In this document: positions 1-64,000 of the stretch, piece by piece
Position numbering within the stretch: position 1 is the first letter of the stretch
Layout of the letters: every line of letters starts with the position of its first letter
Assembly: GCA_008933805.1 (NCBI GenBank)
Contig: WBUH01000001.1
Span: 124,001 to 188,000, forward strand
DNA: 64,000 nucleotides
Direction: 5' to 3'
Origin: Bacteroidota bacterium
GTDB taxonomy: Bacteria > Bacteroidota > Bacteroidia > UBA8524
Notes under the pieces: generated by a model
The model's database searches: none
What the model was told of the DNA's origin: nothing
What the model saw: the letters and a program-made list of their open reading frames with translations, nothing else
Translations under genes and position numbers: made by a program

Positions 1-1125
1 ATGAAAGGCTTGTTGAAATACACCATTGTGCGGGACCGCATACCCTTGAAGAGCGTGGATATTGCCTACATGATAAACCCAACAACGGGGTATTTGAAGG
101 TGAACAGCTTTGCTAAAGATACCTACGACGAGTTGAAAGCAGGGCTTGATAAGCTGAAAAAGGAAGGGATGGAAAGCCTTGTACTGGATTTGAGGGGTAA
201 CCCCGGTGGTTATCTGCACGCAGCTACGATGATAACGTCAGAGTTTTTGGGTGAGGGTAAATTGATGGTGTACACTGAGGGACGTAATCAAAAGAAAAAG
301 GAATATGTTACTGACCGTGCCGGAGAATTTACCGAGGGCAAACTGGTGATTTTGGTAGATGAAGGTTCTGCCTCAGCCAGTGAGATTGTTTCGGGTGCGG
401 TGCAAGATTGGGATAGGGGAATTATTGTTGGTCGCCGTTCGTATGGCAAAGGATTGGTGCAAGAGTCGTTTAACCTTAGCGACGGTTCGGCAGTGAGGCT
501 TACCATTGCAAGGTATTATACCCCAACAGGCCGAAGCATACAGAAACCTTACGACGAAGGCTACGATACTTACGAGGCTGAAGTAGGCGAACGATTGAAA
601 GGCGGCGAGCTTGACCATCCCGATAGTGTGAAGAAAAACGAAAAGATGGTATTTAAAACTCCTGCCGGACGTAAAGTATATGGTGGCGGAGGAATATACC
701 CCGATGTATTTGTGCCCGTGGACAGTGCCATCCACACAGAACTAATGACCCATATATACCGCAACGGACTTGCCACACGCTTGGCCTACCAATATGCGGA
801 TAATAACCGTGATGCATTGAAAAAGACGTATAAAGATGCCCAAGACTTTGGTAAACGCTTTGATTTTAGCAGCCAATTAGAAGGCAAACTGCGCCAAATG
901 CTGGCCGATGCTCACATTACATACAGTGCTGCGGAATTTGATGCTTCGCGCAAGTTGATAGCCAATCAAGCGAAAGCGTTGATAGCAAGACAGATATATG
1001 GAAAAGAGGCGTATTACCAAGTATTAAACCAAGGCGATGTGGTGTTTAACACTGCTTTAAAAGCACTGGCTGAATACGATGCAGTACTTAAAGGAACCGC
1101 CAAAACAGCAATGAACCGAAAATAA
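1..1125 (+). CDS. S41 family C-terminal processing peptidase, 5'-truncated by window edge
   Basis: This is the C-terminal 374 residues of a Tsp/Prc-type serine protease, which cleaves proteins near their C-termini in the periplasm. The sequence opens at the end of the PDZ domain (TIVRDRIPLKSVDIAYMI-like), so the first codon being ATG is incidental and the true start lies upstream of the window. The S41 core follows: LDLRGNPGG, then EGSASASEI with the nucleophile Ser, and GRRSYGKGLVQ with the catalytic Lys. About 170 further residues form the helical C-terminal part usual for Bacteroidota members. A terminator follows 13 bp after the stop. Confidence 0.93.
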   Translation: MKGLLKYTIVRDRIPLKSVDIAYMINPTTGYLKVNSFAKDTYDELKAGLDKLKKEGMESLVLDLRGNPGGYLHAATMITSEFLGEGKLMVYTEGRNQKKKEYVTDRAGEFTEGKLVILVDEGSASASEIVSGAVQDWDRGIIVGRRSYGKGLVQESFNLSDGSAVRLTIARYYTPTGRSIQKPYDEGYDTYEAEVGERLKGGELDHPDSVKKNEKMVFKTPAGRKVYGGGGIYPDVFVPVDSAIHTELMTHIYRNGLATRLAYQYADNNRDALKKTYKDAQDFGKRFDFSSQLEGKLRQMLADAHITYSAAEFDASRKLIANQAKALIARQIYGKEAYYQVLNQGDVVFNTALKALAEYDAVLKGTAKTAMNRK

Positions 1126-1137
1126 ACTGAAAATATT

Positions 1138-1171
1138 AAGCCCAAGTACTAAATGTATTTGGGCTTTTTTA
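1138..1171 (+). terminator. Rho-independent terminator after the protease gene
   Basis: An 8-bp stem (AAGCCCAA / TTGGGCTT, 1138-1145 with 1159-1166) is followed by a run of T. It lies directly downstream of the S41 protease stop codon and separates it from the convergent small lipoprotein gene. Confidence 0.85.
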
Positions 1172-1176
1172 TTGGA

Positions 1177-1380
1177 TTATTTGGCAGGTAATGAATCAGG
1201 AGCAGCGCCGGCTTTCTTCTTGTAATATTCTAGTACAGAGTCGGCCTTTTCTTTATCGCTTTTTACTATGGTTTCAGCTTTTTGCTGTTCAGGGGTTTTT
1301 GTTTCTGCTTCGGGTTTTGATTTACAGGCAACCGCCGATAAAGCGATAATGGAAATATATAAAGCGAGTATTTTTTTCAT
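1177..1380 (-). CDS. Small lipoprotein (67 aa)
   Basis: A 67-residue protein with a lipoprotein signal peptide: MKK start, hydrophobic stretch and lipobox LSAVAC, giving a mature N-terminal Cys at about residue 19. The mature part is short, charged and rich in Lys and Glu, and probably helical. No enzymatic domain is visible. It resembles in layout the next small lipoprotein gene (1493-1714) on the same strand. The function is unknown. It is probably a small periplasm-facing lipoprotein of the kind common in Bacteroidota. Confidence 0.7.
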   Translation of the reverse strand: MKKILALYISIIALSAVACKSKPEAETKTPEQQKAETIVKSDKEKADSVLEYYKKKAGAAPDSLPAK

Positions 1381-1430
1381 ACTGCAATTTAAGTCAATCT
1401 TTTTCTATTGTAAAAAAGCTACAGTTAAGA

Positions 1431-1462
1431 GCAAAAAAAAAAGAGTGCCTTGGCACTCTTTA
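1431..1462 (-). terminator. Rho-independent terminator of the 73-aa lipoprotein gene
   Basis: A 10-bp perfect stem (AAAGAGTGCC / GGCACTCTTT, 1440-1449 and 1452-1461) has a 2-nt loop. On the minus strand it is followed by a long U-run (A-run on the plus strand, 1432-1442). Confidence 0.85.
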
Positions 1463-1492
1463 ATTTCGTTCTTGGTTCTGTAATCTCACTGA

Positions 1493-1714
1493 TTAGTGAG
1501 CAGCAGGAGCAGCAGCAGTAGTGTCTTTAGCACCAGTGTCAGCAGCTTGTGCAGCAGCAGCAGCTTCTTCAGCAGCTTTAACTGAATCAGCTATCTTTTG
1601 TAGTGAATCAGCAGCGCGTTTTGAGTCAGCAGCATGATCAACAGCAGGAGTGTTTTTGCAAGCTACGAATGACATTACAGATACGATGGTTAACAGAGCA
1701 AATACTTTTTTCAT
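1493..1714 (-). CDS. Small alanine-rich lipoprotein (73 aa)
   Basis: The 73-residue product starts MKKVFALLT, has a lipobox SFVAC at about residue 19, and then an Ala/Asp/Lys-rich mature tail with an uninterrupted run of alanines near residue 50. The low-complexity tail looks helical and resembles small Lpp-like lipoproteins in composition only. It has its own strong terminator downstream, so it is probably transcribed alone. The function is not recognisable from sequence. Confidence 0.7.
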   Translation of the reverse strand: MKKVFALLTIVSVMSFVACKNTPAVDHAADSKRAADSLQKIADSVKAAEEAAAAAQAADTGAKDTTAAAPAAH

Positions 1715-1780
1715 TTTTTTGTGATACTTTTAAAATTCCGTGCAAAGGTAGCCAAAGAAACAAATTATGCAAGAATACCC

Positions 1781-3097
1781 TTATTTTTTTCTAAAAAATA
1801 TTCTCAAAGGTGTTCCGCTAAAGTCAAAATTTTCACGGAGTTTGTTCTCTAAGAAGCGTTTGTAGGGATCCTTAAAATATTGGGGCAGGTTGCAAAAAAA
1901 TGCAAAGCTGGGAACCTTGGTACGTAATTGGGTGATATATTTAATTTTGATGTATTTTCCTTTGTATGCCGGAGGGGGAGTAGCCAATATTATCGGCAGC
2001 ATTACCTCGTTCAATTGGTGGGTGTTTATCTTTTTCGATAAGTTAGTATAAACGGCTCCGATGGTTTCCATTGCCTTGTATATCCTTTGTTTTTCAAGGG
2101 CAGATACAAACAACACGGGGTAATCAGTAAAAGGAGCGGTTTTCCTTTTGATGGTTTCCTCGTAAGTTTTGGCACTGTTGGTTTCCTTCTCCATCAAATC
2201 CCATTTATTCACCAGCACCACAATTCCTTTTCCGTTTTTCTCGGCTTGGTGAAACAAGTTCAAGTCTTGGCTCTCAATACCTTGTGTGGCGTCAATCAGC
2301 AGCACGCACACATCGCATTCTTCAATTGCCTTTATCGCTCGGATTACTGAGTAAAACTCAATATCCTCAGTTACTTTTCCTTTTTTGCGGATACCTGCCG
2401 TATCTATCAGCAAGTACTCGTGTCCGTAGGCTTTGTAATGTGTGTGTATGGTATCGCGGGTGGTACCGGCAATGGGTGTAACAATGTTACGGTCTTCACC
2501 TAACAAAGCATTTACCAGCGACGATTTTCCAACATTGGGTTTACCCACAATTGCCACTTTTGGAACATCAGTAAGTGTTTCTTCGGCAGCTGTTGGGGGT
2601 AAAGCTCTTAAGCGTTCCACCACTTCATCCAACAACTCTCCGGTGCCGGCACCGGAAATAGAGCATAGGGGAAATACTTCGCCCAAACCAAACGAGTAAA
2701 ATTCAGCAGTATCAACTATACGTTCGTTGTTATCTACTTTATTGGCAACTACCAACGCAGGTTTTTTAGATTTACGCAGCAAGGCAGCAAAATCACTGTC
2801 AAGGTCGGTAATACCTGTGGTAACATCTACCATAAACAGCATTACGTCGGCTTCTTCAATCGCAATCTTTACTTGGTCGCGTATGGCCGATTCAAAAACA
2901 TCGTCGCTGTGTTGCACATATCCGCCGGTATCAATCACCGTAAACTCATATCCAATCCATTCGGCTTTACCGTAGTGGCGGTCACGGGTCACCCCGCTCA
3001 TATCGTCCACTATTGCCTTTCGTTCTCCAACCAATCGGTTAAACAAAGTTGATTTTCCTACGTTTGGCCTGCCTACTATGGCTACAATTCGTCCCAT
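1781..3097 (-). CDS. der: Ribosome biogenesis GTPase Der (EngA)
   Basis: Der is an essential double-GTPase needed for maturation of the 50S ribosomal subunit. The 438-residue protein has the expected order of parts. G domain 1 has GRPNVGKST near residue 9, DTGG and NKVD. G domain 2 has GKPNVGKSS near residue 185, DTAG and NKWD near residue 300. A C-terminal KH-like domain follows. The length is standard for the family. The gene stands alone between a small lipoprotein gene and the divergent crcB region, and nothing looks degraded. Confidence 0.98.
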
Positions 3098-3247
3098 TAT
3101 AAAATTATTAAGCCCGCAAAGGTACGCATTTTTGGCACAACAGGGTGGCTTAAATTGCTGTTACTATTTCAAATGCAAAAAAGTAAGGGTGTGTTTTTGA
3201 TAAACAAGGGCTGCGTAATTCGCCCAAAAGACTTAATTTTGGGGAGT

Positions 3248-3616
3248 ATGCCTACGTTTTTGCAAGTATTTATTGGAGGTGCATTGGGTGCAGTATCACG
3301 TTACGGAGTTGGGCAGTTGTTTCCCGCCCACGGAGGTATGTCGTTCCCTTGGCCTACTTTTTTTGTAAATCTTGCAGGTTGTTTACTAATTGGATTAGCC
3401 ATGGGCAGCTCGCCTGCAAATGCTGTAATACGTCAATACTGGCCGTTACTGGTGATAGGTTTTTTAGGCGGGTTCACTACGTTTTCAAGCTTCGGGCTTG
3501 ATACAATCCAGTTATTGCAAAATAAGCAATGGGGGCTAACCGTTTATTACATATTAGGAACAAATATTGCGGGTTTACTTTTGGTGTACGTGGGGTATCA
3601 ATTAACACAATTATGA
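3248..3616 (+). CDS. crcB: Fluoride ion channel CrcB/FluC
   Basis: A 122-residue membrane protein with four predicted transmembrane segments and the family signatures GGALGAVSRYG near the N-terminus and GFLGGFTTFSSFG in TM3, where the Phe and Ser/Thr residues line the fluoride pore. It exports fluoride from the cytoplasm. I chose the ATG at 3248 because the family begins right before the first helix. A longer in-frame extension upstream (from 3155) adds a non-conserved leader. The stop overlaps the next gene's ATG in ATGA, so the two are translationally coupled. No fluoride riboswitch was recognised upstream. Confidence 0.92.
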   Translation: MPTFLQVFIGGALGAVSRYGVGQLFPAHGGMSFPWPTFFVNLAGCLLIGLAMGSSPANAVIRQYWPLLVIGFLGGFTTFSSFGLDTIQLLQNKQWGLTVYYILGTNIAGLLLVYVGYQLTQL

Positions 3617-4872
3617 AACACATTTTAGCGGCAGTTATATTTTTTGTTACGGTTTTAACAGCACAGGCCACGCATATTTTAGTGCCGATGGATAATACCC
3701 AGAAAGACCACTTGAAGGCCTACGGTATTTGCTATTGGGTGCTTACGTTTGATATTGAGGCGGATTGGCTGCTTAATTACCGCGATGGCAGTTTTGTGTT
3801 TCCGTACCAAGAGAAATTTGAAAAAGAATGCCGTGTGCGCGGGGTAACGTATGAGATTATCACCGATGCCAAGTACAATGGAATACTGGCCGAAATTGCC
3901 AACCCCGAAGTGAATATGGAGGCAGTAAAGCTTCTTAAATCACCTAAGATTGCGGTGTACTCGCCTAAAAGCAAGCAGCCATGGGACGACGCGGTAACAA
4001 TGGTTTTAACCTATGCCGAGATTCCTTACGATATAATATTTGATGATGAAGTGTTGGAAGGCAAGCTGCCCACTTACGATTGGCTACACTTGCACCACGA
4101 GGATTTTACAGGCCAGTATGGTAAGTTTTACAGCAGTTTCCGTTATGCACCTTGGTATTTAGAGCAAGTGAAAGAGGCAGAGGCAATGGCTGCCAAACAC
4201 GGCTATGCCAGCGTGAGCCAACTGAAGTTGGCCGTTGCCAAAAAAATTAGGGATTTTACATTTGGCGGAGGCTTTTTGTTTGCCATGTGCAGTGCTACTG
4301 ATACGTACGATATAGCCTTAGCTGCCGATGGAGTTGATATATGCGAAAGTATGTTTGACGGCGACCCTGCCGACCGGAATGCAAACCAAAAGTTGAATTA
4401 TGATAACTGCTTTGCTTTCACGGATTTTAAATTGGAAATGAGCCCATACGTGTATGAATTCTCAACGATTGATGTGAACCCACCCCAAAGAGGCGTTACC
4501 GAAGAAGAAGATTTGTTTTTACTGTTTGAGTTTTCGGCCAAAACCGATTTAGTACCCACCATGTTGTGCCAAAACCATACTAAAATTATTGATGCGTTTA
4601 TGGGGCAAACAACTGCCTACAACAAGCGTTACATAAAAAGCAATGTGGTGATTATGGGCGAAAATAAGGGGCTGAATGAGGCCCGTTATATACACGGTAC
4701 GGCAGGTAATGGTACTTGGACATTTTACGGTGGCCACGACCCCGAAGATTATCAACATATTGTGGGTGAGCCGCCTACAGATTTGGCTTTGCATCCTAAC
4801 TCGCCCGGTTTTAGGTTGATATTGAACAATGTGTTATTCCCTTCAGCCAAAAAGAAAAAGCAAAAAACCTGA
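3613..4872 (+). CDS. Conserved secreted Bacteroidota protein (often labelled asparagine synthetase B-like)
   Basis: The 419-residue product begins with a signal peptide (MKHILAAVIFFVTVLTAQA). An N-terminal motif LVPMDNTQKDHLKAYG follows, which I associate with a conserved Bacteroidota family carrying the name asparagine synthetase B in some annotations. I see no Cys-2 amidotransferase or PP-loop motif that would support that enzymology. There are motifs such as LHHEDFTGQ and GGGFLFAMCSATDT. The start overlaps the crcB stop by 4 nt. The real function is unknown, and the fusion to a signal peptide argues for a periplasmic role. Confidence 0.75.
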   Translation: MKHILAAVIFFVTVLTAQATHILVPMDNTQKDHLKAYGICYWVLTFDIEADWLLNYRDGSFVFPYQEKFEKECRVRGVTYEIITDAKYNGILAEIANPEVNMEAVKLLKSPKIAVYSPKSKQPWDDAVTMVLTYAEIPYDIIFDDEVLEGKLPTYDWLHLHHEDFTGQYGKFYSSFRYAPWYLEQVKEAEAMAAKHGYASVSQLKLAVAKKIRDFTFGGGFLFAMCSATDTYDIALAADGVDICESMFDGDPADRNANQKLNYDNCFAFTDFKLEMSPYVYEFSTIDVNPPQRGVTEEEDLFLLFEFSAKTDLVPTMLCQNHTKIIDAFMGQTTAYNKRYIKSNVVIMGENKGLNEARYIHGTAGNGTWTFYGGHDPEDYQHIVGEPPTDLALHPNSPGFRLILNNVLFPSAKKKKQKT

Positions 4873-4984
4873 TGCTTGTCTCACGTGATAAATAGTATCG
4901 CGAACACAAATTCACAGTATTTGCCTATTTACAATAGCCATTCATCTTCATTTTTATTTATTTTGCGCAGTAATACAAACTACT

Positions 4985-5704
4985 ATGGGTAGAGCATTTG
5001 AATTTCGCAAAGGAAGAAAGATGAAACGCTGGGACCAGATGTCGAAAGCGTTCACAAAATACGGTAAAGAGATATCAATGGCGGTGAAAGCCGGCGGGCC
5101 CGACCCGACACTGAATGCACGCCTGCGTGTGGTGATACAAAACGCTAAGGGCGTGAATATGCCCAAAGACCGTATAGAGTCAGCTATTAAACGTGCCAGC
5201 GACAAGAGTGAAAAGGATTTTGAAGAGATTGTATACGAAGGTTACGGCCCAAAGGGTGTAGGTATTGTGATAGAAGCCGCCACTGATAACCCTAACCGTA
5301 CGGTAGCAAACATCCGTTCATACTTTAGCAGGGGTGGGGGTGAATTGGGTAAAACAGGCTCGCTGGAGTTTATGTTTGAGCGTTTGGGCTTATTTACCGT
5401 TGCTGCCGAAGGGTTGGATACCGATGAACTTGAATTGGATTTGATTGATTTTGGCTTGCAGGATATTGAAAAAGACGAAGCCGAGATTATCATTACCACT
5501 TCGTTTGCTGATTTTGGTAAAATGCAAAAGGCGTTAGAAGAGCGCAACATAAACATCATAAACGCTGAGTTACAACGCATACCTACATCGTATGCGGATG
5601 TAACCGCCGAAGACCGCGCTGCCATTGATAAGATGTTGGAAAAGATTGAAGAGGACGAGGATATACAAAACGTGTTTCATAACATGAAGCCCGAAGAAGA
5701 ATAG
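4985..5704 (+). CDS. yebC: YebC/PmpR family protein
   Basis: The 239-residue product starts MGRAFEFRKGRKMKRWDQM and contains the family blocks GPDPTLNARLR, NMPKDRIESAIKRA and EEIVYEGYGPKGVGI. YebC/TACO1 proteins act in translation (reported for stalling relief) and have been described as transcriptional regulators in some species. The length is normal. The gene is transcribed alone and ends at a strong bidirectional hairpin shared with the convergent thioredoxin-family gene. Confidence 0.95.
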   Translation: MGRAFEFRKGRKMKRWDQMSKAFTKYGKEISMAVKAGGPDPTLNARLRVVIQNAKGVNMPKDRIESAIKRASDKSEKDFEEIVYEGYGPKGVGIVIEAATDNPNRTVANIRSYFSRGGGELGKTGSLEFMFERLGLFTVAAEGLDTDELELDLIDFGLQDIEKDEAEIIITTSFADFGKMQKALEERNINIINAELQRIPTSYADVTAEDRAAIDKMLEKIEEDEDIQNVFHNMKPEEE

Positions 5705-5727
5705 TTTCTATTTTAATCGTATAAAGT

Positions 5728-5766
5728 AAAACGGTCGGTTGGTGCATACCAACCGACCGTTTTATT
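5728..5766. terminator. Bidirectional terminator between yebC and the redoxin gene
   Basis: A perfect 15-bp stem (5728-5742 with 5749-5763) encloses a 6-nt loop and is flanked by A-rich and T-rich ends. It can serve both convergent genes. Confidence 0.9.
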
Positions 5767-5786
5767 TACTATCCGACAAGAGGCTT

Positions 5787-6413
5787 TTATTTTTTGGCCT
5801 TAATTGTACAGCCTATAGCTTTTGTGGTTTCAGGGTTTGGGGTTTTACCTGCAATAAGGGCATCAACCGCACCTTCAACATATTTGGTTTTTACGGCTGA
5901 TTCGTCTTCGTGGTTGTCATCAATAGCACCAATGTATTTCACTACGCTGCTAGCCCCGTTTTTTTGCAATATGAATACGTGTGGGGTGCGTGTAGCCCCG
6001 AATATTGGGTATATCTTCTGTCCTTCGTCAAACAAATAGGGGAACGTAAACCCTTTTTCTTTCGCGCGTTCCTGCATTTTTTCGTAGCTGTCTTCAGCGT
6101 TTACGGCAGGGTCGTTAGGGTTAATAGCAATTACAGGATAACCCAGCGATTTATATTTTTTATCAAGAGCTACCAAACGGTCTTCGTAAGCTTTAGCGTA
6201 CGGGCAGTGGTTGCAGGTAAACACTACGATAAATCCTTTGGCATCTTTAAAATCAGCCAATGAAACCATTTTACCGTCGATGTTTTTTAACGAAAAATCA
6301 GCAACTGTATCGCCAATGGCATATCCTTTTGTTGCATTTGTTTTGTAAGTAAAGGCTATTGTCATTGCTGCTACTGCAAACAACGCTATGGCCGATAGGA
6401 TAACTTTTTTCAT
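5787..6413 (-). CDS. Thioredoxin-family/redoxin protein, exported
   Basis: A 208-residue protein with an N-terminal signal peptide or anchor followed by an AhpC/TSA-like thioredoxin fold: GDTVADFSLKNIDGK, then VVFTCNHCPYAKAYEDR. The CxxC-type pair is CNHC, with His-Cys in place of the usual Gly-Pro. The family usually sits in the periplasm and acts as a thiol oxidoreductase or peroxidase, but the substrate cannot be told. The cis-Pro region TRTPHVFIL is present. It lies just upstream (in position, downstream in the same direction) of a second thioredoxin-fold gene, suggesting a shared redox role. Confidence 0.85.
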   Translation of the reverse strand: MKKVILSAIALFAVAAMTIAFTYKTNATKGYAIGDTVADFSLKNIDGKMVSLADFKDAKGFIVVFTCNHCPYAKAYEDRLVALDKKYKSLGYPVIAINPNDPAVNAEDSYEKMQERAKEKGFTFPYLFDEGQKIYPIFGATRTPHVFILQKNGASSVVKYIGAIDDNHEDESAVKTKYVEGAVDALIAGKTPNPETTKAIGCTIKAKK

Positions 6414-6440
6414 ATCTGTTTGTGTTTAGTATATCAGGGG

Positions 6441-6932
6441 TTAAAAATAAGTTTCAACAGTTTTGTGCAGCTCTTGTTTAGTAAATTCCTTCTCGTAAAA
6501 GCCACTTTTGTCCTTATTAAAAATTAGGGTAGCCGGTATAGAGCCGCTCCATTCTGCGTTCACTTTTTCAATCCATCGGTTAGCATCCGGTTCGTATAGT
6601 AAGGCTACAGGACTGGTTATTTTGTGCTTTTGCAGGTAAGGCAGCAAAACATTCTTGTAGTTCTTTTTAAAGTCAAGGCTTATTAAAATAACTTTCAGCT
6701 TTTTGTTGGGATATTTGGCTTTTAGGGCTTCAAAATGGGGGAGTTCTCTGATACAGGGACCGCACCACGTGGCCCAAAAGTTTATTACATACGTGGTGTC
6801 GTTTTTTTGTTGCATCAGTTGTTCCACATATTCAAACCCAACAATGGGTACAGTGGTACTGTCGTGCAATTGTGCTTTGGCCGCAAAGGCAGCCAGCCAC
6901 AATAAAAGTGTGTATGCAGTTTTTTTAATCAT
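6441..6932 (-). CDS. TlpA/ResA-like thioredoxin-domain protein
   Basis: A 163-residue exported protein: signal peptide MIKKTAYTLLLWLAAFAAKA, then a thioredoxin fold with FWATWCGPC (active-site CxxC) and the cis-Pro segment SGSIPATLIF. Proteins of this type reduce disulfides in the periplasm, for example during cytochrome c maturation. That would fit the cytochrome-c-like genes just upstream. I chose the ATG at 6932 because the signal peptide begins there. A longer reading back to 7052 would run into the DUF5777 gene and adds non-signal residues. Confidence 0.88.
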   Translation of the reverse strand: MIKKTAYTLLLWLAAFAAKAQLHDSTTVPIVGFEYVEQLMQQKNDTTYVINFWATWCGPCIRELPHFEALKAKYPNKKLKVILISLDFKKNYKNVLLPYLQKHKITSPVALLYEPDANRWIEKVNAEWSGSIPATLIFNKDKSGFYEKEFTKQELHKTVETYF

Positions 6933-7005
6933 CCTGTAAAAGAAACAATACTCTTTCGGAAGCAATTTGCCTGCCAAAAGAGTATTGCCTGAATGTATTT
7001 GTGTA

Positions 7006-7932
7006 TTACTCGAATCTTTTGAACGAGAATGTGCGGGTAAGGTTAAAGCCAAAAGCTATGCCTTTGCCTTGCGGAGCAGCAAAATCATACACGGTTTCGC
7101 TGATATAACCGCCATCATACATGGCGCGTGCATTGGTAAACTGCAACTGGAAAACGTGGCCGCCTGTTTCAATATCAAAACCTATGGCAACAGTGTTGCG
7201 AACGGCTTGGTCTCCTATTTTGGGAATATTTTGTCCCGGCATGAAACCAAAGTATTCAAGGTTTAATGATACACGGCGGGTAAGTTTCAACCTACTACCC
7301 ACTCCCATACTAAAGAAGGTGTTTTGCTCATCAATAGTATGTACAAGGTTTTTGTGAACCAATGTTGGGCTAAGTTGCACTGAGAAACTGCTTGAAAACT
7401 TGCGGGCAATCAGCAATTGGTGCATATAGGCCATGCGCGAGGTGAAATAGTTTTTACGATCGGGGTTGGTAAATTTTTCACTCCTGACTGCAACATCCGA
7501 AACCCAAACAATAGTAACAGGAAAGTTTTTAGCCCCCGATTGTTGACGGAACAGTTTTGCTTTCACAAAACCATCGTACGTTTTGCCATAGGTGCTACGG
7601 CCGTAACCAATGGTTACAAAATCAGTTGGCAGTGTGTATTCAAGCCCCATACGCATGGTAGCCCTATCCATACCAAACATATCATAAAAACCGTTTTCGA
7701 TGGTTCCAAAACGGTGGGCAAGCATGTATAATAATTCACCTTTGGCAGGCGCTTCTACCGATTGCCCGTTGATTACACGCACACCTTTGAATGTTGCAAA
7801 GGCATAATCGGGTTTTTTTTCAACGTTAGAGTCTAAGGCATCCAATTCATCCAGCAAACCACCACCGGGTTGTGCAACAACCGGAAGTATGAATGCAAAC
7901 GATACTAATAGTAACAGTATTTTTTTTTTCAT
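7006..7932 (-). CDS. DUF5777-type outer-membrane beta-barrel protein
   Basis: A 308-residue protein with a cleavable signal peptide ending VVAQ, then alternating beta-strand-like segments and a C-terminal Phe-containing strand. The text matches what I know of DUF5777 proteins (LAHRFGTIENGFYDMFGMD, GRSTYGKTYDGF). It most likely lies in the outer membrane. In Bacteroidota this family recurs next to YceI and cytochrome-like genes, as here. The genes are closely spaced on one strand from 10882 down to 7006, although a terminator-like hairpin interrupts the run at 8345. Confidence 0.8.
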   Translation of the reverse strand: MKKKILLLLVSFAFILPVVAQPGGGLLDELDALDSNVEKKPDYAFATFKGVRVINGQSVEAPAKGELLYMLAHRFGTIENGFYDMFGMDRATMRMGLEYTLPTDFVTIGYGRSTYGKTYDGFVKAKLFRQQSGAKNFPVTIVWVSDVAVRSEKFTNPDRKNYFTSRMAYMHQLLIARKFSSSFSVQLSPTLVHKNLVHTIDEQNTFFSMGVGSRLKLTRRVSLNLEYFGFMPGQNIPKIGDQAVRNTVAIGFDIETGGHVFQLQFTNARAMYDGGYISETVYDFAAPQGKGIAFGFNLTRTFSFKRFE

Positions 7933-7940
7933 AGTAGTGG

Positions 7941-8324
7941 TTAGTTATTAGGATAGCCGCTCTTTATCCAAGCTTCGATTTTTAATAAATCGCAGGCATC
8001 AAGTTTTGTTGCGCTGCCTTTGGGCATTGGTGAGCGCCCGTTGCGATGGTTTATAGCATCTAAAAGACGCACGGTATTGCCGGCATCTAAATATGTTTTA
8101 ATGTTAGCGTGGGTATCAAAAATACCGATGGCTTGCCCTGATGCACCTAAGTGGCATCCTGAAAGTGCACAACGCTGGTTTAAAATTTTTGAAACGGTAC
8201 CGCTGTATGTTACAGATGTTGTATCGCAATTACCTGCTTGCGGGTATAGTTCTTCCTCGTTATCGTAATAGCAAGATTGAAGGCTAAGGAATGCTACAAT
8301 TCCCAGCATCAGTAGTTTATTCAT
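7941..8324 (-). CDS. Cytochrome c-like lipoprotein with CX4CH motif
   Basis: The 127-residue product has a lipobox (LSLQSC near residue 18) and a single cytochrome-like domain of the type found in planctomycete-style cytochromes. The putative heme site reads RCALSGCH, that is CX4CH rather than CXXCH. A downstream SPMPKG supplies a candidate axial Met, and the C-terminus IEAWIKSGYPNN is typical of these domains. It would be anchored in a membrane facing the periplasm. Only 8 bp separate it from the DUF5777 gene. Heme attachment is inferred, not shown. Confidence 0.72.
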   Translation of the reverse strand: MNKLLMLGIVAFLSLQSCYYDNEEELYPQAGNCDTTSVTYSGTVSKILNQRCALSGCHLGASGQAIGIFDTHANIKTYLDAGNTVRLLDAINHRNGRSPMPKGSATKLDACDLLKIEAWIKSGYPNN

Positions 8325-8344
8325 GGTTAGTTTGTTTTATAGAG

Positions 8345-8370
8345 AAAAAGGGGCTGTAAAGCCCCTTTTT
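8345..8370 (-). terminator. Terminator hairpin after the YceI gene
   Basis: An 11-bp perfect stem (8345-8355 with 8360-8370) has a GTAA loop and A/T-rich arms. It lies just downstream of the YceI-family stop codon on the minus strand. Confidence 0.8.
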
Positions 8371-8376
8371 ATATAC

Positions 8377-8928
8377 TTATTTTTTCTCGGTCATCTCAAC
8401 GTTCACACGTATTTCAATCTCGTCAGCAATCTTTCCTACCTTATCGTTTTTAATGTTGTAGTCTTTCAACGCTACTTTAAAAGTACACTTGGTAGTTACT
8501 TTGTTGTTAGTTGCATCAACAATCACTTCGCCGGGCATTGATACATCTTTGGTTACACCGTGCATAGTAAGTTTACCTTTAACAGTTACTTTATAAGTGC
8601 CTGATTTAGTAAAATCTACTTTTTTCAAATCTTCAATCGCACCATCAAATGAAGCCTCCGCATACTTGTCAGACTCCATGTAGTTCTCGTTAAAGTGCTC
8701 TTGCATCAATGCTTTCTCAAATTCAAAGCCTTTAATGGGCACTTTGTAGGCCAATTTACCATCGGCAGTGTTAATCAAGGCGGTAACCTGATGGTTGTTG
8801 GCAGTGATGTCCTCTAATGTAGCATCAGAAAAGAAAGAAATATTACCGGTGCGGGTAAAATACTTTTTCTGACCAAATGCAAAGGTTGTCATCAACACTA
8901 ATGCAGCTACAAATGCTAATTTTCTCAT
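8377..8928 (-). CDS. YceI family protein
   Basis: A 183-residue protein with a signal peptide ending FAFG. The YceI lipocalin-like barrel follows: YFTRTGNISFFSDATLEDI at the start of the mature part and LTMHGVTKDVSMPGEV in the middle, where the T-HG-T motif is a family hallmark. YceI proteins bind isoprenoid-type lipids in the periplasm. Here it lies among cytochrome-like lipoproteins and a DUF5777 barrel, a combination that recurs in Bacteroidota and may serve respiratory electron transfer. The role is inferred from context only. Confidence 0.9.
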   Translation of the reverse strand: MRKLAFVAALVLMTTFAFGQKKYFTRTGNISFFSDATLEDITANNHQVTALINTADGKLAYKVPIKGFEFEKALMQEHFNENYMESDKYAEASFDGAIEDLKKVDFTKSGTYKVTVKGKLTMHGVTKDVSMPGEVIVDATNNKVTTKCTFKVALKDYNIKNDKVGKIADEIEIRVNVEMTEKK

Positions 8929-8999
8929 AGTACTATCGATTTAATTTTTAGTTTCAATGTTGGTATATACAAACAAATTATCGTGCCAAAGTTTAACGG

Positions 9000-9707
9000 T
9001 TAGTTGTTTTGGGCACCGGCTTGTATCCATTTACGGATAATTGTTATTTCACAATCGGCCATTTTGGGAGCGCCTTGGGGCATTGGTTTATAGCTTGGAT
9101 TGTGGCTGATGGCTCCTAAAAGCTTTCCGTTATCGGCCTGTGTTTTCACTTCAGCATAGTTGGTAAGTGATATTCCTGCCGAGGGGAATGCTCCGCTGTG
9201 GCAGCCTTTACACTTACTGTCTAACAGCGGCAACACATTGGCTGCAAATTTAAAGTTGGTGGTATCGCAACCGCTGTTACACTTGTTGTTTTTGGCACCT
9301 TGCTGTATCCACTTGGTAAGTTTGTTTATTTGTTCTTGTGTAAGCGGAGTGCGTGGGGGAGGAGGCATTTTTTTATCGGGGTCGGTTTCTGTAATGGCTT
9401 CAATCAAATCGCTGCCGTTTACGTTGCCCGGTGTTACTGCCCCACTGCTGATAAGGCTTGCGTGCGATGCAACGTTGATACCCTCTGTTTGGGTAATAGC
9501 ATCGTGGCAACCTGACATACCGCAGTTTGAGGTCAAAATGGGTAAAATGTCGTTTTCAAAATACACACTGTCGGGGTCACAGTTTCCTGTTCCTCCACCC
9601 GGATTGTTTGGGTTTCCATTGTTTGCCGTAGGTAAAACCTCGGGCTGGTGTTGGCAACTGTAGGCCAGTGCCAATAGCGCAGATAATACGATAATAGTTT
9701 TCTTCAT
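9000..9707 (-). CDS. Two-domain cytochrome c-like lipoprotein (CX4CH + CXXCH)
   Basis: A 235-residue lipoprotein (lipobox ALAYSC). Domain 1 carries NCGMSGCH (CX4CH) and a KKMPPPPRTPL Met-containing loop. Domain 2 carries KCKGCH (CXXCH) and PMPQGAPKM. Each domain ends with the ITKWIQQGAKNN or IRKWIQAGAQNN type tail, showing an internal duplication. It is a close paralogue of the neighbouring 9726-10409 gene. These features suggest a periplasmic di-heme c-type protein; heme binding is an inference from the motifs. Confidence 0.8.
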   Translation of the reverse strand: MKKTIIVLSALLALAYSCQHQPEVLPTANNGNPNNPGGGTGNCDPDSVYFENDILPILTSNCGMSGCHDAITQTEGINVASHASLISSGAVTPGNVNGSDLIEAITETDPDKKMPPPPRTPLTQEQINKLTKWIQQGAKNNKCNSGCDTTNFKFAANVLPLLDSKCKGCHSGAFPSAGISLTNYAEVKTQADNGKLLGAISHNPSYKPMPQGAPKMADCEITIIRKWIQAGAQNN

Positions 9708-9725
9708 TTTTCGAAATAAGCCTGT

Positions 9726-10409
9726 TTAATTATTAAGTGCCCCTGCCTGTATCCATTGACGGATAATACTTATCTGGCAATCGGGCAACTTTGAGCCTTG
9801 CGGCATTTGTTTATATCCGGGTGTGTGGGTAATAGTGCCTAGCAAGTTGCCATTGTCGGCATTTGTTTTGGCATCGGCATACCCTTCCAATCTTAAATTT
9901 CCTGAGGGGAATGTACCACTGTGGCAGCTTTTACACGAGGCATCTAAAATAGGCCACACATTAGCAGCAAATTTAAACTCGGTAGTATCGCAACCCGTGC
10001 ATTTATTATTTCTTGCCCCTTGTCGTATCCATGCTTCTATTTTAGCTATGGCGTCTGCCGATACTTTAGCTCGTGGCGACGGAGGCATAACATTTTTTCC
10101 GTTTGAGGTAATTACCTCAATAAGTTTACTTTTATCGGGACGGCGGGGCACAATCAATCCGCTGTTTAAAATGTCAGCATAGCTTGATACATTAACATCC
10201 TCTTCGTGCGAACCATTTCCGTGACAGCCGGTCATACCGCAATTAGAGGATGTAATGGGCATAATATCATTTTCAAAATACACCGTATCAGCAGCGCAAT
10301 TGCTGCTTGCATATGTAGATTGTTTGATAAACTCAGTATAGTCGGGTTTGTGTGTGCAGCCGGTTATCACCATCACAAACACTATCGTTACTATTGCCCC
10401 TGTCCTCAT
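9726..10409 (-). CDS. Two-domain cytochrome c-like lipoprotein (CX4CH + CXXCH), paralogue
   Basis: A 227-residue lipoprotein (lipobox VITGC) with the same layout as its neighbour: first site NCGMTGCH (CX4CH), second site SCKSCH (CXXCH), Met loops VMPPSPRA and QMPQGSK, and duplicated tails IEAWIRQGARNN and IRQWIQAGALNN. It is separated from the 9000-9707 gene by only 18 bp, so the two are probably cotranscribed tandem duplicates. Its partner and redox reaction are not evident. Confidence 0.8.
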   Translation of the reverse strand: MRTGAIVTIVFVMVITGCTHKPDYTEFIKQSTYASSNCAADTVYFENDIMPITSSNCGMTGCHGNGSHEEDVNVSSYADILNSGLIVPRRPDKSKLIEVITSNGKNVMPPSPRAKVSADAIAKIEAWIRQGARNNKCTGCDTTEFKFAANVWPILDASCKSCHSGTFPSGNLRLEGYADAKTNADNGNLLGTITHTPGYKQMPQGSKLPDCQISIIRQWIQAGALNN

Positions 10410-10429
10410 TATAAGAAGTTGTTAAAAGT

Positions 10430-10882
10430 CTAGTTGCCTTCTTTGCTAAAAGAGCTTTTTTTCAAGCGTACCAAGCCGGGAAGGTCAAAATCAGTATCGG
10501 GTTTTTCGGCACTGATAAATAAGCCTTTCAATACAACTTTTTGGGGCGAAGCAAGTTGTTTTGCCTGCGCATTGTATTCAGGATGAACTTCACAAAACAC
10601 TTCGTATTTATCGCCAGATTTAAACACAACCGAACTGATAGAGTCATTAGGCTCTATTCTTGTTACCTCACCACTAATTTCAAGCACTTTGTCATTGTAT
10701 TTTGCAATAGCACTATCGTGGTTAGTCTCAAACTCTTGCACAAGTTGGGCTACTGTTAATGTGTAATCAGCCTTTGATTCAAGGATGTTTTTCTTTGGTT
10801 TGTTGTAAATGAAGAACCAAACATAAGCAGCTGAAAGTACAGCCACAATCAGGCCAATTAAAAGTACGGTTTTTAATTTCAT
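10430..10882 (-). CDS. OB-fold (tRNA_anti-like) membrane-anchored protein
   Basis: A 150-residue protein with one N-terminal transmembrane helix (residues about 5-27), then an OB-fold region resembling tRNA_anti-like domains: LTVAQLVQEFETNHDSAIAK, VLEISGEVTRIE and VVLKGLF. In Bacteroidota such small OB proteins often accompany YceI and cytochrome-like genes. It is the first gene of the minus-strand run down to 7006, and the promoter should lie between 10883 and 11070. Ligand and function are unknown. Confidence 0.75.
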   Translation of the reverse strand: MKLKTVLLIGLIVAVLSAAYVWFFIYNKPKKNILESKADYTLTVAQLVQEFETNHDSAIAKYNDKVLEISGEVTRIEPNDSISSVVFKSGDKYEVFCEVHPEYNAQAKQLASPQKVVLKGLFISAEKPDTDFDLPGLVRLKKSSFSKEGN

Positions 10883-11070
10883 AGGTAGGTAGTGATTAAT
10901 GTTTAAACCTTAATTGCAAACTGCAAAAATAATTAAAAAAATAGAGGTCATTATACAACAAATGTCACATTTGAAGTGCATTGACGCGTTTGTTATTTTC
11001 TTACGGTGCAGTAAACAATAAGTTTTAACACCCCAAGACAATGTTTTTAATACAAATGTTGTTTAAACTT

Positions 11071-11574
11071 TTATTTTTTATTGATAGAAAGACCTCGAAG
11101 CCTTTTTCTATGCAAAAACACAAAAAGAGGGTACGAAACAAAACCCAATACCAAGGCCATTGCAACAGCCAAAATGAGCCCACCGCTCAGGTATTGCACT
11201 AAGTTGTTTTTTAATAATTGCCACGAAAAACTTTGTCCGGCATCAATTTGGGCGGGGTGCTCCATAAATATCCCGCCGATTTTAAAACTCAGGTACATAA
11301 TAATAGGAACTAACGGGTAGGGGGTGATTACGTTAATCAGCACAATCACTAATACTTTATTAAGCCTAAGGGCAAAAGCTACCAGAATGCCTAAAATGGT
11401 TTGTAAGCCGTATAATGGCACAAAAGCTAAGAAGCCGGCAATGGCAACACTAAAAGCCCGTGTTTTGGGCGATTCGTTTGAGTTGATTAAAGACCGACGG
11501 GTAAGCCGCCACAATGCTTTGCGGGTTACTTTTCTACGCTTTTTTTTGGGTGTTCTCACTATTGCCGATAACAA
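11071..11574 (-). CDS. DUF2062 membrane protein
   Basis: A 167-residue protein with a basic N-terminus, then the DUF2062 pattern: SPKTRAFSVAIAGFLAFVPLYGLQT, and INVITPYPLVPIIMYLSFKIG, with about three hydrophobic segments and a basic C-terminus. DUF2062 proteins are inner-membrane proteins of unknown function, sometimes linked to glycosyl transfer. It is divergent from tatC, the two starts being about 130 bp apart. Confidence 0.85.
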   Translation of the reverse strand: MLSAIVRTPKKKRRKVTRKALWRLTRRSLINSNESPKTRAFSVAIAGFLAFVPLYGLQTILGILVAFALRLNKVLVIVLINVITPYPLVPIIMYLSFKIGGIFMEHPAQIDAGQSFSWQLLKNNLVQYLSGGLILAVAMALVLGFVSYPLFVFLHRKRLRGLSINKK

Positions 11575-11706
11575 AAGTAGTTTAATAGTATTAACTGAGT
11601 ACTATCACATTCATGCATTATTTGCTCTGCCAACAGTTTGCATTTATGCCTTTTGCACCCGACAATTTTCGTTAATTTCGCAGCCTTAAAACAGCGACAG
11701 AACAGC

Positions 11707-12558
11707 ATGGCTTTAGACCAAGAGTTTGATGATGAACCCGTGAAGGAAATGACTTTTTTTGAACACGTTGACGAACTGAGAAAGTACATTATCAGAGCGT
11801 TGGCGGGTGTGGTGCTGTTTTCTATTTTCGGGTTGGCTTTTCCCCATATTCTGTTCGACGAAATAATTTTCGGGCCTACTCATCTTGATTTTTGGACGTA
11901 CCGCAAGATGTGCGAACTGTCGTACCTTGTAAATAATGATGATACTTTGTGTCTTAAGGCCATAGAGTATGCCATCTTCAGTCCTTCTATCACATCACAG
12001 TTTACCCAATATTTCATGGTATCAATCATTGCAGGGGTGGTAATGGCCTTTCCTTGGATTTTGTACCAATTGTGGCTGTTTATCAGGCCCGCACTTAGTG
12101 ATAAAGAGATAAAGTATGCCAAGCAAATGGTGGGTTACGGCAGCTTTTTGTTCTTTTTGGGTATTTCGTTCGGGTACTTTATCCTTACGCCAATATCGCT
12201 TAACTTTTTGGGTAATTTCAAACTGATGGACAACATCCAAAACCAATTTACGGTGGATTCTTACATCAGCTTTGTAACTATGCTAACCCTTGCCACAGGC
12301 ATAATATTTGAGTTGCCGATAATTATTTACTTCCTGTCTAAAATAGGATTGGTAACGGCTGCTTACCTGCGCAAATACCGCCGCTATGCCATACTTATTG
12401 TGGTGATTGTAGCCGCAGTGCTAACCCCGCCCGATGTAACCAGCCAAGTATTGATGAGTATACCGCTGGTAATACTTTACGAAATTGGGATAATGATTGC
12501 TGCACGCGTTGAAAAACGCAAAGCAGCCCAAACAACCGCTGAAATTACAAAACGATAA
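11707..12558 (+). CDS. tatC: Twin-arginine translocase subunit TatC
   Basis: A 283-residue polytopic protein with six hydrophobic segments. It has the conserved N-terminal FFEHVDELRKYI (TatC family has F-x-H-x-x-E-L-R), the AFPWILYQLWLFIRPALSDKEIKYA segment and the LTPPDVTSQVLMSIPL helix. TatC recognises twin-arginine signal peptides. The ATG at 11707 directly precedes the family N-terminus, and a longer frame upstream is not conserved. The upstream sequence has GTTAATTTCGCAGCC, close to a Bacteroidota -7 element. Confidence 0.97.
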   Translation: MALDQEFDDEPVKEMTFFEHVDELRKYIIRALAGVVLFSIFGLAFPHILFDEIIFGPTHLDFWTYRKMCELSYLVNNDDTLCLKAIEYAIFSPSITSQFTQYFMVSIIAGVVMAFPWILYQLWLFIRPALSDKEIKYAKQMVGYGSFLFFLGISFGYFILTPISLNFLGNFKLMDNIQNQFTVDSYISFVTMLTLATGIIFELPIIIYFLSKIGLVTAAYLRKYRRYAILIVVIVAAVLTPPDVTSQVLMSIPLVILYEIGIMIAARVEKRKAAQTTAEITKR

Positions 12559-12571
12559 TTATAGAACTACC

Positions 12572-13321
12572 ATGAAAATAGCAATGGCAGTTTTATTTGC
12601 ACTGGGAATTCTAAGTTATGGTTGTTCTAAGAAAAAATCTGCCCTATCACCCTATGTGTTAAATATGGAGGTTTTTGGGGCAAAAGTTGTAGATAGCACT
12701 GCAATTCCACCTGAGATCAAATACGAAGGGAATATTGTGGTTGCTATTGAATGGCAAGATAAACTTGGGAAGAATCTCTTTATAGGAAGTCTCACAGGTG
12801 AAAAAACAGGTATTATTATCGATTCCTTATACAGAGATGGGTTTGAGTTAAGTGACAGGAAACTTTATTGTTATCATTTTGTCTCTAATAGTTTAAAACC
12901 TAATTGGGAGATAAAAAAAGATGAAAATTGTGTTTATGATTTAGGTGTGAATTTTATTGAAAAAACAATTTCAGTTACTGACCTTGATAAAGACTCGATA
13001 GGTGAGGTTTCCTTTGCTTATTATAGTGCGTGTAGAAGTGATGTCTCACCTTCGGATGTAGAAGTTATTTTGGAAGAGAACAAGGTTTTTTACAAATTGT
13101 CGGGTATAGGTTTATTGCCTCATGGGCGGAAGAATAAAGATGAAATATTAGATAAAGAAGATATTTGCTGCCTAGATAAAGTGGGGGAAAAAGATTTCGA
13201 TAATCAACTAGGTAAGTATAAAGATGAAGTTAGCTTTGTGAATGCACCTCCAAGTTTTTTAGACTTTGCACAATCTGTATGGGTTAGTGCAATTCACAAT
13301 GAATATAATTACTTAAAATAA
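12572..13321 (+). CDS. Lipoprotein, resembles the M949_RS01915-type family
   Basis: A 249-residue lipoprotein with lipobox LSYGC at about residue 18. The central text (EGNIVVAIEWQDKLGKN, ISVTDLDKDSIGEVSF, CRSDVSPSD) resembles a Bacteroidota family given the tag M949_RS01915, named for surface polysaccharide context. I am not certain of that assignment. The gene is visibly more AT-rich than its neighbours tatC and rpiB, and it sits between two housekeeping genes, which suggests later acquisition. No catalytic motif is visible. Confidence 0.6.
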   Translation: MKIAMAVLFALGILSYGCSKKKSALSPYVLNMEVFGAKVVDSTAIPPEIKYEGNIVVAIEWQDKLGKNLFIGSLTGEKTGIIIDSLYRDGFELSDRKLYCYHFVSNSLKPNWEIKKDENCVYDLGVNFIEKTISVTDLDKDSIGEVSFAYYSACRSDVSPSDVEVILEENKVFYKLSGIGLLPHGRKNKDEILDKEDICCLDKVGEKDFDNQLGKYKDEVSFVNAPPSFLDFAQSVWVSAIHNEYNYLK

Positions 13322-13334
13322 GAATATACATATT

Positions 13335-13766
13335 ATGAAAATAGCAATGGCAGGCGACCACGCCGGATATGAATTAAAAGCCCTATTGAGAACCCGTTTG
13401 GAAGCAGCAGGGCACGAGGTGCATGACTTTGGTCCTTTTGGTCCTGAGTCGGTAGATTACCCTGATTTTGTTCATCCATTGGCAAAATCGGTAGTGGCAA
13501 AAGAAGCCGAGCTGGGTATATTGATTTGCGGCAGCGGTAATGGTGTTTGTATGACTGCTAACAAATACGCAGATATTCGTGCAGCGCTGTGCTGGGAACC
13601 GGAGTTGGGTGCTTTAGCACGTCAACACAACAATGCTAACGTATTGTGCATACCCGCACGTTTTGTAAGTGTTGAGAAAGCATTTGCCATTGCAGATAGT
13701 TTCCTTTCGGCACAGTTTGAAGGTGGTCGTCACCAAAACAGGGTAGATAAAATTGCCATTAAATAA
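13335..13766 (+). CDS. rpiB: Ribose 5-phosphate isomerase B
   Basis: A 143-residue protein of normal RpiB length. It has MKIAMAGDHAGYELK at the N-terminus and the active-site loop ILICGSGNGVCMTANKY, where Cys acts as general base in the family, then RAALCWEPELGALARQHNNANVL. It interconverts ribose 5-phosphate and ribulose 5-phosphate in the pentose phosphate pathway. It follows the lipoprotein gene by 13 bp and precedes a 3-hydroxyacyl-CoA dehydrogenase gene by 30 bp, so a short plus-strand operon is plausible. Confidence 0.95.
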   Translation: MKIAMAGDHAGYELKALLRTRLEAAGHEVHDFGPFGPESVDYPDFVHPLAKSVVAKEAELGILICGSGNGVCMTANKYADIRAALCWEPELGALARQHNNANVLCIPARFVSVEKAFAIADSFLSAQFEGGRHQNRVDKIAIK

Positions 13767-13796
13767 TCTCTAATTTCAAATTCGAAATTTCTAATT

Positions 13797-14642
13797 ATGG
13801 CAATTAAAAAGGTAGCAGTAATAGGCGCAGGCACTATGGGTGCCGGTATAGCACAAGTTTGCGCACAAAGCGGGTACGACACGGTTTTGTATGATATAAA
13901 TACAGAAATGGTGGCTAAAGCTGAAAAGGGTGTTATTAAAAACCTTGACGGTGCCATTGAGCGTGGAAAACTGACAACTGCTGAGAAAGACGCTACCCTT
14001 GCAAGGATGCTTTTTACGGGAGACTTTGAGGCACTAAAAGCTGACTTGGTAATTGAAGCCATTGTGGAACGCTTGGACGTGAAGGTGGGATTGTTTGAAA
14101 AACTTGCCGCCCAAAACCCTGCCGAAACTATTTTGGCTACCAATACATCTACCATACCTATTACACAAATAGCAGCTAAAATTGCTAATCCTGAAAGGGT
14201 AGTGGGCATTCACTTTTTTAACCCTGCCCACATAATGAAACTGGTGGAGGTAATTGCAGGTGCGCAAACCTCTGATGAAGTGGCCGAGCAATCAAAAGCA
14301 TTTGTGTTAAGTGTGGGTAAAACCCCTATTATGGCAAAAGATGCACCCGGTTTTATTGTAAACCGTGTTGCGCGCCATTTTTATGTAGAAGGCTTGAAAG
14401 TAGCCGAAGAAAACGTGGCACCGCTTGAAACTATTGATGCGTTGTGTGAAGCCAGTGGTTTTAAAATGGGCCCTTTCCGTTTGATGGATTTAATAGGAGT
14501 GGATACCAACTTCTCGGTTACTTCGTCGATGTACCAATTATTTCATTACGACCCGAAATTCCGCCCCAGCCGCATACAGCAGCAAAAGGTGGATGCAGGG
14601 CATCACGGGCGTAAAACCGGCAAAGGGTTTTATAGCTATTAA
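13797..14642 (+). CDS. 3-hydroxybutyryl-CoA dehydrogenase (3HCDH family)
   Basis: A 281-residue NAD-binding enzyme. The Rossmann site is VAVIGAGTMGAGIAQV (GxGxxG). The central NTSTIPITQIA and GIHFFNPAHIMKLVEVI carry the catalytic His. The C-terminal 3HCDH domain has KDAPGFIVNRVARHFY and GPFRLMDLIGVD. It oxidises or forms 3-hydroxyacyl-CoA in fatty-acid or butyrate-type metabolism. The length matches Hbd-type enzymes. A divergent relative lies at 54851-55510, beyond the prophage, so the insertion separates two genes of the same family. Confidence 0.94.
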   Translation: MAIKKVAVIGAGTMGAGIAQVCAQSGYDTVLYDINTEMVAKAEKGVIKNLDGAIERGKLTTAEKDATLARMLFTGDFEALKADLVIEAIVERLDVKVGLFEKLAAQNPAETILATNTSTIPITQIAAKIANPERVVGIHFFNPAHIMKLVEVIAGAQTSDEVAEQSKAFVLSVGKTPIMAKDAPGFIVNRVARHFYVEGLKVAEENVAPLETIDALCEASGFKMGPFRLMDLIGVDTNFSVTSSMYQLFHYDPKFRPSRIQQQKVDAGHHGRKTGKGFYSY

Positions 14643-14712
14643 CCACAAAGAAAAACCATACACAGTTTGCAAGGATAGTAAGGTAAATGATGGGCATCAA
14701 ATGCTAACTTCA

Positions 14713-14736
14713 TTGTAATCCCAAATCTTATATTTG
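14713..14736 (+). promoter_or_regulatory. Bacteroidota-type promoter of gpmA
   Basis: TATATTTG at 14729-14736 matches the -7 consensus TAnnTTTG, with a TTG upstream at 14713. The spacing is shorter than the usual 19 bp, so only the -7 element is firm. It lies 20 bp ahead of the gpmA start. Confidence 0.6.
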
Positions 14737-14755
14737 CAGGCCAATAGAATTTACT

Positions 14756-15361
14756 ATGTCAGAATTAGTTATCATACGCCACGGCCAATCGCAGTGGAAC
14801 CTCGAAAACCGTTTTACAGGATGGGTAGATGTTGAACTTACTCCTAAAGGACAAGAAGAAGCCCGCAATGCAGGTGAAATGCTGAAAGGCCACAAATTTG
14901 ATGCAGCTTTTACATCAGGGTTGAAACGTGCCCAAAACACCTTGGCGACCATTTTAGAAGTAACCGGACAAACCGAAATACCCGTTACTAAACACGAAGC
15001 GTTGAACGAGCGTATGTATGGCGATTTGCAAGGACTTGATAAAGCGGAAACCGCTAAAAAATACGGTGATGAGCAGGTACACATTTGGAGGCGTAGTTTT
15101 GATATTGCCCCTCCCAACGGTGAAAGTTTGAAGGATACCGCAGAGCGCGTATTGCCTTACTACCAAGCAACCATTGAGCCTTTGTTGAAACAAGGTAAAA
15201 AAATTATCATATCAGCGCACGGAAATAGCTTGCGTGCTTTGATTATGTACCTTGAAAACCTCACTCCTGAGCAAATTTTGCAAAAAGAGTTGGGCACTGC
15301 CCGCCCCATTATTTACCAGTTAGACGAGAACGCAAAAGTTGTGCAGGCGCAAGCCATGTAA
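14756..15361 (+). CDS. gpmA: 2,3-bisphosphoglycerate-dependent phosphoglycerate mutase
   Basis: A 201-residue histidine-phosphatase-fold enzyme. LVIIRHGQSQWN holds the catalytic His, RFTGWVDVELTPKG and LNERMYGDLQG are GpmA signatures, and SAHGNSLRAL holds the second His. It interconverts 3- and 2-phosphoglycerate in glycolysis. It is the last host gene before the prophage and ends at a strong bidirectional hairpin. Before insertion, the convergent gene now at 54280-54849 would have faced it across that hairpin. Confidence 0.97.
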   Translation: MSELVIIRHGQSQWNLENRFTGWVDVELTPKGQEEARNAGEMLKGHKFDAAFTSGLKRAQNTLATILEVTGQTEIPVTKHEALNERMYGDLQGLDKAETAKKYGDEQVHIWRRSFDIAPPNGESLKDTAERVLPYYQATIEPLLKQGKKIIISAHGNSLRALIMYLENLTPEQILQKELGTARPIIYQLDENAKVVQAQAM

Positions 15362-15378
15362 TTGCTGTTATAAAAACT

Positions 15379-15416
15379 AAAATCCCCTGTTACACGCTGT
15401 AGCAGGGGATTTTTTT
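15379..15416. terminator. Terminator hairpin after gpmA
   Basis: An 11-bp outer stem (15379-15389 with 15403-15413) encloses a smaller TACA/TGTA pairing and is followed by a T-run. Its A-rich left flank allows function in both directions, consistent with an originally convergent gene pair. Confidence 0.9.
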
Positions 15417-15463
15417 ATTATGTACTTTAAAGCACGTTATTTTATTTATTGGGGATTATATAA

Positions 15464-15495
15464 TCGGAAAATCAAAAGGTCGGGAAATGACAAAC
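15464..15495 (+). repeat. Candidate left-end transposase-binding repeats
   Basis: Two 16-mers in tandem, TCGGAAAATCAAAAGG (15464) and TCGGGAAATGACAAAC (15480), are spaced exactly 16 bp. They resemble two sites at the other end read inward on the opposite strand (CCCGAAAATACAAGGG and CCCGAAAACACAGGAC). The inverted arrangement at both ends fits terminal transposase sites. Confidence 0.4.
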
Positions 15496-15505
15496 AAAAG
15501 GTACA

Positions 15506-15531
15506 AGTTTTGGGCTTTTTTGCCCAAAACT
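15506..15531 (-). terminator. Hairpin directly after the Dam gene stop
   Basis: A 10-bp stem (15506-15515 with 15522-15531) surrounds a six-base homopolymer loop and abuts the methylase stop codon. No U-run follows on the minus strand, so termination is likely but not certain. Confidence 0.5.
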
Positions 15532-16323
15532 TTAAATAGGATAATTGGCCACAAGCACCTCTGTTTTCATCTTTACTGTCAAATGCGTTACAGCAACCCT
15601 GCTTTCAAAACGCTTCATGTACCAGCCGTTATTTTTGGCATATTCCATGAGTATATCGCTGGGATAACTCGATAGCAGGAATTTACCTTTTAACCCGGCC
15701 AAAACATCTAAAAGGGCTTTGTAGTCATCAATTGTATAGCCCGAATAATGGGCGCAATCAGAATTAAAATAAGGAGGGTCGACATAAAAGAACGATTGCT
15801 CCGTGTCACGGCTTTTTATCACCTGTAGGGCATCATTGCACTCTATTTGAACGAGGTTTAAACGTTGTTGAAACTGTTTGATAAACCTGCTGCGCTTGTT
15901 ATATATCTTTAAACTGCTTTTATTGGTTTTACGCTCGTAACCCCAGCCACCAAATAACTGACCGCCAAAACCCTGCTGCGTTTGTACATAAAAAGCCCAA
16001 GCACGCTTCAAATCGGAATATAAGTCGGGGTATTTCAATGCGCGCTCAGCTTCCCTGTGCATTTGACGGCTATGCGGTGTAGCAAGTATCAGCGTCCTAA
16101 GTGCCCCAAAATCGCTTTGACAAACCTTGTAAAAGTTGGTAATCCTACCATCAAGGTCATTTATTACCTCAACAGGGCTTGGTTTCTTTGCCCAAAACAC
16201 TGCGCCGCCGCCTAAGAAAGGCTCACAGTATAATGAATGTTGCGGGATTAGCGGCAGTATATGCTTCAACATCTTTTGTTTGCCGCCGTAATAGGTAATA
16301 GGGGTTGTTAATTGTCCTTTCAT
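15532..16323 (-). CDS. Phage DNA adenine methyltransferase (D12/Dam class)
   Basis: A 263-residue N6-adenine methyltransferase. The motifs are TPITYYGGKQKML near the N-terminus, CEPFLGGGAVFW (SAM binding) and FFYVDPPYF (catalytic DPPY, residue about 197). D12-class enzymes methylate adenine in short sites such as GATC. It sits at the very end of the prophage, the position where Mu keeps its mom DNA-modification gene, so protection of phage DNA from restriction is a reasonable inference. No cognate endonuclease is next to it. Confidence 0.93.
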   Translation of the reverse strand: MKGQLTTPITYYGGKQKMLKHILPLIPQHSLYCEPFLGGGAVFWAKKPSPVEVINDLDGRITNFYKVCQSDFGALRTLILATPHSRQMHREAERALKYPDLYSDLKRAWAFYVQTQQGFGGQLFGGWGYERKTNKSSLKIYNKRSRFIKQFQQRLNLVQIECNDALQVIKSRDTEQSFFYVDPPYFNSDCAHYSGYTIDDYKALLDVLAGLKGKFLLSSYPSDILMEYAKNNGWYMKRFESRVAVTHLTVKMKTEVLVANYPI

Positions 16324-16340
16324 CTCAAAATCCTTTTAAT

Positions 16341-16372
16341 AAAAAAGGCGAAGCCTATGCGGCTTCGCCTTT
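16341..16372 (-). terminator. Terminator of the late tail operon
   Basis: A 12-bp perfect stem (16344-16355 with 16361-16372) has a 5-nt loop. On the minus strand a U-run follows (A-run 16341-16346). It lies downstream of the fibre gene ending at 16415 and ahead of the Dam gene. Confidence 0.85.
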
Positions 16373-16414
16373 GTGTCGGGTTTTTAAACAAATCCAACTT
16401 TCTAAAAATATTAA

Positions 16415-17176
16415 TTAATGGTGTATCCTCCAACTAATACCTGATAAATTTATACTTGTAGCAGCACCCACCGTTTGATTTGCCCAGCATTTACCGTCAG
16501 TATCCACCCTTATCCAAGTATAATCGGGATTTGTGATATTAAATGTACCATCCCAAATATCACTTGTAAGAACAATAAACTGCTGGTTTTCTTCGGGCCG
16601 CAAACCTTCGTTAATTTGCATAAACGGTGAATTTGGGGAAGTTGGGGTAGCATCCAAATGTATATCTCCATACAGGTGTATCCGGCCAGCCTCCATACGG
16701 TAGTATGGGGTTGGCACAGTGTTGGTTCCTGCTTGCCAGCCGTTGCTCAAATAAATAAAGTCCTTTTTAGGATTGTAAAAAGTATTATCAACTCCAACAA
16801 CACTCACATCCACAACGCGCGCCATTCTTTTTATGTGCACATTACGGTTATTAGAATCAGCATAAACCCGGGGCGAATATGTAGCATCGGTTTCCTCGTA
16901 AGGCTCCCATCTCAAATCTATAATAATCAAATCATCATAATCAGCAACTACTTGGTGTGCGGGCACATACATTATTTCACCCTTATACGCTATATAACCC
17001 TCTGTGCAGGTTACAGGCAGGCCGGATGTATTGCCCTGTAATTCGCAGCCACTAAAAATATAAGCGGGGCCATAATCAAGGCTAAACTTAAATCCATCCC
17101 TTGCAGCTGCCTGCAAAAAAGTAATATCATCAGTACTGAATGGGTGACCGCCTGTAAAAAAATCTAATCGGTTCAT
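16415..17176 (-). CDS. Putative phage tail fibre/tip protein
   Basis: A 253-residue protein, beta-rich, with short Gly/Ser/Asn loops and a Trp-rich C-terminus (DYTWIRVDTDGKCWANQT). The N-terminus (FTGGHPFSTDDITFLQAAARDG) is of the kind seen in phage fibre and structural proteins of Bacteroidota. It is the last gene of the minus-strand tail block, where Mu-like phages keep fibre genes, and is followed by a strong terminator. No variable repeat related to the DGR template is present in it. The role as receptor binder is inferred from position. Confidence 0.55.
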   Translation of the reverse strand: MNRLDFFTGGHPFSTDDITFLQAAARDGFKFSLDYGPAYIFSGCELQGNTSGLPVTCTEGYIAYKGEIMYVPAHQVVADYDDLIIIDLRWEPYEETDATYSPRVYADSNNRNVHIKRMARVVDVSVVGVDNTFYNPKKDFIYLSNGWQAGTNTVPTPYYRMEAGRIHLYGDIHLDATPTSPNSPFMQINEGLRPEENQQFIVLTSDIWDGTFNITNPDYTWIRVDTDGKCWANQTVGAATSINLSGISWRIHH

Positions 17177-17185
17177 AGTATATGG

Positions 17186-17671
17186 TTAAAAATATTTAAT
17201 GGTAAAAGTTGTGCCGGCCAGCTTGTAATAATTTACCCGCGCAATAATCAGCGATTCACTGACTGATAGTGCTGCGGGCACATAAACAGTAAACTGGCCG
17301 GATACTATTTGTTCAGGAATTGTATAAACATATCGGGGAGACGCGCTTTCAGAAGTTTTGTAAACATATAATGGAGGCTCACCCTCTACTATCTTATACA
17401 GATAGTACACCGGCGAACCGTCACTATTTGTAACAATATAAATGCGGCGCAGGGTATCGTCAAAAACATTGTTCAGCAACGCAGCCAGCACCTTTTGCTG
17501 GCTGTTGTATTTCAGTTTATAATCCAGCTCACCGGCTGTGCTTAAAAAAAACCCGTGCAGGGTTTCAACAGGATTTAGCAATACATACAGCCATGCAATG
17601 TTTTTTGCATCGCGAAGAAAGTATGGCAAAACCCTCTCTATCCAATCCCTTATATTCCACAGATATATCAT
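17186..17671 (-). CDS. Putative tail/baseplate protein (Mu gp48 position)
   Basis: A 161-residue protein beginning MIYLWNIRDWIERVLPYFLRD, with Tyr-rich strands in the second half. I do not recognise the family. It overlaps the stop of the upstream baseplate J-like gene by 4 nt and precedes the fibre gene by 9 bp, so it is cotranscribed with the tail block and stands where Mu has gp48. It may link baseplate wedge and fibre. Confidence is in the gene, less in the role. Confidence 0.55.
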   Translation of the reverse strand: MIYLWNIRDWIERVLPYFLRDAKNIAWLYVLLNPVETLHGFFLSTAGELDYKLKYNSQQKVLAALLNNVFDDTLRRIYIVTNSDGSPVYYLYKIVEGEPPLYVYKTSESASPRYVYTIPEQIVSGQFTVYVPAALSVSESLIIARVNYYKLAGTTFTIKYF

Positions 17672-18471
17672 TGCGCTACATACGTTATTTGTGCTGATAA
17701 TGGGAACGCAGGGTCAATAGCAAAATATCCGCTCGAAGGATTGTAAACGCGGGTTACTGCTGCATAGCTGCCCCCATCAGGCTTACACTGTATTACTAAA
17801 TCGCCAGTATCTTCTACGCCGCTCACCGCTTCAACAGCATCGCGGAATTTGTTTATATTCAGTGCGCCGTCAAAATAAATACCGTTTAAATAGATAGTAA
17901 TCGCAGTTTCAACGGTGGTTTGGAAACTGGCAAAATTCAGTTTACCGTCATAATAAACAGTAAACGATACCAGCTTCACTAAATCAGGGTCGGTACTTAC
18001 AATGGTTGTGCGGGTGCCCGCAAACTTTATATCGTTAATATATGACTGAAAGGCAACGCGCTCGGCACTGATTAGCTTTTCCAGCGTTCCGGCATTATCC
18101 TTTGCCACTTTTATAGTAACAATGCCTGAATTGCTTAATACTGCAACCTTATCTACTATTTTGGCCGTATCATCTACAACGCTATAAAACAGCTTACCGT
18201 TACTTTCAGTAAGGGCATAGCCGTATTGAAACTCCAATGAGCGGGCAGCATACCATTTTTCAGTGCCGGGCACGGCAGATTCGGCCAATGCTTGTAATTC
18301 AGCCTGCTTTGCATCCCATAGCTGCTCTAACACCAGTTGCCCCATTGCCACTATTTTGCGCCACAGGCGGTATATGGCCGTTTTGCTGGTGCTTGTCAAC
18401 CCCGCCAAATCAGGTTCAGCCGCCTGGGCGGTTATCATCTCGTCTTCTATTTCTGCAAGTGTACGCGCCAT
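17668..18471 (-). CDS. Putative baseplate J-like protein
   Basis: A 267-residue protein. The N-terminal MARTLAEIEDEMITAQAAEP and the LWRKIVAMGQLVLEQLWDA helix resemble baseplate wedge J-like proteins, and the middle has the GTRTTIVSTDPDLVKLVSFTV strand region and a DAVEAVSGVEDTGD turn typical of the family's C-terminal half. It would build the contractile-tail baseplate. It overlaps the downstream gene by 4 nt and abuts the small upstream gene, as expected in a packed tail operon. Confidence 0.65.
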   Translation of the reverse strand: MARTLAEIEDEMITAQAAEPDLAGLTSTSKTAIYRLWRKIVAMGQLVLEQLWDAKQAELQALAESAVPGTEKWYAARSLEFQYGYALTESNGKLFYSVVDDTAKIVDKVAVLSNSGIVTIKVAKDNAGTLEKLISAERVAFQSYINDIKFAGTRTTIVSTDPDLVKLVSFTVYYDGKLNFASFQTTVETAITIYLNGIYFDGALNINKFRDAVEAVSGVEDTGDLVIQCKPDGGSYAAVTRVYNPSSGYFAIDPAFPLSAQITYVAQ

Positions 18472-18653
18472 TATTCATCCTGTTTTTTAGGTTCAGCCTG
18501 GGGTTCTTTTGGCAGCACAGCCGCAATGGTTTGCACACAACGCATCAGGTACAATGTTGTTGCCCTGTTTGTGCTTAATTCTGCCACCGCAGCATCCAAC
18601 TCGGCCAGTGCCTTAGCCGGGGTTAATTCATTAGTCAAACCTTCCGTTTTCAT
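18471..18653 (-). CDS. Small phage protein (60 aa)
   Basis: A 60-residue helical protein beginning MKTEGLTNELTPAKALAELDAAV. The start at 18653 is preferred. An earlier in-frame start at 18686 would deepen the overlap with the preceding gene. The stop shares a base with the start of the J-like baseplate gene. Function unknown; its position suggests a tail-assembly accessory. Confidence 0.5.
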   Translation of the reverse strand: MKTEGLTNELTPAKALAELDAAVAELSTNRATTLYLMRCVQTIAAVLPKEPQAEPKKQDE

Positions 18654-18990
18654 CCGCTTGTAAAATATTTTGTTTAAACAACTCAAACATATACACCTGG
18701 TTATTCTTAATCAGGCGTATATAAAAATCGTATTCACCTTCGGTACCATTAGGGTCGATGATGCCATACTGGTTTACTTTATTACCGTTGTGGGCATCTA
18801 ATACCCTTTGGTACCGTTGTATGCCCTCGCTTACCACTTCGTTACCTTCGGCATCGTAATAGCTTACCTCTACCACCAGCCGTATGTGCTGGTCTTTAGG
18901 GCCGCCCCAATATTGCCCTGCTACCTCTGCTTTGCGTTGCAAACCACTGGCCGGGCTGTTTGATATATTAACTATTATTAAATCTTCCAT
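18631..18990 (-). CDS. Hypothetical tail-region protein (119 aa)
   Basis: A 119-residue protein beginning MEDLIIVNISNSPASG, apparently beta-rich in the middle (IRLVVEVSYYDAEGNEVV) and acidic near the end. It is separated by 4 bp from the fibre-like gene 18995-20173 and overlaps the next small gene. I recognise no domain. Context places it among tail and fibre genes. Confidence 0.55.
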   Translation of the reverse strand: MEDLIIVNISNSPASGLQRKAEVAGQYWGGPKDQHIRLVVEVSYYDAEGNEVVSEGIQRYQRVLDAHNGNKVNQYGIIDPNGTEGEYDFYIRLIKNNQVYMFELFKQNILQADENGRFD

Positions 18991-18994
18991 CGTT

Positions 18995-20173
18995 TTAAGT
19001 TAATTGACCGTAGGCACGGGCCATATTCCACAGGGTTTGCAGCATCGTTTGCTCATTTGCGGTATATGCCGCACCGGCTGTTGCAGCGCCCCCTGCTTGT
19101 TGTATCACCGGAGTAACACCAAACAGCCCCCATTTTGCCACACCGCCCGCCTCGGTAAACTCCATCATGCGGGCACCGCTACTGCGGCGGATGGAAAATA
19201 CATTTTCGGTCGTAGAGCCGCTCTGCACGTCAAAACGGTAGGTAGGCGTTAGGTTTATCCCCACAAAGCCATCGTTGGTGCCGTCTCCTTTTATAGTTAT
19301 GCGCGTAACGTTTTTTGTTACAAACCGTAAATTTTTTCCGCTGGTATATGAGCCAAAAGTCACATCATTGTTGGGGTCGGTTATCCAACGGCTTATGATA
19401 TTATTAACCCCGTCACCCCGGCTGTGTGAATACATCATATACCCAGAAATATTGGGGTTGTTGATACTTATAGTGGGGTATAAACCAAAACTTACGGCAT
19501 TATTATCCATATACAACTCTATGCCTGTTTGGTGCGAGGTTACCCTGCCTATTTGCAAATTTCTTGTGGTTTGCTCATACCGGCTCTGCGTTCCCAAAAA
19601 AATACTTCCTTTTGTTGCATGGCTTGTGGATTGAAGGGTTAGGTTTTCGCCCGAAGCTATACCGCCTGTTACCGTCTGTCCCCCGCTGATACCAGTAATC
19701 AGGTTGTTTGTTACCGTATTGGCCGTATTGGTAATGCCACTGGCAAAGGTTAAAGCGGCCTGCTTGCTGTTAAACGTGTTCCAATCGCCGCTGCTAAGTG
19801 CGCCGGGTTGGGATGCGCCCGCCGTTTGCAGGCTTATTATTTGGCCGTTTACTGATAAGCCATTGGCGGTGCCAATGGTTACAGCACTATGCGCAAGGCT
19901 ATATGCGCTGTCCCAGTTGGTAATAAGGGTGTTGGTAATACTGTTTGCGGGGTGGGAGGTTGTCATCCAATCCGGCGTTGCAGGCACCCAATCGGTGCCG
20001 TCAAATTTCAGGTATTGGCTGGCAATAGCATCCAGCAGGGCGGCGCTGTCGGTATGGTCACCCAGGCGATGCGGGGTAAGTTCATACGGGGTATCAATAC
20101 CCACATCATGCGCTGCTTTTGCATCAACTGTGACATTGGTTTTGTTTACCGATATTATAACATCAACTGCCAT
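18995..20173 (-). CDS. Tail fibre-like protein
   Basis: A 392-residue protein of low-complexity, Thr/Ser/Asn-rich repeats. LSSGDWNTFNSKQAALTFA and the following ITNTANTVTNNLITGISGGQT blocks are the sort of shaft segments seen in Bacteroidota phage fibres. The N-terminus (MAVDVIISVNKTNVTVDA) may attach it to the baseplate, and the C-terminal helix (AGAAYTANEQTMLQTLWNMA) may trimerise. It overlaps the upstream small gene by one base. Fibre function is inferred from composition and position. Confidence 0.65.
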   Translation of the reverse strand: MAVDVIISVNKTNVTVDAKAAHDVGIDTPYELTPHRLGDHTDSAALLDAIASQYLKFDGTDWVPATPDWMTTSHPANSITNTLITNWDSAYSLAHSAVTIGTANGLSVNGQIISLQTAGASQPGALSSGDWNTFNSKQAALTFASGITNTANTVTNNLITGISGGQTVTGGIASGENLTLQSTSHATKGSIFLGTQSRYEQTTRNLQIGRVTSHQTGIELYMDNNAVSFGLYPTISINNPNISGYMMYSHSRGDGVNNIISRWITDPNNDVTFGSYTSGKNLRFVTKNVTRITIKGDGTNDGFVGINLTPTYRFDVQSGSTTENVFSIRRSSGARMMEFTEAGGVAKWGLFGVTPVIQQAGGAATAGAAYTANEQTMLQTLWNMARAYGQLT

Positions 20174-20529
20174 TATAGCCTGCTTGTTTCGCTGTCTTTT
20201 ACAAAAAATACGGGTGCATTTTCCACCTCAACTTCTACACCGGCAGGAAAACTTAACTCAAAAGCAAGCTCGCCCAGCCAGTAGTAACTTGTATCTGCGG
20301 CATCCAATAGCACGGTGCATTTATTTTCATTGCCAGTGCCGGCCACCGCCTCCACATCGCCCCAGCCTGTGCCGCCTGTTTTGCGGTATTTACTTACCAA
20401 TTGTTTGTTTACAAGGGCAAGCACGGTAACCTCTGCCAAATCGGCAAAGTTTAGCGGCAACCCGTTTGATTTGAGGGTAAACCTTACTTCTTTGGTTTCG
20501 CCCCTGTATAGTATTTCGGTTGGTAACAT
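20173..20529 (-). CDS. Hypothetical phage protein near the fibre genes
   Basis: A 118-residue beta-rich protein (MLPTEILYRGETKEVRFTL...). I chose the ATG at 20529 because a good Shine-Dalgarno-like GGAGGAG stands just ahead of it, and it leaves 2 bp to the upstream gene's stop. A TTG start six codons earlier is the alternative. The composition recalls N-terminal domains of baseplate upper proteins, but this is a weak likeness. It lies between two fibre genes. Confidence 0.55.
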   Translation of the reverse strand: MLPTEILYRGETKEVRFTLKSNGLPLNFADLAEVTVLALVNKQLVSKYRKTGGTGWGDVEAVAGTGNENKCTVLLDAADTSYYWLGELAFELSFPAGVEVEVENAPVFFVKDSETSRL

Positions 20530-20531
20530 TT

Positions 20532-21308
20532 TTAAATACTCCTCCAAACTTCATAATATATAGTGCCCACATCGGCGGGGTCGGTGCTGTTAATACTGAA
20601 ACCCACCCCCCCGTTCCTGTCATCGGGGAACAAATGGCCCATGTTGGCCCCCGCACTTTGCCTATACAGTTTTATTTCGTCTATGTCTGTAAAACCTGCC
20701 CATGATACGCTTGCTACACCTGCCACAAGGGTAACCTGCCCGTTATGCACTTGCTTTTTACCATTAAAGTACCCGGTGGTAGTGGTTAAATCTGCATCAT
20801 CGGCCTTTGCGTCCAGCGCATCTTGCAGGGCCGTTACATCGGCAATGGCTATGGCCAGTATGGTTTTTGCCTCAGCGGCGGTAAGGTTGGTAATTTCGCC
20901 GGTAGCCTTGCGCCCCACCAACTGCGAGGCAGCAACGGTGATGGCGGCCATAGTGCCGCTGTTGTTTTTGTAAACAATGGTATTATTGGCACTGTATGCC
21001 GATAAGGCCAGCTTTGCATCCAAAGCGGCCTGCAAGCCGTCTACATCAGCAATAGCAACCGCCAGTATGGTTTTTACATCGGCAGCACTAAGCCCTGTAA
21101 TATTGCCGCCTGTGTTGCGGCCCACCAGCATCAGCTCACCAATTACCACCGCTGCTAAATTGCCGTCTTTATCACGGATGACAATTGTGCTGTCATCGTC
21201 CCAAACGGTGTTTTCCAGTTTTGCCGCGTTCAGGTTGTTAAAGTTGGCATCTACCTCATTGTGGGTAAGTGCGCTGCCTTTGCCTGCTCTTGTTACTATT
21301 GTTGCCAT
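20532..21308 (-). CDS. Tail fibre protein with internal repeats
   Basis: A 258-residue protein. It starts with MATIVTRAGKGSALTHNEVDANF, a common fibre N-terminus in T4-like and other phages. It then carries two copies of a repeat around TILAVAIADVDGLQAALDAK and TILAIAIADVTALQDALDAK, which look like trimeric coiled-coil shaft units. The C-terminal region (QVTLVAGVASVSWAGFTDIDEIKLY) is a compact beta domain. Host-receptor binding is plausible. No DGR repeat is found in it. Confidence 0.75.
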   Translation of the reverse strand: MATIVTRAGKGSALTHNEVDANFNNLNAAKLENTVWDDDSTIVIRDKDGNLAAVVIGELMLVGRNTGGNITGLSAADVKTILAVAIADVDGLQAALDAKLALSAYSANNTIVYKNNSGTMAAITVAASQLVGRKATGEITNLTAAEAKTILAIAIADVTALQDALDAKADDADLTTTTGYFNGKKQVHNGQVTLVAGVASVSWAGFTDIDEIKLYRQSAGANMGHLFPDDRNGGVGFSINSTDPADVGTIYYEVWRSI

Positions 21309-21311
21309 TTT

Positions 21312-21611
21312 TTATTCTGCGTAATCGTCTATCCAATATCCAGCCTCTACATATTCGGGGCTGTAGCTTGTCATTTCAACATTGTTGGCGGGGCTGATGC
21401 CCTTTTGGGCAAAAAACCGCGCTATGCTTTGGTTGTTTCCGTTTATATCTTCCACAACATTGCGTATCAAAACGGGCTGGCCGGGGTACAGCAGGGTATC
21501 AGGCCCCATGCCGTTATCCTGCCACAGCAGCACCTGGCCTTCTATACAGCCATATTCCTGCAAAGCCAAATCTTCAAGGCCCTGCCCTGTTTTTGCTTTA
21601 ACTGTTTTCAT
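21312..21611 (-). CDS. LysM-like tail protein (Mu/P2 tail protein X type)
   Basis: A 99-residue protein: KTGQGLEDLALQEYGCIEG then QDNGMGPDTLLYPGQPVLI, the spacing of a LysM-like domain that in contractile phages links baseplate hub parts. It overlaps the gp25/gp46-like gene's end by 14 nt and is 3 bp ahead of the fibre gene. The fold assignment rests on the motif YPGQPVLI and the context. Confidence 0.65.
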   Translation of the reverse strand: MKTVKAKTGQGLEDLALQEYGCIEGQVLLWQDNGMGPDTLLYPGQPVLIRNVVEDINGNNQSIARFFAQKGISPANNVEMTSYSPEYVEAGYWIDDYAE

Positions 21612-21903
21612 CTGCCCGCTCTGCCTGTATGCTTATATCAGTGCCGTTAACCAGTACCTGTTCTTTTATCCAGCCATCTGCCTTTAGCTGTAGTTTTACA
21701 TCCCCTTCAATCCTGCCCAGGCCCACACGGGCGTTTTGCCATGCGGGTGCACCTATGCCCGTAAGGGGGTGCGCTTTGTAGCTGCCCGGAAACGCCTTTA
21801 GCAAATGCTCAAGGTGCTGGGCTTCGCTATCACCCACCACATAATCCCCGTTTTTTATCACCGGGGTGCCCGCGCTATCCACCATTATATCACTACTGGC
21901 CAT
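21598..21903 (-). CDS. Baseplate wedge protein (gp46/gpW-gp25-like)
   Basis: A 101-residue protein (MASSDIMVDSAGTPVIKNGDYVVGDSEAQHLEHLLKA...). The DSEAQHLEHLLKAFPGSYKAHP segment and the downstream GRIEGDVKLQLKADGW resemble the small wedge proteins of contractile tails (Mu gp46 class). It lies between the gpV-like and LysM-like genes, the expected order. Role: part of the wedge that links hub and fibres. Confidence 0.7.
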   Translation of the reverse strand: MASSDIMVDSAGTPVIKNGDYVVGDSEAQHLEHLLKAFPGSYKAHPLTGIGAPAWQNARVGLGRIEGDVKLQLKADGWIKEQVLVNGTDISIQAERADENS

Positions 21904-22465
21904 GACGTATTTTATCGTTTATACTACTGTTAAAATCAACTGCCAATGTTGGTGTCAATGGTGAGTTACTAATTGGCTCCAAAGTGGTAGGTGTAGGAGT
22001 CGCTGCTGCATTAATGTAAGTATGCTGATGGCTTGTCATTCGCTCTTCAAGCCTATTCAATCGTTCCACTAATGTGTTTACCAACTCCTCTGCTTTCACG
22101 GTTCCGTATTTATCACCCATGCAATACAGCATTTCTACTTCGTTGGTGGCCGCTACAGTAAACCATTCGGTACTGTCGCAGCGCAGCACCAATACCATGC
22201 TGCCCACTTTGGGCACTGCCACAAAACCTGCTTTGCCGTCATATTCGGCCACATCAGTAGCTTGTAGGTAAATATCATCGCGCACATACACCCCGCCGTC
22301 ATCAAACTCTACCGTACAAGTCCAGTTTTCCAAATCCACTGCTTTCACTTCACCCCAATTGCTCCACTCCACGCCCTCGCCCGCCAGTTTTTTTATCAAT
22401 AGGCGTGTATTTGCCAAATGCGGCCAAAAGGCCATGCTATTGTTTACTACCTGTTGCCTGCTCAT
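21893..22465 (-). CDS. Baseplate assembly/spike protein (gpV/gp45-like)
   Basis: A 190-residue protein. An N-terminal helix is followed by an OB-like region (WGEVKAVDLENWTCTVEF, VPKVGSMVLVLRCDSTEWF) that matches gpV/gp45 spike-base proteins. The C-terminal part has a helix with RLNRLEERMTSHQHTY and a Pro/Thr-rich tail. In Mu-like phages this trimer forms the cell-puncturing tip. It overlaps both neighbours by a few bases. Confidence 0.7.
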   Translation of the reverse strand: MSRQQVVNNSMAFWPHLANTRLLIKKLAGEGVEWSNWGEVKAVDLENWTCTVEFDDGGVYVRDDIYLQATDVAEYDGKAGFVAVPKVGSMVLVLRCDSTEWFTVAATNEVEMLYCMGDKYGTVKAEELVNTLVERLNRLEERMTSHQHTYINAAATPTPTTLEPISNSPLTPTLAVDFNSSINDKIRHGQ

Positions 22466-23466
22466 ATAGTTACTTTTGGCCCCAGGGTTATATCCCGCCT
22501 AAAGCCGTTTATGCCCCATGTTGTATTTACTGCCTCCACGTAGTTGGTGGTTTCGGCTATCTCGTAGCCGTCCGTTACCACGTGTGCGCTCATGCCGTGC
22601 TGTATATACGGCAAGCCAAAGGTGGTGTAGCTGCCTGTAAACCTGTCGGTTTTAGCCCCTTTGTACAGCTCTTTGGCAATTTCTTCTACCCGTTCCTGCG
22701 TAAGCCCCGGTGCAGCAAACTCGCGCAGCTCACCCCCCTCATCGCCGGTAAACTTTGCTTTCAGCACTTTACCGCCCGTTTGTTTGCTTTTTACCGATAC
22801 TTTAATTTTCACGTCTTCGGCCTGTTGCAGTTCCAAGCCCTGCTTTATTATGTTGCGGTATAGCTTGTACTGCACAGGTTTTGTGCCTGCAAAGGCTTCG
22901 GATAAGTACGCTTTACCTACGGTTAAAACCGGCTGGCCGTTTATCAGCCTGAAAAACGATTGCAGGCCGTACACCTCTTCTACCTCGTTCAGTACTTTGG
23001 CGGGGGTTACCCCGCTGCCTTTTATCACAAAGGGGCCGCCCAGGCTGGTATCCAGCACATCGGTGGTGTAGCCGGGGGCTATATAGGCTATTAAATCGGC
23101 CATAGTGCCTTTTATGGTGGCGGGGGCTACCTCGGTACGCTTAAACAAAAACATCTCATCTTCGCATACCAGTTGCATGGGCGGCCCCGGTACTATGCTG
23201 CGCACATAGCCTATAAATTCGGTGCGCAGGGTACCGTCATACCCCAACTCCACTATTACCTTATCGCCTGTTTTTACCACCTCGCCAATGGGGCGCAGGC
23301 TTAAATCACTGCCTTTTACCCGTATGTTTTTGGCAATGGATACCGTTGCGGTAGCGGTGCGCTCTTTCAAAGAACTTTCAATGCTTACCCCGGCAGCAAA
23401 CGGAAAAACGAGCTTTTTTAGCCCGCCCTGTACAATTATGGTTATCTGGCAGCTTAGGCTAAACAT
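22462..23466 (-). CDS. Baseplate hub protein (Mu gp44 / gpD / gp27-like)
   Basis: A 334-residue protein. Features of the late-control gpD/gp27 hub family include an early beta domain (GDKVIVELGYDGTLRTEFIGYVRSI), a hub-barrel middle and the RVEEIAKELYKGAKTDRFTGSYTTFG segment, which in these proteins connects domains. It overlaps the spike gene by 4 nt and the DUF6046 gene by 8 nt. It would form the central hub below the tube. Confidence 0.75.
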   Translation of the reverse strand: MFSLSCQITIIVQGGLKKLVFPFAAGVSIESSLKERTATATVSIAKNIRVKGSDLSLRPIGEVVKTGDKVIVELGYDGTLRTEFIGYVRSIVPGPPMQLVCEDEMFLFKRTEVAPATIKGTMADLIAYIAPGYTTDVLDTSLGGPFVIKGSGVTPAKVLNEVEEVYGLQSFFRLINGQPVLTVGKAYLSEAFAGTKPVQYKLYRNIIKQGLELQQAEDVKIKVSVKSKQTGGKVLKAKFTGDEGGELREFAAPGLTQERVEEIAKELYKGAKTDRFTGSYTTFGLPYIQHGMSAHVVTDGYEIAETTNYVEAVNTTWGINGFRRDITLGPKVTI

Positions 23467-24070
23467 CCTGTAACTCCAATTCTATCGGTTCATCACTCAA
23501 TAGCTGTATTTCAAACGGCTGGCAGTTGGCATATCCTTCCATCACCGGCCATTTAATATCCTGTATTACCACGTTAAAAATGCCCAGCCCGTTCAGGTAC
23601 CTGCTTTTTACAACCAATGCGGTATTGTCTTCAAACACGGCGTTTAATTCCTGCACGCGCTCTGCGGGGTACACATCGTTTTCATAGTCTACCAAAAAGC
23701 CGCGCAGGGTTATTTCATAATCTCCCTGGGTGATGTATTCCTTTACACTTCCCTTGCGCCCCGGCATAGTCGTTTTTTCTATAATCTTGGGGGCTTTGGC
23801 CTCCATCAGGCATTCTACCGGGAAATTGTATTGTTGTAATACACCGCCTGCGGTATAATCAACAATCACCCTGTCCCAAACCACAATGCCGGTTTGCGCC
23901 ACAAGGTCGAACCTAAAAGGGTTTTCGCCCGCCTCCACCTGCACGTTAAAAGCAGGCAGGGGGCCAGTGCCCCCTGCCCGTTTGTTTGCCAGTGGAAACG
24001 CGGGTATCTGTGCGTAGATGTTAAAAACATCTTCAAACGCCTGGTTGATATTGAATTGTAAACTTGCCAC
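23459..24070 (-). CDS. DUF6046 tail protein (GTG start)
   Basis: A 203-residue protein starting with GTG at 24070; the start overlaps the TAG stop of the frameshift extension of the tail chaperone by one base. The text (RFDLVAQTGIVVWDRVIVDYTAGGVLQ, MPGRKGSVKEYITQGDYEITLRGF) matches what I recall of DUF6046, found in Bacteroidota Mu-like tails. It stands where Mu has gp43 (gpN), between chaperone and hub, so it is probably a tube-to-baseplate connector. Confidence 0.75.
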   Translation of the reverse strand: MASLQFNINQAFEDVFNIYAQIPAFPLANKRAGGTGPLPAFNVQVEAGENPFRFDLVAQTGIVVWDRVIVDYTAGGVLQQYNFPVECLMEAKAPKIIEKTTMPGRKGSVKEYITQGDYEITLRGFLVDYENDVYPAERVQELNAVFEDNTALVVKSRYLNGLGIFNVVIQDIKWPVMEGYANCQPFEIQLLSDEPIELELQDV

Positions 24071-24276
24071 TATAATTGTGCTTTATTGCCGCTAAACCTT
24101 TTACCTTCAAATTCCAGCACCCAAAGCAATTGCTGCCATTTATCCGCCCAAACGGTATCGGGCAGTTGTTCAGGGTGTGGTATGTGTAGGTGATAGCTTA
24201 ACAGGCCGTTTATTTTTCGTATCGTGTCCTCGCCCGGTGTGCGGCTCACACTGGGGGCGAGGCGTATTAGTTTTTT
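24070..24276 (-). CDS. -1 frame extension of the tail assembly chaperone (GT-like)
   Basis: An open frame without its own usable start begins inside the 3' end of the 24267-24614 gene, in its -1 frame. It encodes KLIRLAPSVSRTPGEDTIR, LSYHLHIPHPEQ, DKWQQLLWVLEFEGKRF and ends with TAG at 24070-24072. The joined product would be about 181 residues. The frame is coding in character (Trp-rich, charged, no stops) and fills what would otherwise be a gap of nearly 200 bp in a tightly packed operon. It corresponds to the T part of lambda G-T or the Mu gp41-gp41' arrangement. Confidence 0.75.
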   Translation of the reverse strand, partial: KKLIRLAPSVSRTPGEDTIRKINGLLSYHLHIPHPEQLPDTVWADKWQQLLWVLEFEGKRFSGNKAQL

Positions 24277-24614
24277 AAATACCCCCCGTACACCAGCAAG
24301 ATGCCCTTGGCAATCAATGCTGCACCGGCAGTTATTTTAATATCAGCCCCGCTATCGGGCTTGCACCGCTCATCACCGCCCAACCAAAGGTTGCGTATCA
24401 GCATTTCGCCTACCTGCAAATCCTTGCTTTGGTTAATCAGCGCAAGGCCGTCGGCATAGTGTTCGCGCTGCGGGGGTTTCAGGTAAAATACAAGGGTTTC
24501 GCCGGGGGTTTCCAAGTGTATTTCTTTTATTTCCCCGTGCTGGCTTTGCCATGCGGCAAATTGCTTATCGTCTACCTTTCCGGTATAATTGGTTGTATCT
24601 TTTGGGTTTTTCAT
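24267..24614 (-). CDS. Tail assembly chaperone, zero-frame product
   Basis: A 115-residue protein following the tail tube gene by 2 bp. The LETPGETLVFYLKPPQREHYADGLALINQSKD region recalls the small tail-assembly chaperones that coat the tape measure protein. Its 3' end contains a canonical slippery sequence immediately before the TAA stop, allowing production of a longer -1 form. Unusually, the tape measure gene is not directly downstream but on the other strand at 36244-38175. Confidence 0.7.
   Translation of the reverse strand: MKNPKDTTNYTGKVDDKQFAAWQSQHGEIKEIHLETPGETLVFYLKPPQREHYADGLALINQSKDLQVGEMLIRNLWLGGDERCKPDSGADIKITAGAALIAKGILLVYGGYLKN
24270..24279 (-). promoter_or_regulatory. Programmed -1 ribosomal frameshift site
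   Basis: On the minus strand the mRNA reads T TTA AAA AAC TAA in the zero frame. It contains overlapping heptamers T_TTA_AAA and A_AAA_AAC of the X_XXY_YYZ class, just ahead of the stop codon. A -1 slip continues into a 67-codon open frame. The position matches the conserved frameshift in dsDNA phage tail assembly genes. Confidence 0.75.
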
Positions 24615-24616
24615 TG

Positions 24617-25042
24617 TTATACTGGGTATTTAATATCGGCCACACGCAGGGGTATTGCACGTACAAGGCCGTCGCTGCTGTCGGCGGATATGTTTTTGCC
24701 TTGGCCTTTAAACATTACGCCTTCCAAAACCTCTTTGGTAATCAGCCCGCTGGATTTTTTCATCACTACGGTGATTGGAAAAGGGTTTATCTTAAACACA
24801 TCGCCACCTGCGGCGCGTACAATGCCCAAAAACTCCTCTTCGCCCAATTGTATTTCACCATTGCTGCGGTCATTGCCCCGGCTGTAGCCTGCTGTTTTTC
24901 GGTTACCGATTGCGGCAAACTCGGTTACATCCTGCGTGCGGTCATAGTTCAGCATCCGGCACGAAGTGAGCACACGGCCCAGCATTTCTATACTTACATC
25001 GGCTGCTGAAAAGCGCTCTTCATTAATTACTACGTCTGCCAT
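24617..25042 (-). CDS. Tail tube protein (Mu gpM-like)
   Basis: A 141-residue protein located between the sheath gene (sharing a base) and the chaperone gene, exactly the tube position in Mu-like operons. The text MADVVINEERFSAADVSIEMLGRVL, TEFAAIGNRKTAGYSRG and the beta-rich KINPFPITVVMKKS fit a tube protein, which polymerises inside the contractile sheath. Family assignment is by order and character. Confidence 0.72.
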   Translation of the reverse strand: MADVVINEERFSAADVSIEMLGRVLTSCRMLNYDRTQDVTEFAAIGNRKTAGYSRGNDRSNGEIQLGEEEFLGIVRAAGGDVFKINPFPITVVMKKSSGLITKEVLEGVMFKGQGKNISADSSDGLVRAIPLRVADIKYPV

Positions 25043-26277
25043 TAGTTAAAAGGGTTATTAAATCCTACACTTATTTGAATTTGTCGGCCAATGGCCACAG
25101 GGGTAAAGGTGAGTTCCATTGCCAGCGCATCACCTGCCAGCAGGTTTTGCTCAGGGTCAATAAAGCAGTCTATGCCGCCTGATATATCGCCGTCGGTTTT
25201 CATTGGCTCAATGGCCGCCTTGGCATTTTCTTCAATACCGGTGCGCGCCGCATCGGTAAGCTGCCCTGTTTCTTCGTCAATTAAAAGACGGCTGTTAAGG
25301 CGGGGCAGGGTTTTTACCCTTGCCAGTTGGATAGCCTTATCCACCGTGCGGTTGCCTTCTATATAGGCATAGTCGTTATCTATTGCCTCGCAGGTGTGCG
25401 TGTCGTTAAACCATATACCGGTTAGCCCGGCTTGTGGTATGGCAAAAATGTACCCCTTATCGTTAAGGGTATCCAATGTGCTTTTTGTTTGCGCGCTTAT
25501 CAAAGCGTTGCTTGACAAGCCGGGGTTGAGCCAGTAGCTGTTTGCAGTATCCTGCAAATCAAAATCATCAATTACCTCGGCAGGGCTTTGGCTCACGGCT
25601 GCCTTGCTCAACATGCCCAAATAATCACCTACGGCGGCATAGCCGTTGTACAGCGCGTTAGAGCCTGAAACATCTTTATCCGCACCAATTACCACACTAA
25701 CGCCGGGGGCTTCCAGTGTGCGCAAATCGGTGGCGGCGGCGGCTGTGCCGTTATAGCTGCGGCCTTCTACTATTACACTGCAATAGCGGTATTCGCCCGC
25801 TTCCTCTTCTACCAGTGCCTGCGCTTTGGGTATGGCTGCTATTACATCATCATCCAACCCACCCGACAATGTAGGCGTGTATCCGCTTGCCGGGTTGCGT
25901 ATAACACCCAGCAGCTTAATGCGCCCATTTTTATCTTTGAGCAGCTTTTTGGCATTGCTCACATTGGCAACGTCCACCATTGCGGCCAGCGTAGTGGTTT
26001 GTGCCAACGCCATCAAATGCACCTCGGCATTGGGGTTATGGAAAAAGATACGGCTGATGTGGTGGTGGATTAGGGTAGCGTTAGTGGTATCGTATGCTGC
26101 ATCCACACCCAACGCCTCTAAATCCTTAATGGATTTCAAGGGGTATATGGTGCCCAACACAAAGGTTGATGATACGGCAACTCCGCTGGTAATTACACCT
26201 ATCACGCCGTCAAGGTTGGTAGCCCTGCGGCCTAAACCGCCTTGCAAACGTGTAACTGTTACTGAATTAAGTCCCAT
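25042..26277 (-). CDS. Contractile tail sheath protein (DUF2586-like)
   Basis: A 411-residue protein. An N-terminal region (VTVTRLQGGLGRRATNLDGVIGVITSG) is followed by an alpha/beta core with SVIVEGRSYNG and LEAPGVSVVIGADKD, and a C-terminal beta strand ending VAIGRQIQISVGFNNPFN. This matches DUF2586-class sheaths of Bacteroidota Mu-like phages. The presence of a sheath shows a myovirus-type tail. It overlaps the membrane-protein gene upstream by 19 nt. Confidence 0.82.
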   Translation of the reverse strand: MGLNSVTVTRLQGGLGRRATNLDGVIGVITSGVAVSSTFVLGTIYPLKSIKDLEALGVDAAYDTTNATLIHHHISRIFFHNPNAEVHLMALAQTTTLAAMVDVANVSNAKKLLKDKNGRIKLLGVIRNPASGYTPTLSGGLDDDVIAAIPKAQALVEEEAGEYRYCSVIVEGRSYNGTAAAATDLRTLEAPGVSVVIGADKDVSGSNALYNGYAAVGDYLGMLSKAAVSQSPAEVIDDFDLQDTANSYWLNPGLSSNALISAQTKSTLDTLNDKGYIFAIPQAGLTGIWFNDTHTCEAIDNDYAYIEGNRTVDKAIQLARVKTLPRLNSRLLIDEETGQLTDAARTGIEENAKAAIEPMKTDGDISGGIDCFIDPEQNLLAGDALAMELTFTPVAIGRQIQISVGFNNPFN

Positions 26278-26891
26278 TTATTTAAAAGTACTTTAGCTGT
26301 TAAAATAAAAATGATAATGCCCGCTGCTCCCAACACAAGCCAAGCCCAAACAGGCGTTTTTAATACTGTTACGGTTTTGGTTGCGGCTTCTTTTCTTAGC
26401 CGCTCTATCTCTTTTTGCAGGGTATTTATAACTTGCGGCAAAGCCTCACATTCGGCTTGCAACCTGCCTGACGTATCGGTATAAAACTTTAACACAGCTT
26501 GGCTGTTGCGATATATTACCGTGTCCCTGCCGTGTTTTAATTGCCCCAGTATGGCAGCGAGCGCGCTACTGTCTATTCCCGTACTCACGGTTGCGCCCGG
26601 TACTGCCACCTGTACATCTTTTAAGGTTTCCTTATAGGTTTCCTCTACTGTATTAACTACAGGCGTTGGGGTTTTACACCCTCCTAAAAGCAGCAACAGC
26701 AACATCAATAAAGCGGCTGTGCCGCCTGTATTACGGTTATCCTTAGAAACCAACAGGCCAATACCCAAACCAATGCCCACGCCTGCTTCCGTCCAGCTTG
26801 TGCCGTTGGTAAACACGCTGGCTATACTGGCAATTATGATTATAATGCCAATGATGGAGGTTACCGGGTTATTGACTATCCTGTTTTTCAT
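26259..26891 (-). CDS. Composite membrane protein with lipobox, possible holin/spanin
   Basis: A 210-residue protein. Two or three hydrophobic segments occupy the first 72 residues, including an Ile-run near residue 14 and LLLLLLGGCKTP with a lipobox-like Cys near 73. A soluble region contains a coiled-coil stretch (QVINTLQKEIERLRKEAATK), and a C-terminal transmembrane helix (WLVLGAAGIIIFILTAKVLL) follows. The parts resemble a holin and a spanin-like unit joined in one chain. No lysis function is proven. It starts 9 bp after the tRNA 3' end. Confidence 0.6.
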   Translation of the reverse strand: MKNRIVNNPVTSIIGIIIIIASIASVFTNGTSWTEAGVGIGLGIGLLVSKDNRNTGGTAALLMLLLLLLGGCKTPTPVVNTVEETYKETLKDVQVAVPGATVSTGIDSSALAAILGQLKHGRDTVIYRNSQAVLKFYTDTSGRLQAECEALPQVINTLQKEIERLRKEAATKTVTVLKTPVWAWLVLGAAGIIIFILTAKVLLNKWDLIQ

Positions 26892-26899
26892 TTGATTAG

Positions 26900-26971
26900 T
26901 TGCGGGGGGCGGAATCGAACCGCCGACCTGTAGATTATGAGTCTACTGCTCTACCGCTGCGCTACCCCGCG
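26900..26971 (-). tRNA. tRNA-Met (CAU), with initiator-like C1-A72 mismatch
   Basis: The minus strand folds into a complete cloverleaf. The acceptor is CGCGGGG with CCCCGCA, the D arm is GCGC/GAGC (one G-A mismatch), the anticodon arm is GTAGA-CTCATAA-TCTAC with anticodon CAU, and the variable loop is AGGTC. The T arm is GGCGG-TTCGATT-CCGCC and the discriminator is A73. Position 1 is C and position 72 is A, the mismatch that marks bacterial initiator tRNA. The three G-C pairs of the initiator anticodon stem are absent. No CCA is encoded. Confidence 0.85.
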
Positions 26972-27025
26972 ATGTTTGCCCCGGCCTACCGGCATAACCG
27001 GAAGGGCGCGGGGCTTTTGTTAGTA

Positions 27026-27364
27026 TTAGTTTGCCGTTACGGTTGCCACATGGTCGAATGTGCTGCCATTGAACACGTATAAAAAGTGTTTAATCTTACT
27101 TATTGTACCTGCCTGGCTGGTGGTGTATGAAAAGCCTGTGCCTTGCACCAACGCGCGTGCTGTGCCATCACTACCGGCTTTAATCAACAACATTGCGCCT
27201 GCTTCTACACCGCTGTCAACACTCAGGTCTACGGTGGTATCCTGCGCCATTGTGTCCACGGGCACAATAGTCATTTGGTTAGTTACCGTTACTTCAACAG
27301 TTGCGGCATCTGCCACACTTGCCTGCACATCGGCGGCGGCAAAAGGCCATTTTAAGTTACTCAT
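27026..27364 (-). CDS. Hypothetical phage structural-type protein (112 aa)
   Basis: A 112-residue, Thr/Val/Ala-rich protein of beta character (VEVTVTNQMTIVPVDTMAQDTTVDLSV). It has no signal peptide and no recognised domain. It lies between the DUF5675 gene and the tRNA on the same strand. Composition recalls decoration or appendage proteins, but no specific claim is justified. Confidence 0.55.
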   Translation of the reverse strand: MSNLKWPFAAADVQASVADAATVEVTVTNQMTIVPVDTMAQDTTVDLSVDSGVEAGAMLLIKAGSDGTARALVQGTGFSYTTSQAGTISKIKHFLYVFNGSTFDHVATVTAN

Positions 27365-27367
27365 GGT

Positions 27368-27814
27368 TTATTCGTCTTTAATGGTTATGTAAACTTTTTC
27401 GCCCCTGCTGATTGCGTTAGCTACGGTAGGGTAATGCGTGGTATAAGCATCGGTGCTGTTTAAAAGGCTGTACCTTCCATTTTGCTTATTGATTTTATTG
27501 CCTACCAGTATGCACCCTGCGGTATCTTTATCGGTATTGCCGATATGGATAAGTATATCCTTAAAATTGGGCACATCCTGCAACCACAGCATCCCTATAT
27601 GGAATGCAAAACGGTTTTTATACCGCTGGTGATGGGCGCCGAAAGTGCGGAGTTTTATTTCATACTTACCGGCAGGGATACGGGTTTCGCCCCATACTTT
27701 TACCGCCCGCTTTTCATCCTCAAGGGTATGGCAAAGCAGCTTACCGTTCAGGTATAAATCACCAACCGTTTCGTGTTGGTTAGATTCTTTGCGGCATAGT
27801 ACAAGCTCTATCAT
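27368..27814 (-). CDS. DUF5675 family protein, possible cell-wall enzyme
   Basis: A 148-residue protein matching DUF5675: LEDEKRAVKVWGETRIPAGKYEIKL, then FKDILIHIGNTDKDTAGCILVG. The IHIGN...GCILVG block resembles the active-site His and Cys arrangement of L,D-transpeptidase-like domains. The family is frequent in phage late regions and is a candidate for cell-wall processing or lysis. The 3' neighbour is the small 112-aa gene; the start overlaps the upstream repeat protein's stop by 4 nt. Confidence 0.75.
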   Translation of the reverse strand: MIELVLCRKESNQHETVGDLYLNGKLLCHTLEDEKRAVKVWGETRIPAGKYEIKLRTFGAHHQRYKNRFAFHIGMLWLQDVPNFKDILIHIGNTDKDTAGCILVGNKINKQNGRYSLLNSTDAYTTHYPTVANAISRGEKVYITIKDE

Positions 27815-28215
27815 TTTCCGTTTTTACCGCCTTTTGTTGGTTTTGTGGCTTCCTTGGCTACTTGCTCTTCGGCTGCTTTTGCCTCGGCTTCCTTGGCTGC
27901 CTGCTCTTCGGCTGCTTTTGCCTCGGCCTCCTTGGCTGCTTGCTCTTCGGCTGCTTTTGCTTCGGCTTCCTTGGCTGCTTGCTCTTCGGCTGCTTTTGCC
28001 TCGGCTTCCTTGGCTGCCTGCTCTTCGTTTGTTTCAGGTTTAAGGGCTTTTTCTACCGTTTCGGCTGAAACAGGGGTTACCTTGTTATCGTCAAGGGTTT
28101 TGGCGTGGTTGTGTGCATCGTTGGTCTTAAAAAACGACTGTCCGTCGGCAGTAACATACAATGTGCGGGTGCCGGGATGCGTATCAAACGTTATCTTTAG
28201 TTCTTTGTAGTTCAT
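27811..28215 (-). CDS. Repeat protein with Ala/Glu/Lys-rich coiled-coil region
   Basis: A 134-residue protein. Residues 1-60 form a compact beta-type domain (MNYKELKITFDTHPGTRTLYV). From about 62 on it consists of a perfect 13-residue repeat around AAKEAEAKAAEEQ, ending with a Lys/Gly-rich tail. The repeat should form a long charged helix. It follows the capsid gene in the late operon and may be a head or linker protein. Function unknown. Confidence 0.6.
   Translation of the reverse strand: MNYKELKITFDTHPGTRTLYVTADGQSFFKTNDAHNHAKTLDDNKVTPVSAETVEKALKPETNEEQAAKEAEAKAAEEQAAKEAEAKAAEEQAAKEAEAKAAEEQAAKEAEAKAAEEQVAKEATKPTKGGKNGK
27863..28027 (-). repeat. 39-bp tandem repeat inside the coiled-coil gene
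   Basis: The motif TGCTCTTCG recurs at 27863, 27902, 27941, 27980 and 28019, exactly 39 bp apart (13 codons). Units differ by a few silent or near-silent bases. The copy number is likely to vary by slippage. Confidence 0.9.
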
Positions 28216-28313
28216 GATCTTTATTTAAAATTGAACTTCTTTCACGCCCCTAAGCCCGCCCCTTTTCAGGTGGCGGGCTATGGTGGGCAACACCAAAAAA
28301 CTACAAGTATTTC

Positions 28314-29408
28314 TTATTGGCCTTGTACCAAGGCTATAATGCCTTTTTTGTCTTTACGAGTTTTACCGCCTGCGCGTACCATGGCCGAGAATATCGAGCC
28401 GTAGTACTCAGGTTTATCAAGGTCGCTGTACACTTTTATTTCGCCTTTGGCGCGGTTTACGAAACGGGGGTGCCAAAACAAGGCGGCCTCGTTATCGGTA
28501 GTTGCAGCGGTTGCCCCTAATGCTTTTTTCACAGGCGTGCCGGTGTTATCGTAAATGCCCACCCCGTTACGCACAAGGATGGTGAAACCCAACAGGCGGC
28601 CAATGGTTCCGTCAAGCAGGTTGGCTGTTCCAATTTTTTCAAGGCTCACAAAATTTTCAATACCCATAACATCAGCTACCATTGCCGGGGTAATCAGGGC
28701 AAAACGCTGGTCGCGGGGCACATTCATGCGGTCAAGTTTTTCAGCCACATTAATAAGGTCAGTTTGGGTAACTTTTAAGCGGTTACCTGTTGCGCCGGGG
28801 GCGGTAGCCACACGGGTGGCACCGGTGGTGCGCACAATATTGTCCGTTCCGTCAGGCAGCCACAGGTTGGCAAAAAAGTCGGCCAGCTTGGTATTAATAG
28901 TGTCAGAATGTTGCATAAGCACGCTCTGACGTTTGTTGTAATTGATTTCCAACTCCTCGGTATCGGTAATAAGGGTTGGGTCGCTGGTAAACTCGTTTAG
29001 GTCATAGTCGTTAGTATCGTCAGTACGCTGGCTTATTTGTGCAGGCAACGTGCTGCGGTTTATTTCAACATTAGGGTTAATGCCCTGAACCGGATATTGA
29101 ACGGTTTTACCATTAACAACAAAAGGGGTATCATCCACGCTACGGCTATAAAAACTATTGTCGGGGAAGAGAACGCGCTCAAGGTCGTTACGGAAAACGG
29201 TAACAAACGGGTTGGCAAACGCCACTGCGTTAGGCCGGTTAACCAATACTGCTGCTGCAACGGACAAAACCCCGCTAATATGCAAGCTGGCCCCTTCATA
29301 TACCACTTGGTCTACACCTGCAATACTCAACACAAACGCGCTGAATAAAAAGCCTGCAAAAGCGGCCAAAAGGGTGTACATAATTGCTACTGAACTACGG
29401 ATTTTCAT
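28314..29408 (-). CDS. Major capsid protein
   Basis: A 364-residue protein. Capsid character comes from NDLERVLFPDNSFYSRSVDDT, the KLADFFANLWLPDGTDNIVRT region, an AEKLDRMNVPRDQRFALITPAM segment and a C-terminal LFWHPRFVNRAKGEIKVYSD. It lies directly downstream of the protease/scaffold gene, as in other Mu-like phages. The first 30 residues are strongly hydrophobic (MYTLLAAFAGFLFSAFVLSI), which is odd for a coat protein and may be removed or internal in the shell. Confidence 0.8.
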   Translation of the reverse strand: MKIRSSVAIMYTLLAAFAGFLFSAFVLSIAGVDQVVYEGASLHISGVLSVAAAVLVNRPNAVAFANPFVTVFRNDLERVLFPDNSFYSRSVDDTPFVVNGKTVQYPVQGINPNVEINRSTLPAQISQRTDDTNDYDLNEFTSDPTLITDTEELEINYNKRQSVLMQHSDTINTKLADFFANLWLPDGTDNIVRTTGATRVATAPGATGNRLKVTQTDLINVAEKLDRMNVPRDQRFALITPAMVADVMGIENFVSLEKIGTANLLDGTIGRLLGFTILVRNGVGIYDNTGTPVKKALGATAATTDNEAALFWHPRFVNRAKGEIKVYSDLDKPEYYGSIFSAMVRAGGKTRKDKKGIIALVQGQ

Positions 29409-29441
29409 TGTATTTTCCTCTTATCTTGTTTTGTACTGTAA

Positions 29442-30620
29442 TTAGTTTTTGTCGGGCTTAGTGCCGTATTGCGCTTCGAACAATGCGGCGTATTTGTCCC
29501 ATTCCTCACGCTTCATTTTTAAAAGCCCGGTAGAATCCTGTTTTTGCCATGTTTCCAAATCCCAGGTGGCTTTGTTTTTCACATCCACTACCTGTGAAGG
29601 CGCAGTGGGGGTTTGTGGGGCAGTTTTCAAGTGCGCGTTTATATCCACAACGGGGGTTGCTTGTTTTGTATCGGCCTGTTTAGTGGCAGGCATGGCAGCA
29701 AGAGCGTTTTGTACGGTATCAAAATCGCTTTCTGCCAATTTTGTCCAGTTGGCTACTTGCTCTTCGGTAATCTTACCCTCTGCTTTGGCGGTATTAATAA
29801 GGTTAGTTACCTTAGCCGTATTAGCGGTCTTTAGCTCATTTTCCAGCTTGGTGATTTTAGCATCACGGGTGGTGAGCTCCTCTTTTACCTTAGCTAAAAA
29901 CCTGTCATCATCATCGCTTTCGGTAAGGCTGTTGCTAATGTTGAACGCGCCAAACATGGCTATCAACTGCATTTTCAGTTTATTCATTTCCGGTTTGTTT
30001 TGGTTAAGTTGGTTGTATATGGCCCATACTTCCGAGGGCTTTTTATTGGTCACTAAAGGGGCTGTTTTAACACCGTCACTTTCAATTATTTTGGTGGCAA
30101 TGCCATATTGCAGGCATTGCTGGGCGTTTAACCACGTCATTTTGCCCGGCTGCATCCAGCTTTTCACTACGTTTTCAGGCTGTCCGGTTTGTTTCATTAT
30201 GAAGGCAATAACCTTTGCCTCCATATCCTTCATCAGGGTAACCTGCCCTTCCATGCCTTCCACTTCACCTTGATACCCTCCGATTGGCCGGTGAATCATC
30301 ACCATAGCATTTTGCATCATCCACCGCTCTTTGCACGATAAAAAAAGCATCCCGCCCATACTGGCGGCCATGCCTTCGTTGATGCCTATGGTGTTTACCG
30401 GGCTTGTGCTGATAATGTCGGTAATGGGCCAGCCTTCCAGCATACTTCCACCGTTGCAATGGATAGGGATTTTAATAGTGGGGTATGCCGATGCCAGTTG
30501 TAAGAAAGGCCCCCTGAAACTTGAATAATCAATCTCATTATCATCAGTGCCTATGTCACCGATAATTCTTATTTCAGGAACATCGCCCGAATTGATTATT
30601 TGAAACCACTGATTTGGCAT
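29442..30620 (-). CDS. Head maturation protease (ClpP-like) with scaffold region
   Basis: A 392-residue protein. Residues 1-200 form a ClpP-type serine protease: the catalytic Ser lies in NEGMAASMGGMLF and the His in MIHRPIGGYQGE. Residues about 240-300 form a coiled coil (LAKVKEELTTRDAKITKLEN), and the C-terminal part is Pro/Thr-rich, as in fused protease-scaffold proteins. It would cleave the scaffold during head maturation, 33 bp ahead of the capsid gene. The start is divergent from the terminase block across an operator-rich region. Confidence 0.85.
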   Translation of the reverse strand: MPNQWFQIINSGDVPEIRIIGDIGTDDNEIDYSSFRGPFLQLASAYPTIKIPIHCNGGSMLEGWPITDIISTSPVNTIGINEGMAASMGGMLFLSCKERWMMQNAMVMIHRPIGGYQGEVEGMEGQVTLMKDMEAKVIAFIMKQTGQPENVVKSWMQPGKMTWLNAQQCLQYGIATKIIESDGVKTAPLVTNKKPSEVWAIYNQLNQNKPEMNKLKMQLIAMFGAFNISNSLTESDDDDRFLAKVKEELTTRDAKITKLENELKTANTAKVTNLINTAKAEGKITEEQVANWTKLAESDFDTVQNALAAMPATKQADTKQATPVVDINAHLKTAPQTPTAPSQVVDVKNKATWDLETWQKQDSTGLLKMKREEWDKYAALFEAQYGTKPDKN

Positions 30621-30637
30621 AATTGTTACGCAAAGAT

Positions 30638-30738
30638 TGCCACAATGGCAGTACGTAACAAGTTGCTATTTCTCATAATGTCATAAAAAAGGACATTATG
30701 ACACTAAAAAAGCACATAAGAAATTTGCCATAATGGCA
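30638..30738. promoter_or_regulatory. Divergent late promoter region with twin palindromes
   Basis: Between the divergent late blocks there are two copies of TGCCANAATGGCA, at 30638-30650 and 30726-30738, each followed by GTAC, 88 bp apart. Between them is an inverted repeat CATAATGTC...GACATTATG at 30674-30700. The arrangement suggests binding sites for a late-gene activator or repressor controlling both strands. The small HTH protein at 39669-39863 is a candidate ligand. Confidence 0.6.
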
Positions 30739-30771
30739 GTACAAAAGGGGTTTACCATCTTTGTGAGTGAA

Positions 30772-31197
30772 ATGGCACTAACAGATAAAAAAAATCAAGC
30801 CAAACAGCTATACCTCGAAACCGACCTTACCCAAAAGGATATTGCCGCAATGCTTTGTGTTAGCGAGGTAACCCTATCAAAGTGGGCACAAAAAGGGAAC
30901 TGGGAGGGCGAAAAGGCGGCAGACCTTCTTAGCAAAACCAGCTTGGTAAAGATGATTTATGATGAAATAGCCGCCAAGAAAAAGGCCGGGGAGCGGTTAA
31001 GCGCTGATGATGCCATAAAGTATGCAAAGGCTATTGACCTTGTTAGCAGCAAAAGTGTTAATGCGTCAAGCGCAATCAATGTGTTTAAACAGTTTACCGC
31101 TTGGTTGCAGGGCCGTGATTTAAAAACGGCCAAACAAATCATTTCATTCCAAAAAGAATTCGTAGCTGAACTATTAACCAATGGCACTTCAAATTAA
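30772..31197 (+). CDS. Small terminase-like protein with HTH
   Basis: A 141-residue protein (from the ATG at 30772). The N-terminal HTH is LYLETDLTQKDIAAMLCVSEVTLSKWAQ, typical of phage DNA-packaging small subunits. The remainder is helical (YDEIAAKKKAGERLSADDAIKYAKAI). An earlier ATG at 30733 lies within an operator-like palindrome, so I prefer 30772. It overlaps the large terminase gene by 17 nt. In Mu this position is held by gp27. Confidence 0.75.
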   Translation: MALTDKKNQAKQLYLETDLTQKDIAAMLCVSEVTLSKWAQKGNWEGEKAADLLSKTSLVKMIYDEIAAKKKAGERLSADDAIKYAKAIDLVSSKSVNASSAINVFKQFTAWLQGRDLKTAKQIISFQKEFVAELLTNGTSN

Positions 31198-32785
31198 AAA
31201 ACGGGAATATGATGAGTGGCTGGAATTCTGTCAAAGGGTTGCGTCAGCCACAGATATTCCTGTCAACGAAAAAATTGCGGATAAAGAAGAGCGCAAAAAC
31301 AGGCTTTTAAAGAATGAAAACTATAATGAGTTTGTTAAATATTACTTTCCTCATTACTGCGATGACGGAAAAACAGACTGCGCCTATTTTCACAAAGAGG
31401 CCAACGAAGAAATAAGTAATGACCCTAACATATTAGCGGTATTGGAATGGCCCCGTGAACACGCAAAATCCGTTCATGCTGATATTATTATTCCGCTTCG
31501 TTTAAAAGCAAAAGGGGAATTGACCGGCATGGTGCTGGTGGGGAAAAACAATGATGATGCCTGCAACCTTTTGTCCGATGTACAGGTAGAACTGCAACAC
31601 AACAAGAGATACATAAACGATTTTGGAGAACAGTTTAGCTTTGGTAACTGGCAGGATGGGGACTTTACTACAAAAGACGGGATTAACTTTAGCGGCCTTG
31701 GAAGGCAACAAAGTCCACGCGGTATGCGAGAACGCGAAAAACGACCCAACTATTGCGTAATTGATGATATAGATGACGATGAGTTGGTAGAGAACACCAA
31801 GCGGGTTAAAAAGGTCGTAAAATGGATATTCGGAGCATTGTACTTTGCATTAGGCATCAAGGGTGCGCGGGTAGTTGTGGCAGGAAACCGAATACACCCC
31901 AAAAGTGTACTTGCCCATGTTGTAGGCGATATTAAGCCGGGCGCTCCCACGCGTGAAGGCATCTATCATAGCAAGGTATATGCAACCGAAAACCCAAAAG
32001 GGGTTAAATGTTATTTGGAGGCTGGTGGTAAGCCTGCGTGGAAGGAAAGGTACACTCCTGAAGAACTTAGCCGGAAAATAAAAAAAGCAGGCATCTATCA
32101 CAAACCCGAATTTTACCACGAAAGCGGCGTTGACGGTACAATATTTAAAGATTCTTTGATTAAATGGAAGCCGATGCCCGCAAAAACATGGGGCAAATAC
32201 AAAGTAGTGATAGGCTACTTTGACCCTTCATTCGAAGACAATCCAACAAGCGACTATAAAGCGGTAAGCGTATGGGGCCTATATATATCCGGCTCAAGTG
32301 ACTATGAATTCCATTGTCTAAAAAAGTTTGTTCGACAATGTGACCTTGATGAGCCTTTTGAATTTATGAGCCAAATGGATGATGCAATACAAACCGGGGT
32401 TGGTATTATTTGGTACGTAGAGCGGCAGTTTATGAACAAACCAATCAGGGAAGCATTAAAACGTCACAATAACCGCCGCAAAGTGCGCGGAAAAAAACCA
32501 TTAATGCTTATCCCTGACGCGAGGGATAAAGAGAACAAGTTTACCCGGATTATAAAAATGTCCCCTGAGTATTTAGACGGCCATGTATATAATAACCTTG
32601 AGGAAATTAACGATGCCGACATGATAGAAGGGACTGAGCAACTTAAAGGTATTGAACCGGGCTATCGTTCCGCAGATGATTCCCCCGACGCTGATGAAGG
32701 GGCGTGGAATTACCTATACCCGCACATACCCGATAATGATTTTAAACCTATAATCCGTAAAAGACAACATGCAATTGGATGGTAA
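31181..32785 (+). CDS. Terminase large subunit
   Basis: A 534-residue packaging motor. A Walker A-type site is at residues 90-98 (WPREHAKSV, the degenerate form seen in terminases), and Walker B is NYCVIDDIDDDE near 190. The C-terminal RNase H-like nuclease region starts near GYFDPSFED. It cuts and pumps phage DNA into the head. The protein is of usual length for Mu gp28-type terminases and shows no break. It overlaps the small subunit gene. Confidence 0.9.
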   Translation: MALQIKKREYDEWLEFCQRVASATDIPVNEKIADKEERKNRLLKNENYNEFVKYYFPHYCDDGKTDCAYFHKEANEEISNDPNILAVLEWPREHAKSVHADIIIPLRLKAKGELTGMVLVGKNNDDACNLLSDVQVELQHNKRYINDFGEQFSFGNWQDGDFTTKDGINFSGLGRQQSPRGMREREKRPNYCVIDDIDDDELVENTKRVKKVVKWIFGALYFALGIKGARVVVAGNRIHPKSVLAHVVGDIKPGAPTREGIYHSKVYATENPKGVKCYLEAGGKPAWKERYTPEELSRKIKKAGIYHKPEFYHESGVDGTIFKDSLIKWKPMPAKTWGKYKVVIGYFDPSFEDNPTSDYKAVSVWGLYISGSSDYEFHCLKKFVRQCDLDEPFEFMSQMDDAIQTGVGIIWYVERQFMNKPIREALKRHNNRRKVRGKKPLMLIPDARDKENKFTRIIKMSPEYLDGHVYNNLEEINDADMIEGTEQLKGIEPGYRSADDSPDADEGAWNYLYPHIPDNDFKPIIRKRQHAIGW

Positions 32786-33005
32786 ACAGTTTGAAACAGT
32801 GAAAACACTGTTAATGGATATTGGCCTTGGGGCAATAAACATAGTGGCTTGGACAGCCAGCATATCACAAGGGTTAAACCTGTTACAGCAAATAGCAACA
32901 TTGGTTGTAACAGGGTTAAGCATCTACCTGCTCATCATGCGGATAAAGAAGTTTAAAAAGCAAAAAAACAACAACGACGATGGAGACAACCTTTTTATTG
33001 GATAA
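32769..33005 (+). CDS. Small membrane protein, holin-like
   Basis: A 78-residue protein with two hydrophobic segments (IGLGAINIVAWTASI and IATLVVTGLSIYLLIM) and a basic, Asn/Asp-rich tail. It overlaps the terminase stop by 17 nt and the next gene's start by 26 nt. Size and topology fit a class II holin. Its position between terminase and a gp36-like gene is unusual for one, so the function remains a guess. Confidence 0.5.
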   Translation: MQLDGKQFETVKTLLMDIGLGAINIVAWTASISQGLNLLQQIATLVVTGLSIYLLIMRIKKFKKQKNNNDDGDNLFIG

Positions 33006-33525
33006 AGACTACCGGATGGTAGTACGCGATGAGGTAAAGCAAATACTCATGCAGGCGGATAATTCGGTATTGAAGATGGCCGAAGAAACCGCCATTGAAG
33101 AAATAAAAAGTTACCTGTCGGGGCGTTACGATGTCGCTAAAATTTTTGTGCAGCTATACAGGTTTATCCCAAACCAGCAATGGGGCGCAGAGGATTACGT
33201 GTATAATACTGACGATACGGTTTACAAAGCATTGGTGGACAGTCCGGGTGATGATTTTACAGATGCTGGTGACTGGCAGGCAAGCGACCCACGCAATAAG
33301 CTGGTGGTAAGTTTTGCCGTTAAAGTAGCTGTTTACCACCTGCACAGCCATATCAGCCCGCGCAATATCCCCGAACTGCGTGTAAAGCAATACGATGATA
33401 CTATTGCTTTTTTAAAGCTGGCCGCAAACGGCAAAACAAATATTGACTTACCCCTGCTCGAAGATGTAGGGGCACAAGGTACTTTCAGGCTCGGCTCCAA
33501 TCTCAAAACAAGCCAGCGGTGGTAA
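32980..33525 (+). CDS. DUF1320/gp36-like head-tail protein
   Basis: A 181-residue protein starting METTFLLDKDYRMVVRDEVKQIL. The block EETAIEEIKSYLSGRYDV and the later FAVKVAVYHLHSHISPRNIP match the Mu gp36 (DUF1320) pattern of head-tail joining proteins. It is followed after 29 bp by the portal gene. Function: probable head-completion or connector protein. Confidence 0.75.
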   Translation: METTFLLDKDYRMVVRDEVKQILMQADNSVLKMAEETAIEEIKSYLSGRYDVAKIFVQLYRFIPNQQWGAEDYVYNTDDTVYKALVDSPGDDFTDAGDWQASDPRNKLVVSFAVKVAVYHLHSHISPRNIPELRVKQYDDTIAFLKLAANGKTNIDLPLLEDVGAQGTFRLGSNLKTSQRW

Positions 33526-33554
33526 TAATTAAACGGTGTTTAAACCCTGTATAA

Positions 33555-34871
33555 ATGAATATTTTACAACGGATATTTTCAAAAAAAGAAACCCCTCAAA
33601 ATGTTGTTTCCAACGACTTGAAGCGGATGGCAAAAAAAGACCCGGGCGCCTTTATGATTTCTATCATAAAACAACAGCGCAGCCTTTTTAATAAAGAAAT
33701 AAATACTTGGAAGGCAGCAAGGGCAGAGGCATTGGACATATACAACCCAAAACGGATTTTATTAACCGAACTGTACAGGGATATTGAACTGGACGGGTTT
33801 ATCAGGGGCATTAGTAAAAACAGGGTACTCAGGGTGAGCAACAAGCCTTTTAAAATTGTAAACGGCTCTACAGGCAAAGAGGACAAGGAAAAAACACGCC
33901 TATTGCACAAACGCTGGTTTAAACTGCTAATAAAGCAAGCTGTCCGCGCATCCTATCACGGCCATAGCCTTGTGTATTTTAAAGAGCCCGACCCTGTTAC
34001 AGGGCTGTTTAAACAAATTGAATTGGTGCCCCGCGAGCACGTTGTACCCGAATGGAATGCAGTATTTCCCGACCCGCGAGGGTTTGAATATTTTGATTAC
34101 AGCCAGCCACCGTTCTCAGATTTTATAATCCCTATCGACGGGGAGGAAGATTTGGGGCTTTTTGATGCCGCTGCACCGTTGTATATCATTAAAAAGCATA
34201 GTTGGCAAAACTGGGATGAGTTTGAAGAAATGTTTGGCCTGCCTATCCGCATAGCCCAAACCGCCAGCCAGGACAAAAAGGTGCTTGCCGAGATTGAAAA
34301 ATGGATGCAGGAAATGGGCAGCGCTGCCTACGGCATATTCCCCTCAGATACGGTACTGGATATAAAAGAAAACAAGCAAACCGATGCGTTTGATGTGTTT
34401 TACCAAAAAATCAAAGGCTGTAACGAGGAGTTGGAAATACTGCTGACAGGCAACAAAAATGCCAGTCAGGAAGGGGGTACCTACGGCAAGCAGGAAGCCC
34501 TTTTGGTAGAGCAGGATGAGGTTACAAAAGACGATATGGGGTTTGTTGAGGATTTGGTGAATGATGAAATTTTGCCCCGCCTGCGTTTATACGGCTACCC
34601 TTTGGGCGAAGATGATGTGTTTGCATTTGATAACACTGAACGCTTAGGCATTAAAGAAATGGCTGACGTATATAAAGTGGTGGTAAAAGACATGGGGTTT
34701 GAGGTGGACGAGGAGGAGATGAACGAGCGACTGAGCATAAAAACCAATGGCCGCCGTAAACCAACAAAAGCCGCCGAACCTTTGGCCGACAAAAACAAAC
34801 AGGAGGTTTTGAAAAACTTTATTGCCCAACAGAAAGCAATAGCCAAGCTGTATTTTAACAAAGATGTGTAA
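33555..34871 (+). CDS. Portal protein (DUF935, Mu gp29-like)
   Basis: A 438-residue protein. The text LLTELYRDIELDGFIRGISKNRVLRV, LVPREHVVPEWNAVFPDPRG, EEMFGLPIRIAQTAS and ITDAFDVFY-like stretches fit DUF935 portal proteins. It forms the ring through which DNA enters and leaves the head. It overlaps the MuF-like gene start by 8 nt, the standard neighbour. Confidence 0.88.
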   Translation: MNILQRIFSKKETPQNVVSNDLKRMAKKDPGAFMISIIKQQRSLFNKEINTWKAARAEALDIYNPKRILLTELYRDIELDGFIRGISKNRVLRVSNKPFKIVNGSTGKEDKEKTRLLHKRWFKLLIKQAVRASYHGHSLVYFKEPDPVTGLFKQIELVPREHVVPEWNAVFPDPRGFEYFDYSQPPFSDFIIPIDGEEDLGLFDAAAPLYIIKKHSWQNWDEFEEMFGLPIRIAQTASQDKKVLAEIEKWMQEMGSAAYGIFPSDTVLDIKENKQTDAFDVFYQKIKGCNEELEILLTGNKNASQEGGTYGKQEALLVEQDEVTKDDMGFVEDLVNDEILPRLRLYGYPLGEDDVFAFDNTERLGIKEMADVYKVVVKDMGFEVDEEEMNERLSIKTNGRRKPTKAAEPLADKNKQEVLKNFIAQQKAIAKLYFNKDV

Positions 34872-36138
34872 CAGGGCCGCGCATATAGTTATGGAGCTTC
34901 CCTATGCCATTCGCAAAAAGCTGGATGAATTGGGAAACAGTATGGCAAACAAGCTGTGGAACGGTGAAATTACCGCAAAAGGCATCCATACCGCTACATC
35001 GGTTTATACATTTAAAGAGTTGCGCAAGGGGCTGTTTAAGACTTTGGGAGGGGGGTTTGATACCCTGAAACCCGGCACGCCTTTATACAACCGCGCCGCA
35101 CAAATAGAACTGGATGCCCTTTTGTTTTCTGCCCTGAAAAACAACCGGCTGTGCGCGGCCATGTCTTCATTAAAAAGTTTTGGGGTGGATAAAGAAACCT
35201 TTATGCGTGAGTTTAAGCTGGCATTTGATACCAGCTATATTACCCAACTGGATGCAGAACTGGATCATGTACGGGCGGTAACCGAAAGCGCAAAACAGTG
35301 GAGCGAAGCAGTAGAACGCGCAGCAGACGGGTTTGACTGGCTTAAATACCATACCATGCAGGATGAGAGGGTGCGCGATGAGCACCGACCATGGGACAAT
35401 ATAAAACTACCCCTTACGCACAGCTTTTGGCGCACGCATTACCCTCCCAATGGTTACCGCTGCCGCTGTTATGCTACCAGCGATTTTGAAGGTCCCGAAG
35501 TACACCCTTTGGAAAGCGAATTAAAAGCCAACCCATTGGCAGCGGAATTCCGCCGGAACTTTGGCGCGGACGGCAAAGCCTTTACCGGCTCACCCACCCA
35601 CCCCTATATTAAAGACTTTGATTTTGCTGCCATGCGCCCACTCAATCTTCAAATCAATGCCCTGAAAACAGAACTACAGGCATATACACAAGTGAAGGGC
35701 ACAGCAGTATATGAACACCCGCTAATTAACCCTGCTGAGGTAGAAATGAACCGAAAACAGGCTGTGCGCCTGTCAAAAACTACCGGGGCAAAAATCACAC
35801 TTACCCCTGATGCAAAACTTACGGGTTTTAAAAACCCCGACAGTATTGCCGCAAAAAAACCAGTTGAATTTAAGCACATCACGGGCAGCAACGTAACTAA
35901 CACCATAAAGCGGGATGTAAGCCATGCAGGCAAGCAAGGGGCGCACACTGTGTGCCTTTTTATCGAAACTGAGGCATATAATAAGGCCGCCGTAATACGT
36001 GCATTAAAAGCGGTGGCCGGACAGCCCGAAAATTACACCGGGGTAAAACTTATCGTGCTGCAATTGGATTTTTTGGAAACGGATATACTGATTGAACGGG
36101 ACAGAATAGGGGACTTTGATTTTGATATGCTGCCCTAA
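34864..36138 (+). CDS. MuF-like minor head protein with C-terminal CdiA-type nuclease-like domain
   Basis: A 424-residue protein. The first 240 residues are an SPP1 gp7/Mu F-type head morphogenesis domain: DEHRPWDNIKLPLTHSFW, then HYPPNGYRCRCYATSDF. From about residue 300 a separate domain contains GAKITLTPDAKLTGFKNPDSI, KPVEFKHITGSN and VTNTIKRDVSHAGKQGAHTV. This resembles the C-terminal nuclease domains of CdiA/polymorphic toxins (xNPD...E-x-K, then NxI...A.KQ). Such MuF fusions may be ejected into the host cell with DNA. Toxin activity is inferred. Confidence 0.75.
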   Translation: MCNRAAHIVMELPYAIRKKLDELGNSMANKLWNGEITAKGIHTATSVYTFKELRKGLFKTLGGGFDTLKPGTPLYNRAAQIELDALLFSALKNNRLCAAMSSLKSFGVDKETFMREFKLAFDTSYITQLDAELDHVRAVTESAKQWSEAVERAADGFDWLKYHTMQDERVRDEHRPWDNIKLPLTHSFWRTHYPPNGYRCRCYATSDFEGPEVHPLESELKANPLAAEFRRNFGADGKAFTGSPTHPYIKDFDFAAMRPLNLQINALKTELQAYTQVKGTAVYEHPLINPAEVEMNRKQAVRLSKTTGAKITLTPDAKLTGFKNPDSIAAKKPVEFKHITGSNVTNTIKRDVSHAGKQGAHTVCLFIETEAYNKAAVIRALKAVAGQPENYTGVKLIVLQLDFLETDILIERDRIGDFDFDMLP

Positions 36139-36243
36139 AACGCCAAAAGCCACCTTGCGGCAGCTTTTGGTTGGAGCCGTCGCCGCTTGTGGTTAGCAAA
36201 CTGGCGGCGGCAAAACAGTACAAATATAATAAAGAACGGTGAA

Positions 36244-38175
36244 ATGAAAAAATCGCTTGAGTATGTGATTAATATGCGCCCCGGCGATATGCGCGGGGTA
36301 GATATGGGCAAGGCTAAAGTAATGGGGCTGGATAGGGCCGTTAAAACCTTGGGCAATGATTTTGCCAAAAGTACCCAAACACTGGCTACGCAGATTGACC
36401 GCAGCATGGGCCAGCTTACCACCCGGTTAGACAGGCACATGCGCATTATGGGCCACAAATATAACAAGGCACTTGGGGTGATGGGTAACAATGGTGGGGG
36501 GGGTGGTAAGTCAGGTGGAGGTGGGTTGTTTGAAATGGGTGCATTATCACGGTTTCTTGCCCCGGCAGCTATTATAGGGGCCGGAAAAATGGCTATTGAT
36601 TTTTCTGATCAGGCTACAGAGGTTAAAATGCAGGTGCAAAGCCTTGATAATGCTATCAAGTTTGCCAACGCAAAAGAAGGTGAAAAAAACCTGTTGTATT
36701 TAGACCAAACAGCCAATAAGCTGGGTAATGATTTGATGGCTGCCAAAGAGGGGTTTGCCCTGTTAAGCGCGGGGGCATTGGGCACTAAAATAACCAATGT
36801 TCAGGTAAAGGATATGTACGAAAGTGTGGCCGGGGCACTTACGGTGATGGGCAGGAGTGCCGAAGACCAAAAGGGCACTTTTTTAGCCCTTAGCCAAATC
36901 ATGGGCAAGGGCAAGGTACAGGCCGAGGAATTGAGGGGTCAGATAGGTGAGCGCATACCGGGGGCGTTTAACATCGCAGCGCGGGCAATGGGGGTAACCA
37001 ATGCCCAATTGGATAAAATGATGGCAGACGGTAAACTGATGGCCGAAGACTTTTTACCCAAATTTGCTGCGGAATTAAAGCGAACTTTTGCCAGCGGTTT
37101 GCCAACAGCAATGCAAAGCACCCGTGCTGAAATGACCCGCATTGAAAACCAAACCGTAAAAACAATGGCGGTACTGGGTGATCAGTTGGAAGGGGTAAGT
37201 TTGGGGTGGAAACAAGTGAAACTGGCGGCTATGCAAGCACTCAGTGAGTATTTACCTAAACAGGACGTTGCAAAGCCATTGTACGCTGTTAATGCGGAAC
37301 TGAATAAAAATTTTGAAACACTGCAAAGTTTAATTCCCGGAACTGAAGAATATAATGCGTTGCGGGAAAAGATTAACTCCACCTATCCCCAATACCTGCA
37401 AAACCTGATAACTGAAAAAGATACGCTTTGGGATTTAAAGTATGCGCAGGAACAGGCAAACGAAGTTATGAAAGCCCGAAGGGTGGGGATGATTGGGAAA
37501 GAGCGTATAAAAGAACTTGAGGAGGAAAAGCGGGCCACCTTACACTTAATGGCCTACAGCGAGCGCAAAATACTTGATGTGGAAGCCCGGCGCAGAATGG
37601 GGGACAAAGCAGGGTTGTTTGAAGCCAATTTTAACGATCAAATATCGCAACACCTAAAACTTATAGACGGAGCCAAAAATGCCCTTACTGAAATAGACAA
37701 TAAAATTACCCGTGAGCGGGATATAACCTTTAAAGTTAGTTTTGAAGGTAACCGCAGGGGTTTGTTGAACGACGCAAAAAGCATACAGGAGTTAGCTATG
37801 GCGATGTACGGGCAAAACGCAGGTGATTATAGCAAGGCCAGCCCGCAGGCAATTGCCGGGTTAGTAACTGCTGCTAACCGTAAATTTGGGAGCCAGGTGC
37901 AGTTTAGTTCTTTTGGATTAAAACAGGACAAAAAAGGGAACTGGGTATTTGGTTCTGATGATGCTACCGGTGTGGCCGGTGGCGGTTCGGGTTCACCGTA
38001 CAGCCCCACAGTATCGGCGGGGCGCAGCGTGCGCAACGTAAGCGTGCAAATTGAAAACCTTATACGGGAATTTACAGTTAACACCAGCAGCACCAACGAG
38101 GCCATCCCGGACATGAAACGCGGGGTAACCGATTCGCTTACCCGTGCTGTAACTGATTTTGAAAGCGCATTGTAA
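36244..38175 (+). CDS. Tape measure protein
   Basis: A 643-residue protein. The N-terminal tape-measure domain spans about residues 90-290 (DFSDQATEVKMQVQSLDNAIKFA, LSQIMGKGKVQAEELRGQIGERIPG), preceded by a Gly-rich linker. The rest is helical, with coiled-coil stretches, and ends with a Ser/Thr-rich tail. It sets tail length. I chose the ATG at 36244 because an earlier start lacks conservation. It lies in the + block with head genes, although its usual chaperone partner is on the - strand 12 kb away. Confidence 0.85.
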   Translation: MKKSLEYVINMRPGDMRGVDMGKAKVMGLDRAVKTLGNDFAKSTQTLATQIDRSMGQLTTRLDRHMRIMGHKYNKALGVMGNNGGGGGKSGGGGLFEMGALSRFLAPAAIIGAGKMAIDFSDQATEVKMQVQSLDNAIKFANAKEGEKNLLYLDQTANKLGNDLMAAKEGFALLSAGALGTKITNVQVKDMYESVAGALTVMGRSAEDQKGTFLALSQIMGKGKVQAEELRGQIGERIPGAFNIAARAMGVTNAQLDKMMADGKLMAEDFLPKFAAELKRTFASGLPTAMQSTRAEMTRIENQTVKTMAVLGDQLEGVSLGWKQVKLAAMQALSEYLPKQDVAKPLYAVNAELNKNFETLQSLIPGTEEYNALREKINSTYPQYLQNLITEKDTLWDLKYAQEQANEVMKARRVGMIGKERIKELEEEKRATLHLMAYSERKILDVEARRRMGDKAGLFEANFNDQISQHLKLIDGAKNALTEIDNKITRERDITFKVSFEGNRRGLLNDAKSIQELAMAMYGQNAGDYSKASPQAIAGLVTAANRKFGSQVQFSSFGLKQDKKGNWVFGSDDATGVAGGGSGSPYSPTVSAGRSVRNVSVQIENLIREFTVNTSSTNEAIPDMKRGVTDSLTRAVTDFESAL

Positions 38176-38753
38176 TGCAACAAAACCGTAACTACATAAC
38201 CTTTGAGCGGATAAAGCAAAATTTTCGCAACCGCAACCATGTGGCTATGCGCAATATTGCTTTTTTGGCTGCCCAGTTTTTCCGCGAAAACTTTAAGCGG
38301 GGCGGGGTACAAAACGGCACTTTTACCCCTTGGAAACAACGCAAGTTTGAGTTTCCCGGCAAGCGCAGGCAATTGTTGTACAAAGGGGGCGAGTTATTCA
38401 GGGGCATACAGCACATGACGGCACGCAACAAGGCCATTGTATTTAATAACGTAAACTATGCGCTTATACACCAGCAGGGCGGCGAAATACCCGTTACCCC
38501 TGCTATGCGCCGTTTTTTTTGGGCAATGGCCTATAAAGCCGGTGCAGGCAAATCATTAAAAAAAGACGGAACGCCTGGCAACAGCCAAAAAAACAAAAGC
38601 CTTGACGCTGCGGGTGAAATATGGCGCAACCTTGCTTTAACCAAAAAACAAACCCTTACCGTCCCCTCACGCCCTATATTTTACCATAGTGTTGATTTGG
38701 AACGTAAAATAGAACGGTATATAAACACACACATTCAATCATTACAGCGATGA
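38175..38753 (+). CDS. Phage virion morphogenesis protein (Mu gpG-like)
   Basis: A 192-residue protein with FFRENFKRGGVQNGTFTPWKQRK, then LLYKGGELFRGIQHMTARN and IHQQGGEIPVTP, which are hallmarks of the gpG/virion morphogenesis family (head-tail or tail completion). It shares a base with the tape-measure stop and overlaps the next gene by 4 nt. In Mu, gpG binds to the tail-head junction region. Confidence 0.82.
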   Translation: MQQNRNYITFERIKQNFRNRNHVAMRNIAFLAAQFFRENFKRGGVQNGTFTPWKQRKFEFPGKRRQLLYKGGELFRGIQHMTARNKAIVFNNVNYALIHQQGGEIPVTPAMRRFFWAMAYKAGAGKSLKKDGTPGNSQKNKSLDAAGEIWRNLALTKKQTLTVPSRPIFYHSVDLERKIERYINTHIQSLQR

Positions 38754-39295
38754 GTATAAAGAAAAACCTATTTTTAGCCCTTCAGGAACAATTACGCACT
38801 GTTGACCGTATGCAGTGGGTGGATAAGAACATGGGACAGGTACGCCTGTTGGATGATACCGGTGCGCTGGTACCCATGCCCGCAGTACTGATTGAATTTA
38901 GCGAGGCCGCTTATGCACGCACAGGGGCAGGGGTGCAACGCGGGCAATGTGTAGTACGCTTTACCGTGTTGTATGAAAACTATGCCGACAGCCATGCGGA
39001 CAGCACCAACAAAGATGTTGCGCTGCGCTATTTTGATTTTACCGAAGCGGTTTATAAAGCACTTGAGGGGTTTGAATATCCCGGATGTACACCTTTAACA
39101 CGAATGGGCGAAGAGGAGGACAACGACCATAGTAATTTTATTGTAACCAACCTGATTTTTGCCACTGAGATTACCGATGATTCAGCAGCGCAAAAAACTA
39201 TACCGCTGGGCAAATCCCTTGAAGTGAACGCTACATTTAAAACGCCAAGCTCAAGGCCTGAAGACACCACAAAAACCGATTTTGTAATCCCATAA
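38750..39295 (+). CDS. gp37-like tail terminator protein
   Basis: A 181-residue protein, beginning MSIKKNLFLALQEQLRTVD, with a PAVLIEFSEAAYARTGAGVQRG region and later strands (VVRFTVLYENYADSH). The pattern resembles small tail terminator or completion proteins (Mu gp37-type). It is the last gene of the + block and ends at a bidirectional hairpin. Confidence 0.6.
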   Translation: MSIKKNLFLALQEQLRTVDRMQWVDKNMGQVRLLDDTGALVPMPAVLIEFSEAAYARTGAGVQRGQCVVRFTVLYENYADSHADSTNKDVALRYFDFTEAVYKALEGFEYPGCTPLTRMGEEEDNDHSNFIVTNLIFATEITDDSAAQKTIPLGKSLEVNATFKTPSSRPEDTTKTDFVIP

Positions 39296-39296
39296 T

Positions 39297-39324
39297 AAAA
39301 AAGCCCGGCGATTACCGGGCTTTT
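39297..39324. terminator. Bidirectional terminator between convergent phage blocks
   Basis: A 10-bp perfect stem (AAAAGCCCGG, 39299-39308, with CCGGGCTTTT, 39315-39324) has a 6-nt loop. It separates the + late block from the - early/middle block. Confidence 0.88.
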
Positions 39325-39341
39325 ATGCTGTTGTAAACATC

Positions 39342-39614
39342 TTAATCATACGGTCGGCAAAGCTGGATACTTACCTTGCCTAAGCCCGGAAAAGCCTCCA
39401 TGTATTCAGACCATACCCCGCCCTCTGTTAAGTTGTACTTTTGCCGCAAATAGGATATACTGTCCAAATCTTTCAGGTCTATTTTATGGGGCACTTCTAT
39501 TTCAATCCCAAATTCTACATCCATAGGGTTGACTGCAATAGCCTGCTTTTCGTCTTCGTTCCTGATAAACAAACGCCTTGCGTCTTCTATCAATTGTTGT
39601 TTTTCATTTTCCAT
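39342..39614 (-). CDS. Hypothetical phage protein (90 aa)
   Basis: A 90-residue acidic protein (MENEKQQLIEDARRLFIRNEDEKQAIAVNP...) with no known motif. It is the last gene of the minus-strand early/middle set and is separated from the HTH gene by about 55 bp. Function unknown. Confidence 0.5.
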   Translation of the reverse strand: MENEKQQLIEDARRLFIRNEDEKQAIAVNPMDVEFGIEIEVPHKIDLKDLDSISYLRQKYNLTEGGVWSEYMEAFPGLGKVSIQLCRPYD

Positions 39615-39668
39615 ACAGCAAACCTACTTACAGCCCATAAGGGGATAAATTTTATTTTCCCGATGCCT

Positions 39669-39863
39669 TTATTTTCTTTCCCTATCCTCCGATTCAGCAG
39701 CCATTAAACGCACAATGCGGGCAATGGTGGTTTCGCTTAAAAAGTATTTTTTGCCCAGGTCGGTCAGTATCTCCCCGTGCCGCATCCTTTTTTTAATAAA
39801 CTTGTGCCTGTATTCTTCGTATATGGCCTTATCTTTAAGTTGTTTTTGTGTTAGTTTTGGCAT
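39669..39863 (-). CDS. Small HTH protein, Mor/C-like position
   Basis: A 64-residue basic protein with an HTH-like stretch (ILTDLGKKYFLSETTIARIVRLM). It stands at the end of the early block, next to the late genes, where Mu keeps its middle/late activators Mor and C. It is shorter than those. It is a candidate regulator of the divergent late promoters at 30638-30738. DNA-binding function is inferred. Confidence 0.55.
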   Translation of the reverse strand: MPKLTQKQLKDKAIYEEYRHKFIKKRMRHGEILTDLGKKYFLSETTIARIVRLMAAESEDRERK

Positions 39864-39870
39864 GGCGGTT

Positions 39871-40251
39871 TTAGCTTAGTTGGGGGTGTACTTCGGTGAA
39901 AAGGGATGTTATTGCAGCATCATCAACATTATAATACAGGTACCCGTATCGGTATAGCTCCCAAAGTGCGCAGGTTTCTGCCACAGGAAGGCTTATAGCA
40001 CTAATGGTTAAGTCTTCGGCCAGTTTCTTTTTAAACTTCACCATAGCATTGTAGCATAGCTCTATTACCATTACTTCCAATGGATCTTTGCTCAGGGTAT
40101 CGTTTTCTTTTAGTTGTGGTACCCCATCCAGTTTTATTTTGCGGTAAGCGCGCTCTATGGCTGTGCATACAAGTTTTAACTCGTAATGGCTTAGCTTCAT
40201 GGTTATGGCCTTATCAGAAGCCGTGATGCGGCGTTGTATTGCTTTTGTCAT
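39871..40251 (-). CDS. Hypothetical phage protein (126 aa)
   Basis: A 126-residue protein, mainly helical (LSHYELKLVCTAIERAYRKIKLDG; VIELCYNAMVKFKKKLAED). I recognise no family. It overlaps the GemA-like gene's stop by 4 nt, so the two are translationally coupled. It is similar in length to DGR accessory proteins (Avd), but I see no sequence resemblance to claim that. Confidence 0.5.
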   Translation of the reverse strand: MTKAIQRRITASDKAITMKLSHYELKLVCTAIERAYRKIKLDGVPQLKENDTLSKDPLEVMVIELCYNAMVKFKKKLAEDLTISAISLPVAETCALWELYRYGYLYYNVDDAAITSLFTEVHPQLS

Positions 40252-40643
40252 TTGCCGGTTAGATAATGGTTTAACATCTGCTCCACTTGCGTTACCAGCT
40301 TAGGCAGTTCGTTGTACTTATACTTGTGCAGGCGCTTGTGCAGGTAGCCGTATTTTACCAGTCGCTGGTTCATATAGGTAATATCCACCTTGTCAGGCTG
40401 GCCGGGTATCGTCCAACGCATTTGGTGGGCCATGCTGTATATTTTATCCCTCATTTTTTGGCATGGGTCTTCTTTGGGTTGTGCGCCCAGCTTATCCAAT
40501 AGCTGGCGTGCCTCTTCCAACGTGGTTTCCCGCAGGCTGGTGGTGCGCCCGTTCGTTGCTGCCTCCACTATCTGCTCTTTATCCAATCCCAAACGGCGGA
40601 TAAGGGTCATTATGGCGGTTTTCTGTGGTGTAGTAGCTAACAT
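40248..40643 (-). CDS. GemA-like regulatory protein (DUF1018, Mu gp16-like)
   Basis: A 131-residue protein with the DUF1018 pattern: MTLIRRLGLDKEQIVEAATNG..., a LEEARQLLDKLG helix, MRDKIYSMAHQMRWTIPGQ and LHKYKYNELPKLVTQVEQML. In Mu, GemA modulates host gene expression and DNA topology. It lies in the early block with its neighbours packed on both sides. Confidence 0.75.
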   Translation of the reverse strand: MLATTPQKTAIMTLIRRLGLDKEQIVEAATNGRTTSLRETTLEEARQLLDKLGAQPKEDPCQKMRDKIYSMAHQMRWTIPGQPDKVDITYMNQRLVKYGYLHKRLHKYKYNELPKLVTQVEQMLNHYLTGK

Positions 40644-40646
40644 ACT

Positions 40647-41078
40647 TTATGCTTTATTCCAGTCGGTTTCAAAGTATTTTCTCGATATAAAACGCTCAGG
40701 CCATACCTGCGCTACGCCGGTGCGTGTGAGGTAGCGTTTGTAGGGACGTATTGACATGATTACCCTGTGCTTATCCGCATCGCTTAGTTTTTTGTATTGC
40801 GTTTCAGCCTGTTGTTTTCCCACTTTATAGCCATATTGGTTATAAAACACATCAAAGCTCAGGTCTTGGGGCATTAGTTCCAGCTTCATCGTTGCGCCGG
40901 GGTTTTTTGTCATCGCAACTGCCGCCCCAAGCGTCCGAGGCAGGTTATTAAAGAAGTAGTTGGTTTGTTTCTCGTCCAGTTCGGCCTGTATTTCAAACCC
41001 GATTAAACTGTCGTTTAAATCAAATTTAAACTGTATTTCACCTGCAAACCGTTGTGATGTGAGTATATAGGTTTTCAT
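40647..41078 (-). CDS. Hypothetical phage protein (143 aa)
   Basis: A 143-residue protein: MKTYILTSQRFAGEIQFKFDLN, then a beta-rich first half and a basic C-terminal half (DADKHRVIMSIRPYKRYLTR). It is 3 bp from the GemA-like gene. Bacteroidota Mu-like phages often carry such a gene here, but I do not know a function. Confidence 0.55.
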   Translation of the reverse strand: MKTYILTSQRFAGEIQFKFDLNDSLIGFEIQAELDEKQTNYFFNNLPRTLGAAVAMTKNPGATMKLELMPQDLSFDVFYNQYGYKVGKQQAETQYKKLSDADKHRVIMSIRPYKRYLTRTGVAQVWPERFISRKYFETDWNKA

Positions 41079-41088
41079 AGTGCATTTA

Positions 41089-41700
41089 CTATTTACCGGT
41101 TGCTATTAAACCACGTTCGTAAATATTGCGCGTTACCCTTACCTTTGGGTCACAGTATTGGGTGTACTTATACTTTCGTAGTGAATACAAATCAAAGCAG
41201 GCATCACATATTTCACCGCACAAACATTCATCTGGTTGGTAATACCGTTTTTTATTAATTGAATTAATATCAATAGCCCTTACCAGTTCAACGCTGTCTT
41301 CATACACAACGGTTGAAAACATATCGTCCCTATAATACGGCCAACTTGTTGTGCGGTATATCCCTGCTTTTAAACCATACTTCCTTTCATATTCCTCGCT
41401 TATATGAAGTTTGAAGTCTTCCTTTTTTTCAGCCCCAATAAATAAATCATGGCATATAGCACACCGGGTATAAACTTTGTCTTCCATGCAGTCCCAGCAG
41501 TACAGGTTTCCTTCATGTTCATGCAGATAGTCATCAGTATCATAAACTGACTGCCCACAATGGCAACAACTCAAATCGCCTTCTGCAAGCGTTACAGTTT
41601 TTATAACATCTCGTCGAGTATTAATATCATTTGCATCCCCTGTTGATAAAAGGTGAGCAAGGTATTTTATTCGTTCTTGTTTTATTTCATCCTTTGTCAT
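41089..41700 (-). CDS. Cys-rich zinc-ribbon/LIM-like phage protein
   Basis: A 203-residue protein with several Cys pairs: CCHCGQSVYDTDDYLHEHEG, YCWDCMEDKVYTRCAICHDL and CLCGEICDACFDLY. The CxxC / CxxC / CxxC spacing resembles zinc-ribbon or LIM-type modules that fold on Zn. It is in the early block with no predicted catalytic residue. It may bind nucleic acid or host proteins. Confidence 0.65.
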   Translation of the reverse strand: MTKDEIKQERIKYLAHLLSTGDANDINTRRDVIKTVTLAEGDLSCCHCGQSVYDTDDYLHEHEGNLYCWDCMEDKVYTRCAICHDLFIGAEKKEDFKLHISEEYERKYGLKAGIYRTTSWPYYRDDMFSTVVYEDSVELVRAIDINSINKKRYYQPDECLCGEICDACFDLYSLRKYKYTQYCDPKVRVTRNIYERGLIATGK

Positions 41701-41705
41701 GGTGT

Positions 41706-41951
41706 TTATTTATTAAAATAGGCGTGAATTACGGCGCACAGCACCCACGAACCCTGTACGGGGTGTATGTTTTTATTCTCCTGTAAAAATTCGTTATACC
41801 AAGCCTCAACGCCCAATAGTTTTACTTTTCTAATAAACTCTACCTCGCTGTCAACGGATGCAATAACCCTATCATAACACTCCCCGGTAACTTCTATTAC
41901 CGAGGGGTTAATAAACAGGCTTTGCAGTTCCATTATTTGCGAGAAATTCAT
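41706..41951 (-). CDS. Small phage protein (81 aa)
   Basis: An 81-residue protein (MNFSQIMELQSLFINPSVIEVTGE...) with a hydrophobic C-terminus (QGSWVLCAVIHAYFNK). No family recognised. It lies 5 bp from the Cys-rich gene and 1 bp from the next one, so it belongs to the same transcript. Confidence 0.5.
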   Translation of the reverse strand: MNFSQIMELQSLFINPSVIEVTGECYDRVIASVDSEVEFIRKVKLLGVEAWYNEFLQENKNIHPVQGSWVLCAVIHAYFNK

Positions 41952-41952
41952 T

Positions 41953-42255
41953 TTATTTCAATTCACTTTTACCAAGTTGGTACATAAGCTGTCCATACTC
42001 ATTCATAGCATCAAGACAGCCTTTAATCATGTCCGCTGCATCGTCATCTGCTTTAACTATTTCCCAAAATTGTTCCTGCTCTTGCGGGTTAAGTTTGTCG
42101 CCTGTCATAACGTCGGCCAGTTTTTCCTTTAAAATTTGTTCAGGTGTTTTCATATTATTCGTTTTTAGTTCATAACAATCGCACTCTTCACAGCGGGGGC
42201 AGTAATTAACCCCACACTTATCGCATTTGTAATGTTTCATACAATGGTTAGCCAT
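41953..42255 (-). CDS. Small phage protein with Cys cluster (100 aa)
   Basis: A 100-residue protein. The first 30 residues hold CDKCGVNYCPRCEECDCYE, a probable zinc-binding module. The rest is helical and acidic (ILKEKLADVMTG, FWEIVKADDDAAD). A second start (MKTPEQILKEKL) at 42153 could give a form without the Cys cluster. Function unknown. Confidence 0.5.
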   Translation of the reverse strand: MANHCMKHYKCDKCGVNYCPRCEECDCYELKTNNMKTPEQILKEKLADVMTGDKLNPQEQEQFWEIVKADDDAADMIKGCLDAMNEYGQLMYQLGKSELK

Positions 42256-42256
42256 A

Positions 42257-42655
42257 TCAATATTTAAAATCAGTCCAGTGGATGAGTTTAAACTCTTTTT
42301 CCCCTCCTGCCACTTTTACCAATGGTAAAAACCACTCTTCAAAGTCGCTCCACTCATCAAATCCGTCATTTTTGGCAAATGCCATGCCGGCAATATCCCA
42401 AAGCCTATTACCGTCAACATACAAAACCAAATAATCAATATTTGATGTGGTGGTGTCGGTTTTCATAACTACCCGTTGGGTGCTTTTGCAGTTATGTTTA
42501 TCGTTAAATGTATGCTGGTTTGGGGTACGCATACCCGTAACCATGTGTATTTTGTTACCCTGCTTCCAACGGTCGGCGGGGTCATCACGCAGGGTATGTA
42601 TTTTGCTGCCTGCTTCAATTTTGGGCACAAACTGTTTTTTAAATCCGAGTATCAT
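42257..42655 (-). CDS. ASCH-domain-like protein
   Basis: A 132-residue protein with MILGFKKQFVPKIEAGSKIHTLRDDPADRWKQG..., a pattern typical of ASCH-type domains in phages (K-I-x-x-G-x-K-x-H-T-x-R). Such domains bind RNA or modified bases. It lies 12 bp downstream of the reverse transcriptase stop and could be cotranscribed with it. It does not resemble an Avd helper. Confidence 0.65.
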   Translation of the reverse strand: MILGFKKQFVPKIEAGSKIHTLRDDPADRWKQGNKIHMVTGMRTPNQHTFNDKHNCKSTQRVVMKTDTTTSNIDYLVLYVDGNRLWDIAGMAFAKNDGFDEWSDFEEWFLPLVKVAGGEKEFKLIHWTDFKY

Positions 42656-42667
42656 AATTGGTGGTTA

Positions 42668-43912
42668 TTAGGTAAATTCGTATCTGTCTTCGTTTTCAAT
42701 AATTTTTGTGGTAAAAGGAAATGCGTCGGCGGGCACTTTCTCAATTTGCTGCATCAGGGTTGATGAGCCTGTAAACACCACCCGCTTATCGCCATTGAGG
42801 GTTATTTGAAGGTGAAGGCATTTACCCGTGCCTTTGTCTGTGTATTTTGAGCCTCCTATTTTATAGGCCACTACCGATATTTCTTTGTTAAGTATTTTCT
42901 TTATAGCGATTTTCTCGCCTGTGAAACTCTTATTTTCAATAATTATGTTCAGGTCACTAAACTTTCTCATAAGTTCATTGTATAGGTTAATGCAATCTGC
43001 ATGGGTAAGCCACCCGTTATAGGATGCTATTGTTTGTGGGTTGGCTCCTTTGGCCAGCTTGCGGGCAAAATTTTGCTTAATGCTTTTGCGTACCAGCGTA
43101 TGGGTATGGTAAAACTTATACCCGATAAAATCAAGGCTACGGCTTGCAACAGGGAACACCTGATAGTTACTTTTAACTTCCAATTTCAGGTTTTCGGTAA
43201 GGTATTGGCGTATATCAGCCAGTAGGGTATGCAGGTAGGGTTTATTGTCGGCAAGTATTACTATATCATCCGCGTATCGAAAGTAATATTTCACGCCCTT
43301 TTTTTCCTTTAACCAATGGTCAAAATAGCAAAGGTAGAAGTTGGCAAGGTACTGTGATAAGTAATTTCCGATGGGCAAACCGGGCGCGCTATCTATTATT
43401 TCATCCAACAGGTATAACAAATCGTTATCCTTAAACTTGTGCCTCAACAAAGCCTTTAATACATCGTGGTTGATGCTGGGATAGAATTTTTTAATATCCA
43501 GCTTTAGGCAATACCGGGTGCCGGGTTCATCTGTAAGGGCACGGCGAATGGTATAAAAAGCATTGTGTATGCCCTTGCCCCTGATGCAGCTATATGTATC
43601 GGCTGTAAATACCGATTTGAAAATAGGCTCCAACACATTCATAATAGCGTGGTGGCAAATCCGGTCGGGGAAATAAGGCAACCTAAATACCTCGCGCTCT
43701 TTGCCCTCGTTTACAATAAAAGTAGTGTACGGTGATGTTTTGTAGGTTTTAGACAATAAAAGATGTTGCAGGCTCAGCAAATTGGCCTCGGCATTCTTTT
43801 TATGAATGCCAACCCCATATTGTTTGCTTTTGCCTCGTTGCGCCTTTTTATCAGCTAAACGAAGGTTATCGAGCGTGCAAATATTACCGTATATGTTGCC
43901 TATCTTTTTCAT
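42668..43912 (-). CDS. DGR reverse transcriptase with C-terminal extension
   Basis: A 414-residue reverse transcriptase. The catalytic Asp 139 lies in LKLDIKKFYPSI, the DGR-diagnostic motif is IGNYLSQ at 181-187 (group II intron RTs have QG...SP), and YADD is at 213-216. It copies the template RNA with adenine-specific errors. After the thumb (about residue 330) there is an extra 80-residue segment ending FTGSSTLMQQIEKVPADAFPF, which resembles a stand-alone small protein I associate with Bacteroidetes phages rather than a usual RT tail. The template repeat lies 107 bp upstream. No Avd-type gene adjoins. Confidence 0.93.
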   Translation of the reverse strand: MKKIGNIYGNICTLDNLRLADKKAQRGKSKQYGVGIHKKNAEANLLSLQHLLLSKTYKTSPYTTFIVNEGKEREVFRLPYFPDRICHHAIMNVLEPIFKSVFTADTYSCIRGKGIHNAFYTIRRALTDEPGTRYCLKLDIKKFYPSINHDVLKALLRHKFKDNDLLYLLDEIIDSAPGLPIGNYLSQYLANFYLCYFDHWLKEKKGVKYYFRYADDIVILADNKPYLHTLLADIRQYLTENLKLEVKSNYQVFPVASRSLDFIGYKFYHTHTLVRKSIKQNFARKLAKGANPQTIASYNGWLTHADCINLYNELMRKFSDLNIIIENKSFTGEKIAIKKILNKEISVVAYKIGGSKYTDKGTGKCLHLQITLNGDKRVVFTGSSTLMQQIEKVPADAFPFTTKIIENEDRYEFT

Positions 43913-44018
43913 GCCTTTGCTTTCAAAAAGTCTTTTTCGCCTCGGCTACCAAAGCCTTTTCTCATTTGTTTATTTTTTGCCGTGTTGGCAGGGTTTGTGC
44001 CGCTTATATCTTTATCTC

Positions 44019-44093
44019 GCATAGGTGCGAGCTGCAATTCGTATTCGTATTCCAGTTATCGTAGTTCGAATCATCGAAACCAACGCCGCCGGG
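44019..44093 (-). repeat. DGR template repeat (TR), 75 bp
   Basis: The noncoding template repeat lies between target 1 and the reverse transcriptase. In coding orientation it would read PGGVGFDDSNYDNWNTNT plus NCSSHLC, with Asn codons AAC/AAT at the variable sites, as is typical of DGR templates. It has 19 adenines on the minus strand. All three variable repeats differ from it only at those adenines. Confidence 0.95.
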
Positions 44094-44139
44094 AAACCGA
44101 GCACCGCGCCGCAACTCATGCAGCACACAACCCAAAGTT

Positions 44140-44622
44140 TTAACCTGCTATCAAAAAGAACTCCTTATACAAATCCTCAAATTGCTTTCCTGCATACAGT
44201 GCCAGTTCTTTCGACCTGTAGCAAAGGCGCGAGCCGCAACCCGTAACCGTAAACCAGCTACCGTAGCCCGAATCATCGAAACCAACGCCGCCGGGACGGA
44301 AGTCTTTTAGCCACACGGTGTATTTTATTTGGTTGCTATCCGTCCAGTCAGGTGTCCATCCCTGATTAAGGGCTTTGGCTATTATTTTCAACTTACGATA
44401 GGCTATTTCGTCACTTGTCATGCCTTGCGGCGGGCACCAGTCCTCACCGGTTATTGCCAGCGCATCTTCAAAGGTTTTTACCAAGTCGGTAATTTTTTGG
44501 TTAAACGGCTCCCTGCCGTATATTGCCTCAAGGGCGGCACGGGTTTTATCATCGCCGTTGCTGTAAGCCGCAAGCACATCAGCCTGCTTTGCTTCTAAAA
44601 CTTTTATTGTTTTTGTACACAT
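44140..44622 (-). CDS. DGR target protein 1
   Basis: A 160-residue protein. The first 60 residues are a helical leader (MCTKTIKVLEAKQADVLAAY) and the shared scaffold starts near TFEDALAITGEDW. The variable repeat encodes GGVGFDDSGYGSWFTVT plus GCGSRLC and is followed by YRSKELALYAGKQFEDLYKEFF. It has no signal peptide, transmembrane segment or fibre repeat. The start is 9 bp after the preceding 50-codon gene, and the TR follows 46 bp after the stop. It shares the scaffold with targets 2 and 3. Function unknown; a ligand-binding surface made of the variable residues is inferred. Confidence 0.9.
   Translation of the reverse strand: MCTKTIKVLEAKQADVLAAYSNGDDKTRAALEAIYGREPFNQKITDLVKTFEDALAITGEDWCPPQGMTSDEIAYRKLKIIAKALNQGWTPDWTDSNQIKYTVWLKDFRPGGVGFDDSGYGSWFTVTGCGSRLCYRSKELALYAGKQFEDLYKEFFLIAG
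44221..44295 (-). repeat. DGR variable repeat 1 (VR1)
   Basis: 75 bp aligned to the TR without gaps, with 13 differences, all at TR adenines (coding strand). The remaining 62 positions are identical. It lies in the C-terminal part of target 1, about 80 bp from the stop codon. Confidence 0.95.
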
Positions 44623-44631
44623 AATTATTTG

Positions 44632-44784
44632 TTATTGTTTTAATTCGTTTTCAGTTATTTCTATACGGTTATTAATTTCATACCGTAAGCCCTTTAAAAG
44701 TTCTAAATACTCTGTGGTTTCAAGGTCGGCCACGCTATCGTCCAAAGTGCCTAAAATGTGTTGTTCTATTATCTGTGCGTCCAT
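44632..44784 (-). CDS. Small phage protein (50 aa)
   Basis: A 50-residue acidic helical protein (MDAQIIEQHILGTLDDSV..., ending ITENELKQ). The start overlaps the DUF3164 stop by one base (TAATG) and the stop is 9 bp from target 1's start, which argues for a real translated gene in the operon. Function unknown. Confidence 0.6.
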   Translation of the reverse strand: MDAQIIEQHILGTLDDSVADLETTEYLELLKGLRYEINNRIEITENELKQ

Positions 44785-45452
44785 TATTCACAAACTCCTT
44801 TCTGCGGTATGGCCAATTGCGCAAAGCGCAACTCCACGTTTTTGTATTCGCCGCTTGCATCGCGCTCATAGGCTTCTATAAAAGGCTTGCTTTCTACAGG
44901 CGCATAAGCGGCCATAATGATGTCCACACCATCCGCAAACAGGGGGTTGTTTATCTTTTCTTTTAGTTTTACAAGCTGCATTACGCGGTTGGGGTTAAGG
45001 TTGCCCGCTTTATCGGGGTTCAGCAGGTTCATTACCAGTTCAGTTAAATTGGCACTATTCTCATCCTTTGCCAAGCTGGTGATGTATTGTTTCACTTTCT
45101 CTACCCCGGCACTTTCAGTACCATCCCAGCGTGTTAGCATCTTCACCCCAATGATTATGCGGTACCTGCCATCCTGGGTGGTGAAGGTGTGTGTTTTCTG
45201 TCCGTTCTTAACATCATACACCTCCTGCTTAGTTTCCAACAGGGCTTTTAGTTCATTGTACGCAAGTGTTTTGGCATCTGATAGCTGGTTAGCGGCCTGC
45301 GTCAGCTTATCAAACACATCTCCCACAGTGCTATCTACAATAGCTTTGTATTGCTGCTTCTTGTCTTTTTCGGCCTGCTGCTCTGCCTCCATTTCTTTTA
45401 AAAGTGCGGCCTTATCTTCAGCTGATAAATTGGCCAGTGTTACGTTGCTCAT
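44784..45452 (-). CDS. DUF3164 family protein
   Basis: A 222-residue protein typical of Mu-like early regions: a charged coiled-coil N-terminus (LLKEMEAEQQAEKDKKQQY), then TFTTQDGRYRIIIGVKMLTRWDGTESAGVEKV. DUF3164 is of unknown role, probably in replication or DNA handling. It is a marker for transposable phages and lies amid their early genes. Confidence 0.85.
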   Translation of the reverse strand: MSNVTLANLSAEDKAALLKEMEAEQQAEKDKKQQYKAIVDSTVGDVFDKLTQAANQLSDAKTLAYNELKALLETKQEVYDVKNGQKTHTFTTQDGRYRIIIGVKMLTRWDGTESAGVEKVKQYITSLAKDENSANLTELVMNLLNPDKAGNLNPNRVMQLVKLKEKINNPLFADGVDIIMAAYAPVESKPFIEAYERDASGEYKNVELRFAQLAIPQKGVCE

Positions 45453-45485
45453 ATTATTGTTGTTTAAATCGGTTTTAATTGTTGT

Positions 45486-45659
45486 TTAACTGTTATTAGC
45501 TGGGCTATTTTCGGCGGTTATTAACCTTTCGGCATCCGTCTCTTTTTCCCGCAGCCAAATTTGCATTTGTGCAAGCTGCTCATGGCTTAAACTTGAGTTT
45601 TTCATGCGTTCTTTCAGTTCAGCTATTTCAGCAAGTAGTTGTGCTATTTTGTCAGGCAT
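45486..45659 (-). CDS. Small coiled-coil phage protein (57 aa)
   Basis: A 57-residue protein (MPDKIAQLLAEIAELKERMK..., ending ITAENSPANNS) with a heptad-like first half. Its start overlaps the end of the 45652-46017 gene by 8 nt and its stop lies 33 bp ahead of the DUF3164 start, so it fits the operon. Function unknown. Confidence 0.6.
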   Translation of the reverse strand: MPDKIAQLLAEIAELKERMKNSSLSHEQLAQMQIWLREKETDAERLITAENSPANNS

Positions 45660-46017
45660 ATTCAACCTCCTTTGTTTTAAGTACCTCGTTAGGTGGGAAA
45701 GCCTTTATCTTTTCGGGCAGGTGTGCCTTTTTCCATTCGGTTCGCAAAAACCGAAGCAGCCCCTCATTTTTACCGGCATATTGGTAGCTGTGCAAAAACA
45801 CGTCATCCGCTATTGCAAACTGGTTTTCCCACCATGCCCAATAAAGTGCGCTGTGTGTTTTTAGCTGGGCGATAAGGTGGCAAAAGCTGTTGGCCTCGGC
45901 GTAGGCTACACCGCTGGCAAAAACAAGCTCAAAATACTCCTCTGCGGTGATGCCCAGCATAGCCAGCACTTGCCCGCGTATGTCTTCACCGTATTGTTTA
46001 GCTTTACTATTACCCAT
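45652..46017 (-). CDS. Hypothetical phage protein (121 aa)
   Basis: A 121-residue helical protein (MGNSKAKQYGEDIRGQVLAMLGITAEEYFELV...), with a Trp-rich middle (ALYWAWWENQFAIAD). It overlaps both neighbours by about 8 nt. Proteins of this type are common in Bacteroidota Mu-like early operons, with no known role. Confidence 0.55.
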   Translation of the reverse strand: MGNSKAKQYGEDIRGQVLAMLGITAEEYFELVFASGVAYAEANSFCHLIAQLKTHSALYWAWWENQFAIADDVFLHSYQYAGKNEGLLRFLRTEWKKAHLPEKIKAFPPNEVLKTKEVEYA

Positions 46018-46639
46018 GTTGCACCTCCATTCTGTGTGGGCATAGTATTAGGTTCCGCACAGGGTAGCGTATGCTGTAGTCATTGCCCTCGGCATCCTTA
46101 CCGGCTACCCATCCGTTTGCAAGTCTTTCCATATCAATAGTATGCCCGCTCCACAAGCTGGCGTGCAGGGGTTTACTGTCAACTACCACATTGTTTTCGT
46201 TCACAAACCATTTGGTAAAATCCTGCCCTTCATCTTTAAACTCTATTATCCACTTCACAAGGCCCATTACGCGCGCAATACTGTGCTGCTCTCCGCCTGC
46301 CATAAAAAAGTTACCACTTTGGCTGTATGTGGCCCCGCGCTCCACTTGCAGGGCGTAGGTTTCCCCTTTCTTTTCGCAGTACAGCCAACAGCCCTCGGTA
46401 AACCGGTCGTTAAAGTCATCTACTACGTGTGCAGCATCCAACCAGGCGAGGCTTACCATTGCGCTGTGCACAAGGTCATAGTTGGCTTTAAACGCCACCT
46501 CATGCTCGCTGATGTGTTCGGCAGGGCTTAGTATTTTACATTGGCGCAAACCGGGGTGGACGTGCGCCCAAACAGAACTGCCTACGGGATATAGCAGGTT
46601 AAATAGTTCTGCGGTGATAATGTTGTTTTGGGTTTTCAT
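46010..46639 (-). CDS. Hypothetical phage early protein (209 aa)
   Basis: A 209-residue protein (MKTQNNIITAELFNLLYPVGSSVWAHV...), with a beta-type first half and LVKWIIEFKDEGQDFTKWFVNENN further on. No domain is recognised. It lies 15 bp from the NTPase gene on the same strand and overlaps the 121-residue gene by 8 nt. Confidence 0.55.
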   Translation of the reverse strand: MKTQNNIITAELFNLLYPVGSSVWAHVHPGLRQCKILSPAEHISEHEVAFKANYDLVHSAMVSLAWLDAAHVVDDFNDRFTEGCWLYCEKKGETYALQVERGATYSQSGNFFMAGGEQHSIARVMGLVKWIIEFKDEGQDFTKWFVNENNVVVDSKPLHASLWSGHTIDMERLANGWVAGKDAEGNDYSIRYPVRNLILCPHRMEVQHG

Positions 46640-46654
46640 TAGTGTTATACTTGG

Positions 46655-47302
46655 TTATTGTTCAATTTCTTGTTGGCCCCAATACTCAGCCGCCCCCTCT
46701 TCCCAAATGGTGTATTCTTTTGTTGCGCCCCACGTGCGCCCGTTGCTGAACGCCTTAAAGCCTTCTACCCATATTTTCAAATCAGCATCGTATTTTATAT
46801 CGTCTGCCAGTGTGCCCTTTGGCCGTTTTCCGTCGGCTTGGCTAAAAAATACCAGTAGCTTTTTACGGGCGTATTTTTCTGCAAACTGCCTGTACCACTT
46901 GGTGTTTACGTGCATATACTGCACGGTGTTTATTATCACTATTTCAGGGCTGCGGGGCTTGCTTAATCGTGCATCCAATGTGGCCATATCTTCCTTGCGC
47001 ACCAGCACTTTGCCCTGCGCACTGCTTAGCCCGTACCGCAGCGCATTTACCTTAAAGGTGTGCCTGCCCCCCTCTTCCAAATCATCAATAAATACATCGC
47101 CATATTCGCTCAGCATTTTGGCAAGCTGTATCATAAAACTACCCTTGCCGCTGCCGCTGTTTCCCCACGCCAGCCATACACCTGTACGCTCCGGCTCACC
47201 AAAGGCATCGTGCCAAGCCCCCTTGAGCGGTAAAAGTTCAAACTCCTGCTCTATTACGTTTTTGGCGGTAAGGGCGCGGGGTATGCGTTCTTTGGTGCTC
47301 AT
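46655..47302 (-). CDS. RecA-like/AAA NTPase of Mu-like early region
   Basis: A 215-residue P-loop protein: Walker A in WLAWGNSGSGKGSFM, and a Walker B-like strand in SPEIVIINTVQYMH. The rest fits a RecA-fold ATPase of a kind frequent in Bacteroidota transposable phages. It overlaps the MuB-like gene by 4 nt. It may act in transposition or DNA replication; the exact role is unknown. Confidence 0.75.
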   Translation of the reverse strand: MSTKERIPRALTAKNVIEQEFELLPLKGAWHDAFGEPERTGVWLAWGNSGSGKGSFMIQLAKMLSEYGDVFIDDLEEGGRHTFKVNALRYGLSSAQGKVLVRKEDMATLDARLSKPRSPEIVIINTVQYMHVNTKWYRQFAEKYARKKLLVFFSQADGKRPKGTLADDIKYDADLKIWVEGFKAFSNGRTWGATKEYTIWEEGAAEYWGQQEIEQ

Positions 47303-48198
47303 GCCTGCCCTCCCGTGTTTGCAAGCAGCAAAGTTTCAGCCCTGCGAAGGCCGCCAATCTCACCATTTGCATCGCTGGCAAGGCAGGTTTTTACCAGCTC
47401 GTTCAGCTTGGTTTTGTCGGCCATGTTTACGCTCAGTACATCGGTTATCAGCTGTTGGTAAAACTTCAAACGGTCGTTGCGGTCAATGGGCACAATGCTC
47501 ATAAACTTGTCGCCCAGCCTGCTGAAAATCTCCCTGAAACCCACCTTTTCGTTATTAATACCCCTGCGTATTTTAGCGCGGAAGCCTTCGGCACCCATCA
47601 GGTAGTACCCGCAGCGGCCTTCGGTAGCGTTGTACAGTTCTTTAAACTCTAAAAAGGCAGTATATTCTACATCGCCAAACTCATCCAGCAACACAACAGG
47701 GTTGGGCAGGTAATTCAGCCAGTCTTTTATGCTTTGTTTTACATCGTATATCTTGCCTTTGCTATCTAAGCCTATTGTTTTGGCAAGGGCGCGTATAAAC
47801 TGTACTTTGCCTTTTGATTGCGAGCAGTCCATGTAAAAGCAATTGGTGAGGGTTTTGGCGAGGTATTTTGCAGTGTATGTTTTCCCTATCGCGCAATCAT
47901 CCACAAACACAAGGCTTTTGCTATGCTGCTGGCAAAACACCACATCGTTGTGTATCGCCTCAAACACCTTTGTTTTTGCCATTTTCCAACGGGTTTGCCC
48001 GGCGGTTATACCCAACTCGCGGGCAAGCCTAAGCCACTCGGCATCGGTAAGTATGCGCTCAGTTTCGCCGTTTTTCATGCGACTATAAATACTTTTGCTA
48101 AGTGCCCACTGTGTGGCAAAAGCAGCATCGCTGCCCGTAAACTTATCGCGCTGCCCCAAAAGGGCTTTTACTACGGTTTGTTTAAATTCTATATTCAT
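47299..48198 (-). CDS. MuB-like AAA+ ATPase (transposition target selection)
   Basis: A 299-residue ATPase. An N-terminal HTH-like region (QWALSKSIYSRMKNGE) resembles MuB. Walker A is AIGKT in VDDCAIGKTYTAK, and Walker B is VVLLDEFGD. MuB binds target DNA, activates the MuA transposase and gives immunity. It lies 12 bp after the transposase stop, as in Mu. Confidence 0.9.
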   Translation of the reverse strand: MNIEFKQTVVKALLGQRDKFTGSDAAFATQWALSKSIYSRMKNGETERILTDAEWLRLARELGITAGQTRWKMAKTKVFEAIHNDVVFCQQHSKSLVFVDDCAIGKTYTAKYLAKTLTNCFYMDCSQSKGKVQFIRALAKTIGLDSKGKIYDVKQSIKDWLNYLPNPVVLLDEFGDVEYTAFLEFKELYNATEGRCGYYLMGAEGFRAKIRRGINNEKVGFREIFSRLGDKFMSIVPIDRNDRLKFYQQLITDVLSVNMADKTKLNELVKTCLASDANGEIGGLRRAETLLLANTGGQA

Positions 48199-48210
48199 GG
48201 ATGGTGTATT

Positions 48211-50286
48211 TTAAAATCTGCTTATGAAATCGGTTTTAAGTGTGTTGTTGGCTGGCACAAAGGCCATTTGCTCCTCTTCATCAAAGAGGGGCAACTCCTC
48301 TGCCTCTGTGTCCTCAAAATGGTAGGTTTGTAGTTCGGGTATATCAAAACTGCCTGTAAGCGGTTCGTTGTCTATTATGGTTACACTGTCTATCCGCTTG
48401 GCGGCGGTTTTATAAAACGCAGTTACGGTGTTTTGGTAGGCGCTGTTTATTATCAATACCTCGTCATCCGCTGCCGTGCGCTCTAATGCCCCGTGGTTGT
48501 ATGCAGTTTCGTTTATCAGTTCGCATACCAGCTTATTATCAGGGGTATATACAAGGGCTTTCAGCACATTGCCTTTGGCATCGTCCAGCCAGCGCACCAG
48601 CACTTTTTTGCCTTCTATCTGCCGCATGATGTTTATCAGGTCGGTGCCTATGGCCACCTTACCGTCAAAACCTACCTTGCGCTGTTTGTGCTGTAGCCTT
48701 ATATACCCGGCCTCCATGCTGGTTTCAACCACTTTGCCCAAGTGGGGCAATAGGCCCGCCCAATTGGTGGGGTATTTTTCAAGCTCAGGGTGCTGTTTTT
48801 TATTGAAAACATCCCACCTTGTCATTGCGGGGTGAAGCTCTTGGTTGGGGTGGGGCATATTGTTCCAGTCCTTTATCGCACGCAGCACTATCTGCACTAT
48901 CTCTTGCTGGGTGTAGTATATCTGCTTTTCGCGCCCGGGGCGGTGGGCATCGGTGCGGGCAAAAGGTCGGGCTTTAAAGCCGGGCACCTGCCGCTCCATC
49001 ATCAGGGCAAAATCCCTGAAATACCGCTCTATCACTTTACCCCTTGCGTTGTTGGCTTCAATACGTACCCGCTGAAACATGGCCCCGTTTTGCAAAAATG
49101 TGGTTTCAAAGCTGCTGTTTAGGCTTCGTTCACCTTCCATCTCGTAGGGCAGGTGTTTGCCATACCGTTCGTAGGCGCGGCACATTTCTTTATAAAACTC
49201 TGTAATAATGCCCTTTTTGCTTGCGCCAAACACCCAAGTGGTAAATGCTGTACTGCCCACATCTATACCCATGTAGGCCCATATACGTTTACCGGGCGCA
49301 TACTCAAACTTGGGTTGCCTGTCATCCACACTTATCAGCGTTCCGGCAAACATGGGGCGATAGCGCTGGTGGTGGGGCACCATTTTCTTAAACACCTGGT
49401 CGTTACCCTCGCGTTTGCTGGTGGCTCCTATATTTACCTCCCACATGGTTTGGTAGCGGTACACCGTTTTGTCGCTCACCACCTTAAAATCGGGGTGGTT
49501 ATAATCGTAGGGGGTTTTGGTAGCATTGTTTATAATGTCCAGTTGTCCCTGCAAAAAGCGGTTGTATGTGGCCCATACCTCTGTATAGTTTGGTTTTTTG
49601 CCCTTTTGCCCGGCATATATGTTTGTCCACAGTTCAATCATTAAGGGGGTTGCAAGCTGGGCGTTGCTGTTTTTGTGGTAGCCGGGTATAAGGGTATCGT
49701 AACCGTTTTTCAGGTAGTCGTTCAGTTTGTGGCGCAGTTTATCGCTGTTGGGCAGGCTGTGCACATAGCCGTATTTTTCGCGTAACACCTCGTTAAAGGT
49801 GTGCACATCTTTTATCAGGGTGTCCCATATACGGGTGCTGCCGTGTTTCTTTTTGCGCTCGGTAAGCCGTTTGGCCTTCACTTTTGCAAGGGCATTCAGC
49901 ACGCTGGCATTTACCGTATAGCGCAGCTTTTGCTCTTCTTTTATAAACTGGCCGTCATCAAACACATAGCGGTCATAATGGGCACGCGCGGCCCCGTCAA
50001 GCTCATAATGTGCCTGTAGCGGGTGGGCGGTTTGTTTTGGGCTGCCCCACTTTTGTACCAGCACCTGCTGCTCTTCGTTGGTTAGTGCATTAAACCGTAC
50101 CAACGCCTCATTGCCATAGCCGCGCCCCTGCTTTAAACGAAAGTCTTTTTTGCGATAGGCTCTTTTTAAGTAAACATCGTAACTAAACAGCCCTACGCTG
50201 TGGGTATGGCGGCGGTCATCGTCGGTTAGCAGGTAACTTATCCGCACTCCGTATTCGTTATCGTATATTTCGTAGGGGCCGTTCAT
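48211..50286 (-). CDS. MuA-type transposase
   Basis: A 691-residue DDE transposase. The integrase core begins near residue 315 (GTLISVDDRQPKF, catalytic Asp 321) and includes WAYMGIDVGSTAF and VRIEANNARGKVIERYF (Glu 420). At the second acidic site the text reads MEGERSLNSSF, with Glu 384 exactly 36 residues ahead of Glu 420 in place of the usual Asp, so the triad appears to be D-E-E. The C-terminal part resembles the MuB-interacting domain. It catalyses replicative transposition of the phage. Confidence 0.92.
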   Translation of the reverse strand: MNGPYEIYDNEYGVRISYLLTDDDRRHTHSVGLFSYDVYLKRAYRKKDFRLKQGRGYGNEALVRFNALTNEEQQVLVQKWGSPKQTAHPLQAHYELDGAARAHYDRYVFDDGQFIKEEQKLRYTVNASVLNALAKVKAKRLTERKKKHGSTRIWDTLIKDVHTFNEVLREKYGYVHSLPNSDKLRHKLNDYLKNGYDTLIPGYHKNSNAQLATPLMIELWTNIYAGQKGKKPNYTEVWATYNRFLQGQLDIINNATKTPYDYNHPDFKVVSDKTVYRYQTMWEVNIGATSKREGNDQVFKKMVPHHQRYRPMFAGTLISVDDRQPKFEYAPGKRIWAYMGIDVGSTAFTTWVFGASKKGIITEFYKEMCRAYERYGKHLPYEMEGERSLNSSFETTFLQNGAMFQRVRIEANNARGKVIERYFRDFALMMERQVPGFKARPFARTDAHRPGREKQIYYTQQEIVQIVLRAIKDWNNMPHPNQELHPAMTRWDVFNKKQHPELEKYPTNWAGLLPHLGKVVETSMEAGYIRLQHKQRKVGFDGKVAIGTDLINIMRQIEGKKVLVRWLDDAKGNVLKALVYTPDNKLVCELINETAYNHGALERTAADDEVLIINSAYQNTVTAFYKTAAKRIDSVTIIDNEPLTGSFDIPELQTYHFEDTEAEELPLFDEEEQMAFVPANNTLKTDFISRF

Positions 50287-50308
50287 TTTTTCACTATCTT
50301 GGGGGCTT

Positions 50309-50316
50309 TATTTTTG
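50309..50316 (+). promoter_or_regulatory. Promoter -7 element of the plus-strand gene at 50323
   Basis: TATTTTTG matches TAnnTTTG and lies 6 bp ahead of the ATG, which implies a leaderless or near-leaderless transcript. It is divergent from the transposase start at 50286. Confidence 0.45.
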
Positions 50317-50322
50317 CTGTGT

Positions 50323-50673
50323 ATGAAAGCTGATGTTATTATTGGTAGGGTGGTAATTTCTCACTACAATGAAGAGGGGACTACTGCATCAAAATCAACT
50401 CCTACCCCAGTGGTTCAAGGTTTTATTGCTTCTGTTTGTACTTTGTTTAAATTGCCTTTCCCCGCAATACGCTTCGTAAAATCTTCCGATGTTGTTTCAT
50501 CTGACGAGTTAGATGTAATTTGGGAAGTGTATGAATTTCATTTACCAAATGAGGATAAGGACAGCAAATGGGCTTACAAGAGGGTTCTTGGTGGCGTTGC
50601 TGATTATCTGTTAAGCCAGTCTTTATTTCTTGATTGTATTTATCAAACGTATCCATATAAAGTTCCTTTTTAG
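50323..50673 (+). CDS. Hypothetical phage protein, divergent from transposase
   Basis: A 116-residue protein (MKADVIIGRVVISHYNEEGTT..., later FHLPNEDKDSKWAYKRVLGG). It is one of only two plus-strand genes in the early region (the other is the repressor), set between the transposase and DGR target 2. The ATG at 50323 is preferred because a promoter-like element lies just upstream; an earlier in-frame start would overlap the promoter. Function unknown; its position would suit a small regulator of lysis-lysogeny or transposition. Confidence 0.55.
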   Translation: MKADVIIGRVVISHYNEEGTTASKSTPTPVVQGFIASVCTLFKLPFPAIRFVKSSDVVSSDELDVIWEVYEFHLPNEDKDSKWAYKRVLGGVADYLLSQSLFLDCIYQTYPYKVPF

Positions 50674-50689
50674 TTTATTAAAATTGCTA

Positions 50690-50734
50690 CCCTGTGGCTG
50701 AATCGAACAGCCCGCCTTAGCGCACCGTGCAGGG
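50690..50734 (-). other. tRNA T-arm-like hairpin
   Basis: The minus strand contains GGCTG-TTCGATT-CAGCC, a perfect T-arm with canonical T-loop, enclosed by CCCTG...CAGGG. No full cloverleaf could be drawn from the surrounding bases. It may be a tRNA remnant or an RNA element between target 2 and the convergent gene end. Confidence 0.3.
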
Positions 50735-50744
50735 AGTGGGGCTG

Positions 50745-51197
50745 TTATAACAACATCCCGCTGTATATGTCCTCAAACTGGATGCTGGCGTAGATACACA
50801 GCTCTGCCGAGGCAAAGCAAAGGCGCGAGCCGCAATGCGTATGCGTATCCCAGCCAACGCAGCCCGAACCAACGAAACCAACGCCGCCGGGGGCAGCCTC
50901 ATCTTTTACCATCCAAAAACGGGGCTCGTACTTCCACTGGTCACTATCGGTATAGTCGGGTGTCCACCCGTCGTTCAGCGCTTTGGTTATTACCATTGCC
51001 TTGTAGTGGTTAATAACGGGGGTTTGAAATTCCTGCGGCAGGTAGGCCACTTCGGGCAAGGCGGTGGGGTCAACTCCCAATTTTGCGCAGGCATCCTCAA
51101 AGGTTTTAATGGCTTTTGCACCTTCGGGCAGGTTGTTCAGGTCAAGCTCGTGGTGGGCAAATGCGCCCTCAAGGGTTTTAAAATTTTCGTTTTTCAT
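50745..51197 (-). CDS. DGR target protein 2 (remote)
   Basis: A 150-residue paralogue of target 1. The helical N-terminal half (FKTLEGAFAHHELDLNNL, FQTPVINHYKAMVITKAL) is followed by NDGWTPDYTDSDQWKYEPRFWM and the variable repeat GGVGFVGSGCVGWDTHT plus HCGSRLC. The C-terminal helix is FASAELCIYASIQFEDIYSG. It lies about 6.7 kb from the TR and is separated from target 3 by 15 bp. No signal peptide, membrane or fibre feature. Its N-terminal half differs more from targets 1 and 3 than the repeat region does. Confidence 0.88.
   Translation of the reverse strand: MKNENFKTLEGAFAHHELDLNNLPEGAKAIKTFEDACAKLGVDPTALPEVAYLPQEFQTPVINHYKAMVITKALNDGWTPDYTDSDQWKYEPRFWMVKDEAAPGGVGFVGSGCVGWDTHTHCGSRLCFASAELCIYASIQFEDIYSGMLL
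50817..50891 (-). repeat. DGR variable repeat 2 (VR2)
   Basis: 75 bp aligned to the TR without gaps, with 14 differences, all at TR adenines. The remaining 61 positions are identical. Confidence 0.95.
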
Positions 51198-51212
51198 GGT
51201 GTTTTTTGGGGT

Positions 51213-51560
51213 TTAGTTGAAAAATTGGTTATACAGGTCACGGAATTGCTTTCCGGCATACATGGCAATTTCAGCAGAGGGGTAGCAAAGGCGCGAGCCG
51301 CAATACGTAACCGAATTCCAGTAATCGCAGCCCGAATCAACGAAACCAACGCCGCCGGGCTGGTAGTTGTACAGCACTACGGTGTATTTACGCTCTTTGC
51401 TATTAGTCCAGTCGGGTGTCCACCCTTCGTTCAGGGCTTTTGCTACTATTTTTAGCTTTTCATAAGCAATGGTATCGGCACTAAGGCCGTCGGGCAGGTT
51501 AAAGGTTTCGCCGGTAGCTGCCAGCGCATCTTCAAACGTTTTGATGTTTTGGTAATTCAT
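51213..51560 (-). CDS. DGR target protein 3 (remote)
   Basis: A 115-residue protein, the most compact form of the shared scaffold: FEDALAATGETFNLPDGLS, then IAYEKLKIVAKALNEGWTP, DWTNSKERKYTVVLYNYQ, and the variable repeat GGVGFVDSGCDYWNSVT plus YCGSRLC, ending PSAEIAMYAGKQFRDLYNQFF. It is closest to target 1 along its whole length. It is 15 bp upstream of target 2 and shares its transcript. Because it is so short, the variable residues make up a large part of the protein's surface. Confidence 0.9.
   Translation of the reverse strand: MNYQNIKTFEDALAATGETFNLPDGLSADTIAYEKLKIVAKALNEGWTPDWTNSKERKYTVVLYNYQPGGVGFVDSGCDYWNSVTYCGSRLCYPSAEIAMYAGKQFRDLYNQFFN
51285..51359 (-). repeat. DGR variable repeat 3 (VR3)
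   Basis: 75 bp aligned to the TR without gaps, with 12 differences, all at TR adenines. The remaining 63 positions are identical. Confidence 0.95.
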
Positions 51561-51580
51561 ATATGTGTTGTTTTTGGGGT

Positions 51581-52012
51581 TTATGACACTTTAAGGCTGT
51601 TGCGGTAACTCATCTCGGCATGTTTTTTTGAGCAGGGGCATCCCGCCCTGTCGCAATGCTGCTGCCCTGTAGATTTTTTCCATTCAGGAAGCCAGCCCTC
51701 TCTGAGCGCTTTTGGTGCGGTAGCCGCTTTTTTAACTTTCTTTTCAGAAATTTGGGGTAGGTTATCTTGCTGGTAATACTCTCTTTCCCATTCAGGCATT
51801 TCAAAGTCCCCTAATCCGGTATAAATTTCATTTACAGCCTCATCTTTAAACAGGGACGATAGCCTGTTGAATACATTGTATTTTTCGCACTCCTCTCTCA
51901 CATCACAAGGGAAAATGTCCTCGCCCTTTTTTACAAGTATGGAGTGCATGTTTCGCAGGAATTTTTGAAACAGCAGGTCGTTTTTTCTAAATATGTAGTA
52001 GTTGTGGTTCAT
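51581..52012 (-). CDS. Hypothetical phage protein, possible degenerate DGR-scaffold relative
   Basis: A 143-residue protein (MNHNYYIFRKNDLLFQKFLRNMHS...). The segment KALREGWLPEWKKSTG resembles the scaffold motif KALNEGWTPDWTNSK in targets 1-3, and the text continues CDRAGCPCSKKHAEMSYRNS without a variable repeat. It lies 20 bp upstream of target 3. It may be a distant relative that lost the repeat, or the likeness may be chance. Confidence 0.5.
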   Translation of the reverse strand: MNHNYYIFRKNDLLFQKFLRNMHSILVKKGEDIFPCDVREECEKYNVFNRLSSLFKDEAVNEIYTGLGDFEMPEWEREYYQQDNLPQISEKKVKKAATAPKALREGWLPEWKKSTGQQHCDRAGCPCSKKHAEMSYRNSLKVS

Positions 52013-52031
52013 GGTGTTATGCTATTAGGTG

Positions 52032-52304
52032 TTATAGTTCGGTATCGGCAATAATGGCCCAGCGGCGGTTGTTTTCGTGTGCTGGCTGGCCGGGCACAAA
52101 CTCATACTCGCGGTGTATGTATATGTGGCTGCCGCCGCAGCCTGTTACCATATTGCACAGGTGCTTTTCGGCCAGCATGCGCACGGTGGGTGCAAGGTTT
52201 CTGCAATCTTTAGTACCGCTTACCCTGCACAAATCCTGCAAGGCATCGGCAAGGGCCAGTTCGGCAGGGCCGGTAGGGGTTTCTTCAAATTTTATAAACG
52301 GCAT
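52032..52304 (-). CDS. Hypothetical phage early protein (90 aa)
   Basis: A 90-residue protein (MPFIKFEETPTGPAELALADALQDL...) with a Cys-Gly-Gly-containing middle (NMVTGCGGSHIYIHREYEF). No recognised family. It is between the remote DGR targets and the HTH gene in the first early transcript. Confidence 0.5.
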   Translation of the reverse strand: MPFIKFEETPTGPAELALADALQDLCRVSGTKDCRNLAPTVRMLAEKHLCNMVTGCGGSHIYIHREYEFVPGQPAHENNRRWAIIADTEL

Positions 52305-52327
52305 GGTAGTTGGGGTTTGCGGGTTAG

Positions 52328-52531
52328 CTACTGGTTAATCTTTTTTATTATCTCTTCTTTGCCCACCTCGTAGCCCTGCTCAAATCCTTCGGCTACTTTT
52401 GTTATAAGGTCATTTTCTCGGTATCCGTTTAGCACCTGTTTCACGGTGCCGGGGGTAAACCCCGTTATTTCACCCACTGCCGGGTATAAAGTCAGGTGTT
52501 TAAACCCTCTCTTTTTCTTATTTGTTATCAT
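52328..52531 (-). CDS. Small HTH-type early protein (Ner-like position)
   Basis: A 67-residue protein with VGEITGFTPGTVKQVLNGYREN, an HTH-like segment. It is the first gene on the early side of the repressor operators and divergent from the repressor, where Mu has ner. A role in switching between lysogeny and lytic growth is inferred from position. Confidence 0.55.
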   Translation of the reverse strand: MITNKKKRGFKHLTLYPAVGEITGFTPGTVKQVLNGYRENDLITKVAEGFEQGYEVGKEEIIKKINQ

Positions 52532-52560
52532 ATCTTTGCTGTTGTGAGAACAAATATAAA

Positions 52561-52602
52561 TATAGAATTTCTATATAAGCAAGCTTTTTTATAGAATTTA
52601 TG
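52561..52602. promoter_or_regulatory. Repressor operator palindromes
   Basis: A 15-bp perfect palindrome TATAGAATTTCTATA at 52561-52575 and a partial second copy (TATAGAATTTATG) at 52590-52602 lie between the divergent HTH gene and the S24 repressor gene. They are the likely binding sites of the repressor. Confidence 0.7.
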
Positions 52603-52604
52603 TA

Positions 52605-53303
52605 ATGGGCATTAAAGAAAATCTAATAGAAGTTCGTAAAGCACTTAATCTAAGCGCCACTGATTTCGCTAAGGCTATTGATACTACACCAGCGAATTAC
52701 GGTCATATTGAAGCGGGAAGGCAAAAACCAACTATAGAATATCTACAAAGAATTTCTGAACGATTTAAGGTTTCCTATAGATTTTTAATTGATGGGCAAG
52801 GGTTGATGTTTTTAGAAACATCTGAAAATAAACAGATGGGTTATAACACCCCCAGTAGTGAAATAACGGTAGCAGCAGATCCGCCTGCTGTATATCACAA
52901 CCTAAAAGGCATACCTTTAGTGCCTATTGAGGCTTTTGCGGGTAAGGGTGCCGGTGATTTTGTTGTGATGGATAAAGATGTTTTAGATAATTACTACATC
53001 CCTGAGTTTAAAAAGGCAGATTTTATAATACCTGTTCGTGGCGAAAGTATGATGCCCACCTATAATTCGGGCGATTTGGTGGCCTGTAAAAAACAAAGCA
53101 AAGATGCTTTTATTGTATGGGGTAGTATTTATGTGCTTGATACGGTGAATGGTGTGCTGATAAAACGCATACACAAGGGTGTAAGTTTATCCACTTGGAT
53201 ACTGCGCAGTGATAATGCTGTTTTTGAAGATATTCTTATACAGCCTGATACGGATGTTTACAATATAGCCCGCGTTTTAGGAGGCATACGCTCAGAAGGT
53301 TAA
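52605..53303 (+). CDS. Prophage repressor (XRE HTH + S24 peptidase)
   Basis: A 232-residue protein. The N-terminal XRE domain is LSATDFAKAIDTTPANYGHIEAGRQKPT. The C-terminal S24/LexA-like domain has FIIPVRGESMMPTYNSGDLVA (catalytic Ser in ESMMP) and VNGVLIKRIH (catalytic Lys). Such repressors maintain lysogeny and are inactivated by RecA-stimulated self-cleavage. An AG-type cleavage site may be in EAFAGKGAGD. It is divergent from the early genes and reads over its own operators. Confidence 0.9.
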   Translation: MGIKENLIEVRKALNLSATDFAKAIDTTPANYGHIEAGRQKPTIEYLQRISERFKVSYRFLIDGQGLMFLETSENKQMGYNTPSSEITVAADPPAVYHNLKGIPLVPIEAFAGKGAGDFVVMDKDVLDNYYIPEFKKADFIIPVRGESMMPTYNSGDLVACKKQSKDAFIVWGSIYVLDTVNGVLIKRIHKGVSLSTWILRSDNAVFEDILIQPDTDVYNIARVLGGIRSEG

Positions 53304-53710
53304 TTGCAACTATATTTATACTCAGACCTTGCTTGAGTGCCTTTGTTTTTATCTGCTACTACTTTTATCACCAAACCGTATTCGTTTAGATATTCTGTTG
53401 CAGAAAAATCAGTTAATAATATACCGTTACCATAAGCCCTTACAGTTCGTTCAGTATTATTTTTGTAACTGTAAATTGTTTTTGATACATAAATTGGGCT
53501 TGAGTACTGAGTACTTACAACACTATCTATTCTACCATTAGAAATATAACTAACAGAGTGTTGCGAGGTGTTTCCATCTTTATCATACAGTTTATACTCG
53601 CTCTGCAAACACAATTTATTCATGCTATTGTTAGAAGGGCTATTATCTTCCTTACTACATCCTGCCAAAACAAGGAATAAAACAAAGGCAATGTATAGTG
53701 CTTTTTTCAT
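53300..53710 (-). CDS. Prophage-borne lipoprotein
   Basis: A 136-residue lipoprotein (start at 53710): MKKALYIAFVLFLVLAGC with lipobox Cys at about 18. The mature part is beta-rich and Tyr-rich (SEYKLYDKDGN, IDSVVSTQYSSPIYVSKTIYSYK). It is convergent with the repressor and overlaps its stop by 3 nt. It lies outside the lytic operons, typical of a moron expressed from the prophage. A role in superinfection exclusion or surface change is speculative. Confidence 0.65.
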   Translation of the reverse strand: MKKALYIAFVLFLVLAGCSKEDNSPSNNSMNKLCLQSEYKLYDKDGNTSQHSVSYISNGRIDSVVSTQYSSPIYVSKTIYSYKNNTERTVRAYGNGILLTDFSATEYLNEYGLVIKVVADKNKGTQARSEYKYSCN

Positions 53711-53918
53711 GCAAAAAACTATTAAAGTAGTAGCAAAAGTAGGCGGCAAAAATGTTTTTACAACCCGTAAACACACAAATCACTAAAAATCAACGTATTA
53801 AATTAAAATACGGTTGTTTTGGCTTTGATTTATAGGGGGTGTAAAGCCCGTTTTTATGCCATATACAGCAAAATAAAACACATACCCCACTACTTTCAAG
53901 CACTATAATATACAAAAT

Positions 53919-53954
53919 GTGTCCACCTAAATGTCCACCTAAATGTCCACCTAA
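53919..53954 (+). repeat. 12-bp tandem repeats (x3)
   Basis: Three consecutive copies of ATGTCCACCTAA (the first with GTG at the start) occur in the gene-free end of the prophage. They could be binding sites of the transposase or of an accessory protein. Confidence 0.75.
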
Positions 53955-54201
53955 CACTAAAAATGTGTGTTTGGGGGCAAAAAAAAGCCCGCAAACGGGC
54001 GGGCAGTAAAAAACAGGTGCAAACGGGGGTGGTTTATGGGCTTGCGGGGCGTTTGTGGTACACACAGGCACAGCGTGCAAAATAGTGGCGTTTAAACGCC
54101 TGTATAGGCGCAATTAAAGGCTTTTGTTGCTTGTTGGGGTATTGGGTGGGTGGTAATTAAACACCGGTGCAACGTAAATTAAACAAAAGTACGTTTTGTG
54201 T

Positions 54202-54249
54202 GTCCTGTGTTTTCGGGCTTTTTTTGGTTGCAACCCTTGTATTTTCGGG
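54202..54249 (-). repeat. Candidate right-end transposase-binding repeats
   Basis: On the minus strand CCCGAAAATACAAGGG (54249-54234) and CCCGAAAACACAGGAC (54217-54202) occur 32 bp apart. They match the two 16-mers at the left end (15464 and 15480) in inverted orientation. Confidence 0.4.
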
Positions 54250-54279
54250 CTTTTTTGGGCTTTTTTCTATTCCTTTACT

Positions 54280-54849
54280 CTATATACCTTTTGTCTGTCC
54301 CCCCTTAATTAGCTCCTTTTCTTTCAGAAAATTTACAATATAAATTGCTTCCGGCTCGTCAATGCCCATTCCAAAGTTTTTAGATTTCATGCCGTAATCA
54401 AAAACAATTGCTCCAGCTTTTCGGTATGGTGCAGTTTTATTTTGACTCCAAAAGCTATTATCAGTCTCTATCGTTCTAAAATTTCCTGTATCAGCAATAG
54501 TGTATGATTTAGTTCTGGCAAAAGGTGCTCCTACTTTTTTTAACGTTAATACCCCTCTTTCAATAGTAACCACTTCTTTACCCATAATATACCAGAGTAA
54601 CGATAAAAGGGAGGTTATTATGGAATACCCGAGAGCACCTAAAAATAGTACCCAAAATGTATCTGGGACTTCTTTTGCAAATCTTAACATTAGTGTACTG
54701 AAAATAAACCCTACAATGATTTGTGTTGCAAGCCCTAAGAACGCAAAGAATACTATGAAAAAATTACGTTTGGCAGGAATGGTAATCATTATACCACTCA
54801 TGGTTTCTTCAATGATTGCTCTGCTTTTGTAAGGTTTTTCAATATTCAT
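54280..54849 (-). CDS. PH-like membrane protein (host)
   Basis: A 189-residue protein with two transmembrane helices (residues about 28-55 and 66-90), then a PH-like soluble part (VVTIERGVLTLKKVG, ending FDYGMKSKNFGMGIDEPEAIYIV). Its stop codon coincides with the presumed prophage junction. The unoccupied site reconstructed from the left flank would also give a stop there (TATATAA), so the protein is not truncated by the insertion. It follows the upstream gene by one base, indicating an operon. Confidence 0.65.
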   Translation of the reverse strand: MNIEKPYKSRAIIEETMSGIMITIPAKRNFFIVFFAFLGLATQIIVGFIFSTLMLRFAKEVPDTFWVLFLGALGYSIITSLLSLLWYIMGKEVVTIERGVLTLKKVGAPFARTKSYTIADTGNFRTIETDNSFWSQNKTAPYRKAGAIVFDYGMKSKNFGMGIDEPEAIYIVNFLKEKELIKGGQTKGI

Positions 54850-54850
54850 C

Positions 54851-55510
54851 TTACAGGGCTTTGTAATATTCAGTTTTTAATAGCGGGCAAATTTTATAGC
54901 GTTCGTCGCGGGTGTCTTCATACACTGCATTCAGCAATTCGTACACGTCTTTAGTGCCTACTAATCCTGCCCATTCAAAAGGCCCGTAAGGGTAGTTGGT
55001 GCCTAATTTCATACCCGTATCAATATCCGCTTTGCCGGCAGTACCTTCCTGCACGGTGTAGTAAGCCTCGTTAATAATCATAAAAATAATGCGGGGGGTT
55101 ACCATTCCCACGCGGTCGTCCACCCAAGTGCATTGCCAGCCCAGTTGGGCAGCAAGTTCTTCAAGCACAGGTTTTTGGTCTGCATTGTAGCAGGTAGCCT
55201 CCAGCAGTGCACGGTTAATAAAGGTGGGCAACGCATTAAACCCAAAAATGGGTGTGGTACAGGTTTGTCCTGCCAGTTGGCGGGCAAGTTGGGTTTTGGC
55301 CGCACTTATCAAAACAGGGAATTCAAGGTGTAAGTAGTGGTGCAGGTGTTCGGGGGTATCGTCAAACCCTGCATCAATAAAAGCAGTTAAACCCAAATTG
55401 GGCAATTGCCATAAATCGGTATCTTTGATTTCAACCAACGTTGCCGCCGATGAAATTTTCAGTTTTAACTCGTCTATCCTATTTTGCGGTCCTGTTACAC
55501 CTATTTTCAT
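54851..55510 (-). CDS. 3-hydroxyacyl-CoA dehydrogenase-like protein
   Basis: A 219-residue protein. The C-terminal half matches the 3HCDH helical domain: DDRVGMVTPRIIFMIINEAYYT, KADIDTGMKLGTNYPYGPFEWAG. The N-terminal half is a shortened Rossmann-like region (MKIGVTGPQNRIDELKL) lacking the GxGxxG motif, so NAD binding is doubtful. It may be a regulatory or degenerate enzyme. It is followed after one base by the PH-like membrane protein gene. Confidence 0.75.
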   Translation of the reverse strand: MKIGVTGPQNRIDELKLKISSAATLVEIKDTDLWQLPNLGLTAFIDAGFDDTPEHLHHYLHLEFPVLISAAKTQLARQLAGQTCTTPIFGFNALPTFINRALLEATCYNADQKPVLEELAAQLGWQCTWVDDRVGMVTPRIIFMIINEAYYTVQEGTAGKADIDTGMKLGTNYPYGPFEWAGLVGTKDVYELLNAVYEDTRDERYKICPLLKTEYYKAL

Positions 55511-55551
55511 GTACTAATAATTCAAACGGACACAAAACTAATACCCACACG

Positions 55552-55932
55552 ATGGAAAAGAAAATAATAATTACCCCCGATGCACCTCAACCCATTGGCC
55601 CTTATAACCAAGCTGTTTTGGTAGACAATACCCTGTACTGCAGCGGCCAGATTGCCATTGATGTTACCACAGGCGATATGGAGCAAGACAGTATTGAGAC
55701 CGAAACCCACCAAGTAATGAAAAACGTAGGGGCTGTGCTAAAGGCTGCCGGAATGGATTATAGTAACATTGTTAAAACCAGCATATTTATTACCGATATG
55801 GGGCAATTTGCCCGCATAAACCAAGTGTACGCTACCTATTTTGAGAAAGATTTTCCTGCACGCGAAACCGTACAAGTGAGCCGCCTGCCCAAAGATGCAA
55901 ACGTTGAAATAAGCGTGGTAGCGGTGAAGTAA
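55552..55932 (+). CDS. ridA: RidA family enamine/imine deaminase
   Basis: A 126-residue protein with the family text IIITPDAPQPIGPYNQAVLVDNTLYCSGQ and the C-terminal FPARETVQVSRLPKDANVEIS, including the conserved Arg that binds the substrate carboxylate. RidA hydrolyses reactive enamines from PLP enzymes. I use the ATG at 55552. A longer frame from 55441 has a spurious signal-like leader that overlaps the divergent gene. Confidence 0.95.
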   Translation: MEKKIIITPDAPQPIGPYNQAVLVDNTLYCSGQIAIDVTTGDMEQDSIETETHQVMKNVGAVLKAAGMDYSNIVKTSIFITDMGQFARINQVYATYFEKDFPARETVQVSRLPKDANVEISVVAVK

Positions 55933-55940
55933 TTGTTTGC

Positions 55941-56039
55941 GGTGAGATTGAAATCTCACCCTGTTTAAATTACAAGGCGGAGAGGACTTAAGTCCTCTCC
56001 GCCTTGTAATTTCGATAGCAACAGGTTTCAATCTGTTCT
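55941..56039. repeat. Complex inverted-repeat element with 46-bp perfect palindrome
   Basis: A perfect palindrome of 46 bp (55967-56012, two 23-bp arms centred on CTTAAG) is flanked on the left by a 9-bp inverted repeat (GGTGAGATT...AATCTCACC, 55941-55960). On the right is another hairpin (ACAGG...CTGT) that repeats the GATTGAAA core in reverse. The whole looks like an extragenic palindromic element. It follows the ridA stop and could also terminate transcription. Confidence 0.8.
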
Positions 56040-56140
56040 AATTTTGTAGCAGCAAGGTGCTTTTTATTTACAACAACTTCATTCCAAGGTGTGAAATGTT
56101 TCATCTAAGGACTATCAATATTATATTAAATAATTTATAT

Positions 56141-56148
56141 TATATTTG
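56141..56148 (+). promoter_or_regulatory. -7 promoter element of the PIN-like gene
   Basis: TATATTTG matches the Bacteroidota -7 consensus TAnnTTTG and lies 22 bp ahead of the ATG at 56170. No clear -33 element is seen. Confidence 0.5.
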
Positions 56149-56169
56149 ATTAGCTATTGCAAAATAAAT

Positions 56170-58476
56170 ATGAAGGATTTTAACAAAGTGTTGCATACTC
56201 TTAACTTAGCTGCATCAGATACAAGAGAGGAAACAATAAAGTCTATCATAATCACTTCTCTATATGAGTTTGAAAAGCCAGTTCCCTACAGCGAGTTAAT
56301 TGATAATATAAACTTAGTTTTTGAATTAAATTTATACGATGCTGAGCTTAAAAGAATTGTTCAATATCTTGAGGATGAAGGGGTTGTTGTTTCGGTTAAG
56401 GAGGGATTATATCTATCTAAAGATGTTATACTGAAAATTAGAGACGAGCATAGGCAGTTTAACACTATTGATGACAAAAGATTTGAAAATTTTTCGACAT
56501 TCTTAAATGAGAAATGTTCAAATATTATGTTAACTGTTGATGATAGAAGCCAACTTTGGAAAGTATATCTTGAATATTTGTACGAATGTTTCTACCAATT
56601 TAGCGTAGAGTCCCAAAAATACTTTAGTGATAACCAAAATAGAGATATAATCTATTCTGCTCAAGTTTTTGATAGTGCAATAGTAAAATTAAATAAAAAT
56701 GAACAAAAGACTGCTTTTAAAATAATTGTCGATCATTTTTCTGACTATGCTTCGAGGGAAATAATTGATTTTATCGACGAAATTGGGCAAAAAACGATAT
56801 CCTTTGCTTCATTAGGATTAAGTCCAGAAGCTGTTGATAATAACTTTGATAAAGAGATTATTGATTGGATTCTTTATCTAGACACAAATTTCTTGTACTC
56901 AATTCTTGATTTGCACATAAATGTTGAAAATGATGCTTGTAAAGAGCTTCTTAAGTTATTCCTTGCTAACAATAAACATATCAAAATCTCTTTTAGATAT
57001 ACTGATTTAACATTGAAAGAACTTAAGCATAAAAAAGATGATTTTTCTAATTTAGATGGGAATTTAACGGATTCAGCTATTCGTGCGTTGCTCAAGTCTG
57101 AGGATTTAGATGAGTTTTCAAGAAAATATTATACAAGTTTACTTGAGAAAAGAGAGGACACTATTCATCCATCTAAAGTGATTGATTTAGTCGACTATAC
57201 CTTGCCAAGGAAAGGGATTACGATTAGTCAAACAAAATCTATTGTTGAAAGCATTGGTGAAGAATATTTAGATACAAGGATACAAGAATATGTTCGCTAT
57301 ATAGGGGCTAAGAATGAATATAGACGAGAGTATGCGGCAAAAAATAAAACAAACTATAGGGAAATTTATAGAAATGATAGTCAGCTTCGACACGATATAA
57401 CTTTAAGAGAGACAATTATTAGGTATAGAGAGAAGATAATAAAAAAGGAAATTCAGACTTTTAACGATGCCAAATATTTTGGATTGACTTTAGACGGCAT
57501 TTTGCTGGGGTATGATAGCCTTTTGGCGAAGAATTACGTTGGTAAGAAATATCCAATTTTCTTTCGGCCATCATACCTTTTGAATAAACTAATTAGAGTT
57601 TTACCTGTTAAAACTGATAATTACAAAAAAGCATTTATAAAAGCAGTTTCAACAAGAGGTTTCAATAAAGATACAAGAAAGTCTAATGATTTAATCAAAA
57701 TTGCAAGTTATTTAAGGAGTGAGGGGATTGACGATGAGCAAATAATCTTTAACCTTATAAGTGAGAAACTATTTTTAGAAAAGTACCAAGTAGAATCGCA
57801 AAAAGAAAGTTTTAATCCTTCTGAGTTTTTTGAAAACGAACTCAATATAATGCTAAAGCAGAAGCAAGAAGAATTAGAGACTGTAAAAAATAATGTCGAA
57901 ATTATTTCAGCTGAAAATTTTAAAACAGTCGAAGAAAAGAATAAAATTAGCAGAGAAAGGGATTCTGCTTTAGTTGAGTTGGAACTAATTCGGAAAGCGG
58001 TAACAAAAATTCAAAAGGACTCGAAGAAGGCAAAAATTCAAACTGTTGTTCAAAATCAAATTGGTTTTGACCAAGAGAAAGATGATTTACAGGCTAAGGT
58101 CAAAACACAAGAAGACCAAATAAAGTCATTACGCGATCATATTGCTAATGAAAAAGTCGAGAAGGTCGTTGAGATTGAATTCAGGGGGAAAAAGCGCGGA
58201 TTTTGGGTGCAGTTTATAGTCTATTCTGTTTTATATTTTATAATTAATTATTTGATTATTTGTCTTCTCAATGAGCATTTGTTTAATTCGATAGATATAA
58301 TGTATAAAACTTATCAAGATTCTATTTTTTTTAGAATAGTATTTTTTATTACCACTGGATTGTTTTCAGTGTATTTTGTGGCTAAGTTTCAACATCTTTA
58401 TATAAATTCTTCCTCAATTAAAGCTGAGAAAGAAATTATTCGAAAGAAGATCGAGAACGAACAAAAAAAATTGTAA
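56170..58476 (+). CDS. AT-rich protein with PIN-like domain, coiled coil and membrane anchors
   Basis: A 768-residue protein. The N-terminal 100 residues suggest a winged-helix region (EFEKPVPYSELIDNINLVF...). A PIN-like core begins near residue 235 with LYLDTNFLYSILDLH, then TDLTLKELKHKK, as in nuclease DTN...E motifs. Residues about 560-680 form coiled coils, and two transmembrane helices lie near 690-750. It is strongly AT-rich compared with its neighbours. No family is known to me; it may be a membrane-tethered nuclease, perhaps in phage defence. The ATG at 56170 follows a promoter. Confidence 0.6.
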   Translation: MKDFNKVLHTLNLAASDTREETIKSIIITSLYEFEKPVPYSELIDNINLVFELNLYDAELKRIVQYLEDEGVVVSVKEGLYLSKDVILKIRDEHRQFNTIDDKRFENFSTFLNEKCSNIMLTVDDRSQLWKVYLEYLYECFYQFSVESQKYFSDNQNRDIIYSAQVFDSAIVKLNKNEQKTAFKIIVDHFSDYASREIIDFIDEIGQKTISFASLGLSPEAVDNNFDKEIIDWILYLDTNFLYSILDLHINVENDACKELLKLFLANNKHIKISFRYTDLTLKELKHKKDDFSNLDGNLTDSAIRALLKSEDLDEFSRKYYTSLLEKREDTIHPSKVIDLVDYTLPRKGITISQTKSIVESIGEEYLDTRIQEYVRYIGAKNEYRREYAAKNKTNYREIYRNDSQLRHDITLRETIIRYREKIIKKEIQTFNDAKYFGLTLDGILLGYDSLLAKNYVGKKYPIFFRPSYLLNKLIRVLPVKTDNYKKAFIKAVSTRGFNKDTRKSNDLIKIASYLRSEGIDDEQIIFNLISEKLFLEKYQVESQKESFNPSEFFENELNIMLKQKQEELETVKNNVEIISAENFKTVEEKNKISRERDSALVELELIRKAVTKIQKDSKKAKIQTVVQNQIGFDQEKDDLQAKVKTQEDQIKSLRDHIANEKVEKVVEIEFRGKKRGFWVQFIVYSVLYFIINYLIICLLNEHLFNSIDIMYKTYQDSIFFRIVFFITTGLFSVYFVAKFQHLYINSSSIKAEKEIIRKKIENEQKKL

Positions 58477-58492
58477 TACTCAATATTCATTA

Positions 58493-59167
58493 ATGCCCGA
58501 TATCCTAAGCAGCAAAGTCCTTTCATTTTATCGGCAACTTCGTCCCGCTGATTTGCCCGAAGGGATAGTAGTAATGCTGCCTTTTACGGATGCTGAAACG
58601 TGGCGGGTTACTGAGACTTTCTACACCAAATACTACAACGATAACCTTCCCCGCGTATTTATTTTGGGTATCAATCCGGGTAGGTTTGGGGCCGGTGTTA
58701 CGGGCATTCCTTTTACTGACCCCATCCGTTTAGAGACCGATTGCGGCATACTCAACAGTTTTACCAAAAAACAAGAAATAAGCAGCGTGTTTGTGTACCA
58801 AATGATTAAAGCGTTTGGCGGGGCAGAGGCTTTTTACAGCAAGTTTTATATCAACTCGTTGTACCCGATGGCTCTTACTTTTAAGGGTAAAAATATTAAT
58901 TACTACGACACCCCTGCATTGTTAGCCGCAACCCGCCAACCCATCATCGAAAATGTACAAACACAAATAGGGTTTGGCCTGCGCACCGACATAGCCATTT
59001 GCTGGGGCGAAGGCAAGAACTACAACTATTTGCAGAAACTGAATGCTGAGTTTGGCTTTTTCAAAGAAGTGATACCCTTGCCGCACCCGCGTTTTATTGT
59101 GCAATACAAACGCAAACAAATGAACGAATATATAGAGCGGTATTTGGAGGTATTTGATAAGATATAG
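58493..59167 (+). CDS. SMUG2-like uracil-DNA glycosylase (DUF4918)
   Basis: A 224-residue protein with PRVFILGINPGRFGAGVTGIPF (active-site GINPG loop) and the C-terminal LPHPRFIVQYKR, which fit the SMUG2/DUF4918 branch of the uracil-DNA glycosylase superfamily. It would remove uracil or related bases from DNA. It overlaps the kptA upstream region and precedes kptA by 13 bp, so the two may be cotranscribed. Confidence 0.8.
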   Translation: MPDILSSKVLSFYRQLRPADLPEGIVVMLPFTDAETWRVTETFYTKYYNDNLPRVFILGINPGRFGAGVTGIPFTDPIRLETDCGILNSFTKKQEISSVFVYQMIKAFGGAEAFYSKFYINSLYPMALTFKGKNINYYDTPALLAATRQPIIENVQTQIGFGLRTDIAICWGEGKNYNYLQKLNAEFGFFKEVIPLPHPRFIVQYKRKQMNEYIERYLEVFDKI

Positions 59168-59180
59168 TATTATTGAGTTT

Positions 59181-59729
59181 ATGGATTACAAAAATCTAAG
59201 CAAAACCGTATCGATGGCGTTGCGCCATAGTCCTGAGAAGCTGGGATTAACCCTTTCTGCTGAGGGATGGGTAACGGTTGAAGAGTTAATTGCCGGATTA
59301 GCGCGGTTGGATGCAAAGTGGGACAAAGTTGCCTTGCAAGATTTAGAACAAATGGATGTCAATTCCGGCAAGCAGCGGTTTGAGATTGCCGACGGACGCA
59401 TAAGAGCCTTGTACGGCCACTCTACCCAAGATACCCAAATAACTTATGAGCCGGTTCAACCCCCGGCTTTGCTGTATCATGGTACTTCTCCTGAGGTGGC
59501 GCAACTGATACTGCAAGAGGGCATAAAGCCAATGTCTCGCCAATACGTTCACCTTTCAGATACCGTGCAGCTTGCCAAAATTGTCGGTTCGCGCAAGCAC
59601 AAAGCCCCGGTGGTCTTACAGTTGGATGCAACCACTGCCTCCGCCGATGGTATCAAGTTTTATCACGGAAACGATAATACATGGCTGGCAGATGCCATCT
59701 CTGCGAAGTATATCCGTGTAAACGATTAG
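59181..59729 (+). CDS. kptA: RNA 2'-phosphotransferase (Tpt1/KptA family)
   Basis: A 182-residue protein with LSKTVSMALRHSPEKLGLTL, LLYHGTSPEVAQLILQEGIKPM and YVHLSD, the Tpt1 signature Arg/His/Arg set. The enzyme removes 2'-phosphate from RNA using NAD+. In bacteria its substrate is unclear. I use ATG 59181; the longer form from 59154 overlaps the glycosylase gene. Confidence 0.93.
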   Translation: MDYKNLSKTVSMALRHSPEKLGLTLSAEGWVTVEELIAGLARLDAKWDKVALQDLEQMDVNSGKQRFEIADGRIRALYGHSTQDTQITYEPVQPPALLYHGTSPEVAQLILQEGIKPMSRQYVHLSDTVQLAKIVGSRKHKAPVVLQLDATTASADGIKFYHGNDNTWLADAISAKYIRVND

Positions 59730-59736
59730 TAAACTG

Positions 59737-60081
59737 TTACCAAGCATCGGTAATGCTTGCCGATACACTTTTCGGGTGTTCGTCCCGCGGATTGCTGAAA
59801 TGCTCCCTAAACTCTACCCTTTCACCCGAAGGGACATTCACGTTCACCGTTATTCGCTGTGTGCTGGTGGTATTGTCCTGAAACGTTATTTTAATTGTCA
59901 GTTCAGCCGACGATACATCGGCCGTTCCTTTGTTTACAATGCTTCCGTACACCACAGGCACTCCCCAAATGGTGCAATACCAATTATAATCAAGGTCTAA
60001 ACTGTTCATTTTGTCATAATCAGGCAGGCAGGATTGCATCAATAGCAACGTTCCCGTTAAAAAAGCAGCAAATTGTTTCAT
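59737..60081 (-). CDS. Lipoprotein with FxLYD-like beta domain
   Basis: A 114-residue lipoprotein: MKQFAAFLTGTLLLMQSC with lipobox Cys at 18. The mature beta region carries VVYGSIVNKGTADVSSAELT and FQDNTTSTQRITVNVNVPSGER, typical of FxLYD-like immunoglobulin-type folds. The start at 60081 is preferred. Function unknown. Divergent from the protoglobin gene. Confidence 0.7.
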   Translation of the reverse strand: MKQFAAFLTGTLLLMQSCLPDYDKMNSLDLDYNWYCTIWGVPVVYGSIVNKGTADVSSAELTIKITFQDNTTSTQRITVNVNVPSGERVEFREHFSNPRDEHPKSVSASITDAW

Positions 60082-60169
60082 AGTACATATTTCAACGCGA
60101 GAACGCACAACGATATTTTTAGGCTTCGACAGTAATAGGTAGTTAAACGATAAATGTAAATTCTATTTT

Positions 60170-60197
60170 ATATAGTTAGGATAACTAACTATATTTG
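60170..60197 (+). promoter_or_regulatory. Operator-promoter of protoglobin gene
   Basis: A perfect inverted repeat ATATAGTTAG-GATAA-CTAACTATAT (60170-60194) overlaps the -7 element TATATTTG (60190-60197), which is 22 bp ahead of the ATG. The core GTTAG-N5-CTAAC recurs upstream of the MarR-like gene. Confidence 0.75.
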
Positions 60198-60219
60198 CAG
60201 CATACATCAAATACAGAAT

Positions 60220-60801
60220 ATGCAAAACAACAACATTCACGGCTACACCTATGGTATGGTGCCCGATTCACCCGTTGACTTACACGACTTAGCGCTATTA
60301 AAAAAGACAGTTTTGTTTACCGATGAGGACGTTGTCCAACTAAAAAAAGCAGGAGAGATACTGCAAGACCAAACCGATGCAATTTTGGATGTTTGGTACG
60401 GATTTGTTGGAGCTAACCCGCATTTACTGGCTTACTTTTCACAGAACGGTAACCCCAATGCCGATTATTTGGCAAAAGTGCGTACCCGTTTCGGTAAATG
60501 GATTGACGATGTGTGCAATCGTCCTTACGACCAACAATGGCTTAATTATCAGCACGAAATTGCATTGCGCCATCACAGTTCAAAGAAAAACAAAACAGAT
60601 GGGGCAAGTGCTGCACCAATCATCCATTTCAGGTACATGGTAGCCTTTATTTTCCCCATTTCGGTTACCATCCGTCCGTTTTTGGCTGCAAAGGGGCACA
60701 GCGAGGTTGAGGTTCAGCAAATGGCTGCGGCATGGTTTAAGGCAATTACCCTCACAGTGATTTTGTGGTGCTATCCTTACGTTAGGGACGGCGAGTTTTA
60801 A
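60220..60801 (+). CDS. Protoglobin
   Basis: A 193-residue heme protein of the protoglobin class: LLKKTVLFTDEDVVQLKKAGEILQ, then LDVWYGFVGANPHLLAYFS and WLNYQHEIALRHH with the proximal His candidate. The C-terminal part PISVTIRPFLAAKGHSEVEV is typical. It has no linked enzymatic domain, so it would bind O2, NO or CO in the cytoplasm. The operator shared with the next gene suggests control by that MarR-like regulator. Confidence 0.9.
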   Translation: MQNNNIHGYTYGMVPDSPVDLHDLALLKKTVLFTDEDVVQLKKAGEILQDQTDAILDVWYGFVGANPHLLAYFSQNGNPNADYLAKVRTRFGKWIDDVCNRPYDQQWLNYQHEIALRHHSSKKNKTDGASAAPIIHFRYMVAFIFPISVTIRPFLAAKGHSEVEVQQMAAAWFKAITLTVILWCYPYVRDGEF

Positions 60802-60820
60802 TTTTTTTTTGTACCTAAAT

Positions 60821-60839
60821 GTTAGGATTGCTAACTTTG
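60821..60839 (+). promoter_or_regulatory. Operator-promoter of MarR-like gene
   Basis: GTTAG-GATTG-CTAAC (60821-60835) shares its arms and the GAT core with the protoglobin operator. It overlaps TAACTTTG (60832-60839), a -7 element of TAnnTTTG type. This suggests autoregulation. Confidence 0.65.
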
Positions 60840-60840
60840 T

Positions 60841-60867
60841 GTGCGGGGCTAATACCCCGCACTTTTT
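60841..60867 (+). terminator. Hairpin between promoter and MarR-like start
   Basis: An 8-bp stem GTGCGGGG/CCCCGCAC (60841-60848 with 60855-60862) is followed by five T. It lies inside the short 5' leader of the MarR-like gene, just ahead of the ATG, and could terminate protoglobin transcripts or attenuate the regulator. Confidence 0.6.
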
Positions 60868-60869
60868 GT

Positions 60870-61478
60870 ATGGAACCTTCAATATTTAATCCCGGCGAGC
60901 CTCATAAATCCGTTGAAAGCAAAATTGCAGTTTCGTTGGAGCGTGTTGCTGAGGCCATCAGGGTGTTGCTTTGGAATGAAGCAAAGGGACACGGATTAAC
61001 CCCCATACAGATGCAGTTGCTTATTTTTTTGGCTTTCCACCCTGAAAAACAACGAAAGGTGAGTTATTTGGCGCAAGAATTTAATCTTACCAAAGCCACT
61101 ATCAGCGATGCAGTTAAAATACTGCTTCAAAAGGGCTTGGTTATGAAGGCCGATGATTTAGCCGATTCACGGAGTTACTCACTTTACCTTACACCAAAAG
61201 GGGAGGAATTGGCGCGCACTACCTCGCATTTTGCCGACAGCTTGCAAGCACCTTTAGAGAAATTAACTGTTAGGCAAAAAGAAGTTTTTTATGAAGCCCT
61301 ACTTACGTTAATCCATACGTTAACTAAAAGCGGCATTATTACACACCAGCGAATGTGTTATACCTGCAGGTTTTACACCAAAAGTAAGGATGGTGCGTAT
61401 TGCAATCTTTTGCATAAGCCCTTGCCCGTGGAGGCTTTGCGGGTAGATTGTCCCGAACATGAACTTATAGCAAGATAA
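60870..61478 (+). CDS. MarR-like winged-helix regulator with C-terminal Cys cluster
   Basis: A 202-residue protein. The MarR-type winged helix contains LTPIQMQLLIFLAFHP, KVSYLAQEFNLTKATISDAVKILLQKGLV and the wing DLADSRSYSLYLTPKG. The C-terminal tail adds CYTCRFYTKSKDGAYC and DCPEHE, four Cys that can bind Zn or an Fe-S cluster. This suggests a redox or NO sensor. It is next to a protoglobin and shares a palindromic operator with it. Start at 60870, 8 bp after a hairpin. Confidence 0.82.
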   Translation: MEPSIFNPGEPHKSVESKIAVSLERVAEAIRVLLWNEAKGHGLTPIQMQLLIFLAFHPEKQRKVSYLAQEFNLTKATISDAVKILLQKGLVMKADDLADSRSYSLYLTPKGEELARTTSHFADSLQAPLEKLTVRQKEVFYEALLTLIHTLTKSGIITHQRMCYTCRFYTKSKDGAYCNLLHKPLPVEALRVDCPEHELIAR

Positions 61479-61483
61479 ATTTT

Positions 61484-61513
61484 TGCAACATTATTGCATT
61501 TAAGGTATTTTTG
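61484..61513 (+). promoter_or_regulatory. Promoter and palindrome ahead of TonB receptor
   Basis: TGCAA-CATTA-TTGCA (61484-61498) is a 5-5-5 palindrome followed by TATTTTTG (61506-61513), a -7 element of the Bacteroidota type. The receptor start is 18 bp downstream. Confidence 0.5.
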
Positions 61514-61530
61514 CCGTCTTATAGTTCAGA

Positions 61531-63900
61531 TTGGCAACAACAAAAAATATTCTGGCTTTTCTTTTTGCCCTGATCGGCTGGGCTGCAACGGCTCAAACGT
61601 ATTCAGTAAATGGTAAAGTTGTAGATGAAACAGGGGCTCCTGCTTTCGGGGTTTCGGTATATCTGCACGAAACCTTGCAAGGGGTAAGTACTGATACCAA
61701 CGGAAACTTCGCTATAAAAAATGTTAAACGCGGACGCTACCATTTGCACGTGCGCTTAGTGGGCTACAAAACCATTGAAGAGGATATTGAGGTGGGAGAC
61801 AGCCTTTTGCCGTCTTATCGTTTTCAATTAGTGCCCAGCAGTTTAGAGGTGAACGAGGTGGTGGTGGAGAGCAATGCTCTTAAACTCTCAAAAAAGGAAA
61901 GCAGTGTTGATTTGATTACGGTTGATGAAGGCTACCTGCAAAAAAACATGGGTACAACGCTGATGAACTCGTTGGATAATTTGCCCGGTATCAACAGTAT
62001 AAACATGGGAGTTGGGGTGGCAAAACCTGTAATAAGAGGGATGGCATTTAACCGCGTGGCTGTGGCCGATAACGGGGTGAAGCAAGAAGGCCAGCAATGG
62101 GGTGCCGACCACGGTTTAGAGATTGACCAGTTTAGTATCGACCAAATTGAGATTTTAAAAGGGCCCGCCTCATTAATTTACGGGTCGGATGCCATCGGCG
62201 GGGTGATCCATTTAAAACATCCGGTTAGCCCGCTGGAAGGAAAACATAGCGCAGGACTTCTTACCAACTACAAAAGTGTTAACCAAACCTACGGAATATC
62301 AGGGTATGCGCAAGGAAACCACAAAGGGTTGGTATATAGAGCAAGGGTGACGGCGTTGGGTTACGGAGATTACAAAGTACCCGCCGACAGCTTTACTTAC
62401 AATCGTTACCGTTTGCCCATTTATAACAATACCTTAAAAAACACGGCAGGCACCGAGCGGCACGTCGCCATGATGTTGGGCATCAACCGTAATTGGGGGT
62501 ATAGCCACCTTACGGTGAGTAACTATCACCAGCAAATTGGGGTGTTTAGCGGTGCATTGGGTATTCCCCGATCGTATCAGCTAACCTCGGATGGTAACAG
62601 CCGTAATATTGCGTTGCCCAATCAGCAAATCAACCATTTTAAGGTAATATCAAACAGTAATATCCGCTTAGGTCGTTCGTGGCTTGAAGCAGACTTGGGC
62701 TACCAATACAACCAACGCGATGAAAACTCTAATCCGCACAACCACGGGGTAGGGCCTGCGGTGAAGGGGAGTCTTGCCCATAGGTTGAAATTACAAACCT
62801 ATACCGCCAACCTTCGTTACCATGCAACTACCTTAAAAAGGTTTGACGGCGTGTACGGTATTAACACCAGTTACCAGCAAAACCGTTTTGAAGGGTATGA
62901 GTTTCTGTTACCTAATTTTACTAATTTCAGCATTGGCGGTTTTGCTATTGAAAAGTGGCGGGTGAATAAAGCGTTGGTTCTTAATGGAGGGTTAAGGTTT
63001 GATTATGGTCGGGTGGATATTAAGAGGCATTTGCAGCCCGTTTGGCAAAACGCCGATACCATTATCGGTTATGCACAACGTACACCAAACGTGAACCGGA
63101 ATTTTTACAGTTGGAGCGGAAGTGTAGGTGCTGCGTACAACCCAAATAAACATTGGAGTTTTAAATTCAATTTTGGTAAATCATTCCGGATGCCTACTCC
63201 GCAAGAGTTGAGCGTGAATGGGGTGCACCATGGGAGTTTCCGTCATGAAATGGGTGATTCAAGCCTGATGCCCGAAGCCGGCTACCAAACCGATTTGGGG
63301 ATTTCTGTTGAGAAGGAAAAGTTCTTAATTAGTGTTACTCCGTTTTTTAACTATTTCAGCAATTACATTTACTTGCGACCCACGGCTGAGTTTTCGACGT
63401 TGCCTGAAGGTGGACAGGTGTACCGCTTTACTCAAACCGAGGCAATTTATACAGGCGGCGAGGTGACGATAGAGTTTCATCCTGTAAAAACCCTGCATCT
63501 TTCTGTAACTGCCGACATGGTATATACTTATAATGTAAAAGAAGAATTGCCTCTGCCCTTTACCCCGCCACCGTCAATTAAACCTGAAATTGAATGGGAG
63601 TTTGACAACGTATTAAAGCGTTTTGAAAATGTGTTTGTGCGGGTAGGCTATAATTACACTTTTGCCCAAAACCGCACCGATAGGAATGAGTTGAATACGC
63701 CTTCTTATAGCTTGGTAAACATGGGGGCGGGTTTTGATGTAGTGTATAAAAAGAAAAAACGGCTAAGTGTGTCAGCATTGGTGCAAAACCTTGGTGATGC
63801 ACGATACCTTAACCACCTGAGCCGCTGGCGATACCTTAATTTACCAGAACCCGGCCGTAACTTTGTAATTACCGTTACTGTGCCCGTTTTGGATAAGTAA
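61531..63900 (+). CDS. TonB-dependent receptor with CarboxypepD_reg-like N-terminus (TTG start)
   Basis: A 789-residue outer-membrane receptor. A signal peptide ends TAQ near residue 22, a CarboxypepD_reg-like domain follows (VNGKVVDETGAPAFGVSVYL), then the plug (PGINSINMGVGVAKPVIRG, IEILKGPASLIYGSDAIGGV) and a 22-strand type barrel ending RNFVITVTVPVLDK. His-rich loops such as VNGVHHGSFRHEMGDS resemble metal receptors of the ZnuD type, so zinc or another metal uptake is possible. The start codon is TTG; no ATG fits. Confidence 0.88.
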   Translation: MATTKNILAFLFALIGWAATAQTYSVNGKVVDETGAPAFGVSVYLHETLQGVSTDTNGNFAIKNVKRGRYHLHVRLVGYKTIEEDIEVGDSLLPSYRFQLVPSSLEVNEVVVESNALKLSKKESSVDLITVDEGYLQKNMGTTLMNSLDNLPGINSINMGVGVAKPVIRGMAFNRVAVADNGVKQEGQQWGADHGLEIDQFSIDQIEILKGPASLIYGSDAIGGVIHLKHPVSPLEGKHSAGLLTNYKSVNQTYGISGYAQGNHKGLVYRARVTALGYGDYKVPADSFTYNRYRLPIYNNTLKNTAGTERHVAMMLGINRNWGYSHLTVSNYHQQIGVFSGALGIPRSYQLTSDGNSRNIALPNQQINHFKVISNSNIRLGRSWLEADLGYQYNQRDENSNPHNHGVGPAVKGSLAHRLKLQTYTANLRYHATTLKRFDGVYGINTSYQQNRFEGYEFLLPNFTNFSIGGFAIEKWRVNKALVLNGGLRFDYGRVDIKRHLQPVWQNADTIIGYAQRTPNVNRNFYSWSGSVGAAYNPNKHWSFKFNFGKSFRMPTPQELSVNGVHHGSFRHEMGDSSLMPEAGYQTDLGISVEKEKFLISVTPFFNYFSNYIYLRPTAEFSTLPEGGQVYRFTQTEAIYTGGEVTIEFHPVKTLHLSVTADMVYTYNVKEELPLPFTPPPSIKPEIEWEFDNVLKRFENVFVRVGYNYTFAQNRTDRNELNTPSYSLVNMGAGFDVVYKKKKRLSVSALVQNLGDARYLNHLSRWRYLNLPEPGRNFVITVTVPVLDK

Positions 63901-63902
63901 GG

Positions 63903-64000
63903 TTAAAAGCTTTCTTCTATCATTTCCTTGTTGAGTGCTGCCCCCGCAAAGTTTCCGCTTGCAACGGCTGCTGCAACTGCTCTTAACGGACTTGTGCAAT
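63903..64000 (-). CDS. C-terminal end of a thioredoxin-reductase-like flavoprotein (partial)
   Basis: The last 32 codons on the minus strand read CTSPLRAVAAAVASG..., ending EMIEESF with TAA. The pattern of small residues after a CTSPL turn resembles the C-terminal FAD-contact region of thioredoxin-reductase-like oxidoreductases. Only this fragment lies in the window, so the assignment is weak. Confidence 0.4.
   Translation of the reverse strand, partial: CTSPLRAVAAAVASGNFAGAALNKEMIEESF

Follow-up and report, generated by a model that had tools for sequence, protein, structure and literature searches.

A DGR with three small targets in the early region of a Mu-like prophage, and its relatives among Bacteroidetes phages

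To our knowledge, the diversification of tail fibres is the explanation nearly always given for DGRs in phages. DGRs are already known from phages and from Mu-like prophages, as in BPP-1 and Hankyphage, and a non-structural phage target is known from Quimbyvirus. The tail fibre is nonetheless the best-studied phage DGR target, and a global survey found the targets in virus-dominated DGR clades to be mostly annotated as tail proteins (PMC8144416). In the Bordetella phage BPP-1, five mismatches between the template repeat (TR) and a 21-bp segment of the IMH set the direction of transfer (PMC3240598). Hankyphage p00 of Bacteroides, a transposable prophage of the Mu-like kind, carries a DGR (PMC6199706, PMC12135933) that is active and diversifies the tail fibre (PMC12135933). 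Quimbyvirus (Quimbyviridae) has at least two targets, including a non-structural one, and an RT that extends over overlapping frames (PMC8008677). Here, we describe a DGR for which Hankyphage and Quimbyvirus are the closest precedents, and whose least ordinary feature is the placement of its targets in the early transposition and replication region.

The element lies in a window of 64,000 nucleotides from the 4.3-Mb genome of a Bacteroidota bacterium. A first-pass annotation of this DNA had assigned it to a Mu-like prophage, and the surrounding genes bear this out. They include a MuA-like transposase (48211..50286, minus strand, phrog_310), a MuB-like DNA transposition ATPase (47299..48198, minus, phrog_296), an early-region ATPase (46655..47302, minus, phrog_6891), a DUF3164 protein that is a Mu-like early gene product (44784..45452, minus, E 2e-18), the CI-like repressor of the prophage (52605..53303, plus) and Mu-type head genes. 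The structural module (16415..39295), with genes for the baseplate hub, sheath, major head protein, protease, terminase, portal and tape measure, contains no variable repeat (VR). Chromosomal genes of an ordinary kind flank the prophage below ~15.4 kb and above ~54.8 kb; a search for prophage ends with a 5-bp target duplication gave no clear ends at 15.4-15.5 and 53.8-54.3 kb.

The TR (44019..44093) is 75 nt long; of its 19 adenines, 16 belong to the mutable core. It aligns without gaps to VR1 (44221..44295), VR2 (50817..50891) and VR3 (51285..51359), all four copies being 75 nt long and on the minus strand. Recomputation of this alignment reproduced every count of the first-pass annotation: the three VRs differ from the TR at 13, 14 and 12 positions, respectively, all 39 differences fall on template adenines, the 56 non-adenine positions are the same in the TR and all three VRs, and 18/19 adenines are altered in at least one VR (15/16 within the core). 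The claim of a single TR with three VRs likewise held for the whole genome. A scan in which every template adenine was replaced by N and up to three mismatches were allowed returned exactly four copies, the TR and VR1-3, each with 0 mismatches, while the reversed sequence, used as a control, returned 0. VR1, VR2 and VR3 end 81, 72 and 72 nt ahead of the end of their ORFs, and thus lie at the 3' ends of the target genes. The core codons are AAY, TAC, GAT and ACG, in which a change of A alone cannot give a stop.

Could these be ordinary paralogous repeats that have been homogenised by gene conversion, and not a DGR at all? The target genes are indeed paralogues and are alike beyond the repeat. 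However, if VR1-3 are taken as independent and only position is considered, 39/39 differences would fall on adenines with a chance of about 1e-29, a figure that must be less extreme for paralogues such as these, and the strictness of the restriction excludes gene conversion in practice. Moreover, the adenine restriction recurs with different TR sequences across the family, and a DGR-type RT adjoins the repeats. We regard the gene conversion account as exceedingly improbable. As judged by its sequence and by the predicted fold of its RT, the element is a genuine DGR, and we are nearly certain that the DGR mechanism applies to it.

The RT (42668..43912, minus strand, 414 aa) is the sole RVT_1 match in the genome, and it contains the DGR motif IGNYLSQ that had been pointed out in the first pass. 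Comparison with known DGR RTs, suggested at that time as a check, gave phrog_1423 with E 1e-118 and, as the best solved relative, the BPP-1 DGR RT (8ub7) with E 3e-69, the match covering residues 1-327. The predicted fold (pLDDT 94) agrees with 8ub7 at Z 35.4 and an rmsd of 1.8 over 319 residues. On sequence and model together, the RT belongs to the DGR clade. The likeness to BPP-1 covers the RT fold, the adenine-specific differences between TR and VR, and a VR placed close to the target's 3' end. In contrast to BPP-1, however, the RT carries an extra C-terminal, mostly beta domain (residues 315-414; 42668..42970, minus; phrog_19665), for which sequence searches gave no convincing Pfam or PDB family. 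In most relatives this domain is encoded apart, by an ORF of ~98 aa that overlaps the end of the RT gene, whereas it is fused to the RT both in the window and in Hankyphage, whose RT is 33% identical to that of the window. No gene for the accessory protein Avd was found near the DGR with a bAvd model that also missed its control, the Hankyphage record for which Avd is described (PMC12135933). The proposal that the C-terminal domain replaces Avd was weakened by Hankyphage, which has the domain together with an annotated Avd (PMC12135933).

The spacer of ~106 nt between TR and RT (43913..44018, minus strand) is a conserved structured RNA with hairpins at about 43978-43990 and 43928-43957. Compensatory changes occur in 11/12 pairs, and 92.8% of cells are paired; the figure is 71.8% in shuffles and never above 43% when the partners are slid. 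The spacer of the window matches Rfam RT-17 (RF03020) over the full length of the model (positions 1-95 of 95, E 1e-3), but its 32.4 bits fall under the gathering score of 40.4. No report that links RT-17 with DGRs was found in a literature search. The spacer RNA is probably the part that the RT holds.

Searches with the RT and with the target protein VP3 gathered ~70 related loci, mostly on phage contigs; those in named genomes come from Flavobacterium, Galbibacter, Soonwooa and other Bacteroidetes. A script that seeks repeats differing only at adenines placed the TR of most related loci directly 5' of the RT and found between one and three VRs there, all on the strand of the TR. Once duplicate records had been removed, 37 loci with 76 VRs remained. 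Within the core of these, mismatches occur at 64% of template A positions versus 2.5% of C, 2.3% of G and 5.5% of T, rates that are somewhat biased towards A because the finder demands adenine-only differences. A template A in the core reads A, G, T or C in the VRs in 397, 359, 228 and 126 cases, respectively.

Is the cassette still at work? Two pairs of near-identical loci bear directly on this question. Between L045 and L047, changes are found at 11/48 VR sites that correspond to TR adenines, at 0/98 other VR sites, at 0/73 TR sites and at 10/9502 sites elsewhere; between L052 and L060, the corresponding figures are 11/40, 0/110, 0/75 and 14/11340. Because the changes cluster at the VR adenine sites, the cassette family is active or recently so. 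Change in the VR with a constant TR, which the first-pass annotation had named as confirmation of activity, is thus found in these close relatives.

Perhaps the DGR of the window itself has fallen silent, so that its VRs are a record of old mutagenesis and the element is inert through its fused RT or a missing accessory protein. In agreement with this, no sibling genome shows change: the RT was found in none of 60 related genomes besides its own, with no second genome of the same lineage carrying the element. The fusion of the RT to a domain that has its own ORF in most relatives, and the lack of an Avd found nearby, point in the same direction. But the RT frame is intact and has a confidently predicted DGR fold, and the 56/56 identity at non-adenine positions would be expected to decay had homing stopped long ago. 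In addition, the Hankyphage RT has the same fused domain, yet its DGR is active (PMC12135933). Inactivity in this lineage therefore seems very unlikely to us.

The adenine-specific differences are not all of one kind. The last 15 nt of the TR, AGCTCGCACCTATGC (44019..44033, minus strand), form an IMH*-like 3' end, with IMH-like marks at the corresponding positions of VR1 (44221-44235), VR2 (50817-50831) and VR3 (51285-51299). The three adenines of this TR segment, at TR positions 61, 68 and 72, are G, G and T in each of the three VRs and make up 9/39 of the differences. At the matching sites across the related loci, 83/85 VRs have G, 59/61 have G and 44/47 have T, respectively. Since these 3'-end sites are fixed across related loci, the nine are marker differences and not mutagenic hits. 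The first-pass reading of the whole pattern as a signature of adenine-specific mutagenic retrohoming is therefore upheld as to the mechanism, with recent activity in close relatives, but not for this IMH/IMH*-like fraction, and activity would be overestimated if every A difference were scored as a mutagenic hit.

The VRs share a conserved Gly-Ser-Arg-Leu motif in which Gly is encoded by GGC (52/58), Arg by CGC (54/58) and Leu by CTT (57/58), while the Ser codon varies. In the RT genes of these loci, every synonym is in use. Because silent codon sites are frozen there, the VR stretch GGCTCBCGCCTTTGC is conserved as DNA and escapes overwriting. By analogy with BPP-1, GGCTCBCGCCTTTGC at the VR 3' end is best read as the IMH and its TR counterpart as IMH*; the fixed 3' sites and the frozen silent sites would together amount to an IMH in the VR and a differing IMH* in the TR. 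The TR-VR mismatches at the 3' end resemble those of IMH/IMH* in BPP-1 (PMC3240598), but here the marker mismatches are all at TR adenines. A further contrast is that no conserved hairpin was found after the VR: a search for a BPP-1-type hairpin or cruciform directly after the VR revealed no stem that recurs consistently where the repeats end on the 3' side, the TR stems being as long as the VR stems. The idea that the fixed 3' adenines break a GGC-NNNN-GCC stem was dropped, the mean best stem being 3.23 in TRs versus 3.29 in VRs. A hairpin at the 3' edge of the TR, CTCGCACCTATGCGAG, is present in locus L039 too but is not general among relatives, and was set aside. At other loci, fixed A-to-G differences also occur on the 5' side, at offsets -55 (33/33) and -48 (34/34), where the window TR has no adenine. 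In this clade, the fixed adenine marks provide a simple rule by which the transferred tract can be read from sequence.

The order of the molecular steps can be proposed by analogy with BPP-1. The TR and the downstream spacer would be transcribed as a single structured RNA, and the adjacent RT would copy the TR RNA with errors at template adenines. The mutated copy would then replace the VR core at the 3' end of any of the three paralogous target genes. GGCTCBCGCCTTTGC, outside the transferred tract, would mark the VR as recipient, and the TR, with its adenine-altered version of the mark, would not itself become a recipient.

What does the DGR diversify? The targets are VP1 (44140..44622, 160 aa), VP2 (50745..51197, 150 aa) and VP3 (51213..51560, 115 aa), all encoded on the minus strand. 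They are paralogues whose similarity reaches beyond the repeat, and all belong to phrog_11581, a family that carries no functional annotation. The VP1 gene lies between the DUF3164 gene and the TR, and the other two occupy the interval from the repressor to the transposase, a placement in the early region that the first-pass annotation had not remarked on. An early placement is also found in all 15 Mu-like relatives in which early and structural genes are both visible, these being related phages and not independent cases: the targets are in the early region (15/15), between early and structural genes, and share their strand with the early genes, TerL and portal being on the other one (again 15/15). 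Some phages that are not Mu-like encode VP homologues beside DNA polymerase, exonuclease and a gp2.5-like SSB (L047), beside a helicase, a DNA-binding protein and a DnaC-like loader (L073), beside a dUTPase (L069) and beside a UvsX-like recombinase (L076). Across the family the targets are 108-207 aa long, and 72/73 homologues have no 19-residue stretch with a mean hydropathy above 1.5, that is, no stretch resembling a membrane helix. Searches of the targets against Pfam, NCBIfam and PADLOC gave no match, and no virion domain was found.

Each of the two closest precedents differs from the window in its targets. Hankyphage has one VR, described as in a tail fibre, and an annotated Avd, while the three small targets of the window lie in the early region and belong to another family. 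In Quimbyvirus, one target adjoins the tail fibre genes and the non-structural one is located in a defence-related island, in a comparison of the targets by their description. BPP-1 differs as well, in that the window has three targets, all outside the structural module. A literature search that covered a minority of subscription papers found no description of a conserved DGR lineage with early-region targets only.

The DGR could nonetheless be of the ordinary phage type, with receptor-binding or virion-decorating targets that are encoded among early genes by chance and that allow host-range switching as in BPP-1. The predominance of tail proteins among surveyed targets (PMC8144416) and the diversified tail fibre of Hankyphage, which is Mu-like too (PMC12135933), argue for such a function. 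On the other hand, the targets are outside the structural module and on the early strand at every informative locus, they sit among replication genes in unrelated phages, the structural genes of the prophage contain no VR, and proteins of this size showed no virion domain. We consider host-range switching a serious possibility that falls somewhat below an even chance. Because the targets sit with early or DNA-replication genes and are without membrane signals, the tail-fibre reading does not follow and an intracellular role is favoured, although gene position speaks to such a role indirectly.

The targets would then be small soluble proteins, most likely acting inside the infected or lysogenic cell and binding variable host or competitor factors. 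An intracellular role, considered by itself, has in our judgement equal prospects of being right or wrong, and the joint reading, an active DGR that diversifies early and probably intracellular phage proteins, stands very slightly better than even. A more specific proposal, that phrog_11581 is a DGR-kept pool of hypervariable, early-expressed intracellular proteins in a widespread Bacteroidetes phage lineage, for example counter-defence proteins or host-factor binders, is tentative and falls just short of even probability. The conserved cassette recurs in dozens of phage contigs, where it diversifies small paralogues encoded near genes for transposition or DNA replication, and it has done so recently. 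The question of what phages diversify apart from adhesins can thus be taken to the bench, with phrog_11581 as the protein family to study. If the intracellular reading is true, these phages make a repertoire for use within the cell and not at the cell surface.

Searches for a solved relative of the target gave no PDB match, a negative that is no proof of a new fold. As to a C-type-lectin-like domain that might hold the variable residues, the variable part of the model is poorly resolved and of low confidence. The helical N-terminal part of the target is predicted with confidence, and the best fold matches are uncharacterised phage proteins, crAss-like ones among them.

Among the related loci, three non-Mu phages carry a third target gene with a variable repeat (VR), located at 14814-15401 in L047, 9111-9698 in L045 and 7822-8409 in L048. 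This gene lies about 6.4 kb from the template repeat (TR) in all three phages, and is directly preceded by a phage DNA polymerase gene. The same phages seem to be without an ORF for the C-terminal domain of the reverse transcriptase (RT). At another related locus, L063 (8764-9403), TR and RT are separated by about 560 nt; in most members of the family this gap measures about 107 nt.

Longer homologues of the targets occur in four further loci (L069, 7675-8268; L073, 7833-8456; L074, 7866-8450; L075, 6508-7092), each with a variable-looking stretch that is rich in Ser, Ala, Asn and Tyr. Neither RT nor TR was found in the examined sequence of these four loci; the longer homologues may depend on a DGR located far away, or may have been targets only in the past. 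A weak relative of VP2 is located immediately upstream of the transposase in L017 (1002-1394), the same placement as that of VP2 and VP3 in the window; the adenine-only finder, a script that seeks repeats differing only at A, detected no VR in this relative.

Elsewhere in the window's own genome (G000), seven genes of the Avd-related family 23S_rRNA_IVP are distributed over contigs C3, C6, C11, C14 and C16 (L083-L089), none of them near the DGR.

In the window itself, TGTCCACCTAAA is repeated three times in tandem at 53920-53955, past the repressor and close to where the prophage is presumed to end. Positions ~15489 and ~54204 are joined by an inverted match that is imperfect (14/16). A D12-class adenine DNA methyltransferase (15532-16323) is encoded at the prophage's opposite end.

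Follow-up and report, generated by a model that had tools for sequence, protein, structure and literature searches.

The window analysed here, a 64-kb stretch of DNA from a Bacteroidota bacterium, holds a protoglobin gene and a MarR-type regulator gene with the same palindromic element at their promoters, and comparison with relatives strongly supports a shared operator and autoregulation. We consider it probable that the regulator is an autoregulated local repressor whose centre of four cysteines (Cys4) is switched by nitric oxide (NO) or redox. At the level of sequence, the comparison brings out the operator, its position, its tie to the regulator, the invariance of the cysteines and a recurrent linkage to gas-reactive heme proteins.

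The protoglobin-regulator locus

The locus comprises the following elements.

60170..60194, no strand assigned: operator 1, with 10-bp perfect arms ATATAGTTAG and CTAACTATAT flanking GATAA; its core GTTAGGATAACTAAC is at 60175-60189
60190..60197, + strand: TATATTTG, probable -7 element for protoglobin, immediately 3' of the operator 1 core
60220..60801, + strand: protoglobin, 193 aa (PF11563, E 1.2e-29)
60808..60811, + strand: TTTG, probable -33 element for the regulator, from the sequence and the Bacteroidota consensus
60821..60835, no strand assigned: operator 2, GTTAGGATTGCTAAC; it overlaps the regulator's -7 element
60832..60839, + strand: TAACTTTG, probable -7 element for the regulator, overlapping operator 2
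60841..60867, + strand: GC-rich hairpin with a T-run (arms 60841-60848 and 60855-60862), which probably terminates the protoglobin transcript, abutting the regulator start
60870..61478, + strand: MarR-type regulator, 202 aa (PF12802, E 5e-12; structure model and Foldseek)
61356..61451, + strand: Cys4 tail, codons of C163, C166, C178 and C194

The protoglobin matches PF11563 with 103.8 bits (cut-off 25) and aligns with the Methanosarcina acetivorans protoglobin 2veb at E 1.4e-73; the WYG and RHH segments, which we take to be the B-helix Trp-Tyr and the proximal histidine, are identical in the alignment. A match of 46.2 bits to PF12802 (cut-off 27) identifies a MarR winged-helix domain in the regulator. 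The promoter consensus of Bacteroidota is TTTG...TAnnTTTG, and the TTTG of the regulator promoter (60808-60811) stands 20 nt upstream of TAACTTTG. Translation of the regulator most likely starts at 60870, since the mechanical open reading frame start at 60819 falls upstream of the predicted transcription start.

The initial annotation had placed GTTAG-N5-CTAAC at the promoters of both genes, and both palindromes are found where it put them. Site 2 overlaps the -7 element, and at site 1 the core is directly followed by it. The 25-bp element at 60170-60194, described as a perfect palindrome, has two perfect 10-bp arms, but its 5-bp centre GATAA is not self-complementary and the whole is therefore not one. 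Similarly, the arms of the proposed layout GTTAG-GATNN-CTAAC stand, but relatives indicate that the GA of GAT belongs to the half-site of GTTAGGA-N-TCCTAAC. Both window sites depart from this longer palindrome in the right half, by 2 and 1 mismatches.

GTTAGGANNNCTAAC occurs exactly twice in the window, and two copies were reached in none of 100 shuffles. A search of the rest of the genome, which the initial annotation had proposed, returned the two promoter sites without another clear promoter copy. Exact GTTAGN5CTAAC is present at four places in the whole 4.29-Mb genome, the other two being inside open reading frames, and with up to 2 mismatches from GTTAGGANTCCTAAC allowed there are six sites, fewer than the 13 of the reversed pattern. 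Taken alone, then, the motif shows no genome-wide enrichment, and location is what sets the two promoter sites apart. Three of the four further sites found with up to 2 mismatches are in open reading frames; the fourth (L087) lies between two divergent open reading frames, has no TAnnTTTG adjoining it, and may be a third target in the organism's own genome.

Just upstream of the module is a gene for an RNA 2'-phosphotransferase of the Tpt1/KptA family (59154-59729), and downstream of the regulator is one for a TonB-dependent receptor (61531-63900), which matches heme-receptor-like NCBIfam models below their cut-offs. A uracil-DNA-glycosylase-like protein gene also adjoins the module; none of these three families recurs at the other regulator loci compared. 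A GC-rich hairpin, often with a T-run, stands directly before the regulator start in 19 of 61 loci, compared with 9 of 205 control open reading frames (11 of 61 and 4 of 205, respectively, when the T-run is required), including the window (60841-60867), L058, L059, L069, L074, L078 and L136. It probably serves to terminate the upstream gene, right up against the regulator promoter, and possibly as an attenuator.

Operator and companion genes in relatives

We compared 61 loci, namely the window and 60 stretches of 4.7 to 14 kb around regulators (751 kb in total; G627 contributes two loci, and the regulators of L047 and L048 are identical). In the sequences upstream of the orthologues the full operator is the 15-bp palindrome GTTAGGANTCCTAAC, placed against or over TAnnTTTG. 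With up to 2 mismatches it has 85 sites in these loci and the reversed pattern 5; with up to 1 mismatch the counts are 53 and 0. Most of the sites (70 of 85) precede a cluster gene on the same strand by no more than 130 bp. TAnnTTTG begins right after the palindrome in 28 of these 70 promoter sites, the offset seen at window site 1, and at offset 11, with a four-base overlap, in 10, as at window site 2. The constant placement of the operator at the core promoters of the protoglobin and regulator genes agrees with repression and autoregulation. The initial annotation had named beforehand, as its refutation, absence of the motif from orthologous loci; instead, 46 of the 61 regulator loci carry a recognisable site. 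The 15 loci in which none was recognised weigh against our preferred reading.

The consensus came from the same loci as some of these counts, a dependence that the reversed-pattern and held-out tests counter only in part, and genome searches were therefore used as a test. Exact GTTAGGANTCCTNAC is found in 17 of 26 regulator genomes, a subset of the 45 other genomes of the class that have the regulator, and all 19 distinct sites are within 2 kb of the regulator. Among the 21 held-out genomes, which are all the new regulator genomes of the phylum draw, nine contain it, eight of them beside the regulator; 8 of the 11 held-out sites adjoin the regulator and the other three are inside open reading frames of G619. 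None of 36 genomes without the regulator has an exact copy (Fisher p 3e-5 for 9/21 against 0/36; this p-value and the one given below are optimistic, as related genomes are not independent). At the operator position in the near relatives L081 and L082 both half-sites have changed jointly, to GTTCGGAAGCCGAAC.

Internal operators, before DUF2024 or the regulator, form the middle of a longer inverted repeat in L045, L049, L051-L053 and L129. These repeats have GC-rich ends such as GCCCTGCAAA...TTTGCAGGGC and T's downstream, so that one element may be both operator and transcription terminator. In L075, and in L073, L074 and L077, DUF2024 is divergent from the protoglobin or thioredoxin-like gene, with a single operator between them.

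Within about 4.5 kb of the regulator in the 61 loci, the companions are a thioredoxin-like 77-aa protein (36 loci), DUF2024 (27), a secreted protein of about 245 aa (14), protoglobin (8), truncated globin (6) and cytochrome P460 (5). Eight loci have none of these six types, and 42 of the 61 have no globin or P460 within this distance, which also weighs against our preferred reading. In most loci the nearest companions are the thioredoxin-like protein, DUF2024 and the secreted protein, so that the protoglobin module is only one version of a wider system; we know of no established NO role for any of the three, a further point against our preferred reading. L061 encodes an iron-sulphur repair protein that scores over its cut-off (TIGR03652).

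The regulator is present in 46 of 395 genomes of the class and in 28 of 395 of the phylum draw. Protoglobin occurs in 12 of the 395 class genomes, and 10 of these 12 belong to the 46 regulator genomes (Fisher p 1e-8). In seven of the 12 (G000, G039, G158, G161, G183, G259 and G307) a single contig carries both genes, no more than about 2 kb apart; in G084 and G303 this is not so, and G324 is fragmented. No operator was found upstream of the protoglobins of G084, G161, G303 and G307, all of them regulator genomes, and this too counts against our preferred reading. On the regulator tree, labelled with earlier companion counts (truncated globin 7 instead of 6), the protoglobin label needs 8 changes for 8 rows, of which at least 3 are forced by well-supported branches. 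Shuffled labels need as many changes; the label is thus unclustered, and the pairing arose, or was lost, many times. PMC3772326 lists protoglobin and P460 among the genes induced in an ammonia oxidiser; PMC11218638 yielded nothing on protoglobin itself.

A protein search of plasmids returned 152 records, including Thermus, Phaeobacter, Enterobacter, Ensifer and Paraburkholderia, from which we took eleven stretches of eleven records, two of them without annotation. In Hymenobacter volaticus, genes for the secreted protein, a hexameric heme protein, protoglobin, DUF2024, a small hypothetical protein and the regulator stand in one row, adjoining a flavohemoprotein, an Rrf2 regulator and a catalase. 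P460 is paired with the regulator in Thermus thermophilus AA3-7 and HB27 and in T. oshimai, and in AA3-7 a nitrite reductase gene is 1.6 kb away. The protoglobin/regulator pair of Agarilytica is divergent, and in the Enterobacter record a thioredoxin-like gene belonging to the same family as before stands divergently. The secreted-protein family adjoins the regulator in Phaeobacter and Pararhizobium; in Pararhizobium there is also a truncated globin at a distance of 3 kb. On the Spirosoma plasmid (L164) the regulator is followed by a series of thiamine-synthesis (thi) genes.

Seven of the 11 plasmid loci (Spirosoma, T. thermophilus AA3-7, T. oshimai, Pararhizobium, Ensifer, Phaeobacter and Enterobacter) have palindromes of 7-1-7 form with a GA-N-TC centre close to the regulator or the partner gene, where 0.1 to 0.28 per locus are expected. 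Three of the 11 loci have no such palindrome, and the one in Paraburkholderia, 1.4 kb away, was taken as chance. The TAGGANTCCTA core is retained in the Thermus and Rhizobiales relatives. TAGTATCGA half-sites occur on the Enterobacter (L172) and Agarilytica (L173) plasmids, in Enterobacter as a 29-bp palindrome; their recurrence in both gammaproteobacterial loci suggests a shifted operator specificity.

The cysteine tail and the proposed switch

The initial annotation had noted four C-terminal cysteines in C-x2-C...C...C spacing, and this is borne out. The regulator has C163-x2-C166-x11-C178-x15-C194, C-x2-C-x(9-16)-C-x15-C is kept by all 38 aligned regulators, and all 11 plasmid loci have C-x2-C-x(10-16)-C-x15-C. 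The AlphaFold2 model of the regulator has a mean pLDDT of 90.6 and is confident in the tail at full length (block means 91 to 94 for residues 161-190); it contains no metal. Foldseek gave 251 matches at E <= 0.001, and the 50 listed are all MarR-type proteins. The stretch common to the regulator and the PDB relatives listed stops before the tail, which by itself had no PDB sequence match and, as a separate model (pLDDT 75.5), no fold match. A single-protein search of the genome contigs with the regulator returned only distant MarR proteins. Our search of the open-access literature found no paper on this regulator and no experiment on any member.

The spacing suggested a high-potential iron-sulphur protein (HiPIP, PF01355), which likewise has C-x2-C followed by two further cysteines. 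PF01355 was matched by 7 of 29 tails and by none of 58 shuffled tails, all below the cut-off (best score 19.3 bits, cut-off 22). None of 10 new, held-out tails matched, and the profile comparison was no better than column shuffles, 18 of 200 of which did as well; after the failed held-out test this idea was kept only as a lead.

We propose that a dimeric MarR-type repressor would bind GTTAGGA-N-TCCTAAC, of which the window has two slightly degenerate copies, and that, bound in the core promoters of the protoglobin gene and its own gene, it would block RNA polymerase. The four C-terminal cysteines would bind a metal, an iron-sulphur cluster being likelier than structural zinc. Once this centre had been damaged or modified by nitric oxide or a related redox stress, the repressor would release the DNA, and protoglobin, an NO/O2-reactive heme protein, would be produced along with further regulator. 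Relatives would use this switch to drive truncated globins, cytochrome P460, the thioredoxin-like protein, DUF2024 and the secreted protein. Here we infer DNA binding, repression rather than activation, the type of cluster and NO as the signal. The initial annotation had spoken of an autoregulated gas-sensing module; comparison upholds the shared operator and autoregulation, and the recurrence of globins and further NO-related genes beside the regulator is consistent with gas sensing.

Could the palindromes be chance, or general promoter features of this genome, and no operator at all? In the window, GTTAGN5CTAAC at up to 1 mismatch has 3 matches where 2.07 are expected, and the reversed pattern is even commoner genome-wide. 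With the exact operator in none of the regulator-free genomes and the sites of the 17 regulator genomes all beside the regulator, we regard this as extremely improbable; the held-out, regulator-free and reversed-pattern counts refute it. Activation is improbable on other grounds. The regulator would bind the promoter spacer, and its oxidised or nitrosylated centre would distort the DNA for polymerase in the manner of MerR or SoxR, which agrees with an operator core that lies in the spacer and abuts the -7 element at the fixed offset of the 28 promoter sites. However, in 10 of the 70 the palindrome overlaps the -7 element itself and would block polymerase, the Thermus site is about 10 nt before the P460 start codon, and MarR proteins are mostly repressors.

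Rather unlikely, in our judgement, though the main rival, is that the tail holds structural zinc, that a small organic ligand or an oxidant is sensed through the usual MarR pocket, and that protoglobin and the other companions serve in oxidative or electrophile stress. A ligand pocket is common in MarR proteins, and commonly used by them; thioredoxin-like, glutaredoxin-annotated, catalase and MOSC proteins are among the companions, and one of 10 new tails resembles a double zinc ribbon, at E 0.008 and below the cut-off. These points are set against a linkage that is repeatedly and specifically to gas-reactive heme proteins, a P460 unit that adjoins nitrite reductase in Thermus, and a second loop varying from x9 to x16, which would be unusual for a compact zinc ribbon.

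Returning to a repressor with an NO- or redox-responsive Cys4 centre, we tentatively suggest a broader reading. The regulator may represent an undescribed cross-phylum MarR family that has four cysteines in an Fe-S sensor tail and a conserved 7-1-7 operator (GA-N-TC centre) of its own, and may be the regulator so far missing for bacterial protoglobins and P460 proteins; DUF2024 and the 77-aa thioredoxin-like and secreted 245-aa proteins would then belong to a nitric oxide or related gas response. To our knowledge, bacterial protoglobins have no settled role. Their recurrent pairing with the regulator, with truncated globins or P460 instead in relatives, offers a concrete NO/gas-stress hypothesis and a testable regulon. 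The switch would also give DUF2024 and two unnamed families a physiological setting, and the compact operator predicts members across phyla.

Comparison with known systems

Autoregulation is typical of the MarR family, and the regulator shares with MepR, YusO and others the domain, the fold and a palindromic operator over the promoter; it differs in adding a C-terminal Cys4 extension of about 45 residues. CioR, a MarR protein tied to NO resistance, was set aside as a counterpart, being of the GbsR type with one cysteine. NsrR of the Rrf2 family represses NO-detoxification genes and has an Fe-S cluster that reacts with NO (see PMC11500311); it belongs to another family, the Rrf2 model scoring 14.3 bits on the window regulator (cut-off 30), and near the Hymenobacter and Thermus loci Rrf2 genes occur as separate genes.

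According to PMC6034842, SufR is a winged-helix autorepressor whose C-terminal cysteines ligate an Fe-S cluster and which represses suf genes through two binding sites, at the target and its own gene. The C-terminal cysteines and the sites at target and own gene recall the window system; SufR differs in its suf targets and in having three cysteines (203, 216 and 244 in Rv1460), where the window regulator has four. No SufR model was among the profile matches of the window proteins. ArnR of Corynebacterium, as set out in PMC12343034, is a MarR/ArsR-type winged-helix repressor with a C-terminal cysteine [4Fe-4S] sensor that releases DNA after reaction with NO and controls the globin gene hmp. The window regulator resembles it in protein type, C-terminal cysteines and a globin gene as proposed target; ArnR has three conserved cysteines in place of four, and the NCBIfam ArnR model scores 13.5 bits on the window regulator (cut-off 400). 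It is from these winged-helix repressors with C-terminal cysteine-bound clusters, ArnR and SufR, that we propose a cluster-based NO or redox switch for the protoglobin regulator.
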